The position numbers and the translations under genes are program-made. From contig PLGY01000064.1 of NCBI GenBank assembly GCA_003139855.1, positions 31,345 to 87,197 of the forward strand: 55,853 nucleotides of DNA, read 5' to 3'. The stretch comes from Candidatus Methanoflorens stordalenmirensis. GTDB taxonomy: Archaea > Halobacteriota > Bog-38 > Methanoflorentales > Methanoflorentaceae. Shown here piece by piece: positions 1-55,853 of this stretch. Under the pieces are notes generated by a model, which saw only the letters and a list, made by a program, of their open reading frames with translations, searched no databases and was not told the DNA's origin. Every line of letters begins with the position of its first letter. The first letter of the stretch is position 1.

Positions 1-422
1 AAGCGTGAGCCAATCACGATATCAGCGCCGCTTTCTCGCATCTCGTCGAGAAGCTGCGGGATGTCGTCGGGATTGTGTTGTCCGTCCCCGTCGAGTGTCA
101 CGAGCACGTCGACGTCGCAGTCTCGCGCTATCTCAAAACAATCGCGTATGGCACTGCCGTACCCCTCGTTCGTGACGTGCCGGAAGACCTCGGCGCCGAC
201 CAGCTCAGCCACGTCTGCGGTACTATCATCAGAGCCGTCGTCGACGACGACGACTCGGTCGACGTGGCGCCGTGCGCGGGCGACAACGCTGCCTATGGTG
301 AGCTCTTCATTGTACGCGGGGATCGCCACCATGCTGCCGCGTGTGCTGGTCGCTAGCATAGCAGCGCCGGTCGCACGATTAGCAGGCTGGTTCGCGTCGT
401 CGAAGTCGTTTTGAAAGGCCAT
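1..422 (-). CDS. GT2 polyprenyl-phosphate glycosyltransferase-like, cut by left edge
   Basis: About 140 N-terminal residues of a DPM1-like family 2 glycosyltransferase; the rest lies beyond the window. Such enzymes move a sugar from a nucleotide sugar to a lipid phosphate at the inner membrane face. Seen: 'VAIPAYNEE' near residue 32, 'VVVVDDGSDDSTADVA' near 57 and the metal-binding 'LDGDGQHNPDDIP' near 110. It closely parallels the complete GT2 at 32154-33173, which has the same DGDGQH-PDDIP block. ATG at 422 is the first start; a second Met at residue 22 lies nearer the conserved domain and could be the real one. A TATA box sits upstream at 484-497. Confidence 0.85.
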   Translation of the reverse strand, partial: MAFQNDFDDANQPANRATGAAMLATSTRGSMVAIPAYNEELTIGSVVARARRHVDRVVVVDDGSDDSTADVAELVGAEVFRHVTNEGYGSAIRDCFEIARDCDVDVLVTLDGDGQHNPDDIPQLLDEMRESGADIVIGSR

Positions 423-483
423 TGTTGTGCTTCGTGTGACGTGTAAGACCGCACATTCTCCTATTTTCTTTGGGTGCGCTCTG

Positions 484-497
484 TTATAAATAAATAC
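484..497 (-). promoter_or_regulatory. archaeal TATA box for the left-edge GT2
   Basis: On the minus strand this reads TATTTATTTATAAC, an AT-rich island in a GC-rich stretch. Transcription would start near 460, giving a leader of about 40 nt with AGGAG inside it. Confidence 0.5.
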
Positions 498-1291
498 ATG
501 ACCTGATGCTGCGCTGCTTGTTGGCTTCGCGCAACGAAAAGAGACCCCAGCCTCCGCCAGATGCGCCAGTTGTTCCGACACGCGCTTCGGCGGCCGACTT
601 ATATCGACTCTTTGTGTTGTCTATTGCGACTTCACAATTGGTTTTCTTGTTCTGAGGGGCTTTTAAGCAAGCAAGCCTGGAACGCTTGCTCATTGTTATA
701 CGCGCAAATTGCAGAGATCATTATTATGTGCCGCCTACTATAGGTTGTCGAGAGACTTGCCTTCTAAAAATACTTGGTGTATCTGCTCATTTAGTTTGCG
801 ATCAGGCTTCGTCCGCAAGGTATATTGAAGTTAGACCTGTGAAAGACGTGCTCGGTCGCCTGACAGGTGCCTGCGTGTTTTACCCATTACTCTTTTTACC
901 TCCGTCTCTGCCTCACAAGAATGCTGCACGGCCCCAGTAAACAAGAGTTGCCTGCATTAACTGAGAGCCTGCTTAGTCAACATGCACTCGCGCGCTCTCT
1001 TCGATGATCTCATCTTTCATGCGATGAGTGGCCTCTTTTCTCTCCTATAATGTAAGGACAGATGAGTTCGTAGACGTCTTCTTTCATCCTGACTCCTACT
1101 CTCGCAGTATACGCCAGCAATGTCTGAAATACGCATAGCTCCGTAGAAGTCGTTACTTTGCCTCGTTGTTCAGTCATACTGCTTTCACCTAAGCTGCTTC
1201 CACGCGCAGCAAACTAAAAGCAGCGTGCCGGCCATATGCACCTGTGCGTGAAACGGGTTCAGTAATAATGCAGCGATAAGTTTCTGCAAAG
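498..1291. other. intergenic, no gene recognised
   Basis: The divergent spacer between the left-edge GT2 and the next GT2. Short open frames occur on both strands but none shows a conserved motif, a good ribosome binding site or archaeal-like codon use. I see nothing identifiable in it. Confidence 0.5.
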
Positions 1292-2173
1292 ATGTATAAT
1301 CCCAAAATTGCCATCGTTGTTCTCAACATGAATGGAAAAGAGGTGTTGGACGAGTGCCTCAATTCTATTCAGAGGCTGGATTATCCGAATTATATTGTCA
1401 TTGTGGTAGACAATAACTCTTCTGATGGCTCCCAGGCATTTGTCGCGAACACATTTCCAGGTGTTCATTTGATTCAAAACAAAAGTAATGAGGGAGTTCC
1501 TGAAGGACAGAATATTGGTATTCGAGCTGCGCTACAAAGCGGAGCCGATTATGTTTTCACAATAAACAATGACACTGTTCTAGATCACAATGTGTTGGTG
1601 GAGCTAGCAAATACTCTGGAACAAGATAAGACGATCGGAGCCGCAGGACCGATCCTTTACTCGATGAAAGATACGACGACGATCGACTATGGGGCCGGTA
1701 ACATAGATTGGAACACAGGAACTGTAGTCCGTTCACACATCGGTGAGAGTGATGCCTTGACTAAAATCGCAGACGTAGATTATGTTAGCTTCTTTTTTGC
1801 AGACCCAAAAGTCCTTGAAAGTGTCGGACTGTTTAACAAGAGGTACTTTGCATATTGGGAGGACACCGATTTATGTTTCCGCTTAAAAAAAGCAGGTTAT
1901 AGGGTGGTGTGCGTTTCGACCGCAAGAGTATGGCACATGCAATCGTACACTGCAAGACGAATGAGTGGATTTTACGAGTATTACTACACGAGGAACCAGT
2001 TTTGGTTCTGGAAAACCCACGCAACGCAGAAGCAATGGGTTTCATTTCTGTTATCCTTTTTCTTTTTTACGTTTTGGCAACGCAGCGCTGTCATCCTGCT
2101 TCGCAAAAGGGACTATAAAGCTTTCAGATCACAGTGCAAGGGTGTTTTTGATGGACTGATTCTACACTTATGA
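1292..2173 (+). CDS. GT2 family glycosyltransferase, rhamnosyltransferase-like
   Basis: A 293-residue GT-A transferase of the WbbL/rhamnosyltransferase type. 'VVLNMNGKEVLDECLNSI' opens the fold (residues 9-26), 'VVDNNSSDGS' follows at 38-47, the metal-binding region is 'FTINNDTVLD' (89-98), and the acceptor-side 'YWEDTDLCFRLKKAGYRV' is at 188-205, with the ED typical of this group. An aromatic hydrophobic stretch at about 249-270 suggests membrane association. It is a single gene followed by a 290-bp gap, so probably transcribed alone. Sugar and acceptor cannot be read from sequence. Its higher AT content resembles the later AT-rich genes rather than the GC-rich operon to its right. Confidence 0.88.
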   Translation: MYNPKIAIVVLNMNGKEVLDECLNSIQRLDYPNYIVIVVDNNSSDGSQAFVANTFPGVHLIQNKSNEGVPEGQNIGIRAALQSGADYVFTINNDTVLDHNVLVELANTLEQDKTIGAAGPILYSMKDTTTIDYGAGNIDWNTGTVVRSHIGESDALTKIADVDYVSFFFADPKVLESVGLFNKRYFAYWEDTDLCFRLKKAGYRVVCVSTARVWHMQSYTARRMSGFYEYYYTRNQFWFWKTHATQKQWVSFLLSFFFFTFWQRSAVILLRKRDYKAFRSQCKGVFDGLILHL

Positions 2174-2465
2174 TGATGAGGGGAGAGTACGAACCTAGGT
2201 CAACCGGTGCGACAGGTTTTCACGCAAATTTCTCTTATTTGCATTCGCAACTTAGGTTGGGGTTGATGAGGCGTCATTAGAGGAGTTCTCGACGCATTGC
2301 TTCAAGGTTTTTAGCGGCAACAATACGGTTCAATAAAAGCCCTCGGCTCTTCGATACAACAACTATTCGCGAGTCACGCCCAGATGTCAGTCTAGACTTA
2401 TCGGAATGTTTAAGTCTCTCGTCGCGGATCTCGCGCCATCGACGCATTTGCTTGGGTAATCGCCG

Positions 2466-3146
2466 ATGAGAAGCTGGAGGAGACGGCTGTATTTAGTGAG
2501 GAGCGATAGGAAAGTGACCGGGCATCAGCCGGAAAAAAGTCTGCGCCGAAAAATTAGGCAGTTGACGTACAAACATCCGACATCATTTTGGGCCAAACTG
2601 GTAGTTGAGACGCACTGGAGATTTTACCACCTTCTGCTTTTTTTTGCAACGCTAACAGGGTACATACCCGTACATAGTGTCCGACTCCTTCTCTACCGTT
2701 CCGTATTCCGCGTAGATATCCCCAAAGATTCCGTTATCTATTGGAGATGCCGCTTTTTCGCGCCATCCGGAGTTCATATAGGCCATCACTCGATTGTAGG
2801 AAATGATGCCTTCTTGGATGGGAGGGCCGGTATCCACATCGGAGACAACGTAAACATAGGTTCTCAAGTTCTCATCTATACAATGGAGCACGACATCAAT
2901 AGCCCTACGTTTGGAGTTGTCGCAGGGCCTGTGGTTATAGGAAACATGGTTTACATTGGCGCACGCGTGACGATTCTACCTGAAGTGAGGATCGGCAGTG
3001 GTGCAGTAGTGGCGTCCGGAGCTGTTGTCACGAAAGATGTCGAGCCCTGGACAGTTGTCGGCGGCGTACCGGCAAAATTCATAAAACAAAGGCCTGAGTT
3101 AAGCTATCGATTAGATACTTCCTCTAAAAAAGCCTTTTTTCAGTGA
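2466..3146 (+). CDS. hexapeptide-repeat O-acetyltransferase (WcaF/maltose acetyltransferase type)
   Basis: A 226-residue left-handed beta-helix acyltransferase expected to move acetyl from acetyl-CoA to a sugar hydroxyl. Isoleucine-patch hexapeptides run from about residue 100 to 200 (SGVHIG, AGIHIGDNVNIGS, VVIGNMVYIGARVTI, VRIGSGAVVASGAVV) and end in the family's 'VVGGVPAKFIKQR' tail. His142 in 'TMEHDIN' sits where the catalytic His is usually found. A basic N-terminus and a hydrophobic patch at 54-70 precede the helix. It would tailor the polysaccharide made by neighbouring transferases. The residue acetylated is unknown. Confidence 0.88.
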   Translation: MRSWRRRLYLVRSDRKVTGHQPEKSLRRKIRQLTYKHPTSFWAKLVVETHWRFYHLLLFFATLTGYIPVHSVRLLLYRSVFRVDIPKDSVIYWRCRFFAPSGVHIGHHSIVGNDAFLDGRAGIHIGDNVNIGSQVLIYTMEHDINSPTFGVVAGPVVIGNMVYIGARVTILPEVRIGSGAVVASGAVVTKDVEPWTVVGGVPAKFIKQRPELSYRLDTSSKKAFFQ

Positions 3147-3587
3147 CTGAATCTATCTGGGCGCACAGTGTAGGGTGCAAGTTTCATGAAGAACCTTTTT
3201 TGTGGTTACCTGCTCTTCCGAGCATTGCACCATAAGTTGAAAACGAGGGTACTGCTCATCATACAACTGCATTTCCCGAATGGCACCCGGAAATATCGCG
3301 CTTCTGACTCCTTTCTTATGCGATTCAACCCCTTTAGTGCCGAAACTGCGATGACAAATACGGACGAAGAACATAAGCTCGGTACGCTGCCCACCGTCCG
3401 ACAGTACGCGTTGCGGCAAAATCCGGAATCACTACTATAGCTCCTAAAAAGCCTAAATTCAGCAACTCAGGGCTGTGTTCCTTTGTGAAAGGCAAGGTTA
3501 TGAATCGGAAGGTGACTGCCAGCGGGCCCATTACAATAACCAATTCTTCAATCACCTGAATATCCGGAGGGATCGCGTGAACGAAGC
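3147..3587. other. intergenic between convergent genes, no gene recognised
   Basis: Spacer between the acetyltransferase and the end of the minus-strand operon. Short frames exist on both strands without recognisable motifs or ribosome binding sites; nothing identifiable. Confidence 0.5.
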
Positions 3588-5945
3588 CTAGTGGTAGTAT
3601 ACGACGGCACCTCCGTCGTCAAAAACACGATTACTTGTCTCGGCGAAACCAGGCAAATTCACGTGGTATATCACCGTGCCGTTGAGAAATGATTGTGCGT
3701 TAGACTGCTGCGCTCTCGTCCCGGTGAGCAAATTGAAAGTCCCCAGAAAGACGTCCCCCGAAAGTGTCGTGTTGGCGTGCTCGTAAATCGGGAAACTTTC
3801 GAGCGAATTATTGAAATCAAGGCTAGTCAAGAGAAGGCTGCGATAAACGTCGGCGTATACGGGCGTGTTACTACCTCGCACTGTGTAGAGCCACTGAGCC
3901 CCAGCCACCTCTCTCGCATTGAACAGGGGGGCATCGATGGTAGCATTCAAGAAAAATGAGGTCGGATCCTGCTGCGTGACCTCGTAGATAAACCCAGTGC
4001 TAAACAACAGCGTCACAACAAAGAGCGCTGCGACCAGCTTGTAAGCGAGGCTCACGCCTGTCCTTGCACGCCGTTTCGCACGCAGGCGTTCCGGAACCCC
4101 CGCGAACAGCAGCGCTCCGGTAACGCAGAAGGGGGCCAGCAGAAGCGTTGAGATCTGATAGAGCCTCGTCGTACCGATAGTGGCCGCCAAACTCGGGATA
4201 GCGGCTGCTGTCATCAATATCGCGAGGGTCGCGAGTGCGAGCGCAGCGAACTCTGGATCAAACGTGAAACGACAACGGCGGAGTACGAGCGCAGCGAGGC
4301 CCACAAAGATGAAAACTAGGCCGAGCAGATAGAGGAACTCCGCCACCTCGTGGAGAGGTGAGAGCGTCCCGAGCTGGAGCAATTCGTTAACCGAAATCCC
4401 GTAATAGCGCGCGAACGCGTAAGACGCGGAGAGGATCGCGACCGGTGCCCCAAAGAGTCGCGGCAACGTTGATGTCTTCCGCTGAACTCGTCGGGCGAGC
4501 GCGTAGACGATTACGAAGGCGCACGCGTACGCCGCGGCGCCGATCGCGATTACGATAGGAACGTCAGGGAGAAACATGCTGCCAATGGCGGTGAGCTTAG
4601 GTGCGATTTCAGAGCTTAGTGCCGCGGACCCGAGCGTAGCGTACCACGCGGCAGTGAGGGCAGCGAACAACAAGACAAAGGGCAGCGTCAGCATCCGTTT
4701 CGGACGCGACGACGGCTTTGAGGGCTGCCCGGAAAAGGCGCGCCTTTGCAGGCGGCGCATAGCTGGGTTGTCGATGAGGAAGAGCACAAGCCAGGCGACG
4801 ACTAGATACACGATGAAGATGAGCGCAAGCCCGTAGTGCGACACAACAAGAGCTGCTGCGAACACTGCACAGAGCGCGTAAAGGCGTGCTGTCCCGGCCG
4901 AGCGCCCGACGCCTTTGTCCACCAGCAAGATTAAGAGCAGAACCAGAAACAGCTCGGCGATTTCCTGTCTCGCAAGTGCCGGCATTTCGCTCAAAAAAGT
5001 GAACAGGAACGTGATAAAGAACGAGGCCAAGAGGGCAATCCGGTCGCTCGTTTGTTTTTGAAACACGACGAACAGGCCTACTGGAACGAGGGCAAACAAG
5101 AGGGGATAGATCGTCTTGAAAATCCACGTCACGCTCACGCCTGACACGATCGAGATAAGTGGAGCGAGCAGCGTAATGCTCAGCACGCCGTTGATTGCGC
5201 CAGATGCATGCACATTCCACTGCGCGTTCGCAAGCACGGCGTTCGCGGTAGAGAGCTCCGTTTGGATGTCAAATCCCCAAACGTACGACGAGATAAGCGA
5301 TCCGCTATAGAGGAGAGCGAGCGCGATGACGAATACCGCGAGAGGATAAACCTCCTTTGGAACTGATGTGGACGTGCTTACCCAAAGCGCCGTTATCGCG
5401 ATGATGATGATTAGCGCGAGCAAGAGCACGTTGTTGCCGTACGCATTCATCGCGTACGTTGCAAATATGCTCAAGAAGGGGAGCACACACAGCGCCAACA
5501 CGGGCGGCGTCAGCACCTCACGTCGATCGACGACGCCGTCCTCAGCTGAACCCTGGTCGCGCCAATAACTCAGTACCGCAAGGAAGGTGATGATCGCACT
5601 TTCTGTCACCACAACAGGGACAAGCGCGAGCGGCCGCTCGAACCCGAGCAGCGGATACAACGTTGTCATGAGAAGTCCTGTACCCATGACGGCCGCGAGG
5701 CTCAAGCCAACCGCGAAGAGCGGCGTGCGCACGGCGCCGAGCTGGTGGAGGCGGAGAGCCCGAAGGACGAGGATACCGGGAATGAACAAGAGGTACACGG
5801 AGGCAAAGAGGCCCTGTAAAAGCGGTATCGGCACCCCTGCCGCGTCGAGTCCGATGAGGGCCCAGACAAGAAACTGCAGCGTGAGAACTGCCGTTAGCGT
5901 CTTTTTGCGCGGCCAATCGTTCATCAAGAGAGGATTAAGAACCAT
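3588..5945 (-). CDS. polytopic membrane protein, DUF2206-like
   Basis: About 785 residues with a dozen or more predicted membrane helices followed by an extracytoplasmic C-terminal segment of roughly 150 residues. 'NDWPRKKTLTAVLTLQF' near the start and 'PGILVLRALRLHQLG' near residue 50 recall the archaeal DUF2206 family (from memory). The architecture suggests a GT-C-like transferase or polymerase of surface glycan; that is inference. I place the start at 5945 because GGAGG lies 6 nt before it, inside the end of the upstream GT4 gene (11-bp overlap, translational coupling); 5924 has no such site. It is the last gene of the minus-strand operon and has a full-length paralogue at 10232-12565. 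Confidence 0.8.
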   Translation of the reverse strand: MVLNPLLMNDWPRKKTLTAVLTLQFLVWALIGLDAAGVPIPLLQGLFASVYLLFIPGILVLRALRLHQLGAVRTPLFAVGLSLAAVMGTGLLMTTLYPLLGFERPLALVPVVVTESAIITFLAVLSYWRDQGSAEDGVVDRREVLTPPVLALCVLPFLSIFATYAMNAYGNNVLLLALIIIIAITALWVSTSTSVPKEVYPLAVFVIALALLYSGSLISSYVWGFDIQTELSTANAVLANAQWNVHASGAINGVLSITLLAPLISIVSGVSVTWIFKTIYPLLFALVPVGLFVVFQKQTSDRIALLASFFITFLFTFLSEMPALARQEIAELFLVLLLILLVDKGVGRSAGTARLYALCAVFAAALVVSHYGLALIFIVYLVVAWLVLFLIDNPAMRRLQRRAFSGQPSKPSSRPKRMLTLPFVLLFAALTAAWYATLGSAALSSEIAPKLTAIGSMFLPDVPIVIAIGAAAYACAFVIVYALARRVQRKTSTLPRLFGAPVAILSASYAFARYYGISVNELLQLGTLSPLHEVAEFLYLLGLVFIFVGLAALVLRRCRFTFDPEFAALALATLAILMTAAAIPSLAATIGTTRLYQISTLLLAPFCVTGALLFAGVPERLRAKRRARTGVSLAYKLVAALFVVTLLFSTGFIYEVTQQDPTSFFLNATIDAPLFNAREVAGAQWLYTVRGSNTPVYADVYRSLLLTSLDFNNSLESFPIYEHANTTLSGDVFLGTFNLLTGTRAQQSNAQSFLNGTVIYHVNLPGFAETSNRVFDDGGAVVYYH

Positions 5946-7140
5946 GGCGGCCCTCCAGCACGCGCTTGTATACGGCGAGCAGTTGCGCGCCGATGGCGTC
6001 CCACGTGTACTTCTCTTCGAGGAGGTTTCGTGCGTTGGCACCCAACCGTGCTCGTTCGCGTTCATTTCCAAGAAGGTACGCCACTTGATCAATGAATCGT
6101 TCATCTACCCTCGGCACGATGAGCGCGTGTTCCCCGTTGTGCGCCGATACGCCCTCGATACCCTTTTCAGTGGTTACGATGGGAAGCGCTTTATTCATGT
6201 ATTGAAATATTTTCAGCCGCGTTCCGCTTCCGGCACCTATAGGCACGGTTGCTATTTCTCCTGCCGCGAGAAAGCGCGGCAAGTCCTCTATGAAGCCAAC
6301 TGAACGCACATTCTCTCGCTCAAAGGTCGGCGCGCCGGTGCCGCCCACCAAAAATAAAACGTTTGAGTTGACCGTTCGAAGTCGAGGTGCGAGGTACCGC
6401 TCGATGAGGTCAAACGCTTCGCGGTTGGGTGGGTACGCATAGAAGCCGTGAAACACGATGACGCGCGCGTGCTCGCTTATACCTTGCTCACGCCGCGCGC
6501 GAGCTTTCTCCTCGACCGTCGGCAACCGATCCAAGCTACAGCCAGACGGAATGACGCTTATCTTTCCAGGGGGAAGCCGGAACCGCCTAATGATGATGTC
6601 CCTATCGTGTTCGCTTACCGCGATAACGTGCTGCGCGACAAACCGGCAGACGAGCAGCTCAAGCAGGAAGACATACCGCGGAAGGACCAACCGTTCGATC
6701 CTGGTATACTGCGGGTCGTTGGAAAAAGTTTCGCGCACGAGCTCCGATTCGACGTTGTGAGGGGCATAGACAAGCGGAGCACTGCTGGCTGTCAGCAGAG
6801 TGGCGAGCTTCACGGCAAAAGCGCCGCTCGGATGCGATATCTGAATGAGGTCGACAGCGTTCTCACGCAGTATTCTTATGACGCTGCGCGCAAAGCTCGG
6901 TGCGAGGTCGCGAAAAACGCGCAGCGTCCGACCGACGAACTTGAGGTCGCTGTACGAGTAAATCGTGGCGAGCGTCGCGTCTTGAGGATCAACGAACTCC
7001 GCGGCTTCGAGCACGATAACGCTGTTGTCTCTGGCGGTGAGCTGCTTTACCAGATTGGCGTACCTCTCCTGTGACCCATTCTTCGGCTGCGAGAGACCTA
7101 CGTGAATAGTGATGTCTAAGACATTCACAGCAATCCTCAA
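5935..7140 (-). CDS. GT4 family glycosyltransferase
   Basis: A 401-residue GT-B retaining transferase. The N-terminal half carries 'VDLIQISHPSG' and 'VYAPHNVESELV'; the C-terminal half carries 'VIVFHGFYAYPPNREA', 'SVGFIEDLPRFLAAGEIAT' and the nucleotide-sugar block 'GSGTRLKIFQYMNKALPIV', with 'EKGIEGV' after it, similar to sugar transferases of the PEP-CTERM/EPS type. The start is TTG at 7140, overlapping the upstream stop as TTGA; GTG at 7128 with GAGG 6 nt before it is the alternative. It overlaps both neighbours, so it is clearly co-transcribed with them. Confidence 0.88.
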   Translation of the reverse strand: MRIAVNVLDITIHVGLSQPKNGSQERYANLVKQLTARDNSVIVLEAAEFVDPQDATLATIYSYSDLKFVGRTLRVFRDLAPSFARSVIRILRENAVDLIQISHPSGAFAVKLATLLTASSAPLVYAPHNVESELVRETFSNDPQYTRIERLVLPRYVFLLELLVCRFVAQHVIAVSEHDRDIIIRRFRLPPGKISVIPSGCSLDRLPTVEEKARARREQGISEHARVIVFHGFYAYPPNREAFDLIERYLAPRLRTVNSNVLFLVGGTGAPTFERENVRSVGFIEDLPRFLAAGEIATVPIGAGSGTRLKIFQYMNKALPIVTTEKGIEGVSAHNGEHALIVPRVDERFIDQVAYLLGNERERARLGANARNLLEEKYTWDAIGAQLLAVYKRVLEGRHGS

Positions 7141-8288
7141 ACTGCGCGCGCGAGCTTGCCAAGAGAGCGGTAGCCCCTAAGCACGCGTTCCTCCATAATC
7201 TCCCAGCTGTAACGTTCTTCGTACGCCTTACGCCCGTTGTTACCTAGCTCGGCGCGGAGCCACGGGTCCTCCCTGCACGTTTTCAGCGCGTCAGTGAGCG
7301 CAGGCACGTCGCCGTACGGCACCACCACCCCGCACCGCTCATTTCGAACGATGTTCGCCATTGCACTCTCATCGCTTACGATGATCGGCTTTCCGCACAT
7401 CATCGCTTCAAACAGTTTAGCGGGGCTCGCGTACTTCGTCTTGGGGATCCGAGGATCCTCAAACCGGAACAAGAGATCCGCCTTCAGCGTCTCCCTGATG
7501 ACGTCGTCGTACGAGGGCAAGAACCCGAGATACTGCGCCTTGCTCCCGACGCGGTTCAGCTCGTCAAGGACCCGTTCGTTGTCAGTGATCGGCCCCGCCA
7601 CTTTGAGCCGCACGCCTTCGACGCCGCTCACCGCGTCGAACATGTAGTTGAGCCCGCGAGAGCGGTGCGTCGCCCCTGCATAAAATATGACCATCTCGTC
7701 GGGCGACACCCTCGATGCGGTTCCTGCACTCGCGCGGGGCTGTGTTACGCAGTCAACCGGGGAGTTGTTCACGTAATAGAGCTCGTTAATGTGTGCTCCG
7801 TCGACCTCTTCAAGGCGCGACTCATCCACCAAAAACAGCACGTCAGCGAAGCCGATTCCCGCGCGCTCAAGGTGCGCGACGAACCGCCTAATGCGCTTTG
7901 TCAGCCCCCACAATCCCCCATCGGGCAGATTATCTGCATAGAAGTCGTAGATGAAATAGCAGAGCTTTCGCTTCCCGATGAGTTTGGCGAGTATGGCCGG
8001 GAACAGCGTGTCAAAGTCGCTTGCGTGTATGACATCGCTGTCGTCTCGCAGAAGGAATACGAGCTCATATGCCCACCAGAACGGCAGATACAGCAGCGCC
8101 GAGGGTCGATCATATGGGGCCCTGATCCTACACTTGTGCGTGCGATACAGCCCCGTATTATACGATTCAGCAACGCCATCGCGATCCCAAATCAACAGCT
8201 TGACCGAATAGCCGTGCGTTGCGAGAGCCCGCGCTATCTTGTTGATGCCCGGCTCTATCCCCCGCCCCCGAATCAACGTCACCCTCAT
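7137..8288 (-). CDS. GT4 family glycosyltransferase
   Basis: A 383-residue GT-B transferase. It opens with 'MRVTLIRGRGIEPGINKIA', the glycine-rich acceptor loop of the family; 'SDVIHASDFDTLFPAILA' is the mid N-domain block, 'MVIFYAGATHRSRGLNYM' starts the C-domain, and 'PAKLFEAMMCGKPIIVSDES' is the donor-binding helix with the conserved Glu. The C-terminal 'RYSWEIMEERVLRGYRSLG' is typical. ATG at 8288 is clear. It lies between gmd (93-bp gap) and the next GT4 (TTGA overlap). With gmd in the same transcription unit, a GDP-linked deoxyhexose donor for one of the two transferases is plausible but unproven. Confidence 0.88.
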   Translation of the reverse strand: MRVTLIRGRGIEPGINKIARALATHGYSVKLLIWDRDGVAESYNTGLYRTHKCRIRAPYDRPSALLYLPFWWAYELVFLLRDDSDVIHASDFDTLFPAILAKLIGKRKLCYFIYDFYADNLPDGGLWGLTKRIRRFVAHLERAGIGFADVLFLVDESRLEEVDGAHINELYYVNNSPVDCVTQPRASAGTASRVSPDEMVIFYAGATHRSRGLNYMFDAVSGVEGVRLKVAGPITDNERVLDELNRVGSKAQYLGFLPSYDDVIRETLKADLLFRFEDPRIPKTKYASPAKLFEAMMCGKPIIVSDESAMANIVRNERCGVVVPYGDVPALTDALKTCREDPWLRAELGNNGRKAYEERYSWEIMEERVLRGYRSLGKLARAV

Positions 8289-8381
8289 CTTGGATGCTCG
8301 GCCGTCGGTGACCCGCGTTGGGCTTTGACGTGTTCAACGGCGACGGCGTGCGCAGTAAAGAGACGAGTAAGCGTTAATCCC

Positions 8382-9344
8382 TCAGGCTTGACTGTATCGT
8401 GCCACATCGGCATCCACCATCATATGCACGAGCGCCTCAAACGAGGTCTTGGGTGCCCAGCCCAACCCGGCACGGGCTTTTGACGCGTCTCCCTTCAAAT
8501 CAGGTACTTCTGCGGGCCGCATAAATCGCTCGTCCATTTTGACGTACTTCTCCCAGTCCAGGCCGACGCGATCGAAGGCAAGCGCAGCGAAGTCCCTCAC
8601 CGAATGGTTCTCGCCGGTGGCGATCACGTAATCATCAGGCTCATCCTGCTGCAACATGAGCCACATCGCCTTCACGTAATCGCCGGCAAAGCCCCAATCG
8701 CGTCGCACGTCGAGGTCGCCCAAGCGAATCTCGTTTGCCCGGCCGCAGGCGATGCGCGCGACCCCATCTGAGATCTTTTTCGTTACGAACTCAATGCCGC
8801 GCCGCGGGGACTCGTGGTTGAAGCAGATGCCGTTGCAGCAGTACAACCCATAGCTCTCACGATAATTCATCGTAGCGTAATGCCCATACACTTTTGCAAC
8901 GGCATATGGGCTCCGCGGGTGAAATGGCGTAGCCTCGCTTTTCGAGGGCTGCGGCGACGTGCCGAACATCTCGCTGCTGGAGGCTTGGTAGAAACGCGCA
9001 TCAGGGCTCAAGTGCCGCACGGCTTCCAGCATGCGCACCACGCCGAGCCCCGTGACGTCACCCGTCAATACTGGTTGATTCCACGACGTGGCGACGAACG
9101 ACTGTGCAGCAAGGTTGTAAATCTCGTCAGGCATCGCCGTCTCAACGGCGACGTTGAGCGATGACTGGTCGGTGACGTCTCCCTCGAGCAATACGAGCCG
9201 ATCTATCGACGCCCTGATGCGTGATTCGTTGGGGGTGCTCAGCCTCCTTACCAGACCGTAGACCTCGTAGCCCTTTTCCAAGAGGTACTCTGCCATATAT
9301 GACCCGTCTTGTCCTGTGATGCCGGTTATCAGTGCTGTAGGCAT
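8382..9344 (-). CDS. gmd: GDP-mannose 4,6-dehydratase
   Basis: A 320-residue extended SDR converting GDP-D-mannose to GDP-4-keto-6-deoxymannose, precursor of GDP-rhamnose, GDP-fucose or GDP-perosamine. NADP-binding 'GITGQDGSY' is at residues 8-16; the active site is 'ASSSEMFG' (S124/E125) with Y147 and K151 in 'PYAVAK'; 'FNHESPRRG' and 'DVRRDWGFAGDYV' are specific GMD signatures. AGGTG lies 5 nt before ATG 9344, and a TATA box is at 9387-9395. No reductase, epimerase or aminotransferase that would finish the sugar is in the window. It heads the gmd-GT4-GT4-DUF2206 operon. Confidence 0.95.
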   Translation of the reverse strand: MPTALITGITGQDGSYMAEYLLEKGYEVYGLVRRLSTPNESRIRASIDRLVLLEGDVTDQSSLNVAVETAMPDEIYNLAAQSFVATSWNQPVLTGDVTGLGVVRMLEAVRHLSPDARFYQASSSEMFGTSPQPSKSEATPFHPRSPYAVAKVYGHYATMNYRESYGLYCCNGICFNHESPRRGIEFVTKKISDGVARIACGRANEIRLGDLDVRRDWGFAGDYVKAMWLMLQQDEPDDYVIATGENHSVRDFAALAFDRVGLDWEKYVKMDERFMRPAEVPDLKGDASKARAGLGWAPKTSFEALVHMMVDADVARYSQA

Positions 9345-9386
9345 TATTTCACCTTCGTAACAGTCATCATCAATGACCGTGTTGCA

Positions 9387-9395
9387 TCTATAAGA
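9387..9395 (-). promoter_or_regulatory. TATA box upstream of gmd
   Basis: The minus strand reads CTTATAGAT about 45 nt before the gmd ATG; transcription would start near 9368, leaving a short leader with the AGGTG ribosome binding site. Confidence 0.45.
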
Positions 9396-9565
9396 ATTTG
9401 CTGTAGCGCTCGATGGCCTAGTGGCGTTACAACTGCGCTGATCCCAAATTCGGCGACTTCAACTTCATATTACTCGTAGCTGTGGAGCGCCAATGCTACC
9501 GAGCGTGGATGGGCCATCGAAACCTGCCTGTGCGGGCGCTCGCAAAAAAAACCAACTTCTCGCTC

Positions 9566-9988
9566 TCACGTCACGGTGACGTAGAGGTATACCGAGCGGT
9601 ACACGCTCGGGTCGCTGCCCTTGTATAAGTCGAACTCCAGCTTCTGCCCCATGCCGCTGTGCGTCGGCGCAAACGGGATGGAGTTTTCCCACTGATCGTT
9701 GTTCGCCAGGCTGAATGACCGCGAGGCGACAGGCGCGTTATCGAGGCTGACCACCAGGGTGTAGTTGGCGTTCGCGTTCTCGTGATTAACAACGCCGACG
9801 GTCACGTTGGCCGTCTGGCCGACGGTCAGATTGGTAGGGTAGTCGCTCGCGTTCCCACCGGGGCCCAGAAGGAACAACTCGGTGAACGGCTCACCTGGCT
9901 GGGGGAGCACCACGATCAGTATCACTCCAAAAATCGCGAGGACTAAAACGATGGCAAGAAACAGGGTGAGGGCGGTATTACGATTCAC
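9566..9988 (-). CDS. short membrane-anchored protein with DUF1616-type C-terminal domain
   Basis: 140 residues: one N-terminal membrane helix (about 7-29, 'LFLAIVLVLAIFGVILIVVL') followed by an extracytoplasmic domain with 'FTELFLLGPGGNASDYPTNL' and a beta-rich C-terminus. It aligns by eye with the C-terminal half of the 295-residue protein at 30475-31362 ('PSEHFTEFYLLGANG', 'VGITNHEA'), so it is a truncated or stand-alone form lacking the multi-helix N-terminus. The start is GTG at 9988; a TATA-like element at 10013-10020 lies about 28 nt upstream, suggesting a leaderless message. It sits between gmd and a DUF2206 gene. Function unknown; probably an accessory to the membrane glycan machinery. 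Confidence 0.8.
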   Translation of the reverse strand: MNRNTALTLFLAIVLVLAIFGVILIVVLPQPGEPFTELFLLGPGGNASDYPTNLTVGQTANVTVGVVNHENANANYTLVVSLDNAPVASRSFSLANNDQWENSIPFAPTHSGMGQKLEFDLYKGSDPSVYRSVYLYVTVT

Positions 9989-10231
9989 GCGGCTCTGAGT
10001 CGTACGCGCCTAGTCATAAATGTTTGCTTGCGCCCCAAATGCGATCACACGCGGCTTGAAAAGGCCCACTGCTTTCAGGGGCGACTGAGCCATGCGGCGG
10101 CTCTGTGCCCTGTCGTATGCACGTTGCTTGAGAAGACATCAACGTGAAGCTCGCCAACCGTTGATGCCTGCATCAGGAAATCTGCGATTGATAGGGACTC
10201 GCTGCAGCCGAAAAACGGCGTGTGAGACCGA

Positions 10232-12565
10232 TTATCCGTTCGTCTGATAGACTTGAGCGTAACCGTTAGAGTAAATGAGGTTGCTGCCTCCAACGTAGTA
10301 GCTCGCGTCCTGTTCCGTGGGCAGACTCGTTACGGGGTTCAAACCGACGACGAGTTTCCCCGTTTGCAGGTTGGGAGTACCGAGATAGATGTACGACCCT
10401 GACTGCAGATTCGCCCAAGAACCTCCGGCAGCGAGCGTCCTCGCTTGAGCTGGAGCGAACGTGAGGACAGCAAAGTATCGGAAGTCATCAGCGGCGATGA
10501 TGCCACGAGAGGCGTTTGCTCCTATCCACTTCGCCGCAACCATTTCTTGATCGTTGAACTTTCCAAAGTCGGCACTCGCGTCTAACGCTATGAGGGTTGA
10601 ACTATCGTTGATTTCGCCCCCCACTTTGTACAAGAGCCCCGCGTTAAACAGCAACAATACGACCATAAAACACGCCAAGGCCTTAAACGGAGGGGATATC
10701 GTTCCTTGTGAAACGACCGTGGCGCCTCGTTTCTTAACCACGCTGAAAATCCCCGCAAAGCCCAGGACGAGAAACACGCTCAGCACTATCTGTGCTATTT
10801 GCACGAAGCGTGAGAGGTTTAAACTCGCAGCAAACGCGGGCTCTACGAGACAAAGGTACAGAACGACCAACATAGCGGCAGAAAACGCGAGGTACTCATT
10901 CGAGAATCTAAGCCTTGATCGGTCTTTCAAGGCGAAAAAAATGCCCACGATTGCTGTAATCAGCGCGATGAAGAGGAGATACTCAGTGACCTGGTGCAAC
11001 GGAAGCTGATACGTAAGAATTGATTGAATCCCTGTAATAGTAGTAGAGGGCCCGTTCGCTAGTGAGATAACGGTGGGGGCTGGTATGTCGGAGGCGTTCG
11101 GTGCCCCGCTAATTTGGGCAAGCGGCGGTAGTCCGAGGTACACGAGAGTTCTCGTGAATATGTGCGCAAACGCGTCAAACGGCTCTGAGTTATTCGCAAA
11201 GCGGTACCAAACGGCTGCGAGTAGTGTGAAGCCGACAACGAAACCCGCACTCAAGCCGGTATTGCTGCGCAGTCGGCGCGACCGACGAAACGGCGGCACC
11301 GAGCCGTCAGCACCTAGAGTGCGGGCGACCCTTTGCGTCAGCGCTCTCACGTCGAAGCTCCCCACCACCAGAAGCATGAGCCACGCCAGAATGAAACAAA
11401 AGAGAAAGATGTACGTCATTGCATAATGTGAGACGATCAGCGAAAAGCCAAATAAGCCGAAGAGAAACAACCGCGGCGTCCTGCGCATCTGTTTTTCCAC
11501 GAGCAGCAGCAGCAGCGCAACAAGAAATAGCTCAGCAATTTCCTCGCGCGCCATGGTAAGCATCTCTGTGTAGAATGAAAAGGTCACCATAAAAAAAAAC
11601 ACGCCAAATAGAGCAACGCGAGGGGATGTTTGCTTTTCGTACAGCCTATAGAGACCGAGGGGCACCATAGCGAAAAGCAGCGGATAAACGAGCTTGAGGA
11701 CCCACGTCACGCTCATGCCGGTCGCGATAGAGAGCAGCGGAGCGAGCATAGTAATGCTCAGCATCGCATTGAGGTTCATTGCATTTGCACTGAAGTTCGG
11801 AGGGGCACCCCAGAAACCGTTGTTGACGACAGTTTGTGCTACCAGGTGTTCGAATTGGATATCGAATCCCCACAGGTAGTTCGTCACCAGGGCGTTGTGG
11901 AGTAGCAGCGCAAGGGCGATCGCCACGATCGCGAGAGAGTAGTAGCGTTTCGGCACGTAACGGGTAAAGCCACATACGAGAATCAGGGCGGCGACGGCGA
12001 GCAGCACGAGAACGGTTCCGACGCTCGTGCCACTTGCGTTGAAGAGGTACGCCCCAAAGACACCCATGAAGGGCAGCAGCAACAGACTCAGCGTCACTGG
12101 CGAAAGGGCTACGCGCGCGTCGATCGTTGCAGAGCGAGAATAATCCCGGTCGCGGTGATAGCTTAACACACAAAGCGCCAGGATAACCCCGCTCATCGTG
12201 GCGATGAACGGAACGAGTGTGAGCGGCGTGGACGTAATGCCACGAACGTAGACGGTGTTCATAAAGAGGCCCGTGAGCATAATCGTTGCCACGCTTAAGA
12301 GCACCGTGTAAAAAAAACCTTCAGTGACATTGAGCTCGTGCAACCTGAGAACCCGCAAAAGAACGATGCCGGGCACGAAGAGCAGGTAAACGAGTACTAG
12401 CCCCTCCCGTAGAATCGGCACGTGCACCCCGACGGCGTCTAGAGCTATGACGATCCAGACGGATACCTGAAGCGAGGCAATGAGCTTGAAGAACGTGGCG
12501 ATGTCCCAGTCGTTTGCTTCGAGTGGATTGCTGAGTTTCATGGATATGACGTCGGTGGCCTTCAT
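10232..12565 (-). CDS. polytopic membrane protein, DUF2206-like (paralogue)
   Basis: About 777 residues with many membrane helices and a C-terminal extracytoplasmic tail. 'EANDWDIATFFKLIASLQ', 'PGIVLLRVLRLHELNV', 'SNYLWGFDIQ'-like and 'AREEIAELFLVALLLLLVEK' each have close counterparts in the protein at 3588-5945, so the two are paralogues. The start is uncertain: ATG 12565 or 12541; the frame runs further upstream, but the conserved N-terminus begins at NDW just after 12541. A TATA-like TCTATATTC at about 12602-12611 fits a start at 12565. Possible role in polymerising or transferring surface glycan; no catalytic residue can be assigned. Confidence 0.78.
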   Translation of the reverse strand: MKATDVISMKLSNPLEANDWDIATFFKLIASLQVSVWIVIALDAVGVHVPILREGLVLVYLLFVPGIVLLRVLRLHELNVTEGFFYTVLLSVATIMLTGLFMNTVYVRGITSTPLTLVPFIATMSGVILALCVLSYHRDRDYSRSATIDARVALSPVTLSLLLLPFMGVFGAYLFNASGTSVGTVLVLLAVAALILVCGFTRYVPKRYYSLAIVAIALALLLHNALVTNYLWGFDIQFEHLVAQTVVNNGFWGAPPNFSANAMNLNAMLSITMLAPLLSIATGMSVTWVLKLVYPLLFAMVPLGLYRLYEKQTSPRVALFGVFFFMVTFSFYTEMLTMAREEIAELFLVALLLLLVEKQMRRTPRLFLFGLFGFSLIVSHYAMTYIFLFCFILAWLMLLVVGSFDVRALTQRVARTLGADGSVPPFRRSRRLRSNTGLSAGFVVGFTLLAAVWYRFANNSEPFDAFAHIFTRTLVYLGLPPLAQISGAPNASDIPAPTVISLANGPSTTITGIQSILTYQLPLHQVTEYLLFIALITAIVGIFFALKDRSRLRFSNEYLAFSAAMLVVLYLCLVEPAFAASLNLSRFVQIAQIVLSVFLVLGFAGIFSVVKKRGATVVSQGTISPPFKALACFMVVLLLFNAGLLYKVGGEINDSSTLIALDASADFGKFNDQEMVAAKWIGANASRGIIAADDFRYFAVLTFAPAQARTLAAGGSWANLQSGSYIYLGTPNLQTGKLVVGLNPVTSLPTEQDASYYVGGSNLIYSNGYAQVYQTNG

Positions 12566-13811
12566 GGATACGCCTTCAGTGGGCAATTTCGTTACCCGCG
12601 AAAGAATATAGAAGAGCCGAACGAGCGTGCTTCGTGATTCAGTTGTTTGCTCGTGCTCTATATCTAGTTTCTTAATGAGTGTAGTGAGAAGTCCTACACG
12701 TACATGCATTCACTTTTGCCAACATGCACACCGTTCGAACATGAGTCAGTGAGACGGATCATAGCGCGAATGAGGCTGCAGGGGGCCCCTCTTGAGGGGT
12801 ACCCCAAACCTTTAAAAGGCGGGGCAGCGTTAAAAGGAGGATTAAAGAGAGCGAAACTGAAACGAGGGTTAATCCGACTGTTTCTTGTAACCCCGCGCAA
12901 GCCGAGCACGATAGCGGCCGTTGGACGGGAAGCATGTGGCGACAAAGGCCGCGCTAAAACTCAATCAGCCGCGCAATCCCATTGGTTCCAGCAGACTGAT
13001 CAACGCGCGGCAAAAAGAATTGCTCGCTGCCAAGTCCTGCAACGCGTAGACCTGCTCGGCGCTCCGATCTGGGCCGCTCCGACCTGGGCAAGTGATATCG
13101 GTCGAAATGGTGCTTCGCGACGCGCCTAAGCCCCCGTGGCACAATCCAAGTGCCGCGCGTCGCCTGCTGGGACAAACAGCGCGTAGCACTTTGCCTTACA
13201 CAACAAAGTGCCGCCTTAGAAAGAACTGAGACGGGCTGGTTAAAGCTCGCCCTCGTTGACACGTCCCCCTTGGATCAGAAACGCTTTCGACTCGCACAGA
13301 CTGAAGACGTGTAGTGCCATCTGTCGAACAGGTGGGTCATGCGGCCTCACAAAAAGCCCCGTGCGAGGATCACGAGCTGCAACCCACAAAACACTTTCAG
13401 CCTCGCTGTTACTGGACACGCACAGGTGCTCGCTGTCTGTCGTTTAGGCGGGCACGCAATCATTGATCCGCGCTCAAAGGTCGGAGTCTAGAGGCGTTGC
13501 GTGGGGCTCGATGTGCTTCGTCATTACGTAAGATTGGCGAGAGGCGTGACCTATACTTGCTTTCGACGAACGCCGGACTTGACAAAAACAGCTGGTTCGT
13601 GGTTAAGTCGATCGCGTGCGTATGCAGCCTCTGCGCACCTTTGCTGGTCGCTCATGCAGTAAAGAAGGGATCGCCAAGCGGAACGGTTAAATACGAACCT
13701 TCTGTAGCTACATTGCAGCCGCATCGCAGCGCGCAAGTAAGAGCATCCGGTCATCCAGTTGGTCACGCTGGCGGAAGTCCCTTAACACTAACAACCGGTG
13801 CAAGAGAATCA
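12566..13811. other. long divergent intergenic region, no intact gene
   Basis: About 1.25 kb between the DUF2206 gene (minus) and the deacetylase (plus). It contains a short near-perfect direct repeat (CGCTCCGAtCTGGGC / CGCTCCGAcCTGGGC, about 13056-13087) and an AT-rich TTAAATAC at 13687-13694 that could be the TATA box of the deacetylase gene. Minus-strand frames in 12950-13260 look weakly coding but match nothing I recognise and could be relics. Confidence 0.45.
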
Positions 13812-14897
13812 ATGGCGAGGCGCACGATCCTCATCAGCGCTATACTCGTTTTGGCAACGTTATTTTCCACAGCGCAGATCAGTGCTGCGCAGATCAGTGC
13901 TCAACCAGCTCAAACGAAAAAGTACGTAATTTTTCGCGATGATGACGTTGCACCGAAGCCCGGGAGAGACATTGATTCTTTAGAAGCCGTCAATCAGGTT
14001 CATATCGACGAGAATGTCCCAGTGACACTGGCGATCATACCACACCCCGCGGCTCAAGGCAACGACGCTCAACTGTTCCCTGACGGTACGCCCGTACTTT
14101 TCGGTCCAAACTTCCCCGGCACAAACACACTCGCCAACGAGTTGCTCCAAGAGCCTGCGTTCTACAATTACATGCGCTCGATTGCCACAAACCCGTTGTT
14201 CGAGTTCGCGCAGCACGGGTACACCCATATAAACGACGGTTTAGCCGGCCCGAGCAACATGAGCGAGTTTGCCGGAGAGCCCTTTGACGTGCAGTACAAT
14301 GCGATACGGCAGGGACGAAACGACATCGCGGACGCGTTTGGGATAACACCAACCACGTTTGTTCCGCCCTATGACCACGGCGACCTTACCACACTCGAAG
14401 CGTTGCGTGCACTCGGATTCACGGAATATTGCACAGGCGCGGGGGATCCAGCGCTGCAGGGACGCGAGAGCGGGATACGGGTTGAAGCGGCTACCATTTC
14501 GATCAGCGGCGCGAACTACACCACACTCACCAAAAGCTTTCAGCTCGCAAAAAACGAGACCGACCAGTTCTTCAGCGATCCCAACAACAGTACGCTAGTT
14601 GTCGCGTACCACTACTGGACTTTCAACGGGCCCGGAGGCTCGGTCGACGCGCGCAAGGTGCAGCTGTTGCGTGACTACATTGATTATGTAAAAACCGAGG
14701 AAGGTGTGCAGTTCACAACACTTGATCGTCAGGTGACGGTCAGCACAGGAGCTGCCCCGGGCGCTCCTTCAACCCTGATGGATGTGAGCGGTGCCCTGAC
14801 GCCATATCGGCTGTGGCTCGTTGGCGGTGTTGGGGTCGTTTACCTGCTCGGTTTCGCCTGGTTCGTCGTGAGTAGAACGGGCGGCCGCAAGGATTGA
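13812..14897 (+). CDS. exported, membrane-anchored NodB-like polysaccharide deacetylase (DUF2334 type)
   Basis: 361 residues from ATG 13812: a signal peptide (1-27), a NodB-type barrel and a C-terminal membrane helix (about 332-352) before the basic tail 'SRTGGRKD'. Metal-site elements are 'IFRDDDV' (Asp43-Asp45), 'FAQHGYTH' (His135 and His139) and 'TTFVPPYDHGDLTTLEALR' (181-199). It should remove acetyl or another acyl group from an external glycan or hydrolyse a related bond. The frame stays open about 315 nt upstream, but that part is basic and low in hydrophobics, so the Met just before the signal peptide is preferred. It is a single gene, convergent with the next operon. Confidence 0.82.
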   Translation: MARRTILISAILVLATLFSTAQISAAQISAQPAQTKKYVIFRDDDVAPKPGRDIDSLEAVNQVHIDENVPVTLAIIPHPAAQGNDAQLFPDGTPVLFGPNFPGTNTLANELLQEPAFYNYMRSIATNPLFEFAQHGYTHINDGLAGPSNMSEFAGEPFDVQYNAIRQGRNDIADAFGITPTTFVPPYDHGDLTTLEALRALGFTEYCTGAGDPALQGRESGIRVEAATISISGANYTTLTKSFQLAKNETDQFFSDPNNSTLVVAYHYWTFNGPGGSVDARKVQLLRDYIDYVKTEEGVQFTTLDRQVTVSTGAAPGAPSTLMDVSGALTPYRLWLVGGVGVVYLLGFAWFVVSRTGGRKD

Positions 14898-15000
14898 CTT
14901 TTGCGTTTGGAGTGCCGCGGGAAGCCAACACGTCGTCACGACGATGTGCGCAGCCCCCGCAACAAGCGCCTCCGCGACCGAGGGACAGCCGATGAACTGC

Positions 15001-16119
15001 TCACGAATCGCCCTCGATGCACCGACAGTACAGCCGTTCATAGGCGCGACCAACCGCCTCCCACGTACGTATCTTGCCGCTGAACGGCCCCACCTGCGCC
15101 GTGCTCTCAAAAACCTCCGTGATGAGCCGGGCGACCTTTTGGAAGTCAGGAGGGTAATCAACTCCAAAACAGCCGGGCTCGGCGACGAACTCGTGCAGCG
15201 CGGTCGAGTCCGCCACGATACACGGCGTACCCAGCGCGAGCGCCTCTGCAACGACGATGCCATACGCTTCTGAGTTTGACAGCAGCACGAGCAGATCAGC
15301 GCGTTTCATCTCACGAACCAGGTCTGCTGACGCCAAAAACGGTTTCAGCGTCACATGCGCTTCCAACCCGCGGTCGCGTATCAAACGGCTGATGCGTGCC
15401 CGCTCGGGGCCCGCGCCAACGATTGTCAGCGAGGCGCCTGGCACCTTTTCCCGGTGCACGAGCACATCTAAGCTTTCGACGATCGCTTGCACGTTCTTTC
15501 GCTTCAACAGGTGACCGGCGTACAGGAGACGCGGGCCGGCTCCCGGCGCACGAGTTTTGCGCGTATCCATGACCCTCACGCCGTGCGGTATCACGGACAG
15601 CCGTTCGTGGGGCACGTGAAACTCGCGCGCGATCATCTCGGCTTCAAACTGGGAAAACGCGATGACGTGGGTGAGCGCGCCGACCATCTTTTTTCCGAGT
15701 TGTTTATATGCGTCCCAGAGCAGTCGCCCCAAAAAACGCTCCCTGTACACGTCCAAGTGGAAGGAGAAGACCAGTGGGACGTCGGCGTCCATCCGTCTGA
15801 TTAAGTAGACTGCCTCAGGCGAAAATAGCGAGTGGATGCCGTGCACGTGAACCACCTCAGGGGTCGTCGCACGGTACAGCGCAGCAATATCCTTCCGCAG
15901 AAGGACGTCGAACCCGTACAGGAGGTCCGCCAAGGGCGCGCGCACCCGCTCGATTCTGAACCCATGGTAGAGCTCTTCCGGCGGGCAGTGATGAAGATTA
16001 GGTTGAACCACCGTAACACGATGTCCACGGTGCGCGAGAGCCCCGCCTACCTCGCGCACCGCCGTGTTGATTCCGCCCACCGCGGTTGTTTCCACGCAGT
16101 TGACAAAAAGCAGCTTCAT
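15001..16119 (-). CDS. GT4 family glycosyltransferase
   Basis: 372 residues beginning 'MKLLFVNCVETTAVGGINTA', the acceptor-binding glycine loop. 'EVVHVHGIHSLFSPEAV' is the N-domain HxxH-like block; 'RLLYAGHLLKRKNVQ' begins the C-domain with the conserved G-K pair; 'LVLLSNSEAYGIVVAEALAL' carries the EX7E donor-site motif (E-A-Y-G-I-V-V-A-E). ATG 16119 overlaps the stop of the upstream gene as ATGA, so they are translationally coupled; ATG 16128 would add three residues. A capsule or exopolysaccharide mannosyl- or glucosyltransferase is likely, with linkage unknown. Confidence 0.9.
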   Translation of the reverse strand: MKLLFVNCVETTAVGGINTAVREVGGALAHRGHRVTVVQPNLHHCPPEELYHGFRIERVRAPLADLLYGFDVLLRKDIAALYRATTPEVVHVHGIHSLFSPEAVYLIRRMDADVPLVFSFHLDVYRERFLGRLLWDAYKQLGKKMVGALTHVIAFSQFEAEMIAREFHVPHERLSVIPHGVRVMDTRKTRAPGAGPRLLYAGHLLKRKNVQAIVESLDVLVHREKVPGASLTIVGAGPERARISRLIRDRGLEAHVTLKPFLASADLVREMKRADLLVLLSNSEAYGIVVAEALALGTPCIVADSTALHEFVAEPGCFGVDYPPDFQKVARLITEVFESTAQVGPFSGKIRTWEAVGRAYERLYCRCIEGDS

Positions 16120-18368
16120 TTCGCGCATAACAGTACGTCGTTAAGTAGCGCCTCGTATTCGCCAATGACGTGATCCCATGTGTATTCCTTTTTCGCCCGG
16201 TCAAACACGCCGTCTCGAAGCGTGTCGTACGCTTCTGGCTCGTCCCCAACTGATTCGATCGCGGTCCGCAGGCTCGCGGGGTCGTTGAAGAACAAGGCAA
16301 AGCGGTCGCACACCTCCCGGTTGCACGGGTTGTCGTGGGCAATGATGAGGTTGCGCGCTATCATAGCCTCGAGCAGCGAAGGGTTAGTGCCTCCCGCTGA
16401 GTGCCCGTGGAGGTAGGCACAACAGTGCCGACGCAACATAGTCAAAAGGTCCTTTTCGTAGACTCCCCCGACAAACGAGACGCGATCGCCGCATCGGTGG
16501 TCCGCGATGAACGCGTGAACGCAGTGCTCATAGCTCGAGTCTACGAAGTTCCCGACAATGACGAGCTTCTTGTCGGTGCGCGCGGCCAAGAAGCCCTTGA
16601 CCATCATGCTGATGTTGTTGTCCCGCTCAAGGCGCGCGACGACCAGGAAGTACTCGCCGCTCTCCAAGCTGCCGAGGTCGCCGGGCAGCGCCCCAAGCCG
16701 AGAAGGGTCCCATCGCACGCTCGCGGGCACATCGGCGCCGTACGAGATGAAGGTCGATTCCCTCCCCTGCGACGCCTTGAGGTACGCCTGGATTACCCGC
16801 GAGTCGGCGATCACGACATCGGCGTAGCGGAGCGCAAGCAGCTCGTTGACACGAAGAGCAGTCTTTACAAGCGAGTTATACTTTTCGCGGGTCCATTCCC
16901 GGCCGTCCACGTTCACCGCGATTTTTTTTCTGAAGAGCTTCGGAATGAAGAAGAAGAGCCCAGCGCCATAGCCCAGCATGATCATACAGTCGCATGTCAG
17001 GCTCGCCCGCACGAGGGAATAGACGTCGTAAACGGTCTCGTAGAACGCCCGTCTTAACAGCCTGAACGGCTTGAACGGAAAGTAAAAGAGCTTGACTCCC
17101 TTGTACTCGGAGGCCCGTGGCGGAGCGGCACCCTCGCAGCTCACCCACACCTCACGACCTTCAGCGGCGAGCGCCGGAGCCACGCGTTCCGCGAACGTCT
17201 CAAATCCACCGTATTTGGCCGGTATCCCGCGTGAACCAAGCAGTGCGATTCGTGACTTCACGGCCTGTCGTTTTTTCGAAACGTAACTGAGGACATCATC
17301 CACACTGTGTTTCTGCATACGACGGAAGAAAAGCGAGGCATTCGTTTTGTTTCTCAACCTCCCGTCGCGAATACCTTTAAGCGCTTCAACGAATTCGTCT
17401 GCCGTGCTGGCCACGTAGGTCATAGCCCTCAAATCCTCAGGAAGTCCTTGGACTGCTTCGGGCGTCGCCACAACAGGCTTTCCGCACGCGAGCGATTCTA
17501 CCGCTCGCACTTTCATACCGCTCGGGTTTGTGACAGGTATGATGATCGCGTCCGCCCCCCTAATGTACATCCCTGGATCGCTTACAGCGCCGATGAAATT
17601 GATTCCAGTTCCGGAAAGCAGGTCATCGGGAGGTTTTCCCGAACCAAATACGTGCACCTTGAAGCCACCGTTCGAGCGCTCACGCGCGAGTGCCGGGACC
17701 AGCTTCTTTGCTATAAAGGACAAAGCAACCCAGTTTTGATGCCGATCCAAACTCCCGTAAAAGAGCACATTGAAGCGATCGCCGCCGTAGTCGTAACGAG
17801 CGCCATCAGGACTGAATACGTGCGCATCAGGTTGTGGCGGTATATAAAAAACGCGGCGGGAACCGTGCTTGACCGCGTAGTCATAATCTTGAGGACTAAT
17901 CGTAATGACGGCGTCGACCCTGTTGAGAGTCCAGTTTTCGAGTATGCGAAGTGGGAGATGCCAGGGCGAATGTATGCTCTTTGCGTACTCCCATTCAACG
18001 TTTTGCATGACGAGGACAAGGGGCGCGCCGTTTCTTTTGGCGATGTAGGTGGCCATTTGATACCCGTAGACCAACGTGAAAACGCAATCTGCTTCGATAT
18101 CGCGAATCGGTGCTTTGTCCCACAACGTGTCGGGCCTAATGACGTTGAGCCGCGTCGACACGCGGCTCCATTTGACCCGTGAGGGCAGAACGTGCGTGTC
18201 AAAGCTTATGTCCTTAGGTAGATAACCCCCCTCTGAGCTCTTTTCAGTCGTATAATACATGCTAACGCAATTGTTTCGCGCTAGATCTGTTAACAGCTGG
18301 AACGTCCACCAATCGCCGCCGCTATTAATAGGGATCCTATTGTAGACGTCGATAAACGCAATTTTCAT
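16116..18368 (-). CDS. fused double glycosyltransferase: GT4 plus DUF1972/GT4
   Basis: About 750 residues containing two complete GT-B transferases in one frame. Residues 1-370 form the first: 'FIDVYNRIPINSGGDWWTF', 'VLVMQNVEWEYA', 'LFYGSLDRHQNW' and 'SGMKVRAVESLACGKPVVAT'. Residues 372-750 form the second, opening with the DUF1972 signature 'SRIALLGSRGIPAKYGGFET', then 'NVDGREWTREKY', 'ARLERDNNISMMVKGF', 'HSAGGTNPSLLEAMIARN' and the tail 'EYTWDHVIGEYEALL'. The linker is short and there is no membrane segment. DUF1972 proteins are usually about 370-residue rhamnosyltransferase-like enzymes. The fusion could add two sugars in sequence. ATG 18368 starts the conserved fold. Confidence 0.87.
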   Translation of the reverse strand: MKIAFIDVYNRIPINSGGDWWTFQLLTDLARNNCVSMYYTTEKSSEGGYLPKDISFDTHVLPSRVKWSRVSTRLNVIRPDTLWDKAPIRDIEADCVFTLVYGYQMATYIAKRNGAPLVLVMQNVEWEYAKSIHSPWHLPLRILENWTLNRVDAVITISPQDYDYAVKHGSRRVFYIPPQPDAHVFSPDGARYDYGGDRFNVLFYGSLDRHQNWVALSFIAKKLVPALARERSNGGFKVHVFGSGKPPDDLLSGTGINFIGAVSDPGMYIRGADAIIIPVTNPSGMKVRAVESLACGKPVVATPEAVQGLPEDLRAMTYVASTADEFVEALKGIRDGRLRNKTNASLFFRRMQKHSVDDVLSYVSKKRQAVKSRIALLGSRGIPAKYGGFETFAERVAPALAAEGREVWVSCEGAAPPRASEYKGVKLFYFPFKPFRLLRRAFYETVYDVYSLVRASLTCDCMIMLGYGAGLFFFIPKLFRKKIAVNVDGREWTREKYNSLVKTALRVNELLALRYADVVIADSRVIQAYLKASQGRESTFISYGADVPASVRWDPSRLGALPGDLGSLESGEYFLVVARLERDNNISMMVKGFLAARTDKKLVIVGNFVDSSYEHCVHAFIADHRCGDRVSFVGGVYEKDLLTMLRRHCCAYLHGHSAGGTNPSLLEAMIARNLIIAHDNPCNREVCDRFALFFNDPASLRTAIESVGDEPEAYDTLRDGVFDRAKKEYTWDHVIGEYEALLNDVLLCAK

Positions 18369-19015
18369 AGGCTTGTGCTGTTCTAGCTCGGTACCGGTCA
18401 AAAGCGCTCGAACGAGGCCACCATCAACCGTAATGCCCTACTCCGCGAATGTTGAAAAACGTGTCGTTGTGTGTCGAGAGAATTACAGCCCACCTCATTG
18501 TCATCGCCTTCATCCGAGAAAGGCATAGAGGAGACTGATAGTCCAATGGGGAAAGGCCACTCTTGAAGTGCGAGCGTCAATGATGCGCAGAGCTTGCGCG
18601 CGACTAGCACTGCTTGGGGGGCGATTCAAGACGGGCCTGCCAAGGCGGTGTCATAGAAATCGCACACTACCTTTCAGTTATATTGAGCTATTAAGGTTAT
18701 GAAAGCCACCGTAAATCGTCGCTGCAGTACCGGCTAGTCGGGGAAACTCACGCGATAATCTTATAATCGGATACGCGTGCGACAGTTCTGAACGTTGGAC
18801 GCTTATTTTGTGCGTGCAGATCGGTTGCATACTCTGTAGAACAGATCGTTAGTGCATAATCGTTGCGATACTCAAGCGTAAAGCATTGTTGGATGCACTA
18901 GAGGATTTAGTTGTTTGAATAGCGAGCGAATATCGCTCACTATCAGTTTCAATCGCAGCCTTTATCATATCTAGTCTCACTTATTTGATGTCTAAGAACG
19001 TTTTAAGAGGTTATT
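18369..19015. other. divergent intergenic region
   Basis: About 650 bp without a recognisable gene. It contains an inverted repeat GAGCGA-ATA-TCGCTC at about 18923-18937 and AT-rich elements near 18962-18975 that could be a promoter for the small exported protein that follows. From here the base composition becomes clearly AT-richer. Confidence 0.45.
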
Positions 19016-19189
19016 ATGCGCGTTAACAAGGCACTTTTAATTCTGTTGGTAACGCTCTTAACACTCTCCGTATTCTCGCTCGTCGTTACTGTACAAGTTG
19101 CCGCCGATCTCGGGGCGGGCACGTTGAAGAACCAGACCATCGACAGCGCGAGAGCAGCCGAATCAGAAGAAGAATCGGCTGCGCCGTAA
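19016..19189 (+). CDS. 57-residue small exported or membrane protein
   Basis: The peptide starts 'MRVNKALLILLVTLLTLSVF' and continues to a V-x-A-A site, a typical signal peptide or anchor (residues 5-30), followed by a short hydrophilic tail rich in Ala and Glu ending 'ESEEESAAP'. AGAGG lies 5 nt before the ATG, a good ribosome binding site, and the stop is 12 nt before the next gene's start, so it is probably the first gene of an operon with the GT2 at 19202. I do not recognise a family. The mature part would be only about 27 acidic residues. A 15-codon exported-looking frame with its own binding site at 36348 resembles it in position. Confidence 0.55.
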   Translation: MRVNKALLILLVTLLTLSVFSLVVTVQVAADLGAGTLKNQTIDSARAAESEEESAAP

Positions 19190-19201
19190 TGGTGGATGAT
19201 C

Positions 19202-20146
19202 ATGCCGCTAGTTAGCGTTTACATGGGTACGTGGAATCAGGAACGGTTCATCGCCGAGGCCATCGAGAGTGTTTTAGGGCAGGATTTCGAAGACCTCGAA
19301 CTCATCATTGTGGATGGTGCCTCAACGGACGAGACGAGGAAGATTATTGACCGCTATGCGCAGCAGGATCCCCGAATTCGCGTAATATTTCAAGAGCGTA
19401 ATATGGGCATTTCGGGTGCATGTAACGATGGCATCGAAGCGGCAAAAGGGAAGTTTGTCGCCAACATAGATTCGGATGACGTCTGGGTACCTGATAAACT
19501 TACGAAGCAACTTGCGGTTCTTGAACGCGACGAGGATTTAATCGTTTGGTCCGAAGGGGGGCTCATTGATCACGCAGGACGATCTATCGGAAAAAGCTAC
19601 AGTGAATACTACGGAGCGGTTTCGAAAAAAAAGAGTGGGGATCTTTGGCAAGAGCTCTTACCGGTAAATTACATCTTTCATTCGACCGTGCTCTACAAAA
19701 AGCGGAACTTAGGCGACGTTAGATATGATGAAGCAATACTCGCCCTACCTGATAAGAAGTTTTTCCAGGACCTGGCACGACAATACCAGTTTCACTACAT
19801 AGCTGAACCGCTAGCTAAATATCGACTTCACGGTGCCAACACGTATGTGGGTACGGGCCCTGTAGCATTAAAACGACAACGCATAGCCGCTGAGGAATAT
19901 TGTTCAATAGAGGAAGATGCGATGCAGCAATACGATGACGAAATAACACGAAAGACCAAGGCACTTATTTATGGCCATATGGCGTTTAAACTCTACTCTA
20001 CAGGCCAAACAGAAGCAGGTTTACGTTGTTTCTTGCGGGCAATTATGTGCAATCCGCTTGAAAAAAGAAACTTGTTGTACCTACTACTTGGATCTAAGCG
20101 GATGCTACGTGCCGTGAGTTCGCTCTCTAGATCACTTTTGGAATGA
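19202..20146 (+). CDS. GT2 family glycosyltransferase
   Basis: 314 residues, GT-A fold. 'PLVSVYMGTWNQERFIAEAI' (2-21), 'LELIIVDGASTDETRKI', then the nucleotide-sugar metal site 'FVANIDSDDVWVPDKL' with DSDD, and the acceptor-side 'LPDKKFFQDLARQYQFHYI'. ATG 19202 is chosen because GGTGG lies 6 nt before it; ATG 19196 has none. A decayed paralogue of its middle section survives at 49940-50065. Sugar specificity cannot be deduced. It sits between the small exported peptide and an FkbM methyltransferase. Confidence 0.9.
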   Translation: MPLVSVYMGTWNQERFIAEAIESVLGQDFEDLELIIVDGASTDETRKIIDRYAQQDPRIRVIFQERNMGISGACNDGIEAAKGKFVANIDSDDVWVPDKLTKQLAVLERDEDLIVWSEGGLIDHAGRSIGKSYSEYYGAVSKKKSGDLWQELLPVNYIFHSTVLYKKRNLGDVRYDEAILALPDKKFFQDLARQYQFHYIAEPLAKYRLHGANTYVGTGPVALKRQRIAAEEYCSIEEDAMQQYDDEITRKTKALIYGHMAFKLYSTGQTEAGLRCFLRAIMCNPLEKRNLLYLLLGSKRMLRAVSSLSRSLLE

Positions 20147-20217
20147 ATACCTGCACGTTGAGCAAAATTTGATATTAAAAGAGAAGATTTTGTTATAATT
20201 TAAAAGTAGTAGCTCAC

Positions 20218-20958
20218 ATGTGCGTTTTGACGTCTATATATACACAGATAAAATCAATTGCTAATAAATTCGGAATTGATATTGTACGATACCGACCGAT
20301 CAAGATCGAAGATCTGATCGAAGATCCTTTTAATGTTCTTGAATTTGTTATATTTTACTATTTGGTATCAAGTGCGCCTTTTAGTTTTGTTCAGATAGGT
20401 GCTAATGATGGAGTTCGGTGGGATCCATTACATGATTTGATTCTCAAGCATCATTTAGTTGGGTTGCTCGTGGAGCCGTTACCGGATATGTTTGAGCAAC
20501 TTAAGAAAAATTACGTAAGTGAATCCCAGCTTTCATTTGAAAACGTTGCGATCGCAACCGAAAACGGTACTCAAACTCTTTTTCGGGTAAAACCAAACGC
20601 TAACGTGCCAGATTATGCGCATGGGTGGGCAAGTTTCGATAAAAACCATCTTAGAGAATTTAATCAATTTATACAAGAAGTTCAAGTCCCTACATTAACC
20701 ATAAGATCATTATTACAAAAGCATAAGATTAATCATATCACCTTGCTGCAAGTCGACACAGAAGGTTATGATTATGAGATCATAAAGATGTTTTTCGATG
20801 AGCTTGAATTCCCTGAAATTATCAATTACGAATTTAGGCATCTTTCGCGTAATGATAACTTGGAATGTCGACGACTGTTAATAGACAACGGATATAGATT
20901 TATAGACTATACAGCTTGGGACACACTGGCAATAAGAGGGGTTTCTCCAGCTCATTGA
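20218..20958 (+). CDS. FkbM-family methyltransferase
   Basis: 246 residues, strongly AT-rich. 'SFVQIGANDGVRWDPLHDLI' is the SAM-binding glycine loop of Methyltransf_21, 'GLLVEPLPDMFEQLKKNY' carries the conserved acidic residue of strand 2, and 'LLQVDTEGYDYEIIKMFF' is the characteristic DTEGYD block. Such enzymes O-methylate sugars in capsules and glycoproteins. The AT-rich leader (TTATAATTTAAAAG at about 20191-20205) could hold the promoter, or the gene may be read through from the GT2 70 bp upstream. Substrate unknown. Confidence 0.88.
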   Translation: MCVLTSIYTQIKSIANKFGIDIVRYRPIKIEDLIEDPFNVLEFVIFYYLVSSAPFSFVQIGANDGVRWDPLHDLILKHHLVGLLVEPLPDMFEQLKKNYVSESQLSFENVAIATENGTQTLFRVKPNANVPDYAHGWASFDKNHLREFNQFIQEVQVPTLTIRSLLQKHKINHITLLQVDTEGYDYEIIKMFFDELEFPEIINYEFRHLSRNDNLECRRLLIDNGYRFIDYTAWDTLAIRGVSPAH

Positions 20959-21159
20959 CAAATAAAGTCACTTTCCAACACGTCGCACTGTTGAATATGC
21001 GGCGCCATACTTAATACAAAATGTTGCACGCGCTCGTTTTTGGTGCGCTGCAAGGTCTACAGAAGTTTGATTGTGGCACAATCATGAGAAAACCTTGGCT
21101 TCAACTACATACAATTGTGCAAGTGATGATCTTTGGCTTAACTATTCGTATTCTCTAAA

Positions 21160-21339
21160 TTACCAAACCATAGGCCCGCCCGAATAACCGTCATAATCTG
21201 CAGCCCATACGGCTAATGCGAGTGCAATCACAAGGTCTGCGTGATACCCTTTACCCCTATCATCGAAGATGTCCCGGCCGGATTCTATGACATATATTTC
21301 AAACTCGGCAAATTCAATGACAATTTGATCGATCTCAGG
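21160..21339 (-). pseudogene. relic of phage terminase large subunit C-terminus
   Basis: Translating the minus strand gives about 59 residues, including 'IVIEFAEFEIYVIESGRDIF' and 'GKGYHADLVIALALAVWAA', ending at TAA 21160-21162. The HDDLV-IALALA-W pattern is typical of the C-terminal nuclease end of large terminases; here HDDLV has become HADLV. The same frame is broken by stops at 21340 and just upstream, so only a fragment remains. It is not part of the glycan pathway and marks past provirus integration. Confidence 0.6.
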
Positions 21340-21430
21340 CTAAAGTGTCATCGGCAACAGCTATCCGCGTGGCTAGCTGTGCGATGTTTCAAGTCTCCCC
21401 AAAACTTCTTCCGCGAGCACTCTGAGCGAA

Positions 21431-23104
21431 TCAGCTGTAATGACTACCGCTATGGGGGAATAATTCTGCCACGATTGCTTGATAGACTCGCTGGCTGCTG
21501 TTTCCGTCGTGGTAGGCATTGAATGTGCTGCCCACTTTCAGCCTTTGCTCTTCGTACACCTCGCTTTCTCGCACAATTGCTTCGATACATTCGATGACTT
21601 CGTCCCAGTTCCGCGCTTTCGGACCAGGAGTTACGTCAGCGTAGTTATAGTACAGCGGCCGCTCGTTCGCGGTATAGCTGTCGATGTCAAATGGGGCAAA
21701 TATGATCGGCTTGTTTAAAAGTAAGTAATCAAAATATACACTGGAATAATCCGTAATCAACAGGTCCGTTTCGGATAGAATAGCGTAGATATCTTGATTG
21801 ATATCTTCATCTTTCACAAAAAGCACATTGCTGAGACTGCGGTCTAACAAGCGCAGCTCGCCTAAGTGGGAAAAATGTAATTTGACCAATAGGATGACGC
21901 GCAGTTCAGCTAATCTTGAATTGACAGCCTTCAAGTCGTTCAGTAAAAAAGCGAGACTTGTTTTTCCTCCTTGTCTATGCGTCGGCATGTATATTGCTAG
22001 CGTGAAAGTCTCCTTTAAAGTGTGCAGCAAATCCGTCATTGGGACTTTTGGTTTGTCTCGAGTGAGTAGAGCATCTGCTCGTGGGTAGCCCGTTATTTTT
22101 ATCCTTTGAGGCGAAACTCGAAAAGCTGTCGCTATCTTGGATCGCACCTCTTCTGAAGCCGCGATATACAGATCATCTTGGCACACTCGTCCGTTAAGCG
22201 GAAGCACATGCAATCGGGCGAGGTTCGGTCCTTTGCTGAAAACGATATAGAGGGGATCATCATATCCTATCTTCTTTAGAGGGGTGCCGTGCTCAAGCTG
22301 AACGATTTTGACCCGCCCAATAGGCCAGGTGTGATACGAGTTAAAGTCGAGGATCCCCGTCGATGTGACCCAGACGCCAGAGATCACCCGCAACAAGAAA
22401 CCGTGGATGCTGTTCACCAAATGAACTTCATAACCACGGTTTCTAACCAGATCGTACGCCGCTTTGTTTTTCGTGAGCCACACAGCCTTGATCGTGTGAT
22501 GATTGCGGTTCACATATTCAAACAGGTATTTGCTGTTATCCGCATATGCTTCACCGGACCATGCTCCGAAAATCCACACGCCCTTGTCCTTTGGCAAGAT
22601 CGTCGTCGCTAACCACAAGAGATCTCCAAAAACGCTCATAATGACCCAAGCTGTATGATTCGTTCTTACGAACGCCATCAAGCTTTGCATCGCGCGGCTA
22701 AGCCTTCCTATCAGAAACCCTCCTTTTGCGGTCTCCTGCGTGGTAACATTATTGAGAGCCGCCGTCACAAAATCGCGCTCTGCATATTTAGCCATTACTG
22801 CCCCCGCTTCATCTTTGAACCACTTATGCTGGTCGGGAAGGATTTTCCCGTCGAGTAAGTAAAGAAACACTTTTCTCAGGTTCTGACGAGTACCTTTCCG
22901 CCGCATGGGCCGGGCACGTGAGCGAAGCTCGAAGACCGTGCGAGTCGGTCGTTTTATCCGGAGACGTGCTGGCGTCCGAAGTGGTCTGGTCTCCAAATGA
23001 ACAACAATGTCAGCGACGCGGGTTATACTCGGTTTGCTCTCGAGGTAGGCACATACTTGCACGGTAAACCGGTGCCTTGCACGGTAAACCGGTGCCGCAG
23101 CCAC
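21431..23104 (-). CDS. CDP-glycerol glycerophosphotransferase family (TagB/TagF-like)
   Basis: About 557 residues. The C-terminal 380 residues are a canonical Glyphos_transf domain: '[20 protein letters not shown]', catalytic His in 'EHGTPLKK' (about 272), 'ITGYPRADALL', 'YMPTHRQGG' and '[19 protein letters not shown]'. Such enzymes transfer glycerol-phosphate, or ribitol-phosphate, from a CDP-linked donor. An N-terminal extension of about 150 residues is absent from the paralogue at 40268. The start is uncertain: GTG 23104 is the first in-frame start after the predicted promoter at 23148-23155, while ATG 23106, two bases away, reads into the gene only if one copy of a 20-bp tandem repeat (23057-23096) is removed. 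With gpsA and the nucleotidyltransferase upstream it forms module A. Confidence 0.85.
   Translation of the reverse strand: MAAAPVYRARHRFTVQVCAYLESKPSITRVADIVVHLETRPLRTPARLRIKRPTRTVFELRSRARPMRRKGTRQNLRKVFLYLLDGKILPDQHKWFKDEAGAVMAKYAERDFVTAALNNVTTQETAKGGFLIGRLSRAMQSLMAFVRTNHTAWVIMSVFGDLLWLATTILPKDKGVWIFGAWSGEAYADNSKYLFEYVNRNHHTIKAVWLTKNKAAYDLVRNRGYEVHLVNSIHGFLLRVISGVWVTSTGILDFNSYHTWPIGRVKIVQLEHGTPLKKIGYDDPLYIVFSKGPNLARLHVLPLNGRVCQDDLYIAASEEVRSKIATAFRVSPQRIKITGYPRADALLTRDKPKVPMTDLLHTLKETFTLAIYMPTHRQGGKTSLAFLLNDLKAVNSRLAELRVILLVKLHFSHLGELRLLDRSLSNVLFVKDEDINQDIYAILSETDLLITDYSSVYFDYLLLNKPIIFAPFDIDSYTANERPLYYNYADVTPGPKARNWDEVIECIEAIVRESEVYEEQRLKVGSTFNAYHDGNSSQRVYQAIVAELFPHSGSHYS
23057..23096. repeat. 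perfect 20-bp tandem duplication inside the 5' end of the TagF-like gene
   Basis: TTGCACGGTAAACCGGTGCC occurs twice head to tail (23057-23076 and 23077-23096). Twenty is not a multiple of three, so each copy shifts the reading frame. With two copies the frame fits GTG 23104; with one copy it fits ATG 23106. Confidence 0.95.
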
Positions 23105-23147
23105 ATTGCACAGTACGGGGTGCGAATGCGAAAGAGCTGACAGACAA

Positions 23148-23155
23148 GATATATG
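23148..23155 (-). promoter_or_regulatory. TATA box for the TagF-like gene
   Basis: The minus strand reads CATATATC, predicting a transcript start near 23125 and a leader of about 20 nt to the GTG/ATG pair at 23104/23106. Confidence 0.45.
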
Positions 23156-23491
23156 ATTATCCGGCACGTGTGAATCGGTCTCTAAGTCTTAGAGCTTCCC
23201 ACGCAGATCGTAAGATAACAGACAAGCTGAAGCAGAGCTCGCTATCGGTGGATCGTTCACTCTGTACAACCCTCAACTACAGCAATAAAGGCGAACTGAT
23301 GAGCTCGCAACTGCTGAGCTATTATCTCAGTGAGCTCGAGTGTCGCGGCCCCGCTATGCGGGAAAAGAAAAGGGCGAGGGGGGTGCCTGGTGGACGTGTA
23401 CCAACACCCGAACGTCACGGGGCGAGAGAACCTTAGCGTGGGGCTTACGAGAAAGGAACAAATTGATCGTATCAGGAACCATTTGGCGATC

Positions 23492-24469
23492 TTAAGCAAC
23501 TTCGTAGAATATGTCATTGATTTGGCTTTGTGCGCAACTGGGATCCTGTAGAGCTGCATTTACGAAGTCAATTATTGGTGTGTCCACGTGCGAGAGGCTA
23601 CATTTTTCCTTTAGAGCTCGGACTGAACTCAAGCCCTCGAAAACGATGCTGGAGCCGGTCTCCTGCGCACTTATCAAAAGTCTACCGGTCAATAGGCCTA
23701 AAGTGCGATTTCTGCTTTTATCAACGTTTGCAGTCAAATTCAGATCGCCAAACGCACAGAACTTGTGCGTCAGTTCTTGGTCGTTACTAAATTCCTGCAG
23801 AACACGTCGCATCTCCTTAAAGCATAGCGTCATAAATGCGTAATGTTCGTTGTTGCTGGTCAATACGGAATCGAAAATGCCCGTTGCAATTGCATAGACG
23901 TTCTTTAGCACGCCGCACAGTTCGACTCCTTGTACATCGTCGGAGAAATCGAGCAAGAAATTAGGACGCCTAAACACATCAAGGAACGTCTCCTTGCACG
24001 CGGGCTCATTGATCCCGAAAGTTGCACCGGAGCAATAGCCTCGCATCAATTCATCGGCAAAGGTCGCTCCCGAAAGACTAGAAACCCTCTTGTTACCGGT
24101 CTCCGCCCGTATAACTTCTGACATGAGCTTTAAGGAGGGGTATTCAATGCCCTTTGCTGCAGAGACGATTAGTTTTCCTCTCAAATGTGTACGAAGAGAT
24201 TTTGCCACTTTTCTGGTGACTCCGGACGGAACAGAGAATATGACCAGATCGGTTGTTTCTAGTCTGTCGCTATCGAAGAGACTTGACGCCGTAATATTTG
24301 AGTTTAATTCCGTCAGAGGGTAGTATTTGCGATTAACGTGACGCTCATTAATTGAACTAATGATTTCTTCGTTCCTCCCGAATAGATACACGTGAGAAAC
24401 GTTGCGTGAGATTGCCTGAGCAAGAGCGGTTCCAAAACTCCCTGGCCCTACCACCGCGACTTTTGTCAT
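23492..24469 (-). CDS. gpsA: glycerol-3-phosphate dehydrogenase, NAD(P)+-dependent
   Basis: 325 residues, the usual GpsA length. Rossmann 'VVGPGSFGTALAQAI' (6-20), 'SAAKGIEYP' with K106, 'LSGATFADELMRG', 'GVELCGVLKNVYAIATG' with the catalytic Lys189, and the phosphate-binding 'SRNRTLGLLTG' (252-262). The reaction is DHAP + NAD(P)H to sn-glycerol-3-phosphate. Archaeal lipids need sn-glycerol-1-phosphate, so this bacterial-type enzyme is not explained by lipid synthesis; its ATGA overlap with a nucleotidyltransferase and a downstream TagF-like gene point to glycerol-phosphate polymer precursors. Stereochemistry is assumed from the family. A gap of about 390 bp separates it from the transferase. 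Confidence 0.92.
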   Translation of the reverse strand: MTKVAVVGPGSFGTALAQAISRNVSHVYLFGRNEEIISSINERHVNRKYYPLTELNSNITASSLFDSDRLETTDLVIFSVPSGVTRKVAKSLRTHLRGKLIVSAAKGIEYPSLKLMSEVIRAETGNKRVSSLSGATFADELMRGYCSGATFGINEPACKETFLDVFRRPNFLLDFSDDVQGVELCGVLKNVYAIATGIFDSVLTSNNEHYAFMTLCFKEMRRVLQEFSNDQELTHKFCAFGDLNLTANVDKSRNRTLGLLTGRLLISAQETGSSIVFEGLSSVRALKEKCSLSHVDTPIIDFVNAALQDPSCAQSQINDIFYEVA

Positions 24470-25155
24470 GTGCTTTGCTCGCTGAAATGTTCTTTTACCG
24501 TGTTTAAATCTTCCTCGAAGTCGATTTCTGTGCAGAAATCATCGCCAATGTCTACTGGGAAAAAACGGACACCGCGTTCAATCGCCAACTCTACAGCTTT
24601 TTCAAAAAAATCGGCAGGTGTGCACTCGGTTAGACATGCAATGAAAGTCGGCAAATCTTGCTTTTTGATGAAATTGATTCCCACTGCTTCACCTAACGCG
24701 TTGCAAACAGTTTTTGAGATGTTGAGTATAGCACCATCTCGATCCACAGAGTATTTGACCTCCTCCGCCCCACAGGAACCGCGCTTCACAAAGACTAAAT
24801 TGTGGCCAGGATTTTTTTGAATTAAACGCAGGATGTCCCCATCAAACACTACATCGCCGTTAAGCCATAGAATATCGTCCCCGTTCGTTTTTTCGAGCGC
24901 TAGCAGCAAGCTTGCAGCAGTATTCGTTCGATCATAACGGTCATTGTAAACGAACGAGAGGTCGGGATATTTCTGGCTGATTAACTCGCTTCTAAATCCA
25001 ACGACTACTACAAGCTCTTCGACAGAAGATATTGTGGACAAATTACGAAGCTGGAAGTCGAGTATCGTAGTGTCTTTGGCTATTTCGAGCACGGCTTTAG
25101 GCGTTTCTCTGCCCAATCTGCTACCTTTACCTGCTGCAAGGATAATCGTTTGCAT
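24466..25155 (-). CDS. LicC-like nucleotidyltransferase, candidate G3P cytidylyltransferase
   Basis: 229 residues, NTP_transferase fold. 'MQTIILAAGKGSRLGRETPK' is the nucleotide-binding start (GxGxRL and PK, K20), 'WLNGDVVFDGD' holds the first metal Asp (101), and 'CTEIDFEEDL' (E210/D212) is the second metal site, with the EID spacing seen in phosphocholine cytidylyltransferases such as LicC. It overlaps gpsA by 4 bp, so the product of GpsA is the obvious substrate candidate. No TagD-type (HxGH) cytidylyltransferase is in the window. A hexose-1-phosphate thymidylyl- or uridylyltransferase cannot be excluded. A paralogue is at 36540-37307. Confidence 0.8.
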   Translation of the reverse strand: MQTIILAAGKGSRLGRETPKAVLEIAKDTTILDFQLRNLSTISSVEELVVVVGFRSELISQKYPDLSFVYNDRYDRTNTAASLLLALEKTNGDDILWLNGDVVFDGDILRLIQKNPGHNLVFVKRGSCGAEEVKYSVDRDGAILNISKTVCNALGEAVGINFIKKQDLPTFIACLTECTPADFFEKAVELAIERGVRFFPVDIGDDFCTEIDFEEDLNTVKEHFSEQST

Positions 25156-25919
25156 TGAATCTCTTCAGAGTCACATCATAAAACGATCTTGCGAATTGGC
25201 GCGACTCCGTGTTCTGCTGATTACGTCTCGGCGCTCCGGATTCAATAGCATCCCATCGCAATCACGGGATAATATGGTTCGGCGTCTGCCCCCAATGGGG
25301 CCTCATTAGGCTGACCCTCTGCTTGGGACTAGCGGCTTAGAGGATCGACGAAGTCCTTTATTATGTAGTATCATATAAACGCCTCGGTTTGCTCAATGAG
25401 CTACGCCTGCAAAGGGGCCCGCAATCTAATGTTGCGCCGGTAAGAGGATTGCTTTGGTTTTTCTTGCTTTTTTTGATGCGTCATCTATTCTCATCCGAAG
25501 TGCGGTCTCCGATCAGGCTCTTGAGTAACGCAAAAGAGGGCGTTAGTGAATTTTTGCGATGCAACTGCTGAAATGGCTTTCTCCGATAATTAATGTATTG
25601 AACCTCAAATCGGGAGCTAGGAGCGACGCCAGTGGCGCGCGGAAGCTGTCGCCCTGACTTGCGCCAAGGGCTTGCGCCAGCACGTGTCGAAAGATAATTC
25701 GAGATCAGCGTTGGGATTTGAGCTTATTGATGCGCACGAAACGCTTTCAGACCTCTCATCGCCTCGGGTGAGGGAATTGCATCTTCTGGTTGCCGCATCT
25801 GCGTAAACCTCGATCTTCTCGAGACAGAAGGAAGGTAAGCTTGAGACGTGCGTGAAACCTAGCTTGAGTTCGCGGCGCGCAAAAAGGGAAGTATAATCTT
25901 CACTGATATCATTTAAACC
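25156..25919. other. divergent intergenic region with possible coding relics
   Basis: About 760 bp between module A and the next GT operon. A plus-strand frame around 25700-25815 looks like decayed coding sequence (includes 'LIDAHETLSDLSSP') but I cannot assign it. A TATA box for the next gene is at 25892-25897. Confidence 0.4.
25892..25897 (+). promoter_or_regulatory. TATA box giving a probable leaderless GTG start
   Basis: TATAAT lies 23-28 nt before GTG 25920, the standard archaeal TATA-to-start distance, so transcription and translation would begin at about the same base. Confidence 0.45.
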
Positions 25920-27062
25920 GTGAATGAGACGCTTATGAACAGCAACATGAACTCGGTCAAGGCTGCTGTCTATACTCCGTACATATATCGATGGATGTTG
26001 GACTTTGTTCACGAGCTGTCGGACTCGTTGGGGGAAGTTCGGTTCTACTCGCGCGGCATTTATGGGAACTATCCGTGGACGCAGTGCGAGCAGTACGCGC
26101 GTTTGATGAATAAGCAACACCTTTTAAGCGCTGTCATAGATTATCTGCGCTACCGCCCCGATTTCATCATATTGCTCGGCTCAGAAACGCTCCTCTCGCT
26201 TATCCTTTACCTGTTATCTAAGATCGTCCGAACAAACCCGGTGCTTATCGTGGAAGAGAATCGTGAAAGGACGTTTGCGAGCATAGTATTGCGCTACCTT
26301 GCAGGCGTGAAACGGCTCTTTGTAGTCGCCACGCACAGGAACGCGGGTGTGCTGGTTGCCGAATCTGAACCGGCTAAGGAGTACTTGCTGAGGATGGGCT
26401 GCTCACCTGAACGCATACACGTCATTCCGCACGGTACGAATACGGTCGATTTTCAGCCTCGCCCGAAGAGCGAGCAACTAGCGAAATTGCTAGGCCTTTC
26501 GGCGAACGACTTACGTGCGAGCATGATTCTCTTCGTGGGGGAGTTTAGTGAGTATAAAGGAGCGGAGTTCATGGCGCAGGCAATCCTCACGTTCACGAAT
26601 CCAGGCGAGGCTATCTTCTTAATCCCGTCGCAAGGATCTATTTTTTTGCAGCACGAGTCGCAGTTCAACGAAATGAAAAACGTTTATGCATATTCGTCGC
26701 TGGACGATGAATGCATGCCGTATCTTTACAATCTCTGTGATATCGTTGTCGTGCCTTCCAAACTGTGCGACGCGGGGAGCAGCGATCGCTCTCCAAACTC
26801 GCTGATAGAAGCAATGGCATGCGGCAAGGCCGTCATAGGGACAGCAGTCGGAGGAATCCCCACAATTATGGACCAGGCCGGGTTGCTTATTCAGCCCAAC
26901 GACCCGGCTGCGATAGTTCAGGCGATTTCACAGTTGATTGTGGATACGCAACTGCGTGAAACCCTAAGCAAGGAGGCGCGGACGCGCGCAGTTACCACGT
27001 TAAACAACCATGTTTACGCGAGGTGCATCTTCGAGCTTTGGAAGCAGGCGGCACATGGATAG
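25920..27062 (+). CDS. GT4 family glycosyltransferase
   Basis: 380 residues from GTG 25920; ATG 25935 or 25947 would trim the N-terminus. 'VLIVEENRERTFASIVLRYL' is in the N-domain, 'VIPHGTNTVDFQP' is the interdomain switch, 'MILFVGEFSEYKGAEFMAQA' opens the C-domain with the conserved G-K, and 'SPNSLIEAMACGKAVIGTAV' carries the EX7-type donor-site helix. It heads an operon with the GT4 at 27055 (8-bp overlap) and the membrane protein at 28271. Donor and acceptor unknown. Confidence 0.88.
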   Translation: MNETLMNSNMNSVKAAVYTPYIYRWMLDFVHELSDSLGEVRFYSRGIYGNYPWTQCEQYARLMNKQHLLSAVIDYLRYRPDFIILLGSETLLSLILYLLSKIVRTNPVLIVEENRERTFASIVLRYLAGVKRLFVVATHRNAGVLVAESEPAKEYLLRMGCSPERIHVIPHGTNTVDFQPRPKSEQLAKLLGLSANDLRASMILFVGEFSEYKGAEFMAQAILTFTNPGEAIFLIPSQGSIFLQHESQFNEMKNVYAYSSLDDECMPYLYNLCDIVVVPSKLCDAGSSDRSPNSLIEAMACGKAVIGTAVGGIPTIMDQAGLLIQPNDPAAIVQAISQLIVDTQLRETLSKEARTRAVTTLNNHVYARCIFELWKQAAHG

Positions 27063-28215
27063 CGACAGCAAGGACGGGTCACCGCGGGATCGCTGGTCGG
27101 TGCTTCACTTGATCAACGTGTTTGATGCGCGATACCAACGTGATCAGCAGCAGATCGTAGACCTGCAACACCGAAGGGGATATGACGTTACTGTTGTCAC
27201 CTCTCGCTACGACGATGAGTCGAATCGACGCGGCGCGCGCTTTTTTCAGGACGCCGAAAAACACCTCCGTGGAGTTAAGATCTTTCACACGCATAGCTGC
27301 AAAATCCCTCTGGGCACCTCACAGCCCGCTGTTATCTATCGCCCAAACTCAGCGGTATTCAAACCGTACGACATCACACACATCCACGGACTAACATCCT
27401 ACTCGTGTGTCCTCGGCTGTTTGTTCAAGAGAGTCAATCGCACACGGTTGGTGACTCGCTCGGACCTCTCGCAAGAGGGCTACGCTCTTCTGAAGAGTAA
27501 TGCTGCTTGGAGAACCGTTTTTTTTAAGTTGCTTAGATCGATCGACGCAGTGTACGCATACACAGAGTTGGAAAAAGCCGTCTTGGTCGAAGTGGGAATT
27601 CCGGAAGACGATATTTGGGTCGTCCCTCTCGGCGTGCGGCTCGAACAGTTTTATGAATACGTCTCGCGCGAGGATGCGGACCATACGTTGACGATCGGCT
27701 ATATCGGTCGTTTCGATCGGGAGAAAGGCGTGCACCGACTCGTTGAACCACTGAGCAAGATACTGCGAGAATACGACTTCGTACAAGTCACATTTGCTGG
27801 GCCCACGCACGACGTGCGGTACGCGAATAACGTCTTGAGTCGAATGCGTGCCCTGCCTAATTTCTCTTACCTAGGACGTCCGGCCGAAACGCCTCCCTTT
27901 TATCGCAGATGCGATATCATCGTCATTCCATCGCTTTATGACACCGGCACGATTGTTGCGCTTGAAGCTATGGCGTCGGGTAAAGCTATTATCGCATCAA
28001 ACGTGCGCCCGTTAAACGAGTATCTCGAACACGGAGTTTCGGGGCTACTGGTAGAAACAGAAGAGGAGATCTATAGCTGCTGCAAGCGGCTGATTGAAGA
28101 CGCCGACCTCCGGGCGAAACTCGGCGCGGCAGCACGAAAAGAGTCAAGTAAGTACAGTGACCTAGCAATGATCAGAAAGTTGGAGCAGGTCTACGCTTGC
28201 GTCACTGAGCGGTGA
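27055..28215 (+). CDS. GT4 family glycosyltransferase
   Basis: 386 residues. ATG 27055 overlaps the stop of the preceding GT4, so the two are translationally coupled; an upstream in-frame Met at 27010 lies deep inside the previous gene and is less likely. 'VLHLINVFDARYQRDQQQIV' begins the fold, 'YDITHIHGLTSYS' is the N-domain block, 'IGYIGRFDREKGVHRLVEPL' carries the R/K phosphate contacts, and 'LYDTGTIVALEAMASGKAII' is the donor-site helix. Specificity unknown. Confidence 0.88.
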   Translation: MDSDSKDGSPRDRWSVLHLINVFDARYQRDQQQIVDLQHRRGYDVTVVTSRYDDESNRRGARFFQDAEKHLRGVKIFHTHSCKIPLGTSQPAVIYRPNSAVFKPYDITHIHGLTSYSCVLGCLFKRVNRTRLVTRSDLSQEGYALLKSNAAWRTVFFKLLRSIDAVYAYTELEKAVLVEVGIPEDDIWVVPLGVRLEQFYEYVSREDADHTLTIGYIGRFDREKGVHRLVEPLSKILREYDFVQVTFAGPTHDVRYANNVLSRMRALPNFSYLGRPAETPPFYRRCDIIVIPSLYDTGTIVALEAMASGKAIIASNVRPLNEYLEHGVSGLLVETEEEIYSCCKRLIEDADLRAKLGAAARKESSKYSDLAMIRKLEQVYACVTER

Positions 28216-28270
28216 ACGGCGATCGTAGCGTACACCGTTCGGAGAGGAAACGGCGAGGAGTATTCAACAC

Positions 28271-30250
28271 ATGAGCGTTCCCCGATCATTTTACGAGGGC
28301 CTAGCACGCTCGTTGGATTCGGTGACACGAACGTATTTAGCGACCATTGGCTTGATCGTATCCGCCACAGTGTGTGTCGTCAACCTCTTGACGTTCAACT
28401 CATACTACGTCTTGGTCACGTTCCTTGCCTTATTCGCTGCCTGTGCCCTTTATATTGGACTGCGCAAAAGACTCACATCAAAAGCCGCCGTATCTGTGAT
28501 GCGTCTGAGCGCAGAAGCAGAAAGCCGGGCCCATAAGATTGTTAACATCGTTTTTGTCTGTTTTGCGAGCGTAAGCGTCGTCGTGCTCAGCACGGCCGTT
28601 TATTCGCGTCCGGTGCTTTTTCTCGTTCTGGCCTCTGTTTTGGCAGCGCTCATCGCATTAGAGATCGCGATTACCACAAATTCTCGGCACGTTCCCAGCG
28701 TGCTGCTCAAGATTATTATCTTGGGTGTGCTTATCCGAGCAAGCGCGTATTTTGAGTTCCCTAGCGCGATATCGGTCGACCCGTACTATCATGTCGGCTT
28801 TATTCAGTACGTACTCGACCACGGTTACATCCCCGCGCACACTGCCCCGTATGACCTCCTCGAGTACCCGAGTATGCCGATTATGCACATGTTGGTAGCG
28901 GCTTTATCGTTAATCACCGGACTCAGCGTGTATAACAGCTACTTTTTCGTCGGCATCATTGAATGTATTAGCGTGGTTTTCATTTTCCTCATCGGCAGGG
29001 CAGTATTAAATGTGCGCAGCGGCCTGCTAGCAGCTCTTCTGCTCGTGATCGCCAATCAGTTCCTGCTGTGGGGCATCGCCATCACGCCGGAGACGCTCGG
29101 CATCGTGCTGACACTCGTCGTGGTCACTGCGTTATTCCTCGTTCCGCGAGATGATATGGTAAGTTATACGGTCCTCCTCGTCGTCCTGTTTGCGGGCATA
29201 CTCCTTACACACGAAGGGACGTCGCTCTATACCGCTTTGGTACTCATCATCGTCATAGGCTCGTTTGCATTCATCAGCAAGATACTCGGCGTAACGGACG
29301 TCCGACACGAGATACAAGATGTGAAGGCTCTCTCTCTACATTTGCGATCCCTCGCGCTCTTGGTGGTATTATTTGGCGCGAGCATCATAAGCTATTGGAC
29401 GTTTACCGGCGGTTCAGCTTTGAGCAGGGCTATAGCGGCCGTGCGTGGAGGCGTCTCGCCATCGACCGCACTAGCATCGCCAGCAGCCGCCGCGTCCTCA
29501 GCGGGGGCGGCAGCGGCAGCGGCCCTTCGCCTGCCGCCCTCAGCACTTCCGATCTGGTCTGATTTGCCCGTGCTGATCCTCATCTTCTTTGCCACGTTTG
29601 GATTTCTGTACGTTCTGAGCGCAACACGAAAAAAAGCGCTCACAGTCGCGTGGATTGGCGCGTCAGCTGTCATATTGGCCGTTACTGTGGGTACCTATTT
29701 TTTTGGCCCAGGTATCTCCCAGCCCGAACGATGGATCGTGTATCTCCAGGTGTTCATGGTGATTCCTGCAGCAGTTGGCATTCTGACGCTCGGCTCTCTA
29801 GTAAATCCGCGAAAAGGTATTGCTGTGATTTTTTCGGCAGTGCTTGTCCTGGGCTTTATTAGCGTAACGCACCCAAATACAAAAGTTGCGAGCGAATTGC
29901 CATGGGACCAAGTCCCTCGGATTGCGCTCCTCCCATCAGAAGTGGCCGCTGCACAAACGATCGCAAATAAGACGAATGGGCGGCTGGTACAGACGGACCT
30001 TGCCTATGCCCCGATCTTTAAATATCAATACAACGTGTCGAACGTCACCGTGTTCCCGCCCTTAATTGCCATCACTAATTTTTCCAATAACAACAGCAGT
30101 TGGGTGCTGCGGCTCGAGATTGCCAATAATCCATACATTGCGAGCACGGGCCCGGTAGCTAAGCTCGGAGCACAGCACTACGAATCCATTGAAGCTACCC
30201 AAAACGTGATCTACGACGCCGGTACCGTTCAGGTCGTCACCGCGAAATAA
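28271..30250 (+). CDS. polytopic GT-C-like membrane protein
   Basis: 659 residues with about a dozen membrane helices. 'SAISVDPYYHVGFIQYVLDH' (165-184), in the first long loop, has an acidic-aromatic-His pattern like the catalytic loop of GT-C transferases; the STT3/AglB WWDYG motif is absent, so it is not a standard oligosaccharyltransferase. A periplasmic-side loop at about 396-428 is low complexity, rich in Ala, Ser and Pro. A soluble C-terminal part of about 120 residues follows. It lies 55 bp after two coupled GT4 genes and before a DUF1616 protein, resembling the DUF2206/DUF1616 pairing near 10 kb. A lipid-sugar-dependent transferase or polymerase is my best inference. Confidence 0.72.
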   Translation: MSVPRSFYEGLARSLDSVTRTYLATIGLIVSATVCVVNLLTFNSYYVLVTFLALFAACALYIGLRKRLTSKAAVSVMRLSAEAESRAHKIVNIVFVCFASVSVVVLSTAVYSRPVLFLVLASVLAALIALEIAITTNSRHVPSVLLKIIILGVLIRASAYFEFPSAISVDPYYHVGFIQYVLDHGYIPAHTAPYDLLEYPSMPIMHMLVAALSLITGLSVYNSYFFVGIIECISVVFIFLIGRAVLNVRSGLLAALLLVIANQFLLWGIAITPETLGIVLTLVVVTALFLVPRDDMVSYTVLLVVLFAGILLTHEGTSLYTALVLIIVIGSFAFISKILGVTDVRHEIQDVKALSLHLRSLALLVVLFGASIISYWTFTGGSALSRAIAAVRGGVSPSTALASPAAAASSAGAAAAAALRLPPSALPIWSDLPVLILIFFATFGFLYVLSATRKKALTVAWIGASAVILAVTVGTYFFGPGISQPERWIVYLQVFMVIPAAVGILTLGSLVNPRKGIAVIFSAVLVLGFISVTHPNTKVASELPWDQVPRIALLPSEVAAAQTIANKTNGRLVQTDLAYAPIFKYQYNVSNVTVFPPLIAITNFSNNNSSWVLRLEIANNPYIASTGPVAKLGAQHYESIEATQNVIYDAGTVQVVTAK

Positions 30251-30394
30251 TAGTACACAGTGACCGCGAACCGCCCACACTCTCGTTTGCACTGACCATT
30301 AGGCAAGCAGAAGGTTGTGCGCCACCACGCACATTAGAAGCGCTTTAGCACCTCGATAAGTCACTATCAGAGCTACGCTCGAGCGTTGTACTAA

Positions 30395-30404
30395 ACATAT
30401 AAAG
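30395..30404 (+). promoter_or_regulatory. TATA box for the DUF1616 gene
   Basis: ACATATAAAG is a near-consensus archaeal TATA element; the transcript would begin near 30428, about 50-60 nt before the start codon. Confidence 0.5.
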
Positions 30405-30474
30405 CATTCGCGACGCATGCAGTAAACAGGCCCCCCCAATCAAGCGAGGTCTTCCGCACTATAGCACATAGGCA

Positions 30475-31362
30475 GTGAAAGAGCAAATGAAGCCTATTAG
30501 AACCTTCGCAGACCTTATCCTCGTGTTTGGTTTCGCGCTTGCAGCGCTTGTGGTCGCTAGTGTTCCGGCGTTCAGCGTAACGGTCGCTCGCCCCATCATT
30601 GGCGCGATAGCCGTTCTTTTTGTCCCGGGGTACGCATTCGTAGCGGCGCTGTTTCCCCAAAAAGAGACGCTAAAAGACGGTGTCAGGCTGGGGCTCTCTT
30701 TTGGTCTCAGTATTGTAATCGTGCCGCTCCTTGAAATAGGCCTCAACTATACCCGATGGGGCATCCGACTGGGTCCGACACTTGTCCTCCTCGTCGTTTT
30801 TACGCTGGTGTGTGTCATAATCGCGACCATTCGTCGGCATCAACTCCAATCAGAACAGCGCTTCGCTGTCAATTGGCCTGTGCGGCATCATTCGGACGGC
30901 CCAGGAGCGGCGCTTGTAGGAAGCACGTTCGATCGAACGCTCTCGATCGCACTCGTTATCGCTATCATAGCGTCGGTCGCCGTTGCGAGTTATGCCTTGG
31001 TTATACCGAAGCCCAGCGAGCACTTTACTGAGTTCTACCTTCTCGGCGCTAATGGGACGCTCGGCAACTACACCACCGACTTCAAGGTAGGCGTTCCCAG
31101 TCCTATAACGGTAGGTATTACCAACCACGAGGCGCGCGACGTCACCTATAAGCTGGTCGTCTCTGCGAACAACAGTACACAGCGCAGCACCGTTTACTCT
31201 GAACAGGTGACCGTCCCCGACGGCCAGCAATGGGAAAAGCAGATAGACCTCGTACTAAGTCAACCGGGGAACAACGTGAAACTTGATTTTGCCCTTTACG
31301 CGAACGCACAAACCGCCGAACCATATCGCGACACGCACCTCTGGGTGAACGTCACAGCATGA
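30475..31362 (+). CDS. DUF1616-family membrane protein
   Basis: 295 residues. The N-terminal half has about four helices ('LILVFGFALAALVVAS', 'AIAVLFVPGYAFVAALF', 'LGLSFGLSIVIVPLLEIGL', 'LLVVFTLVCVIIATI'), then a cytoplasmic stretch, a fifth helix near 160-182, and an outside beta-rich domain starting 'PSEHFTEFYLLGANG'. This is the full DUF1616 arrangement; the protein at 9566-9988 has only the last helix and outer domain. The start is GTG 30475 or ATG 30487. DUF1616 proteins occur beside archaeal glycosyltransferases and have no proven function. Confidence 0.82.
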   Translation: MKEQMKPIRTFADLILVFGFALAALVVASVPAFSVTVARPIIGAIAVLFVPGYAFVAALFPQKETLKDGVRLGLSFGLSIVIVPLLEIGLNYTRWGIRLGPTLVLLVVFTLVCVIIATIRRHQLQSEQRFAVNWPVRHHSDGPGAALVGSTFDRTLSIALVIAIIASVAVASYALVIPKPSEHFTEFYLLGANGTLGNYTTDFKVGVPSPITVGITNHEARDVTYKLVVSANNSTQRSTVYSEQVTVPDGQQWEKQIDLVLSQPGNNVKLDFALYANAQTAEPYRDTHLWVNVTA

Positions 31363-32153
31363 GCTCGCGTGCTTAGCGGCTGCTGCTCTGTTGGACAGCT
31401 CACGTGCGCCATCCAGAACGTTTCGTTGTCTTTCATGACGCCCAGATCGTGCGCGTCAGCCACGTGGTCTGGCCGTTATGAGCGAAAAGTGGAGTTGCAG
31501 TTCATCGTCCTATCCGTTGAGACGTGTAGGGGCGAGCGGGTGAGCTAGACTCAGCATGCGCGCAGACTCCCCAGACTGGTCTTCAGGCCAGCGAATGAAA
31601 GAGACCAGAACGATGCAAAAAAAGAAGGCGGGCACCCCACTCAAACTAAGAGCTAAATCGAAGTATAACGGCGTAATTTAAAAGCGTTTGCGGTCCGCTT
31701 TGTCGCTAGGGCTTGGATTGCTTTGTGTCACGTAACTTCTGCCGATGCTCCTTATTTGTTTGGCTGCTCCACGTAGGCGACAGTCGGTCTAGGCCACGAA
31801 TAGCAGCGATATATAGCTATTGACACCTCGGATAGCCAGCGGGACAACGTGGGGTCCCGGGCTCAACGTGCACGCCCCGCACTTAGCTGTAGTCGTTTCA
31901 GCGCGGTTGTCGGCATTTCACCGATTATGCGTTCGCGTTTTCTCGTGCAGTCTTTAAAGCTTTGTCGTTTCTTGTGTGATCGCGCTTTGATTTTGTGTCA
32001 GCGCTCAGAACAACTCGTGATTGTTCGATGAGCGCGAGATGGCAGATGGGTAATTGGAGCGTCGCAAGTGGGAGCCGGCGGCCGCTTCGAGTTGCTCTGC
32101 CGTCGCGAGCCTGCCTGTGGCAAGAAAGCGCTGGCAAGTGCTCGACTGAAAAC
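31363..32153. other. intergenic between convergent genes, nothing recognised
   Basis: About 790 bp. AT-rich patches such as GTAATTTAAAAG near 31672 resemble TATA elements but lead to no convincing gene. No RNA-like structure or repeat stands out. Confidence 0.4.
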
Positions 32154-33173
32154 TTATCGTGATCCGCCACGCCTTTCGGCCCGTGAATCAATGAGCGCAG
32201 ACATGGAGTGGAGGATGATCCCCGTAAGCACTAAAAACGTCCCTACTACCGCGAGAAGCAGCATCAGCAGCGTTGGACCTAATACGACGTATCCAACGAC
32301 GGAATAGGCTTGAATGATAAAAAAGGCGAGCCCGACCGCCACTGCGACAAGGATTAAACCAGGAACGGTGAACGCGAGCAACGGCGAGTTGAACTCAATG
32401 CTACGCATCACCCCCGTAAGCACCTGCAGTCCGTGACTCACCGGATGCTTGGAGGAGCGCCCCACGTCGTAGCGGACGCCGACGTTCACTTCCTTTATCC
32501 GCAGTTGCGCGTTAGCCGCGTCCATGAGCATCTCACTGTCGATCGTCAGCTTGTCGGAGTTAAACGTGAAAAACGGGGCGGTCTTGATCGAGAACGCGCG
32601 AAAACCGCTCTGCGTGTCGGTGAAGGTGGCGTCCCCGCTGAGCCCCCAATGGATCACCCTGTCGAGAACGACCTGTCCGAACCGGCGGTAGCGCGGGGTG
32701 CTTCCCGCCTTTCCGTCCAGGTAACGACTTCCGTTGACCACGTCGGCCTCGTCGCGCAGAAGCGGGTCGAGCAGCTTCGGAATGTCATCGGGGTCGTGCT
32801 GACCGTCGCCATCGATAATGACGATGATGCCAAAGCCGGATTGCGTCGCGTACGCGAAGAGATCGCGCAAGGCGGCGCCCTTACCTATGTTGGCGTCGTG
32901 AACGAGCACGTGCGCGCCAGCCAAGCGCGCGACCTCGGCGGTCTTGTCGGTGGACCCGTCATCAAGCACGACGACTTGGTCCGCGTACCGGGAGACGCGC
33001 AGCACGAGGCTGCCTATCGCTACCTCTTCGTTGTAGCACGGAATGCCAACCATGACCGTCAAGGAGGCTGCGCCGTGAGTCATCGCGTCGAGTTCCGTCA
33101 TATCCATTGGGTTCTGCTCGGTGGAGGACAATGTTATAGCGCCTGCTATGCGTACCGTGTGTTGACCCGACAT
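32154..33173 (-). CDS. GT2 polyprenyl-phosphate glycosyltransferase (DPM1/GtrB type)
   Basis: 339 residues. 'MVGIPCYNEEVAIGSLVL', 'QVVVLDDGSTDKTAEVA', the metal-binding 'IDGDGQHDPDDIPKLLDPL', then 'FTDTQSGFRAFS' and 'IDSEMLMDAANAQLRIKEV', which together define the dolichol-phosphate mannosyl/glucosyltransferase group. Two C-terminal membrane helices (about 265-290 and 297-323) match the GtrB-like form. It makes lipid-phosphate sugars that GT-C enzymes, possibly the DUF2206 or 28271 proteins, could use outside the cell. The start is ATG 33173; Met at residues 23, 25 and 31 are nearer the fold. It resembles the left-edge GT2. Confidence 0.9.
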   Translation of the reverse strand: MSGQHTVRIAGAITLSSTEQNPMDMTELDAMTHGAASLTVMVGIPCYNEEVAIGSLVLRVSRYADQVVVLDDGSTDKTAEVARLAGAHVLVHDANIGKGAALRDLFAYATQSGFGIIVIIDGDGQHDPDDIPKLLDPLLRDEADVVNGSRYLDGKAGSTPRYRRFGQVVLDRVIHWGLSGDATFTDTQSGFRAFSIKTAPFFTFNSDKLTIDSEMLMDAANAQLRIKEVNVGVRYDVGRSSKHPVSHGLQVLTGVMRSIEFNSPLLAFTVPGLILVAVAVGLAFFIIQAYSVVGYVVLGPTLLMLLLAVVGTFLVLTGIILHSMSALIDSRAERRGGSR

Positions 33174-33633
33174 AAAGTTTGCTGTTTGCTTGTAAACACG
33201 TCAATCTGAAAGGCTTATTGGTAGTTTATTGCGCGTCAAGCGCAGCTTCCGTCTGAAGACTCACCAAATGAGATCGGTTGTCGATTACAACACGTCAAGG
33301 AGCTCACGGAAGTAAACGGGACCATTGGACACCCACTCTGGATCAGCCCCGGTCGAAGTGCCCCGCTCAACAAAGAACGGACAACTCATGGGCAGCCCTT
33401 GCCACGTCGTGCGCCTCAGCGAGGGCCCTTACACGTACCGATGTGAAGATTGTTGCGACTGAAGAAGTTTAAGAAGAGGCCCACTAAAACGCTTACCGCA
33501 CTACAGCCACCGGGCGCTGCCTGACAAGCAATGTAATGACTGAGATCGTCGCGATTTTCTCGCTCAGCGTGTGCGTTGCAGTACCCCTTTTCAGATGAGC
33601 CGGAACCGTCGTTGCGTTGATCGCAACAAAGCA
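33174..33633. other. divergent promoter region
   Basis: About 460 bp between two divergent transferase genes. AT-rich AATAAACT at about 33220 on the minus strand may drive the GT2. No gene recognised. Confidence 0.4.
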
Positions 33634-33641
33634 ATTTAATA
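33634..33641 (+). promoter_or_regulatory. TATA box for the GT4 at 33678
   Basis: TTTAATAG within GCAATTTAATAGGGG lies about 40 nt before the ATG, giving a short leader. Confidence 0.42.
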
Positions 33642-33677
33642 GGGGGGCAGCACGATGTGGAGTAGATTAAGAAGCTT

Positions 33678-34766
33678 ATGAGAGTAGCTATCATACCACC
33701 GACAGGCCAAACTGGGGAGTGGACGCTAAACAGACACCTGATAGCGGGCTTGCGAGCGCGAGACGTTGATGTGAAAGTCTTGCACCATTTTGCCTTAAAC
33801 CGACAAAACACAAAGGTTTTTTTGGGCAGTCTGTTGTTGAAGCGTCTGATAAAGGATGAGTCGACCTCTCTTATACATAATGTAGATAATCTCGGACCAT
33901 TTCTCTTCCGACACCGAAACCTACCAGCAAAAAAAGTGCTCACCATTCACGATATTGCACCGGTTATGCTGCCGGCATGCTATACGCGAGTCGTGCCCGA
34001 TCGCATAATGCGGTTTGATTTTGCGATCGTGCTCCCAAAGCTGATCGAAAACTGTGATTTAGTCATTGCAGACAGCTATTCTACGATGACAGATTTGATC
34101 GCAAAATTCGGAGTTCGCAAAGATAAGCTTAAAGTTATTCATTTAGGGGTCGACACGTCTTTTTTTCATCCTCATAGCGATTACAGTCAAATTGTGCATC
34201 AGTATAACTTGCGACGTCGTTATTTGCTCTGCGTTGGCGACGATGGCCCCAGAAAGAACCTAAAAACCCTCATTAGAGCGTATGTGAGCGTTTTTCAAGA
34301 AATACCTGAGGATTTGGTGCTGGTTGGACCGATTAGCGAGAAGAAGATACGCGCCTACGTCAATTCGCGCGACCTTCCGAGTCACGTCAAAAAGGAAGCG
34401 CAGAGACGGATAACTGTGCTCGGATACGTAGCGTACGAAGACCTACCAAGACTTTACGGGGCAGCGACTGCTTTGATCTTCCCGTCGTTGTATGAAGGGT
34501 TTGGACTCCCACCTCTTGAAGCCATGGCGTGTAACGCTCCAGTCGTGCTCTCAGACAACAGTTCGCTGAGAGAAATTGCAGGAGATGCGGGACTATACAT
34601 AAACGATCCACTAAACTCGGAAGATATCTCAGGAAACATTCTCGAGATAATAAATAACGAGAGTTTGCGTGAAAGTTTACGATCCAAAGGCTCTAAACAA
34701 GCACATAGATTTAGCTGGGAAACAACCGTTCAAAAGACCATAAACGCATACGAGTCCATTCTATAG
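33678..34766 (+). CDS. GT4 family glycosyltransferase (mannosyltransferase-like)
   Basis: 362 residues. 'IIPPTGQTGEWTLNRHLIAG' opens the fold, 'KKVLTIHDIAPVMLP' is the typical IHD block, 'KVIHLGVDTSFFHP' the hinge, 'YLLCVGDDGPRKNLKTLIRA' the C-domain start with the RKN basic motif, and 'SLYEGFGLPPLEAMACNAPV' the EGFGLP..E donor-site signature shared with WbaZ/WbdB-like mannosyltransferases. The neighbouring GT4 follows after 45 bp, so they are probably co-transcribed. Confidence 0.9.
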   Translation: MRVAIIPPTGQTGEWTLNRHLIAGLRARDVDVKVLHHFALNRQNTKVFLGSLLLKRLIKDESTSLIHNVDNLGPFLFRHRNLPAKKVLTIHDIAPVMLPACYTRVVPDRIMRFDFAIVLPKLIENCDLVIADSYSTMTDLIAKFGVRKDKLKVIHLGVDTSFFHPHSDYSQIVHQYNLRRRYLLCVGDDGPRKNLKTLIRAYVSVFQEIPEDLVLVGPISEKKIRAYVNSRDLPSHVKKEAQRRITVLGYVAYEDLPRLYGAATALIFPSLYEGFGLPPLEAMACNAPVVLSDNSSLREIAGDAGLYINDPLNSEDISGNILEIINNESLRESLRSKGSKQAHRFSWETTVQKTINAYESIL

Positions 34767-34811
34767 TCAAAAGAGTAAGGACTCTTTGTCAATCGAGAGG
34801 AGTGCGCGGCG

Positions 34812-36068
34812 ATGAAAGAAAAAGTTATATTAGCCAATACGCATTCTTTTTCTTCTTTTTTACCCGGCTTTCAAGTAAAAAAAGAAATCAACGAGCTTCC
34901 TTACGGTGGGGGGTGGCACGTTCGACTCGCTCAACAGATCGCAAAGAGCACGGACAGATACGATCTAGAGTGTTGGAGCATCGAAAGGCGGTTAGACAAA
35001 GAATTTGTAACTAAGGACAACAACATACTTTATCGATTCTTCCCCGCACAACGCATGGGATCCGATCGAATCAACCTCGGCGAGGTTTCCTGGCCATTAT
35101 TGCGGGAATTGCGCGTCGAAGTGAAAAAACAGCATTCGCTTGTGCACTTGCACTCGGCATTTACGTGGACAACTGTTTTTGCATCTATTTCTATCAAAAA
35201 AACTCCGGTATTGGTCCAGTGCTACGAAGAGAGGCCGCTCCTGCAGCTCTTTTTGGAAACTCCGGAAAGGGTGAGGTACAACTATTTGGCGTCGTACTTG
35301 TTAAAAGTCTTCTTTTTCGAAAGGGCCTTAAAAAAACGCGTCGATTGTTTCCTCGTTCTCAATAAGCTCACTGAAATATACTTTTCACGCTTGGTTGGAG
35401 CAGAAAAAGTTCACCTCTCGCCAATGGGAATCGATTTCTCTGTTTACAGGAGAATCGACAAGAACAGAGCCAGAGACGACTTAGGTTTGGATTCCAGCAA
35501 AAAGTACGTATTGTGCGTCGCTGGGATGGTCGAGAGGAAAGGGTTGGACTATTTGATTCAGTCCATGCCACCTATCCGCGAGAGACTGCCCGATACCGAA
35601 CTGCTTTTGGTAGGAGAAGGATATTATAAAACGCACCTTCAACTCTTAGCCCAGAAGCTACACATTCCGGACAAGATTCATTTCATTCCAGCGGGGGACG
35701 CTGAAACCAGGGTTCCCGATGAGGAATTGCCACTTTACTATAACGCAGCTGATGTGTTTGTCCTTCCGTCTCTAACTGAAGCACTAGGGGTTGTGGGGAT
35801 CGAAGCTATGGCGTGCGGAACACCGTTTATCGGAACCAACGTCGAAGGGATACCGAGTCTAGTCGAGCAGTTTGAAGCAGGAGTGTTGATCCCACCAAGG
35901 GATTCAAATGCAATTGCGAGCGCAGTAATTAACGTTCTTGAAGACGGTGCAACGTTCAGCGCAAACAGAGAACGCGCGAAAAACTACTTTGATTGGCACA
36001 GCGTGGCGAAAAAAAATATCGATGTTTATGATGCCCTTTTTGATAAATATTACGGCGGCAGCGAATAA
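34812..36068 (+). CDS. GT4 family glycosyltransferase
   Basis: 418 residues. It has an unusual start, 'ANTHSFSSFLPGFQVKKEIN', then 'SLVHLHSAFTWTTVFASI', 'KKYVLCVAGMVERKGLDYLI' (C-domain with ERKG), 'ADVFVLPSLTEALGVVGIEA' carrying the donor-site E-A-x-G-V-V-x-x-E, and 'GTPFIGTNVEGIPSLVE'. GAGGAG precedes the ATG at 34812. It is the second gene of a GT4 pair, followed by a long AT-rich gap. Confidence 0.9.
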   Translation: MKEKVILANTHSFSSFLPGFQVKKEINELPYGGGWHVRLAQQIAKSTDRYDLECWSIERRLDKEFVTKDNNILYRFFPAQRMGSDRINLGEVSWPLLRELRVEVKKQHSLVHLHSAFTWTTVFASISIKKTPVLVQCYEERPLLQLFLETPERVRYNYLASYLLKVFFFERALKKRVDCFLVLNKLTEIYFSRLVGAEKVHLSPMGIDFSVYRRIDKNRARDDLGLDSSKKYVLCVAGMVERKGLDYLIQSMPPIRERLPDTELLLVGEGYYKTHLQLLAQKLHIPDKIHFIPAGDAETRVPDEELPLYYNAADVFVLPSLTEALGVVGIEAMACGTPFIGTNVEGIPSLVEQFEAGVLIPPRDSNAIASAVINVLEDGATFSANRERAKNYFDWHSVAKKNIDVYDALFDKYYGGSE

Positions 36069-36300
36069 ACGCAGTATGAAACTAGATCAACAAGTTTAGT
36101 TATTGACGATAAAAAAGCGTTTTTACCGCTGACTTTCTATGTACCTTAAATTCATTAAAGACCTCAGGATTGGAGACCATGTTCACTTTGTTCGCCCCAA
36201 AGTTACAGCGAGACGTGAGCTCGTTTTGATAGCGCGATTAAATTATATCGGCTCGGCGGTCTCTACATGAGTAACGGAACTGACTGAGCTAGGCACGTCA

Positions 36301-36308
36301 TTTATAAC
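36301..36308 (+). promoter_or_regulatory. TATA box in front of a 15-codon frame
   Basis: TTTATAAC, about 47 nt before ATG 36348, with GGAG at 36337-36340 between them. The ordered TATA, ribosome site and ATG look like a real expression signal. Confidence 0.45.
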
Positions 36309-36347
36309 TTTTAACGCACAGAATAGGCGCTTGATAGGAGTATTACG

Positions 36348-36395
36348 ATGAAGTGTATAGCACAAGTTTTATTAGCCGGTCTTTTTGTAACTTAA
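36348..36395 (+). other. 15-codon exported-looking frame (truncated gene or leader peptide)
   Basis: The frame reads 'MKCIAQVLLAGLFVT' then TAA. It looks like the beginning of a signal peptide cut short, with GGAG 7 nt upstream and a TATA box before that. It may be the stub of a lost small exported protein like the one at 19016, or a leader peptide. Too short to call a gene with confidence. Confidence 0.3.
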
Positions 36396-36539
36396 GTCAT
36401 AGAGAGCATTAGACTCAAGAAACGTGAGTATAGTAGTCACTTTGTTTTAGCTATTTAAGTGGTAATAATCTTCTCCTATGAGTGCACGACGCTGAATACC
36501 TCGAGTTGTTGACGAGCTTAAAAAATCAGCCGGTGACCA

Positions 36540-37307
36540 ATGACAGATAAAGGTGAGCAGAGGACGAAAGCGATAATTCTCGCAGCCGGTAGGTCAACCA
36601 GACTTCGGCCACTGACAGAAGAGGTGCCCAAATGCTTGTTATGCCTTGATGATGAGACCATCCTCGATTACCAGATGCGCCGTTTGGCAAAACTGGAGAT
36701 TGAATGCGCCCTGATAGTTGCAGGGTATAAGCGCGATTTAATACAGAAGCACATACAGAGGTCGGACTATAATCTACCAGTCACTATCGTCGATAACAAA
36801 TTGTTTTATGAAACCGACAATGCGTATAGTTTGTCACTCGCCTTGGAACACGTCGATCCCGCTGTGGACGCTATCCTCATCTTAGATGGTGATATATTGT
36901 TTGAATTTGAATTACTGAGAAGATTGGTCCAGTCACCACACGATAACGCCTGCATCGTCGAAGATGGAAAAGAAATAGAGCCTGAAGATTGCAAGATCGT
37001 GGTGAAAAATGGGTCTGCCGCGAGCATTGGTAAGACAGTTCCAGGCAACGCCGTGTACACGAGTATGATTAAGCTGAGCAATGAGCTCTTAACCGAATTC
37101 AAACAAGCGCTAAAAGAGCCGAGAGCGAAACTTGAATGGTATTCTGAACCGCTGAATAGACTTCTGCTTAAATTTCCCTCCGCAATGCACGTCCTTTATA
37201 CGAATGGGATGCTCCGCTGTGAAATAGACACGTATGATGACCTAATTCAAGCACGAGCCATTCGCCAAAGAATCACACAGCTCGAGCACGGAACGCATGA
37301 GGTATGA
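36540..37307 (+). CDS. LicC-like nucleotidyltransferase, second copy
   Basis: 255 residues, NTP_transferase fold. 'AIILAAGRSTRLRPLTEEVP' with K31, 'LILDGDILFEFELL' carrying the metal Asp pair (116/118), and C-terminal 'CEIDTYDDLIQARAI' matching the EID metal site of LicC-type cytidylyltransferases. It is a paralogue of 24466-25155, again adjacent to a glycerol-3-phosphate dehydrogenase: its last 11 bp overlap the FAD enzyme that follows. The shared neighbourhood, not the motifs, suggests glycerol-3-phosphate as substrate. A sugar-1-phosphate substrate remains possible. Confidence 0.82.
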   Translation: MTDKGEQRTKAIILAAGRSTRLRPLTEEVPKCLLCLDDETILDYQMRRLAKLEIECALIVAGYKRDLIQKHIQRSDYNLPVTIVDNKLFYETDNAYSLSLALEHVDPAVDAILILDGDILFEFELLRRLVQSPHDNACIVEDGKEIEPEDCKIVVKNGSAASIGKTVPGNAVYTSMIKLSNELLTEFKQALKEPRAKLEWYSEPLNRLLLKFPSAMHVLYTNGMLRCEIDTYDDLIQARAIRQRITQLEHGTHEV

Positions 37308-38418
37308 AGTAGTTATATTTGGTGGCGGAGCGACCGGTACCGCCGCTTTTCGAGATTTATCGATGAGGGGCTTTTCAGTCGCTCTCATCGAAAAACGGAC
37401 CATAGCGAGTGGCACGACTTCGTCTTCTCATCAAAACTTACTCGGCGGGATGCGGTACGTTTTGAAGGATCCAGTAGTCGCGCAAGAATGCGCCGAAGAG
37501 AACGAAATTATTTCTGATATCGCTTCAGAAGTAGTCGGAGATGTGCGGAATTACTTCGTCGGGGTGACTAGCGAATATACAATATCTGCGTTGCAAGCAG
37601 CCAAAAAGCTACACATTCAAGCGAAAGAAGTTGATATTGATGAAGTATTTAAAGAGATCCCCGAATTAAATAGAGATTTAAACGTTGCCGTGGAAACGGC
37701 CGACAAAAACATAAATGCACAGCGATTTTGTTGGCTGAACTGTTATTCTGCAAAGCAAAATGGAGGCAGCCTGTTCGAGAACCAAGAGCTTCGGTCGATA
37801 CACGAAATTGAACAGGAATTCGTAATATCCGCCAGCTTAGGCAAATTGAAGACCAACTATATAATTAACGCAACCGGCCCGTGGGTAAATACTGTGGCGA
37901 GTAACGTTGACGCGACCATTCCCTTAACCTACAGCCAAGGAACCATTATCGTTCAAAAGGCGCTCTGCTCACGAGGTATCCAGCATTTGCGCGAGCCGGC
38001 GGATGCAGATGCGTACATTGTACACAACGGGTACGGCTGGCTGGGTACGACTTCGACAACAATCCAGAGACCGGAAGACGCACATCCTGAACCTTGGGCT
38101 GACACATATCTGAAGAATGAAATCGCTCGCATCCTTCCAAATGTAAAGCTCCGCCCTACGCTGCGCATGTTTACTGGTGTGAGGGCACTCGCAGACGGTG
38201 AACACGGCACGGTCGAGTTAGGTCGGCACGACCCAGATGGACGGTTGAAGTCGCGTGACTTTAAGGTGATCGAGGATCCGAGCAACGTGTTCCATATTAT
38301 TGGGGGAAAGCTAACGACGGCGAGATTAATGGCAGAAAAAATAGCAGATGCTGTTTGTCAAAAGGCGCATTGTAACGTGCGCTGCAGAACGTCAAAAGAG
38401 TCCCTAAATGCCGATTAG
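37297..38418 (+). CDS. FAD-dependent glycerol-3-phosphate dehydrogenase-like (GlpA/GlpD core)
   Basis: 373 residues. Dinucleotide-binding 'VVIFGGGATGTAAFRDL' (5-21), 'IASGTTSSSHQNLLGGMRYV' (36-55), matching the GlpA/GlpD GTSSRS..-GGxRY block, 'NATGPWVNTV', and near the C-terminus 'IGGKLTTARLMAEKIADAV', a GlpA/GlpD signature. The C-terminal domain of full GlpD and the Fe-S tail of GlpA are missing. The family oxidises sn-glycerol-3-phosphate to DHAP; coupled to a nucleotidyltransferase it may act on a glycerol-phosphate-like precursor instead. ATG 37297 overlaps the upstream gene by 11 bp. A decayed copy of its last 30 codons lies at 40170-40252. Confidence 0.85.
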   Translation: MRYEVVIFGGGATGTAAFRDLSMRGFSVALIEKRTIASGTTSSSHQNLLGGMRYVLKDPVVAQECAEENEIISDIASEVVGDVRNYFVGVTSEYTISALQAAKKLHIQAKEVDIDEVFKEIPELNRDLNVAVETADKNINAQRFCWLNCYSAKQNGGSLFENQELRSIHEIEQEFVISASLGKLKTNYIINATGPWVNTVASNVDATIPLTYSQGTIIVQKALCSRGIQHLREPADADAYIVHNGYGWLGTTSTTIQRPEDAHPEPWADTYLKNEIARILPNVKLRPTLRMFTGVRALADGEHGTVELGRHDPDGRLKSRDFKVIEDPSNVFHIIGGKLTTARLMAEKIADAVCQKAHCNVRCRTSKESLNAD

Positions 38419-38441
38419 GCCCATTGGCGACTCAAATGGCA

Positions 38442-38448
38442 TTTTTTT
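38442..38448 (+). terminator. oligo-T terminator
   Basis: Seven T, 24 nt after the stop of the dehydrogenase gene, the usual form of an archaeal terminator. No hairpin. Confidence 0.45.
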
Positions 38449-38534
38449 ATGACCGGACTTCGCACGTGCCTCTGGGTCGAGGATGGCAACTATCACGGGG
38501 CTGCGCCAACAAGGTCATCGGCGAGAACGAACAG

Positions 38535-38542
38535 TTATAAAT
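38535..38542 (+). promoter_or_regulatory. TATA box for the GT2 at 38573
   Basis: TTATAAAT within ACAGTTATAAATCG; the transcript would start about 10 nt before ATG 38573, giving a nearly leaderless message. Confidence 0.5.
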
Positions 38543-38572
38543 CGCAGTCTACCATAAATCGACGATGCGAAA

Positions 38573-39601
38573 ATGACAGTGCAGGTTTGCGCAGCAACAG
38601 TCGCCTATAACGATCCAAAAGAACTTGCGCGTCTGCTCTCGTCACTTACGAATCAAGGGCCGGCTTTAAGTGGGCTCATCGTTATCGATAACTCGGATCA
38701 GACATACTTAGCAGAAAATAAGAGAGTGTTCGACACGCACTCTAAACAATACCCATTTACCTATTATCACCAAACCAAAAACAATGTGGGCTCTGCCGGC
38801 GGCTTTCACGTCGGTATGAAGGTTGCCCACGAGAATGGTTTCGATTGGCTTTGGCCCGTAGATCAAGACGGAGTCGCGTCAGATCTCTGTCTACCTGAGT
38901 TGCTGAAGCACGCTGACGACGGCGACATTCTTTGTCCCAAAAAGGTAGATATAGACAGGCCTTGGGTGGTTTTTACGCGTGAAAGGCTGAAGAAAAACTT
39001 TTTTGGACATCTGCGTCCCGTTCGTTTGAGTGCGGACATGTGCCGAATAGACGCTTTTGGCACACACGGGGTTCTCATTTCAAAGAAAGTCATGGACTCG
39101 ATCGGGTATTATGACGCTTGCCACTTCTTTGTCGGTTTGGAAGATTATGATTACGCACGTCGCGCGCTGCCAGCGAAAATTGCCATTATAGCTGTCGACG
39201 CGGCCGAAGTCCGACATCCAGACCTTCGGCGCAAAAAAGCGCTGCAAGAGTCCCCACTTAGACCTAGAGATGAATCAAAGCTTAGTGCGGCTATCGGCAA
39301 GCTTCGTCCAGAACATTTAGGTTACGTGATCCGTCCCAGCCGCGGTAAGCAGTGTTGCTCGAAGAATAGATACTTGCTGACCTTTTCATGGCTGTATTTT
39401 GTCACTGAAAGTTTATCAAGATGGCAATTTGCGATCGCGTTTCTGTACTCGCTCTGTGTGCTGTTCATCAAATCCGCCACGGAAAACGAAATATGCGTGA
39501 AAAAAACACTGGATGCCTACGTGAAGTGCCTCGTATCGAACCTCACAGACGAATGGCCTCACGGGTGCGTTGAAGAATTCTGTCGGTGCATTCTTGAATG
39601 A
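38573..39601 (+). CDS. GT2 family glycosyltransferase (GlfT2/rhamnosyltransferase-like)
   Basis: 342 residues. 'VCAATVAYNDPKELARLLSS' opens the fold, 'SGLIVIDNSDQT' follows, 'KNNVGSAGGFHVGMKVA' is the N-x-G-x-x-G-G-F block of the galactofuranosyl/rhamnosyl group, 'WLWPVDQDGVAS' supplies the metal-binding D-x-D, and 'FFVGLEDYDYARRAL' the catalytic ED. A hydrophobic stretch near 280-297 may touch the membrane. It lies within module B, between the dehydrogenase and the CDP-glycerol-type transferase. One inference: it makes the sugar linkage that receives glycerol-phosphate. Confidence 0.88.
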   Translation: MTVQVCAATVAYNDPKELARLLSSLTNQGPALSGLIVIDNSDQTYLAENKRVFDTHSKQYPFTYYHQTKNNVGSAGGFHVGMKVAHENGFDWLWPVDQDGVASDLCLPELLKHADDGDILCPKKVDIDRPWVVFTRERLKKNFFGHLRPVRLSADMCRIDAFGTHGVLISKKVMDSIGYYDACHFFVGLEDYDYARRALPAKIAIIAVDAAEVRHPDLRRKKALQESPLRPRDESKLSAAIGKLRPEHLGYVIRPSRGKQCCSKNRYLLTFSWLYFVTESLSRWQFAIAFLYSLCVLFIKSATENEICVKKTLDAYVKCLVSNLTDEWPHGCVEEFCRCILE

Positions 39602-40149
39602 CGCGCGCCCTGCACCAAGCCAGCAAGATGCGGACAAATAATCGTTGAGCCTCTAGAAAGCGTGCTAGGCACCTCAGCAAAGCAGTTCCTCGTCTTGATA
39701 GCTGTCTTGTCCGACGATTAGTGCAGCACTGCCCTCACGGATTATAGTTGCAGACGCGTGAATTTGACTGTTGGTTCTCGTGTGCTTTTTGCATTACTAA
39801 ACTTCGCTGGGATCAGTGCTGGCCGTATCGGCGTTGGATATGAGCACAAGCACGGTGAATAAGAACATAGATCATAACTGTTATATTGCAAAACGAAAAA
39901 AGGGAACTTGTGAATTCTGTAGCTCTAATGAGCAAAAAAATGAAATTATGCGTTTCTGATCCACTATTTATTGCTGAAGCGGCCTCCGTTTCAAAAGATC
40001 ATCGAACGAGCAACCGAAAAGAGCGATTATTACGCGATTGCTGCGCGCTGCCGACGACAAAGCGGCTACTATTAGGAGCACTACAGCATATGCAGAAGAC
40101 TGTGTAGAGAAGTTTTATCAACAAAGCGGCCTTGCGATTGCATCGATTC
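39602..40149. other. intergenic with probable decayed coding sequence
   Basis: About 550 bp. From about 39980 to 40200 the plus strand shows short coding-like pieces in changing frames, for example 'QKIIERATEKSDYYAIAA' and 'ASIRYDETWVYPTDVDVC', broken by stops. I cannot name the parent gene; the last piece runs into the dehydrogenase relic that follows. Confidence 0.4.
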
Positions 40150-40169
40150 GCTATGATGAAACGTGGGTG

Positions 40170-40252
40170 TATCCAACGGATGTTGATGTTTGTTAGAAAG
40201 GACAGCAGAACGTCCTGCGCAGAACTCAAAAGAGGCGCTTGATGCCGATTAG
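40170..40252 (+). pseudogene. relic of the 3' end of an FAD glycerol-3-phosphate dehydrogenase gene
   Basis: Around 40180-40252 the sequence translates, with one stop and one frameshift, to C*KGQQNVLRRT followed by SKEALDAD and a stop. The intact enzyme at 37297-38418 ends CQKAHCNVRCRTSKESLNAD. At DNA level the last stretch is almost the same, including ATGCCGATTAG at the stop. So a second copy of the dehydrogenase once lay immediately before the TagF-like gene, 16 bp from its start. Confidence 0.65.
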
Positions 40253-40267
40253 ACCTACTGCTCAACA

Positions 40268-41545
40268 ATGGAGCTTTTCTGCTGTATGAATATTTTTTAC
40301 TTGAAACTGAAGCACACTCTTGCTAACGTTACTTTCAATATTGAGTATTTTGCGTCAGGATTATTCCGCAAAGATCCGAATATGTGGATTTTTGGGGCCC
40401 CACTCGGCCAGAAATTTGCAGACAATTCCAAATACCTCTTTCTTTATGTAACCAAGAACCACCCCGATATAACCTGCGTTTGGTTATCGCGCAATATGGA
40501 TGTCATCGAAAAGCTGAGGAAGAACGGATATTCTGCGTATCACGTAAGCAGTCGAGAAGGTATTTTGCACTCGTTACGGGCCGGATGCGTAATCATTTCA
40601 ACTTCGTTGTGGGACGTCAATCGAAGCCTGATCAGAGGAGCAAAAGTAGTGCAACTCTGGCACGGCACCCCACTGAAGAAACTGCTTGTAACGAGCAAAT
40701 ACCGCTTTAGAAATCATAAACTCATGCTTCGTTTCTGGCTGTTCCTCAGGAGCCTAATGGCTAGCATATTTGGCTTTGAGGCTGAACACTATGATCTTAC
40801 CATCGCGACGTCTCAGGAGTCACGAACAACGATGTTATCCGCCTTCGACGAGCTTCCAGCTTTTCGATCTAATATGAATGTAGTCGTTACGGGATATCCA
40901 CGAAATGACGTATTGCTCGACGCATGGTGGTCCGATGATAACTGCCCGTATCTTGAGAATATAAAGGGCATAGTTGATTTTACGTTTGTGATTTGTTACT
41001 TGCCAACGTGGCGGCGGCAAGATGTTGGTCGAAAGCGGAATTTGCTTTTTGATTACGGATTCGATATTGACGAAGTAGAAGCATTGCTCACTCGAATAGA
41101 TGCAATTCTGATAATGAAAGTGCATGAGCGAGGAGCTGAACTAGCGCTACATCCAGAGCACGGCGATCAAAAAAGCAGAATTTTCACGCCCTCCGATACG
41201 GCATTGCCTGATATCTACCCTCTTTTGAAACGTGTCAATATCCTCATTACGGATTATTCCAGCGTCTATTTTGATTTTTTGTTGTTAGATCGGCCCATCA
41301 TATTTGCTCCATTTGATCTTCACGAGTTTGTTGGTTTGGACGGTCAAGAGTTATTCTATGACTATGGTGAGATAACGCCAGGTCCTAAAGCCACGGACTG
41401 GAAGGGAGTCTTAGAGTTTGTGGAACGTAATCTTCAAAGTGATGACTATAGAATACAACGGAAGGAAATTTGCCAACGTTTTAATGAATTTCGAGACTGT
41501 AAAAGCTCAGAACGCGTGTATAATATAATCAAAAAATCGCTTTAA
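40268..41545 (+). CDS. CDP-glycerol glycerophosphotransferase family (TagB/TagF-like), second copy
   Basis: 425 residues from ATG 40268; ATG 40286 is an alternative start. Glyphos_transf domain: '[20 protein letters not shown]' (39-58), catalytic His132 in '[11 protein letters not shown]', '[11 protein letters not shown]' (208-218), 'YLPTWRRQD', and '[19 protein letters not shown]' (327-345). It shares all motifs with the protein at 21431-23104 but lacks its long N-terminal extension. It would attach glycerol-phosphate, or a related polyol-phosphate, from a CDP-activated donor to a lipid-linked or surface glycan at the membrane. It closes module B. Confidence 0.88.
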
Positions 41546-41842
41546 TGATTGTTTGTACCTAGCAACGGCGTTGGTGGCACCTTAAAAAATAGCGCAATTA
41601 TTCGTTAAACAACAAATTCCCGGGACATTACCACATTACCGACAAGTATTTTGACGCAGCAGTTAGTGTTTAGGAGCTCCTGCAAGCGCGAACACGCTCA
41701 CGATTTTACACCGTGCACGGAATTGCTGTGCCGGAATCACATTCCTAAAAAGCGATCAATTTGTGAAAGGGTTAAACCATACGCCCTCGTCGTCTCGGTG
41801 AACCGATATGCGCTAGCATACGAGAACGGGTTATCCTCTAGC

Positions 41843-42045
41843 ATCACGCGCTATGGTTCAGTCATCGGAAAAGACGTCCATCTGCATCCTTCCAGTACTC
41901 ATATGCGATCCACTGCGTGCAAAACGGCTGGGATATCAGGCGGCTGCAGCAGGTGCTCGGGCATTCGAGCTTGAACGTGATGGCGGTGTATCTGCAGTTC
42001 AACGACCAGGATATTGAGGAATTATACGATAAGACGCCATTCTAA
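41843..42045 (+). pseudogene. relic of a tyrosine recombinase (integrase) C-terminus
   Basis: The plus strand reads 'ITRYGSVIGKDVHLHP', then after a frameshift 'YSYAIHCVQNGWDIRRLQQV', 'LGHSSLNVMAVYLQF' and a stop at 42043-42045. These are the box-II end of phage/XerD-type integrases: LGHSS is the conserved His box and the Tyr of 'AVYLQF' is the nucleophile position. The Arg-His of 'LRHSYA' has become Gln-Tyr, so the fragment is dead as well as truncated. The preceding part of the gene is absent. Confidence 0.7.
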
Positions 42046-42301
42046 TGCAGCTCAGTCAAGCAGATGAAAAAAAGAAATAATGAGCTAGGATCTAACGAGC
42101 AGTAAAAGAAAAGCGCTACCGGCCCTGTTCATAAACCCGTAGCTGGCTTGTTTTACCGGATAACCATAACTTGAGTTTCGCAGAGTCCCTATTACAAGCG
42201 CTAGACAATAGAAAAAGAAAAATACGCCCCCATCACGTTACGGAGCCGTTCCTTACCTGTCGTTGCTCTATAGTGTCTCTTATCAGCAACCCCTGAGGAC
42301 G
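42046..42301 (-). terminator. A/T-rich terminator region downstream of the propeller gene
   Basis: On the minus strand 42223-42211 reads TTTTTCTTTTTC, about 80 nt after the stop of the gene at 42302, fitting an archaeal oligo-T terminator. Nothing else recognised in this spacer. Confidence 0.35.
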
Positions 42302-43285
42302 TTATGGTGCATTGCCCACAGAGTTCCATGTGTTCCAGTTGTCGAATGTTCCATTGGTGCTCATATGTACACTAAACCACACATTCCCGCTGGTACTGGT
42401 GACACTAATTATTGTGGGACCAGTTTCGTTAATTTGGGCTGAAGGCGAGGAAGCAGATAATGCCTGTGGTGGCATTCCGATACGCCCCCATGCAGTCCAA
42501 CCTATTGCTCCTGTGCCAGGGGCAGATTTAAGCCATAGGTTGTGGTCGGTGCCATGCACTACAAGCCGGTGAACGCCTAGGTATGTAATACTGTTGGCGT
42601 AGTTCCCACTCACTGCTGGGCCAGTACCTGCAAGGAGCTGACCGCCTAGTGATTGCCAAGCAGACCAACCATTTGAATAATACTTGTACCACACAGCACC
42701 ATCAGTACCACGCACGAATACATCTGCGGTGTGCCAACCTGCTACCGCTGCTGGTGACGCGGTTACCTTCCCGCCAAGGTTTTCCCACGCAGTCCACGAC
42801 TGGCCGGCATACGTCCGATGCCATAGAGCACCGTCAGTGCCAACTACGAATAGGTCTAACCTACCTGCCGCTGGTGAAGAGACCGCTGGTCCTGTACCGG
42901 AAGCAATCTGCCCGCCGAGAGAGGTCCAAGGGGACCATGCACTGTTGTTATAGGTCTTCCAATAGAGGGCGCCGTTGCTGCCTCGTACAAAGATGTCGGT
43001 ACGGGTGGTGGAACCCCAAGAAATGGCGGCGGGTGATGAGGTACACACTCCACCGAGGGAGGTCCATGTGCCGCTACCGCCGAAAATCGACGTGTTCCAG
43101 AGGGCACCTTTACTGTCAACAGCAAAGACGCTGGTTTTCCCGTTATAATATGTAGTACTTACGGCGGGGCCAGTATTTACCATCGTTGTGCCACTCACGC
43201 TCGCTGCACTGCTTACCACAGCAAAAAGCGAGACTAGCACGGTGGCCGCCATGACGACACCTATAAGCGTACGTTTATGGTTCAT
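42302..43285 (-). CDS. secreted PLL-like/tectonin-type beta-propeller protein
   Basis: 327 residues: a signal peptide (about 1-28, 'LIGVVMAATVLVSLFAVVSS') then about six repeats of 45-50 residues with the pattern LGG...GPAVS...DLFV-GTDGALWH-...W--W-SLGG, the fold of fucose-binding PLL lectins and related propellers. No catalytic residues are visible; sugar binding at the cell surface is the likely role. GGGG lies 6 nt before the ATG. Paralogues are at 44618, 53132 and 55210; with the protein at 44618 it shares a 31-bp identical DNA stretch, so they diverged recently or exchanged sequence. Confidence 0.85.
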   Translation of the reverse strand: MNHKRTLIGVVMAATVLVSLFAVVSSAASVSGTTMVNTGPAVSTTYYNGKTSVFAVDSKGALWNTSIFGGSGTWTSLGGVCTSSPAAISWGSTTRTDIFVRGSNGALYWKTYNNSAWSPWTSLGGQIASGTGPAVSSPAAGRLDLFVVGTDGALWHRTYAGQSWTAWENLGGKVTASPAAVAGWHTADVFVRGTDGAVWYKYYSNGWSAWQSLGGQLLAGTGPAVSGNYANSITYLGVHRLVVHGTDHNLWLKSAPGTGAIGWTAWGRIGMPPQALSASSPSAQINETGPTIISVTSTSGNVWFSVHMSTNGTFDNWNTWNSVGNAP

Positions 43286-43344
43286 TCACTTCCCCTTCCT
43301 TGAGTCCTTCAAAAAGAAAGAATCAAAAGAGCAAAACAGCGGAG

Positions 43345-43760
43345 CTATAGCTTAAGCGTTGTCATTTTGCCGCGCCCGCGTCCCCGTCCCTTTCGATGAA
43401 TATCAACGAATCCGAGCAGTTCTAGCTCCTGCGCTAAAATCGAAAGCCATTTTGTCGTTAACTTGGAGCCGTTCATCCCATCGCTGATAAGCCTGTTGTA
43501 ACACCCGTAGATCGTGGTCGGGGACGTATCCTTAGTCGTTAAATCGCATATAAGAGTAGTTCCTGGCTGCTCGTCAGCTTACTTATGCGCAATACACGCG
43601 CATCATGTCGGCTAGTCGCTGCGCCTGGCGCACATCGTTCTCTGTTACGTGATTGCGGTCCTCTTCTTCACAAATACGACCACACAGGGATAGTAAATCG
43701 AGTGCATAACGAGCGTCGCCATTTTTCTCGTCGTCGCCCCCCGCAGTCGGCTCGCAATAT
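43345..43760 (-). pseudogene. Orc1/Cdc6 replication initiator, decayed C-terminal part
   Basis: Minus-strand pieces in three frames join into the end of an archaeal Orc1/Cdc6: 'NGDARYALDLLSLCGRICEE' and 'HVTENDVRQAQRLADMM' (AAA+ lid helices), then 'ISKLTSSQELLLYAI', then 'TTIYGCYNRLISDGMNGSKL' and 'LELLGFVDIHRKGRGRGRGK' (winged helix), ending at TAG 43345-43347. There are two frameshifts and no Walker motifs. Presumably left by an integrated plasmid or provirus, or by loss of an origin copy; the integrase relic lies 1.3 kb away. Confidence 0.72.
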
Positions 43761-43858
43761 CCCAAAGACCGGACACAGTTTACGCTGAACATGCTTGGGT
43801 TTCGGGGCACGGGCAGCGCTGTTTCTGCTTCCATAGCTGTTCCAATCCTCTCCGTACT

Positions 43859-44177
43859 GCGTACCACTTTTTTAGTGCTGACGCGATCGTTTCCGAGTAC
43901 GAATCCAAAACGGGGTACTTCCTGTTTCCAAATCCGATCAGGAAGACGACAATATTTGTCGGTAAGTTCATTGCGAGCGCGCTCGTGTCTGTAGGCACTA
44001 TCGGGCTTTTTTATTTGATGGCGGCTGTGTCGGTGCGCATAGTCGATGGCAGCATCGAAGCGAACACCGGATTGTCATTTGCGTACTCGCTCGTGTACTT
44101 GTCCGCCATCCTTGCGATCGCCTACCTCTTCAGCGCCATAATGCGCAGTTCGGGGTACTCGCTCGTCGTGATGCTTG
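43859..44177 (+). pseudogene. ABC-2 type transporter permease relic
   Basis: One open stretch reads 'ADAIVSEYESKTGYFLFPNP', then 'IRKTTIFVGKFIASALVSVG' and two or three more hydrophobic segments to 'AYLFSAIMRSSGYSLVVML'. KTGYFLFPNPIRK is the amphipathic signature of ABC-2 permeases. N- and C-terminal parts are missing, and no ATPase partner is nearby. The reading continues out of frame into an unrelated coding-like piece at 44185-44318. Confidence 0.62.
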
Positions 44178-44184
44178 GCGATAT

Positions 44185-44318
44185 TTTGGAATGGGAACAG
44201 TCAAACCGGGCTATATTCTATCGCACGGGCTGTCTGGTATCGAATGGAGACACTCCCGCCATCCGCTACCGGAGCCCGTGTATGACATCTGTATGAAGTT
44301 CTGGGAGAACGTTTAGTT
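44185..44318 (+). pseudogene. unidentified C-terminal gene fragment
   Basis: The frame reads 'GMGTVKPGYILSHGLSGIEW' and 'HSRHPLPEPVYDICMKFWEN', ending at TAG 44316-44318. It looks coding but I cannot assign a family; it has no start and follows the permease relic directly. Confidence 0.35.
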
Positions 44319-44342
44319 TAAAACCTAAGTAGGACCTTAGTT

Positions 44343-44398
44343 TTAGTTTGGCTTTCTTTGTCATTCTGTGTTAGTTTGGCTTTCTTTGTCATTCTGTG
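44343..44398. repeat. perfect 28-bp tandem duplication
   Basis: A 28-bp unit beginning TTAGTTTGGCTTTCTTTG occurs twice head to tail (44343-44370, 44371-44398) in a non-coding spacer next to gene relics. With the 20-bp duplication at 23057 it is the second exact short tandem duplication in the window. Confidence 0.95.
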
Positions 44399-44617
44399 AT
44401 TCCTTTTTAGCTATTGGATATTTTTGCACTGCGCGAAAAAGGTCTAAGTCGTAACGCACAGCCTTATTAGTTTAGATGCCTTGCCTGATTGAGATAACCA
44501 TTGATACAACGAGACGCACGAATCTAAAACGGGCGGCGAGGCGGCTCAGTTCATTTTTTGACATAGCCACGATGCGGTTGCGCTCAGTCACTCTAAATCT
44601 TAATCGCGCTTCTTCCG

Positions 44618-46351
44618 TTACTGCCCCCACGTTGCCTGGAACGGGAACGTGTAGACGTATCTGCCACAAAGCACGCGTAGAAAGTCACTCCTAAAGTCTA
44701 GCCCCTCAATCTCGCCGCCATGCACGAACGCGGTCGCCGGAATTATTTGTGTCGTATTAGTGCCATCCGTATTCATCACCGCGACGCCGCCGTTTACTGA
44801 TGTGGCTCCCCCGGCCGGTGGGTTGTCATATGAATAATAGTAGTGACCGGCGTAGTAACAGATACCTTGATTGTATATTGTAGGATGGTTAGATGCTTGA
44901 AAGGAGCCTTCGTATGCGAACGTTGTTAAATTAAATGTAAATACTGGAGCGTTTGTTACAGCGGTACTGCCATAGGGGCCATATGAGAGTACTGCCAAGA
45001 GACCAGCGTCGGGGTTAACTGCGACGCCACCTATGTTCATTTGATCGGCAGTCGGAGGATTTCCTGTTACCTTGGTCAGATCGACCATGCTTATGAAGCT
45101 CAAGTTGCTCGCATTAAAGAGCCCTAAGTGTGCAAGCTCCGGTGCTGGGGGATCTTCAGTACAAAGCACATAGAGGATTCCATTATAGACAGGGCCAGGG
45201 CCGAAATGGTTGCCGCCGCACTGAGCAGCAGCTTGGCCGTTCGTCATAATAACGTCCCAGTTCGCGTCGCATTTGTACAGCGCGGTGTTGCTCATAACGT
45301 AGTTGTACGTGCCGTCGTTTGCGATGCCCTGCGTTATCTCGGACTGGTACGTTGACACCGGTGGGCTACCCGCAGACTGCCAGACTTTCCAGTTGTCAAG
45401 ACTATCCGCGGAATACCAGACGTTCCCGGTAGTGCTGCTGACACACACCAGGGTTTGGCCGGTGATGAGGACAACGGTGCCTGGCGACGAGGTGGACAGC
45501 GCCTCGGGGGGCGCTCCGCCGAGGGTGCCCCAGGCGGTCGATTTGGCGGAGCCGACCCCCACACCCATCCGCCTGAGCTTATGGTCCGTACCTTGTACAA
45601 AGAGGTTGAGGTCTTGGCTCACAGCGGGTCCCGTGTTGGTAGCGATTTGCCCGCCAAGGGATTTCCAGCTAGACCATGTACTGCCATTCCAGTACTTCTG
45701 CCAGACGGCGCCGTCGGTGCCGCGCGCGAAGGCGTAGATGTTATTAGCGGCGTTTGACGTCGCAGCAGGTGACGATGTTAGCTTCCCGCCGAGGGATTGC
45801 CAGCCTGACCACGTCGCGCCGTTCCACCATTTATGCCACAGGGCGCCGTCTGTACCTTCTACAAAGACGTCGAGACGGCCTGCTGACCATGAAGCGACCG
45901 CGGGACCGGTGCCAGGGGCGAGTTGCCCGCCGAGGGATCCCCAGCCAGACCAGCCGTTCTGATAGTACTTATGATACAGGGCGCCGTTACTGCCGCGCAC
46001 AAAGACGTCGATGCGGAGGTAGCTGTAGTTCATCGAGACCGCGGCGGGTGATGAGGTACACACTCCACCGAGTGGGTTCCAGGTACCGTTACCGCTTAGC
46101 GCCATCGACGTGTTCCAGAGGGTACCATTAGAGTCGACGGCAAAGATTTGGGTTTGCCCAGTCGTAAACGAGGTGCTCGCAGCGGGGCCGGTGTCTGTCA
46201 TCATTGAGCTGACCAGGTTCGGAGCAAGGGGTGTGATCGTTCCGCTCGCTTGGCCACTCACACTCGCCGCACTGCTTACCACAGCAAAAAGCGAGACGAC
46301 CATCAGAGTTGCTAAGGCGATGCTGCTCATCGCAATACGTTTACGTTTCAT
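44618..46351 (-). CDS. secreted two-part protein: PLL-like propeller plus second propeller-like domain
   Basis: 577 residues from ATG 46351, just before the signal peptide ('SSIALATLMVVSLFAVVSS'). Residues 40-320 carry about six W--W-SLGG repeats, as in the protein at 42302. Residues 330-577 form a different beta-rich domain ('ITQGIANDGTYNYVMSNTAL', 'MNIGGVAVNPDAGLLAVLSY', 'GGEIEGLDFRSDFLRVLCGR') resembling NHL/YncE-type propellers. The upstream in-frame Met at 46411 would put extra residues before the signal peptide and is rejected. A surface protein with two sugar- or protein-binding propellers is likely. Confidence 0.82.
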   Translation of the reverse strand: MKRKRIAMSSIALATLMVVSLFAVVSSAASVSGQASGTITPLAPNLVSSMMTDTGPAASTSFTTGQTQIFAVDSNGTLWNTSMALSGNGTWNPLGGVCTSSPAAVSMNYSYLRIDVFVRGSNGALYHKYYQNGWSGWGSLGGQLAPGTGPAVASWSAGRLDVFVEGTDGALWHKWWNGATWSGWQSLGGKLTSSPAATSNAANNIYAFARGTDGAVWQKYWNGSTWSSWKSLGGQIATNTGPAVSQDLNLFVQGTDHKLRRMGVGVGSAKSTAWGTLGGAPPEALSTSSPGTVVLITGQTLVCVSSTTGNVWYSADSLDNWKVWQSAGSPPVSTYQSEITQGIANDGTYNYVMSNTALYKCDANWDVIMTNGQAAAQCGGNHFGPGPVYNGILYVLCTEDPPAPELAHLGLFNASNLSFISMVDLTKVTGNPPTADQMNIGGVAVNPDAGLLAVLSYGPYGSTAVTNAPVFTFNLTTFAYEGSFQASNHPTIYNQGICYYAGHYYYSYDNPPAGGATSVNGGVAVMNTDGTNTTQIIPATAFVHGGEIEGLDFRSDFLRVLCGRYVYTFPFQATWGQ

Positions 46352-46634
46352 CTTTTCCGCCAACAAAGGAAAACAATCTTGAGTGGCAAAGTGCTTCGGA
46401 GGATTCCGCATCTTACACGCAGAGAAGAGCTGTTAAAGCTTGCGGTTTGTGCCTGACCGCCGTAACTAAGTTGTGCGTCAGTCGTGAACGATGCCCTTCA
46501 AACGCTGGAAACCGAATAATGAAATGTAACTAAGCGATATAATGGGCTTACTCGCGGGGCAGCACCGGCCTTCCGACACTAAAAAATAAAAAAGAGGTGA
46601 GCAGATCGACCCACCTGATGTATCATCACCGCGG

Positions 46635-46830
46635 TTAGGGTGTCGGTGTTGGCCTCGGCGTAGGCGTCGGAGTGGCTGTCGGCGAAGCCGCCTAATACCA
46701 TCTGCGCGGTGGCCTGTGCCGGTGTGTGCGTTGAATCGCCAGGATACATAGGCGTCACCCATACGTTCCAGGTGCAAACTGCGCGGTGCTGAACGAAATT
46801 GCGTTATCTATACAACCAGTGGTGCTACTT
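46635..46830 (-). pseudogene. relic of a secreted protein ending in a Pro-Thr-rich tail
   Basis: Minus-strand pieces in shifting frames read 'NAISFSTAQFAPGTY', 'TPMYPGDSTHTPAQATAQMV' and 'SPTATPTPTPRPTPTP', then a stop at 46635-46637. PT-rich ends are common in exported archaeal surface proteins. Frames change twice in under 200 bp and no start exists, so it is a fragment. Confidence 0.5.
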
Positions 46831-47160
46831 GGCGATGTTCCGACCTCTTGTCGTGAGACACTCTCTCAAGCATCAACTTGCGATCAGGGGAGGTTAACAC
46901 CCCGATAGTTCGCATAACCCCCCCTTCTCAAGAAATACAAAAAATGTCCGATTTCGCAGCCTACATCGAGTATTTTCGCATGTTTGTTTGTAGAGAGAGA
47001 CTTTTGATACCATATGGAAAGCAGGTACCTATCGACAACATTTCCGGATTCAAATTTGCCATTTTATACCTCATTCAACAAACTTGTCTAAGGGCACGTT
47101 AAATAAATTTATGAGCTGCCCTTAACAAACAAGAAAAACAATTCGAACATCGCGTAAGAA
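46831..47160. other. intergenic, nothing recognised
   Basis: About 330 bp of AT-rich sequence between the PT-rich relic and the methyltransferase relic; one 74-codon frame (46878-47102) lacks a ribosome site and motifs and is not called. Confidence 0.4.
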
Positions 47161-47240
47161 ATGATCAGGAATGACTGCTCAGAAATAGTCAAGAGAGAAT
47201 TTAATTTTGGCTGGAAAGCAGGCCGTTCTATATTCGAAGA
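47161..47240 (+). pseudogene. truncated copy of the 5' end of the methyltransferase gene at 50138
   Basis: ATG 47161 begins 'MIRNDCSEIVKREFNFGWKA' followed by 'GRSIFEE'; the intact gene at 50138 begins 'MIKNDCSEIVKKEFDFGWKA' and 'GHSIYEA'. DNA identity is high over about 110 bp, including upstream 'AACAATTCGAA'. After the 27th codon similarity stops and the frame closes. Confidence 0.8.
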
Positions 47241-48037
47241 GATCAAGGCTGTTATTATCCTGCGCGCTTGCGCCCCTCGTCACCGCAGACAAAAAACGTA
47301 GACAACTTTTGCCGCTTCAGACAAACCGCCCAACTATATCATAATCCTTGAACATAAATCACGGATCAATCGCGAGACGGACAAGTCTGGAGCAAAGCAG
47401 CAATTGAGCGCCAATTCTTTAGATATTTCCCTGAGCACTGCATAATCCACCTATCTAGTCCCAAAACTGCGTCGGCATCGGCTACATAAGTGTAAGATTC
47501 ATCGCTGGGCCAAGTTCTGAAAAGCTACCAATACACAGCTGTTATGCACAAATACTAGCTTCTACGGCGAATTTCAGGTGTTTGAGACCGCTGATGCTAA
47601 AAACTTTTTTGAGGACAATGTCAGCGTAATAATTAATCGCAACGACGAGGCTTCTACCTTATTCACGCAAATACAAAACTTTTTCCAAGTAGAGACTGGT
47701 TAGCTCAAAAGAATCGAGTGAAGCTAGTATTTTCTGCACCAACGTTAGTACTAAACCAATGACTATTTGTTAAATTGATTGTTATGAGAATGAAGAATCA
47801 AATACGTAGACGATTTTCGTGCGAAGCCATCAAACGTCGCGCTATCTGAACTCCTTTCTGAAAGGGCTCCCCGCGAGAGTCAACAATATCGTGAAGAAAA
47901 GACGACTAAAGAAGTAATACCCTAAGGCGATCAAAGTCAGTCTGCCGTTTTTGTGACCGAGCGCAATTACAAGGCATCGACAGATCAAAAAACGGCCGAG
48001 CAACAGTCAATCAGATTATCGCAGAAGAGCCACGTAA
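47241..48037. other. gene graveyard: unassigned coding fragments
   Basis: About 800 bp holding at least two coding-like relics on the plus strand: 47548-47703 ('FFEDNVSVIINRNDEASTLF' then 'TQIQNFFQVETG' and a stop) and 47824-47925 ('ALSELLSERAPRESQQYREE' to a stop). A piece near 47250-47275 resembles the end of the frame at 52606-52887. I cannot name their families. No intact gene. Confidence 0.45.
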
Positions 48038-49489
48038 ATGGGAAAATACACACTCACTGTTCGGCGAATAGGATTGAGCGCAGTGATATCTCCTCTAGTC
48101 TATCTCAGCAACATCATCCTGCTTCCTATCCTGACAAGGAATCTGGTTATAACTGATTATGGTGCCTTCGCTTTGATTCTAATTACGCTCGGCCTATTGC
48201 CCCCGCTTGCGGCTTTAGGGCTCCAAAGTTCACTCGTTCGGTTTGGCGCCGCAGCGAAGGACAAACGTGACATCCGCGAGTTGTTTTACTCCATGGGATT
48301 CGTCGTTTTGGTTGGGAGCTTGACTCTTTCTGGGCTGTTTCTTTTGTTTGTGCCACAAATAGCGGCAAGCTTGTTTCAAAACAATTTCACCACAGCCCTG
48401 CTGCTTATACCGAACATCTTGCTTGCGTGCCTTACTGTTTATCTTTTGCAATATTTTGTAACATTCCAGCAGATCAAAAGGTACACTTACTTGAACCTTT
48501 TTAACGCGTACTTGGAAACAGCCCTTGTAGCCTTTTTTGTCCTCTCGGGTTATGGATTGCAGGGCGCCGTGATAGGACTCTTAATCGAGCAGCTTGTGGT
48601 GTTCTCCATTATGATATATCTCATACTCACGGAGATCGGGTTTGCTATCCCCAAGCTTACCCACGTGAGGGAGTATCTCAATTTTGGACTACCATTAGTC
48701 CCTGGCAGTATTTCGAGTTGGATCGTAAATTCAAGCGATCGTTATCTCATTGCGTTTTTTTTAGGTACCGCAGCAGTGGGCTATTATTCGCCGGCATACA
48801 CCGCCGGGACTACCATCGGCATTATCTCAGCACCATTAGCGATGCTGCTTCCTCCAGTCCTGTCAAAACACTTCGACGAGAACAGCATAGCCGATGTACG
48901 CACGATCATGACGTACTCTCTAAAGTACTATATCGGAATTGCTCTCCCCTGCGTGTTTGCCGTATCGGTCTTATCAAAGCCGATTTTGCTTCTGCTAACC
49001 ACACAGCAGATCGCAACAAACGGCTACTTAGTCACTCCGTTTGTTGCCGCAGGAACTGCGCTCTTTGGAGTGTACGCGGTGCTTGTTCAAATAATCGCAT
49101 TAAAAAAGAAGACCGCCATTATGGGCACGATATGGCTACTCTGCGCTGCGTTGAATTTCGGGTTAAACTTAGTACTTATCCCTTATTTGGGCCTCATAGG
49201 TGCTGCACTGACAACTTTCCTCGCGTTCCTGTTCGCTTTCGTGTTGACTACAATCTATTCATTTAGATACTTTAAGTTTGACGTGAACGGTGGATTCATC
49301 GTGAAGAGTGTCTGCGGCTCAGGTATTATCGCCCTTTTTCTGTTCTTATGGAATCCCTCTGGGCTCTTAAGCATAGTTTTATCGATCACGCTTGCCGCGG
49401 CACTCTATTTGACAATTTTGCTTGCGCTGAGGGGTTTCACGATACAAGAGACTAAACTCATATACAACATTTACAGGGGCTCTGATTAA
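48038..49489 (+). CDS. Wzx-type lipid-linked oligosaccharide flippase (MOP superfamily)
   Basis: 483 residues with about 14 membrane helices. 'LSAVISPLVYLSNIILLPIL' then 'TRNLVITDYGAFALILITLG' is the characteristic N-terminus (TR-L...YG), 'GLPLVPGSISSWIVNSSDRY' the central PLIP...-SDRYLI block, and 'GYYSPAYTAGT' follows. It should flip undecaprenyl- or dolichol-linked repeat units across the membrane. It is the only flippase recognised here, so it probably serves the glycan made by the surrounding transferases. ATG 48038 starts just before the first helix. Confidence 0.92.
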   Translation: MGKYTLTVRRIGLSAVISPLVYLSNIILLPILTRNLVITDYGAFALILITLGLLPPLAALGLQSSLVRFGAAAKDKRDIRELFYSMGFVVLVGSLTLSGLFLLFVPQIAASLFQNNFTTALLLIPNILLACLTVYLLQYFVTFQQIKRYTYLNLFNAYLETALVAFFVLSGYGLQGAVIGLLIEQLVVFSIMIYLILTEIGFAIPKLTHVREYLNFGLPLVPGSISSWIVNSSDRYLIAFFLGTAAVGYYSPAYTAGTTIGIISAPLAMLLPPVLSKHFDENSIADVRTIMTYSLKYYIGIALPCVFAVSVLSKPILLLLTTQQIATNGYLVTPFVAAGTALFGVYAVLVQIIALKKKTAIMGTIWLLCAALNFGLNLVLIPYLGLIGAALTTFLAFLFAFVLTTIYSFRYFKFDVNGGFIVKSVCGSGIIALFLFLWNPSGLLSIVLSITLAAALYLTILLALRGFTIQETKLIYNIYRGSD

Positions 49490-49939
49490 CGCGCTTATTT
49501 GAAGTAGATTAGAAACGTGTGCTGCATTATATGCTTTTTAAAATGCGCCCTCAGTAACTGCCGTGACTTTCGATTAGCCCTTCCGGTTCATTAATGTCTA
49601 AGCGATGCCCAAAAGAGATTTGTGTGCGCGTAACGTGCTTTTTTGCTGAATTCTTCAAATTGGGGCAACTGTCGCATAGCACCCCCGAGACATCAACGGC
49701 ACAAAGGTATCGCCGAATGAGACGGCCGCGCATAAGAGGAAGAAAATGAAAACAAAGCGATTTTTCAACGATCCGTAAAAACCGACACTGAATTGTTCAG
49801 TGGTATACCATTCATCGTTGCTGCAAAGCAAACGGCCTTGTTATGACTTGACCGTTAAGGCGTAAGAGTTTCAAGGCACAATGCAGGGCCATCATACCAT
49901 TTGCAACGAAGCGCTTAACGCCCTAACGCTCTACTCGTC
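49490..49939. other. intergenic, largely decayed sequence
   Basis: About 450 bp after the flippase gene. From about 49897 it contains out-of-frame sequence ('CNEALNALTLYS') matching 'YDEAILALPDK' of the GT2 at 19202, the upstream end of the relic listed next. The rest is unassigned. Confidence 0.4.
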
Positions 49940-50065
49940 ATAAACGATTTCAAGTTGTGGCCGGAACTAGCACGGCAATACCAGTTTTATTATTTGGCAA
50001 AACCGCTGGCTAAACATCGAATTCACGGTGGCAACACGTTAGCAGGCTCAGGCCAGAAGCAATAA
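49940..50065 (+). pseudogene. relic of a GT2 gene paralogous to 19202-20146
   Basis: The frame reads 'NDFKLWPELARQYQFYYLAK' and 'PLAKHRIHGGNTLAGSG', then a stop. The intact gene reads 'LPDKKFFQDLARQYQFHYIA' and 'EPLAKYRLHGANTYVGTG'. About 42 codons survive; both ends are lost. Confidence 0.78.
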
Positions 50066-50137
50066 AACGGCAGCGGAGTCAAATGATTTTATAATAGGCT
50101 AGCCAAAGAAACAATTCGAATACCGGCGCTCAAAAAA

Positions 50138-50803
50138 ATGATCAAGAACGACTGCTCAGAAATAGTCAAGAAAGAATTTGATTTTGGGTGGAAAGCAGGC
50201 CATTCTATATACGAAGCCGACCGGCTGGCTTTGGAATACCAAAAAGGGGACATCCTTGATGTGGGCTGCGGCACGTGCCGACTGTACAACTTTTTGATTC
50301 AAAGCGCGTGGACAGGGCGATACATTGGCATTGACGCACAACGGTACGACGATTATGCGTACCCGCCGGGCGTTGAGATCATAACGAACGACGCAACCGC
50401 AGTTACCTTCCCAAAAATCGACACCGTGGTTTTGTACTGGTTATTAGAGCACGTAGAAGATCCATGTACTTTATTGAGCAAATCTATCAAGAGTTGCCAA
50501 GAGAACGTCCTTTTGTGTGTTCCGAAAAGAAATGAGGCGCTCTGGGAACGCGGAGTTGTTGAATACCATCAACTCGATAAAACGCATCAACATTGTGGTT
50601 TTTCACAAGAAGAGGTGAATACTATCGTGCGCTTAAGTGGAGGAAAGATCCGAAGCTACAAAGAGATGACCAAGATAAATGCGACAGTTGGTATAAACTT
50701 GTGGAACAATCGGATACCGAGAACCGCGGTCTTTATTCTTTCTAGGATCTTCTCTTCGAAAACCTTCAACGAAAACATATGGTGTGAAGTAGTAAAGGAA
50801 TAA
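50138..50803 (+). CDS. class I SAM-dependent methyltransferase
   Basis: 221 residues. 'GDILDVGCGTCRLYNFLI' is motif I, 'RYIGIDAQRYDDY' the acidic strand-2 residue, and 'TVVLYWLLEHVEDPCTLL' motif III (HxEHxxDP type), typical of methyltransferases acting on small molecules or sugars, though C-terminal features do not name the substrate. ATG 50138 is supported by the identical start in the truncated copy at 47161. The DNA is AT-rich like the FkbM gene. It lies between two glycosyltransferase relics, so it is the survivor of a larger module. Confidence 0.85.
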   Translation: MIKNDCSEIVKKEFDFGWKAGHSIYEADRLALEYQKGDILDVGCGTCRLYNFLIQSAWTGRYIGIDAQRYDDYAYPPGVEIITNDATAVTFPKIDTVVLYWLLEHVEDPCTLLSKSIKSCQENVLLCVPKRNEALWERGVVEYHQLDKTHQHCGFSQEEVNTIVRLSGGKIRSYKEMTKINATVGINLWNNRIPRTAVFILSRIFSSKTFNENIWCEVVKE

Positions 50804-50806
50804 CGA

Positions 50807-50905
50807 GAAAGCTTAGAATTGATCAACAGAGAATACTCGTGGACTGAATGTCAGGCGTGTTGCGCTACACTGATGGAGGATTTTTGCTGTGCTCTTTACG
50901 AATAA
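50807..50905 (+). pseudogene. relic of a glycosyltransferase C-terminus
   Basis: The frame reads 'ESLELINREYSWTECQACCA' then 'TLMEDFCCALYE' and a stop. The EYSW..C......-LYE pattern is the usual last helix of GT4 enzymes (compare 'KYTWDAIG..LLAVYK' at 5935-7140). About 32 codons remain. Confidence 0.45.
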
Positions 50906-51376
50906 AAACGCAACTGTCATGAGGTTCAATGGTTTGTTGAGCGATGAACCGTACGACGAGCTTGTTCAAAAGTGAGACTACCTCTACGAGCGTGCTAACC
51001 ACCTCGTTTGGAAACCAAACAAGGTCATTGTCATCCATTTACGCATCGGAACTGAAGAGATCCGGGCTGATCGCTTTTTCTGACGCTTTTTTGAAGCGAG
51101 TTAGACGTTTGATCCTGGCAATTGTGTAAGACTGGATTCTCAGGCAGGTGCGAAGGCTTGTGAACTGAGATAATCTGACAGTCAAGCTTCCTGACAGATG
51201 CAGCTTCCCTGCAACGTTAAATATATATTGGCAAATCAAGGTATGTCTGCGCATCTGAAAAGCTCAAGGGCTGGAATAGCGCTTGTATGCGGAAATGAAC
51301 CTCACCATTATCACGAAGCGCAGTCAACGAAAAAACGAAATCGATAAGATCAACCGATTAAAGATATAGAGAGCTC
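50906..51376. other. intergenic with a coding relic and a strong TATA box
   Basis: 50943-51083 reads 'DEPYDELVQK', stop, 'DYLYERANHLVWKPNKVIVI' and 'HLRIGTEEIRADRFF', clearly decayed coding sequence of unknown family. After it comes the TATA box at 51217-51227. A 34-codon frame from ATG 51243 lies at the predicted transcript start but shows no motif and is not called. Confidence 0.45.
51217..51227 (+). promoter_or_regulatory. strong TATA box upstream of the GT-B gene
   Basis: TTAAATATATA is the best TATA match in this part of the window; transcription from about 51246 would leave a leader of about 130 nt before ATG 51377. Confidence 0.45.
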
Positions 51377-52576
51377 ATGATAGTTATATGCGAACCGCAT
51401 TTTCGCGGTTTTGGGCACGCCCAATTTAATGCGGCTCTGGTTTGTTCAGTCGCTGAGGCTTTCCCTGAGGAGGAGCTGATATTTTGTGCTGAACGCGAAC
51501 ATTTGAATCATGTCAAGTGGATTGCAGATACTCACGTGGCGACAGTCAGGTTTGTCGAAGTCGAACTTCCAGATAGGGCCCTGCGCGAAGAGCAACGAGG
51601 TCGGCGCTTGCCCTTTGCAGCGCTCCTCGAGGAGCTAGTCCTGTACAGGCGCTTATTCAGATTGGCCGACAAAAATCGAGCGAGCCAAATAGTGTTTTGT
51701 ACAGCAGCACATAGGAACGATCTAGTCATTATCAAAATGATGCTGAGACGATTTTCGCAGATCGCCTGTTTTGTTGTCCTACACGATCTGCAGAACAAAA
51801 TCAGCACGCCTCAACCAAAGCTTCTGACATCTCAGTTCCTTTCATATCGACACTGGCTTCTCGCCGGCAACACGGAGAGAATACAGTACTTACTCCCGGG
51901 ACCCCCGCCCCTTATGGAACAAGGACTTAAGAATTACTTGCCACGTCTAGACAACTGTATTTCGCCGATAGAAATTCCTTATGTCTTTGCAGATTCTGCC
52001 GGCACCGAGCCATTCAAAGATGATGTCATCCATTTTGGTTTTTATGGTCACGCGAGTTTGCGCAAGGGAGCGGACATTTTTTTCAAGTTGGCCGATGAAA
52101 TAAGCGCTACAAGAACAAAATATCGGCCAATTTTTGTTCTCATTGGCGATATAAGAGATGAGCAGCTCAAAGAGATGCGGCACGCGTCTATCAATATCCC
52201 CGCACTTAACGCGCCCCTTACTCAAGAGGAGTTTGACAAATATAGCAAACGTATCGATTATGCCTTTTTTTTTCATGTAGCGAGTGCTTACGAATTAAAT
52301 GGAACTGCGGCGATGCTGGACGCATTTTCATATCTCAAGCCAATCATCGCACTCAAGACCCCGCTCTCTGAATACTACTTCAACAAGATGGGGGATATCG
52401 GGTACCTTTGCCAGAGTTACAATGACGCAAAGGGAGCTGTTATAGAGATCCTTGAGACCAAACCTCTGGATCGTTATCGCGCGCAACAGGAGAACATACT
52501 CAAGCAAAGAGATCAATTCTCGCCAGCCGGAATTGCTCCGAAACTCCGCGTCTTGCTGCGGGAAAAAGCAGCTTAA
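51377..52576 (+). CDS. GT-B fold glycosyltransferase (GT4-like)
   Basis: 399 residues. 'FRGFGHAQFNAALVCSVAEA' has the glycine-rich acceptor loop near residues 9-28, 'ACFVVLHDLQNKI' the N-domain block, 'VIHFGFYGHASLRKGADIFF' begins the C-domain with R-K-G, and 'FHVASAYELNGTAAMLDAFS' plus 'LKPIIALKTPLSEYYF' replace the usual EX7E region in a diverged form. Overall length and motif order fit GT4, but the donor-site Glu pair is unclear, so activity is inferred. It is a single gene, followed by relic-like sequence. Confidence 0.72.
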   Translation: MIVICEPHFRGFGHAQFNAALVCSVAEAFPEEELIFCAEREHLNHVKWIADTHVATVRFVEVELPDRALREEQRGRRLPFAALLEELVLYRRLFRLADKNRASQIVFCTAAHRNDLVIIKMMLRRFSQIACFVVLHDLQNKISTPQPKLLTSQFLSYRHWLLAGNTERIQYLLPGPPPLMEQGLKNYLPRLDNCISPIEIPYVFADSAGTEPFKDDVIHFGFYGHASLRKGADIFFKLADEISATRTKYRPIFVLIGDIRDEQLKEMRHASINIPALNAPLTQEEFDKYSKRIDYAFFFHVASAYELNGTAAMLDAFSYLKPIIALKTPLSEYYFNKMGDIGYLCQSYNDAKGAVIEILETKPLDRYRAQQENILKQRDQFSPAGIAPKLRVLLREKAA

Positions 52577-52605
52577 ATAACAAGCCGAGACAAAACGCCC
52601 TTGAT

Positions 52606-52887
52606 GTGATACACACTCATTTTTCACTCGCCCAATGCGACGTTGAACATTTCGCCGCAGCGACGAATGTGGTAAAGGCACTCAACAATACTCGCTATCC
52701 TTATGTTCGCGCACCGTCTCTTTTCGCCTTCGCTATACGATTTAAGAGTCGCCAAATAGCAAATAGCAAATCGCAATTTCAAGATTTCTACCTCATTGAT
52801 CCAGATACAAACTTCTTCAAAACAGAAATTGGTAAGTTCAGAATAATCTCCGCACGCGCTTACGCCCCTCCCGAGAGTTTTCAGTAG
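52606..52887 (+). CDS. 93-residue hypothetical frame, possibly a gene fragment
   Basis: The translation ('HFSLAQCDVEHFAAATNVVK', 'YPYVRAPSLFAFAIRFKSRQ', 'FFKTEIGKFRIISARAYA') looks protein-like, but the only start is GTG 52606 without a ribosome binding site. Its 3' end resembles a piece of the decayed region at about 47250. I do not recognise a family. It may be a relic of a longer gene rather than a functional protein. Confidence 0.3.
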   Translation: MIHTHFSLAQCDVEHFAAATNVVKALNNTRYPYVRAPSLFAFAIRFKSRQIANSKSQFQDFYLIDPDTNFFKTEIGKFRIISARAYAPPESFQ

Positions 52888-53083
52888 AACCACGAACAGC
52901 CCACAACGACAAACAAATACGCAAGATCTTCGTGACGGCTTAAACGTGCGGATTCCCGTGAAGGTAGGGTGCTAGCAGGTCGTAGAACCTGATTAATGTT
53001 GCCTAGACTCATTTTGGCTGGGTTACTTGCACAATTGCGAGCGTGCTAAAGGCAATAACGTCGCAGCGAAAACGTACTGAAAA

Positions 53084-53119
53084 GTTAAAAAAGAAAAAAG
53101 AAGAGGGGTAAAAACCCCT
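53084..53119 (-). terminator. hairpin plus oligo-T terminator of the propeller gene at 53132
   Basis: On the minus strand AAGGGG-TTTTTA-CCCCTC forms a hairpin directly after the stop codon, followed by two runs of T (TTTTTT and TTTTTT). The clearest terminator in the window. Confidence 0.7.
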
Positions 53120-53131
53120 TAACGAACTACG

Positions 53132-54172
53132 CTATACGCCGCCTAGAGCCGTCCACTGACCCCATGTGCCGGGGGTCGCTGGGTAGTTATAGGATATCTG
53201 ATAAAGGGCGGCGAAAGTGCTGGTGCTGCCGCGCGCAAAGACGTCGATGACACCATTATGCTTCGCTGTGGCTGATGGTGACGATGTAAGAGCCCCGGCG
53301 ATGCCTTCATAGCCTGAGGAGCTTCCTACCCAGTTGCGATAGAGGTTGCTGTCAGTGCCGGTGACAAGCCAACCGATCTGGGATGTTCCCCAGTTGTACG
53401 CGGCCGGACTGGTGCCCGAGAGAACTGTCCCTCCGACGTTTACCCAGCCAGACCATGCCGCACCATTCCAATGCTTATAGTAAATGGTGCCGTTGGTCCC
53501 GGCCACGAAGACGCCGATCTGGTTACCCGTCGCAGTCGCACCGGGTGCTGAAGTCAGCTTCCCGCCGAGGGATTGCCAGCCGGACCACGACGTGCCATTC
53601 CACCATTTGTGATAGAGCGCGCCGTTCGTACCTTCCACAAAGACGTCGAGACGACCTGGGCCCCACGAGCAGACCGAGGGTCCGGTATTCTTGGCGAGCT
53701 GCCCGCCGAGAGAGACCCAAGCGGCAATCTTGTACGTGCTGTTATTAGTTTGAGTGATCTGCGTGGCATTAGGCGAGATGACCTTTTCATAGACGCTGCC
53801 ATCGTTGCCGCGCACAAAGACGTAGATGGAAGCATACGTAGCCGATCCACTCGCAAACGTTGCGTTCGCAGCGGGTGGTGCCGTGAGAGTCCCGCCGAGA
53901 GACGTCTGAGATGATGTCCAGCTCGTGCCATCAGGTGACTCCTTCCAGACGAGGGAGTTATCGGCGCCTACCCTTATAAAGAGGTCGAGGCCAGTCCCAT
54001 TGATTGAGCACACGCTAGGCGCTCCGGCGCCGACGGGCGCACCGACCACAGTAGGAGTCGAGCTGCTGCTCTGTGCCGCGCTCACGCTCAGCGTGCTCGC
54101 ACTGACCGCACAAAGCGAGACGAGCATGATGGCCGCCATGGCGACACTCAAGAAAATACGATTGTGTTTCAT
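53132..54172 (-). CDS. secreted PLL-like/tectonin-type beta-propeller protein
   Basis: 346 residues from ATG 54172. A signal peptide ('[20 protein letters not shown]') precedes about six to seven propeller repeats: '[20 protein letters not shown]', '[20 protein letters not shown]', '[20 protein letters not shown]' and so on. The first repeats carry longer insertions and Cys at the position of Ser in 'GPAVS'. GGTG lies 6 nt before the ATG, and a TATA box is at 54283-54290. A surface or secreted lectin-like role is expected. The earlier in-frame Met at 54223 precedes the signal peptide by 17 residues and is less likely. Confidence 0.83.
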
Positions 54173-54282
54173 ATATATCACCGTGTTCCGTTGGCGGCCG
54201 TTTTCGTGGGCGAACATCGACATCCACGCAGACGCGGCCGTTACCGGAGCCTTTAGTAAGGTAGTTACGAATATGCCTATCC

Positions 54283-54290
54283 CTTATAAA
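54283..54290 (-). promoter_or_regulatory. TATA box for the propeller gene at 53132
   Basis: The minus strand reads CCTTTATAAGGG, a near-consensus TATA box with transcript start near 54255 and a leader of about 80 nt. Confidence 0.5.
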
Positions 54291-54436
54291 GGTTGTCGAA
54301 ATCTGTTTTTTGCACTGTTTAGAGTCGTGACCACCACGGGGTTTCTTTACCAAAGACGGCTACCAGTACTTCTATTCATATAATGATTGTCCGACAGATT
54401 CTTGTCACAGTGTTTGTGAATGGCGCCGAGGATTAA

Positions 54437-54679
54437 CTAACGTGAGCTTTCCCTTCGCGCTGCCACGAGCGTTGTAACACGACTTGCTTCGTCGGCGCAG
54501 GCGGCCGTGAAGCAGCTTAATAGTGACCCGAACTCTTTATAAAACCGCACTTTTACAAACTCGTTCTGATAGTCAAACGCGCTCAGAGTTTGCCCTCCGC
54601 AAATGCGGCACTGCCCGCCGGTATTAGTGGCTGCCCGCCCATGGGTGCATAGCGGAAAGGACGGCGATATCCTTGACAA
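54437..54679 (-). CDS. small protein with a Cys-rich (zinc-ribbon-like) N-terminus
   Basis: 80 residues from TTG 54679. 'PLCTHGRAATNTGGQCRICG' contains a C-x-H...C-x2-C cluster that could bind zinc, followed by 'ALSAFDY'-type and 'EFVKVRFYKEFGSLLSCFTA' segments. There is no clear ribosome site and the start is weak, so it may be the end of a decayed gene. No family recognised; the neighbours are propeller genes. Confidence 0.35.
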   Translation of the reverse strand: MSRISPSFPLCTHGRAATNTGGQCRICGGQTLSAFDYQNEFVKVRFYKEFGSLLSCFTAACADEASRVTTLVAARRESSR

Positions 54680-55209
54680 ATCGTTGATGATGCTTCAGGC
54701 ACAAAAATAGGGTCTAAATTGTATCATCTTGCCAACGTGCCTTATCAGGCAAAATCACTTTTTTTAGCCATTTTACGCCACCAGAAAAAAGGAAACGATT
54801 TCGTTTCAGATTGCTCGCTACATCGGTTGAAATTCCTCCGTCAAATGGCATCTACGCGGTGGCAGCAGTCCTTTGTGCGTCTCTTGTCATTAGGCACCTC
54901 CGTTGCAGATGCAGTCGATCTAGCTGAAAGAACTTAGTGTGCCTCTCGGACTGCTATGATGATCCCGTACTCCTGACGAGTATGTTCGCGAATTGAAGAG
55001 GGACCGACTGGCAATGACGGCGCAACGATCTCAATGAATGTGACAAGTGAGCTTACAGCATCTGGGGACCGATAGCTCGTCGTGCTTAAAGCCGAGCGAG
55101 TTATCGATCACAGACACGATCCGTAATGCTGGCGGTGCGCGTTTCTCGGTGCTAGGGTGCTAGGCGGTTCATTCGCTGGGAGTGTACTACTCAGCGCACG
55201 TAGTGGCTA
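54680..55209. other. intergenic, nothing recognised
   Basis: About 530 bp between the small Cys-rich frame and the right-edge propeller gene. A 72-codon plus-strand frame (54719-54937) has no motif or ribosome site and is not called. Confidence 0.4.
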
Positions 55210-55853
55210 CTACATGCCGCCGACGGACGTCCAGCCGGACCAACTGCCGTTGCTATAGGAATTCTCCCAAAGGCCGTTGTCACCGCCGCGCACAAAGACG
55301 TCGATCGCCCCTGCACCTTGAGACACGGCAGCGGGGCCTGACGCCAGAACCCCGCCGAGGGACGTCGACGCCGACCAGCCCGTCGTGCTATCCCATTGCT
55401 TGAAGTAGAGGGCACTGTTCGTGCCTTCTGCAAAGAGGTCGAGGCTGCCATTATTCTGCGCGCATACTGCAGGTGCTGAGGCGACGGGCTGCGTCGTGGC
55501 TCTGCCGAGTGAAGCTGACGTAGTCGCGGGATAATACTTCTGCAGGTTTGCGACTATCTGGGGGAAATCTAGTGATTTGTACTGGCTTAGCCCATCGGGA
55601 TTGTCGCCACACCAGACATGGAAGCTGGTGAAGCCGATTCCATTGGCGTATGACCAGTTCAGCATTGAGAGATACGACGTACCGCTGCCGCTAAGTGAGT
55701 TGGCATATATCTGGTTGTCGCCGCCGCTATTAGCCCACGTGCCAGCGAGGAGGCCGTTCTGGATGCCAAGCGCAGCGGCCTGTGTTGATCCATTTTGGAT
55801 GTACGGCCACTCAGATGTGTAATAGCTCTCCCAACTGTTCGCGACCGTGAATG
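55210..55853 (-). CDS. secreted protein with C-terminal propeller repeats, cut by right edge
   Basis: The last 213 residues of a larger protein whose start is outside the window. Residues 1-107 of the visible part ('[20 protein letters not shown]', '[20 protein letters not shown]', '[20 protein letters not shown]') look like the end of an extracellular enzyme-like barrel, family unknown. The rest is two PLL-type repeats ('[20 protein letters not shown]', '[20 protein letters not shown]', '[10 protein letters not shown]'), fewer than the six of the other propeller proteins. The repeats may therefore act as a carbohydrate-binding tail. Confidence 0.75.

Follow-up and report, generated by a model that had tools for sequence, protein, structure and literature searches.

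A predicted CDP-glycerol cassette beside a TagF-like transferase in the probable surface-glycan island of an archaeon

Overview

Analysis of a stretch of Candidatus Methanoflorens stordalenmirensis DNA, referred to here as the window (55,853 nucleotides), points to a self-contained CDP-glycerol cassette, module A, which quite probably feeds a glycerophosphotransferase. The module lies in what we read as an archaeal surface-glycan island, where glycosyltransferases and a flippase are encoded over 50 kb. Archaeal membrane lipids are built on sn-glycerol-1-phosphate (G1P), the enantiomer of sn-glycerol-3-phosphate (G3P). In the proposed pathway a GpsA dehydrogenase would convert DHAP to sn-G3P, which archaeal G1P-based lipid synthesis does not supply, and a LicC-like nucleotidyltransferase (NTase A) would combine sn-G3P with CTP to give CDP-glycerol, in place of TagD. 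TagF A would then transfer glycerol-phosphate from CDP-glycerol to a glycan made by the neighbouring glycosyltransferases. Each step of this route, as it was put forward in a preliminary description of the window, finds independent comparative support at the sequence level; the least certain is the surface glycan as acceptor, to which the island points and for which a lipid or a solute would be the alternatives.

Module A and its layout

The genes of module A are as follows:

24466..25155, minus strand: NTase A, LicC-like (COG1213-type, NTP_transf_3); 229 aa, Pfam NTP_transf_3 at 3.8e-17
23492..24469, minus strand: GpsA, module-type NAD(P)-dependent sn-glycerol-3-phosphate dehydrogenase; 325 aa, NAD_Gly3P_dh_N at 3.4e-35 and NAD_Gly3P_dh_C at 3.4e-29
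22796..23491, no strand: stretch between gpsA and tagF without a recognisable gene, including a short tandem duplication
21431..22795, minus strand: TagF A, CDP-glycerol:glycan glycerophosphotransferase-like, with its start at 22690 or 22795; Glyphos_transf at 1.1e-68

Pfam matches bear out the three minus-strand genes of the preliminary description at these positions. Its 4-bp overlap of NTase A with gpsA is exact (ATGA), and the HGTP and ITDYSS motifs that it had read as intact in the transferase lie at residues 293 (as HGTPLKK) and 471 of the long TagF A ORF. Its compact layout holds for the overlapping NTase-gpsA pair, but not for TagF A, whose start is not at 23167. The 578-aa ORF (21431-23167), in which the Glyphos_transf domain starts at residue 189, is, judging from homology, over-extended: similarity to the orthologue in another genome of the same species (L085) stops at about 22728, so that the real start should be the ATG at 22690 or 22795 and the true protein some 420-455 aa long. 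Between gpsA and TagF A there would then be some 0.7-0.8 kb in which no gene is recognisable, and a tight three-gene operon was accordingly rejected in part.

The archaeal host

The window sits in a 2.06-Mb genome assembly that is 85% complete. The archaeal host of the preliminary description is supported by a CDP-archaeol synthase (CarS) of the archaeal type, which scores 178 bits, by a gene of the G1P dehydrogenase family, which is weaker evidence because that family also finds matches in bacteria, and by the presence in the same phylum of genomes with a GpsA that scores 720 bits against the Archaeoglobus fulgidus structure 1txg. Contamination with bacterial DNA was considered and is unlikely, since genomes of the same species and genus share stretches of the island, including TagF A and the genes of a second module described below, at 66-85% DNA identity.

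We found no glycerol kinase (GlpK) in this genome and no TagD over the cut-off: its matches to TIGR01518 reach only 45 and 34 bits, where 165.4 would be required. The scan of the larger ORFs of the window likewise brought up no members of the TagO/TagA linkage-unit and LCP ligase families.

The nucleotidyltransferase

The AlphaFold model of NTase A (pLDDT 95.9) has a Rossmann-like fold, and its top Foldseek matches are PntC, LicC and IPCT, all CTP:alcohol/polyol-phosphate cytidylyltransferases; phmmer matches include 6pd1 and 1jyk. Identity to solved LicC-like members is only 18-26%; nevertheless, NTase A has the same fold, Pfam family and invariant acidic and lysine residues as its CTP-type relatives LicC, IPCT, PntC, Cj1416 and CpgD, and P19-K20, D101, E210 and D212 are invariant across 26 relatives. 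It belongs to NTP_transf_3 and is not of the TagD type with the HxGH and RTxGISTT motifs. Together with the lack of a TagD over the cut-off, these nearest folds favour the earlier suggestion that a LicC-type enzyme may stand in for TagD. From its neighbours and modelled fold we predict that NTase A is a CTP:sn-glycerol-3-phosphate cytidylyltransferase. Unlike this prediction, none of the COG1213/LicC-like members that we found described in the literature acts on glycerol-3-phosphate. If it is correct, a third enzyme family making CDP-glycerol would be added to those known.

In many bacteria, relatives of NTase A with 41-49% identity adjoin Glyphos_transf genes: a strong Glyphos_transf gene lies next to the NTase at 14 of the 34 loci, which represent several bacterial phyla, and weaker matches do so at about ten further loci. 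An NTase-TagF pair is also present on a plasmid of the haloarchaeon Halorussus aquaticus. No gpsA was found adjoining a bacterial NTase A relative among the loci examined. The gene is located elsewhere in nine of 12 bacterial carrier genomes, and the other three, including an Omnitrophota genome with a close NTase-TagF pair (L011), gave no gpsA match. The 6.9-kb locus of a Thermoplasmatota NTase relative (L043) contained no TagF-type match.

The dehydrogenase and its distribution

Both Pfam domains of GpsA are full length (121.8 and 102.3 bits against cut-offs of 23.1 and 25), and the protein matches PDB 3k96 at 2.4e-29. K106, K189, D242, T246, R253 and N254 are invariant in the module GpsA subfamily and align with 3k96; from the human GPD1 structure we take these to be the catalytic lysines, aspartate and threonine and the phosphate-binding Arg-Asn pair. 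With the NCBIfam GpsA models, the protein scores 211 bits at best, with a subfamily model whose cut-off is 257, which marks its subfamily as divergent; the module-type GpsA has an LDFS/KNVYAI signature. In phylogenetic terms the module-type GpsA forms one distinct clade (support 100/100) on a long stem. The module A gene is the only gpsA found in the genome.

Across the phylum, GpsA scores over the cut-off in 33 of 394 genomes, 24 of which belong to an Archaeoglobi-like family (f4). All nine remaining genomes carry Glyphos_transf, and in all nine, spread over three families, gpsA lies directly behind the NTase gene with a 4-bp overlap. Thus the search for the same neighbourhood in other archaea that had been proposed earlier was positive: the pair recurs, beyond the present genome, in eight archaeal genomes of two other families, all carrying TagF, which is more than chance would produce; a methanogen-like lineage (f3) is among the carriers. 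As a control, none of 21 GpsA loci of the Archaeoglobi-like family has an NTase nearby, and no Glyphos_transf was seen in that family in the phylum survey. The A. fulgidus GpsA (1txg) is likewise archaeal, and CDP-glycerol chemistry likewise occurs in that archaeon; its GpsA falls, however, in a clade separate from the module GpsA (100/100) and has no adjacent NTase.

The NTase family also adjoins gpsA in a phage, which combines the same NTase family and the same GpsA clade with a glycerophosphodiesterase. Scanning viral contigs with a single NTase sequence gave no match and scanning them with an NTase alignment gave one 202-kb contig; module-type GpsA was not found in the viral contigs. The neighbours in phage Carin-5 were tried as TagF relatives, and the profile comparison was negative. 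In plasmids no module-type GpsA was found, the best among the matches listed reaching 126 bits at most, with identities of 29-32%; nor did any of 133 genomes from a single bacterial phylum give a match at E <= 1e-40, though this negative, having no positive control, shows little. On balance we lean towards the view that the divergent GpsA and the LicC-type NTases to which it is coupled in translation constitute a portable CDP-sn-glycerol cassette of archaea and at least one phage; in some archaea G3P would then serve the surface glycan solely and G1P the membrane.

The transferase

TagF A scores 232 bits with Glyphos_transf (cut-off 22.1) and contains the HGTP, K/RxH and TDYSS motifs, which are invariant in 11 relatives. 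It matches Staphylococcus epidermidis TagF (3l7i) at 1.7e-22, with HGTPLK and the K/RxH histidines aligned. Its scores with the narrower equivalog models lie below their cut-offs: 131 bits against 550 for TarF, 67 against 1000 for TarL and 40 against 500 for TarB. Apart from TagF A and the TagF B of the second module, no Glyphos_transf gene was found in the genome.

Module B and the cassette swap

At 36.5-41.5 kb of the same island, module B combines an NTase and a TagF with a GlpA-type dehydrogenase that is non-homologous to GpsA:

36540..37307, plus strand: NTase B; NTP_transf_3 at 2.5e-15, nearest PDB match LicC 1jyk at 2.4e-12
37297..38418, plus strand: GlpA-like FAD-dependent sn-glycerol-3-phosphate dehydrogenase; 373 aa, DAO at 2.7e-31
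38573..39601, plus strand: GT2 glycosyltransferase, GlfT1/rhamnosyltransferase-like; Glycos_transf_2 at 7.5e-13, GlfT1-like at 9.9e-16
40268..41545, plus strand: TagF B; Glyphos_transf at 2e-57, TagF 3l7i at 5.9e-21

The GlpA-like protein aligns to the first 376 of the 530 positions of TIGR03377 (glycerol3P_GlpA; 3.3e-78), its 263 bits being under the cut-off of 553. Module B would follow the same route as module A with another NTase and another transferase, and with this FAD dehydrogenase instead of GpsA. The usual reaction of GlpA-type enzymes is the oxidation of G3P, and the biosynthetic direction here is our assumption.

In the same-species genome L085, the orthologue of TagF A (76% amino-acid identity) has the orthologues of NTase B (73%) and of GlpA (88%) as neighbours, and neither NTase A nor GpsA is found next to it; the cassette has been swapped. 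Next to its GlpA gene, L085 also has DNA that is about 80% identical to the GT2 gene of module B. Other genomes of the genus carry the GlpA version, and no GpsA was found in them. This exchange of GpsA for GlpA at an orthologous TagF suggests sn-G3P as the common intermediate, in agreement with the preliminary description, and modules A and B would represent two gene sets exchangeable between transferases. A GlpA relative on a Natronorubrum plasmid was also considered; it has an ordinary catabolic context without an annotated NTase or TagF.

Alternative readings

That the NTase activates another alcohol phosphate (phosphoglycerate, phosphocholine or a polyol phosphate), with TagF transferring that group and GpsA shifted to another keto-phosphate, seems unlikely. 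LicC-like substrates are indeed diverse, the nearest folds of NTase A handling AEP, phosphocholine and inositol-1-P and CpgD using phosphoglycerate (PMC12275187), and the long stem of the module GpsA clade would allow for a changed substrate; yet the GpsA active site is conserved, a glycerophosphodiesterase adjoins the phage version, and the two dehydrogenases swapped at orthologous TagF genes are unrelated but share the DHAP/sn-G3P pair. Quite unlikely, too, is the use of CDP-glycerol for a lipid head group or a soluble phosphodiester such as diglycerol phosphate or glycerophosphoinositol, as in Archaeoglobus and Aquifex. Glycerol-phosphate cytidylyltransferase activity in A. fulgidus lysate and in Aquifex, from work on glycerophosphoinositol (PMC8262930), speaks for it, as does the pairing of an NTase with CDP-alcohol phosphatidyltransferase-like genes in one archaeal (L007) and one bacterial (L030) locus, but here the partner is a Glyphos_transf protein, in a glycosyltransferase region with a flippase.

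Finally, GpsA might be unrelated to the NTase and TagF, as a chance neighbour or an enzyme of lipid or redox metabolism. Bacterial GpsA is known mainly for lipid G3P, and archaeal GpsA, while used as evidence on the lipid divide, has been explained by scattered horizontal transfers, no function being assigned to it (PMC5059525). The 4-bp coupling to the NTase in every non-Archaeoglobi GpsA of the surveyed phylum, and the adjacency of the two in a phage, make such independence very improbable. Since each of these GpsA proteins is tied to an activating enzyme and a glycerophosphotransferase, their job is probably surface decoration and not lipid synthesis. This reading, if true, would explain why a small number of archaea have retained an enzyme regarded as bacterial, making a role for archaeal GpsA, a long-standing oddity, directly testable.

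Relation to known systems

A TagF-type gene in an archaeon is not new in itself: Methanobrevibacter ruminantium has such homologues, and its cell wall is reported to be phosphate-rich; in the part of that account available to us homologues only are described, and no NTase-GpsA cassette (PMC2812497). Our findings suggest that archaea use the bacterial enantiomer in teichoic-acid-like chemistry more widely than one would gather from the few reports that we found. With the wall teichoic acid system of Gram-positive bacteria (TagD/TarD, TagB, TagF/TarF), module A shares the predicted CDP-glycerol donor and the transferase family (Glyphos_transf; TagF 3l7i, TarF model), the two histidines that are altered in the PDB mutant sequences being conserved. 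Unlike that system, module A has a LicC-type NTase for TagD, a dedicated G3P dehydrogenase and an archaeal host without peptidoglycan. Similarly, Actinobacillus pleuropneumoniae Cps3B and Cps3D combine a cytidylyltransferase with a TagF-like transferase in a surface-polysaccharide locus; Cps3B, however, is TagD-like (HxGH), Cps3D, with 1149 aa, is a polymerase of several domains, and the Cps3 system takes its G3P from general metabolism, whereas module A has its own dehydrogenase (PMC8262930).

Organization of module A

Module A comprises three genes of the window:

24466-25155, minus strand: NTase A, a LicC-like nucleotidyltransferase
23492-24469, minus strand: GpsA, overlapping NTase A by 4 bp
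21431-23167, minus strand: TagF A, a Glyphos_transf-domain protein of the TagF type (over-extended ORF)

The genes, strand, 4-bp overlap and motifs of the preliminary description stand, but the start of TagF A needs correcting. Similarity to its orthologue from the same species (locus L085) ends at about 22728 and, judging from sequence, the start is plausibly the ATG at 22690 or 22795. Given this over-extension, gpsA and tagF are separated by about 0.7 kb with no recognisable gene. The HGTPLK, K/RxH and TDYSS motifs are all intact in TagF A, and the two motif histidines are exactly the positions altered in the mutant PDB chains 3l7j (HGTP to NGTP) and 3l7m (RMHY to RMAY). The gap between gpsA and tagF (22796-23491) contains a short tandem duplication, CACCGGTTTACCGTGCAAG present twice, possibly a recombination scar from cassette exchange.

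The host is an archaeon carrying G1P lipid genes, with both CarS and a G1PDH-family gene in the window's genome. The phylum also includes genomes with a GpsA matching Archaeoglobus fulgidus 1txg with 720 bits. In this genome (2.06 Mb, 85% complete) no glycerol kinase was found and TagD had no match over the cut-off.

Linkage across the host phylum

Among 394 genomes of the phylum, Glyphos_transf proteins occur in 44 and GpsA over the cut-off in 33. The Archaeoglobi-like family f4 accounts for 24 of the latter. The remaining nine are the window's genome, seven of family f3 and one of family f21, and as the f3 genomes are all of one genus, the independent count is three families rather than nine genomes. 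Each of the nine encodes a Glyphos_transf protein and has a LicC-like NTase upstream of GpsA, with an overlap of exactly 4 bp between the two genes. The TagF gene lies about 8 kb off on the same contig in one of them (G094) and at most a few kb away in the other eight. No NTase was seen beside Archaeoglobi-like GpsA at any of 21 loci, with flanks of roughly 1-1.5 kb examined. NTase-TagF pairs without a G3P dehydrogenase are found in several further archaeal genomes (loci L088, L091, L092 and L097) and on a Halorussus aquaticus plasmid.

Variant arrangements were also observed. One archaeal family has, in four of its genomes (L087, L089, L090, L099), a LicC-like NTase ORF of 1.5-1.7 kb at a distance of about 1.1 kb from a Glyphos_transf gene. 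L087 shows a further architecture, a fusion of the NTase with a HAD phosphatase. In the archaeal genome G221, a Glyphos_transf gene adjoins an ORF (L102:9367-10728) that combines a TagD-like CTP_transf_like domain and a Gfo/Idh/MocA oxidoreductase in one fusion. In the f4 genome G073, a LicC-like NTase (L007) adjoins a CDP-alcohol phosphatidyltransferase-like gene, as judged by eye from the translation; this NTase is a candidate for the glycerol- or inositol-phosphate cytidylyltransferase activities of the Archaeoglobi-like group.

Module B and cassette exchange

The second module of the window holds the only Glyphos_transf gene found in the window's genome besides TagF A:

36540-41545, plus strand: module B, NTase B, GlpA-like protein, GT2 and Glyphos_transf protein

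The GlpA-like protein is an FAD-dependent G3P dehydrogenase. It covers just the first 376 of the 530 positions of TIGR03377, which keeps its match to this model (3.3e-78) under the curated cut-off. In G197, a genome of the same species, the TagF A orthologue of L085 (76% at the amino-acid level, 79% in DNA) neighbours orthologues of NTase B (73%), GlpA (88%) and the module-B GT2, and is not adjoined by NTase A and GpsA. Thus, one transferase is served by different cassettes in two genomes of one species. The GlpA version is present in three genomes of the same genus as the window's (G197, G004 and G001), in none of which the survey of 394 genomes found GpsA. GpsA and GlpA are unrelated enzymes with the chemistry of DHAP and sn-glycerol-3-phosphate in common, and the simplest product common to both cassettes is activated sn-glycerol-3-phosphate.

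Provenance of the module A proteins

Module GpsA proteins form a single clade (100/100) with a long stem, separate from the GpsA of Archaeoglobi and from that of bacteria with NTase A relatives. Their catalytic and phosphate-site residues, with roles that we presume from human GPD1, are conserved. NTase A belongs to a different lineage from the f3 and f21 NTases and is nested in a bacterial set (97/88), and the sister group of TagF A and its L085 orthologue consists of proteins of Zixibacteria and Omnitrophota (100/100). From these positions module A looks chimeric, with a bacterial-type NTase and TagF apparently joined to an archaeal/phage-type GpsA.

The AlphaFold model of NTase A (pLDDT 95.9) is closest to PntC, LicC and inositol-1-phosphate cytidylyltransferases. 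All of these use CTP and an alcohol or polyol phosphate, and sugar-1-phosphate NTases rank behind them. A two-sequence alignment, used to query 84,980 species genomes, recovered 33 loci (37-49% identity). They come from Desulfovibrio, Omnitrophota, Planctomycetota, Bacteroidota, Bacillota, Atribacterota and further groups, including one Thermoplasmatota archaeon. With a Solidesulfovibrio plasmid included (34 loci), a strong Glyphos_transf match directly adjoins the NTase in 14 and a weaker one in about ten more, two of them Pfam-confirmed; gpsA adjoins it in none of the 34. It is encoded elsewhere in nine of 12 tested carriers, as expected if bacterial G3P is drawn from lipid metabolism, and gave no match in the other three, a result that incomplete assembly may explain.

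In Cobetia phage Carin-5 (L150, PV155638.1, 103258-113959), gpsA directly precedes an NTase-A-family gene (104 bits to NTase A), with a glycerophosphodiesterase close by, and its GpsA falls in the module clade (100/100) on a long branch. These genes adjoin nrdAB and might serve glycerol-phosphate modification of DNA or of the host surface. A 202-kb IMG/VR viral contig (L044/L152) carries an NTase-A-family gene with no gpsA or TagF nearby. In Halanaerobiales (L030), such a gene is flanked on both sides by CDP-alcohol phosphatidyltransferase genes, suggesting a soluble or lipid phosphodiester as product.

Predicted pathway and known systems

The route proposed in the preliminary description, from DHAP to glycerol-phosphate on a surface glycan, gains independent comparative support, its enzyme steps being predictions from sequence. 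We infer that GpsA, or GlpA running in reverse, would convert DHAP to sn-G3P, from which the NTase would form CDP-glycerol. TagF would then move glycerol-phosphate onto a glycan made by the glycosyltransferases of the surrounding island, for which the probable exporter is the flippase at 48038-49489. Cps3B and Cps7B take both glycerol-phosphate enantiomers, and an A. fulgidus activity of this type favours G1P (PMC8262930). Since known enzymes of this kind may accept both and the archaeon already makes G1P, a dedicated GpsA makes sense; the supply of sn-G3P by the module would mean that the product needs this enantiomer.

In a pneumococcal pathway, CDP-2-glycerol is made by a sugar-type NTase. 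Known glycerol-3-phosphate cytidylyltransferases are of the HxGH family; AQ185, from the FAD-synthetase family, is among the exceptions (PMC8262930). The LicC-like CpgD acts on phosphoglycerate (PMC12275187). Teichoic-like TagF genes in archaea were already noted in M. ruminantium (PMC2812497). An earlier paper records archaeal GpsA in Archaeoglobi, Methanobacteria and Methanomicrobia with no functional link, states that gene-structure features could not be exploited, and mentions neither teichoic acid nor CDP-glycerol (PMC5059525). We found no published description of an NTase-GpsA-TagF cassette in the open-licence literature.

Other genes of the window

Two large DUF2206 membrane proteins (3588-6104 and 10232-12709) flank glycosyltransferases. 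Within 42302-46411 and 53132-55665 are DUF346-repeat ORFs (44618-46411, 53132-54223 and 55210-55665), which, together with related sequence around 42.7-43.0 kb, have diverged repeats in common with 14-17 kb of locus L093.
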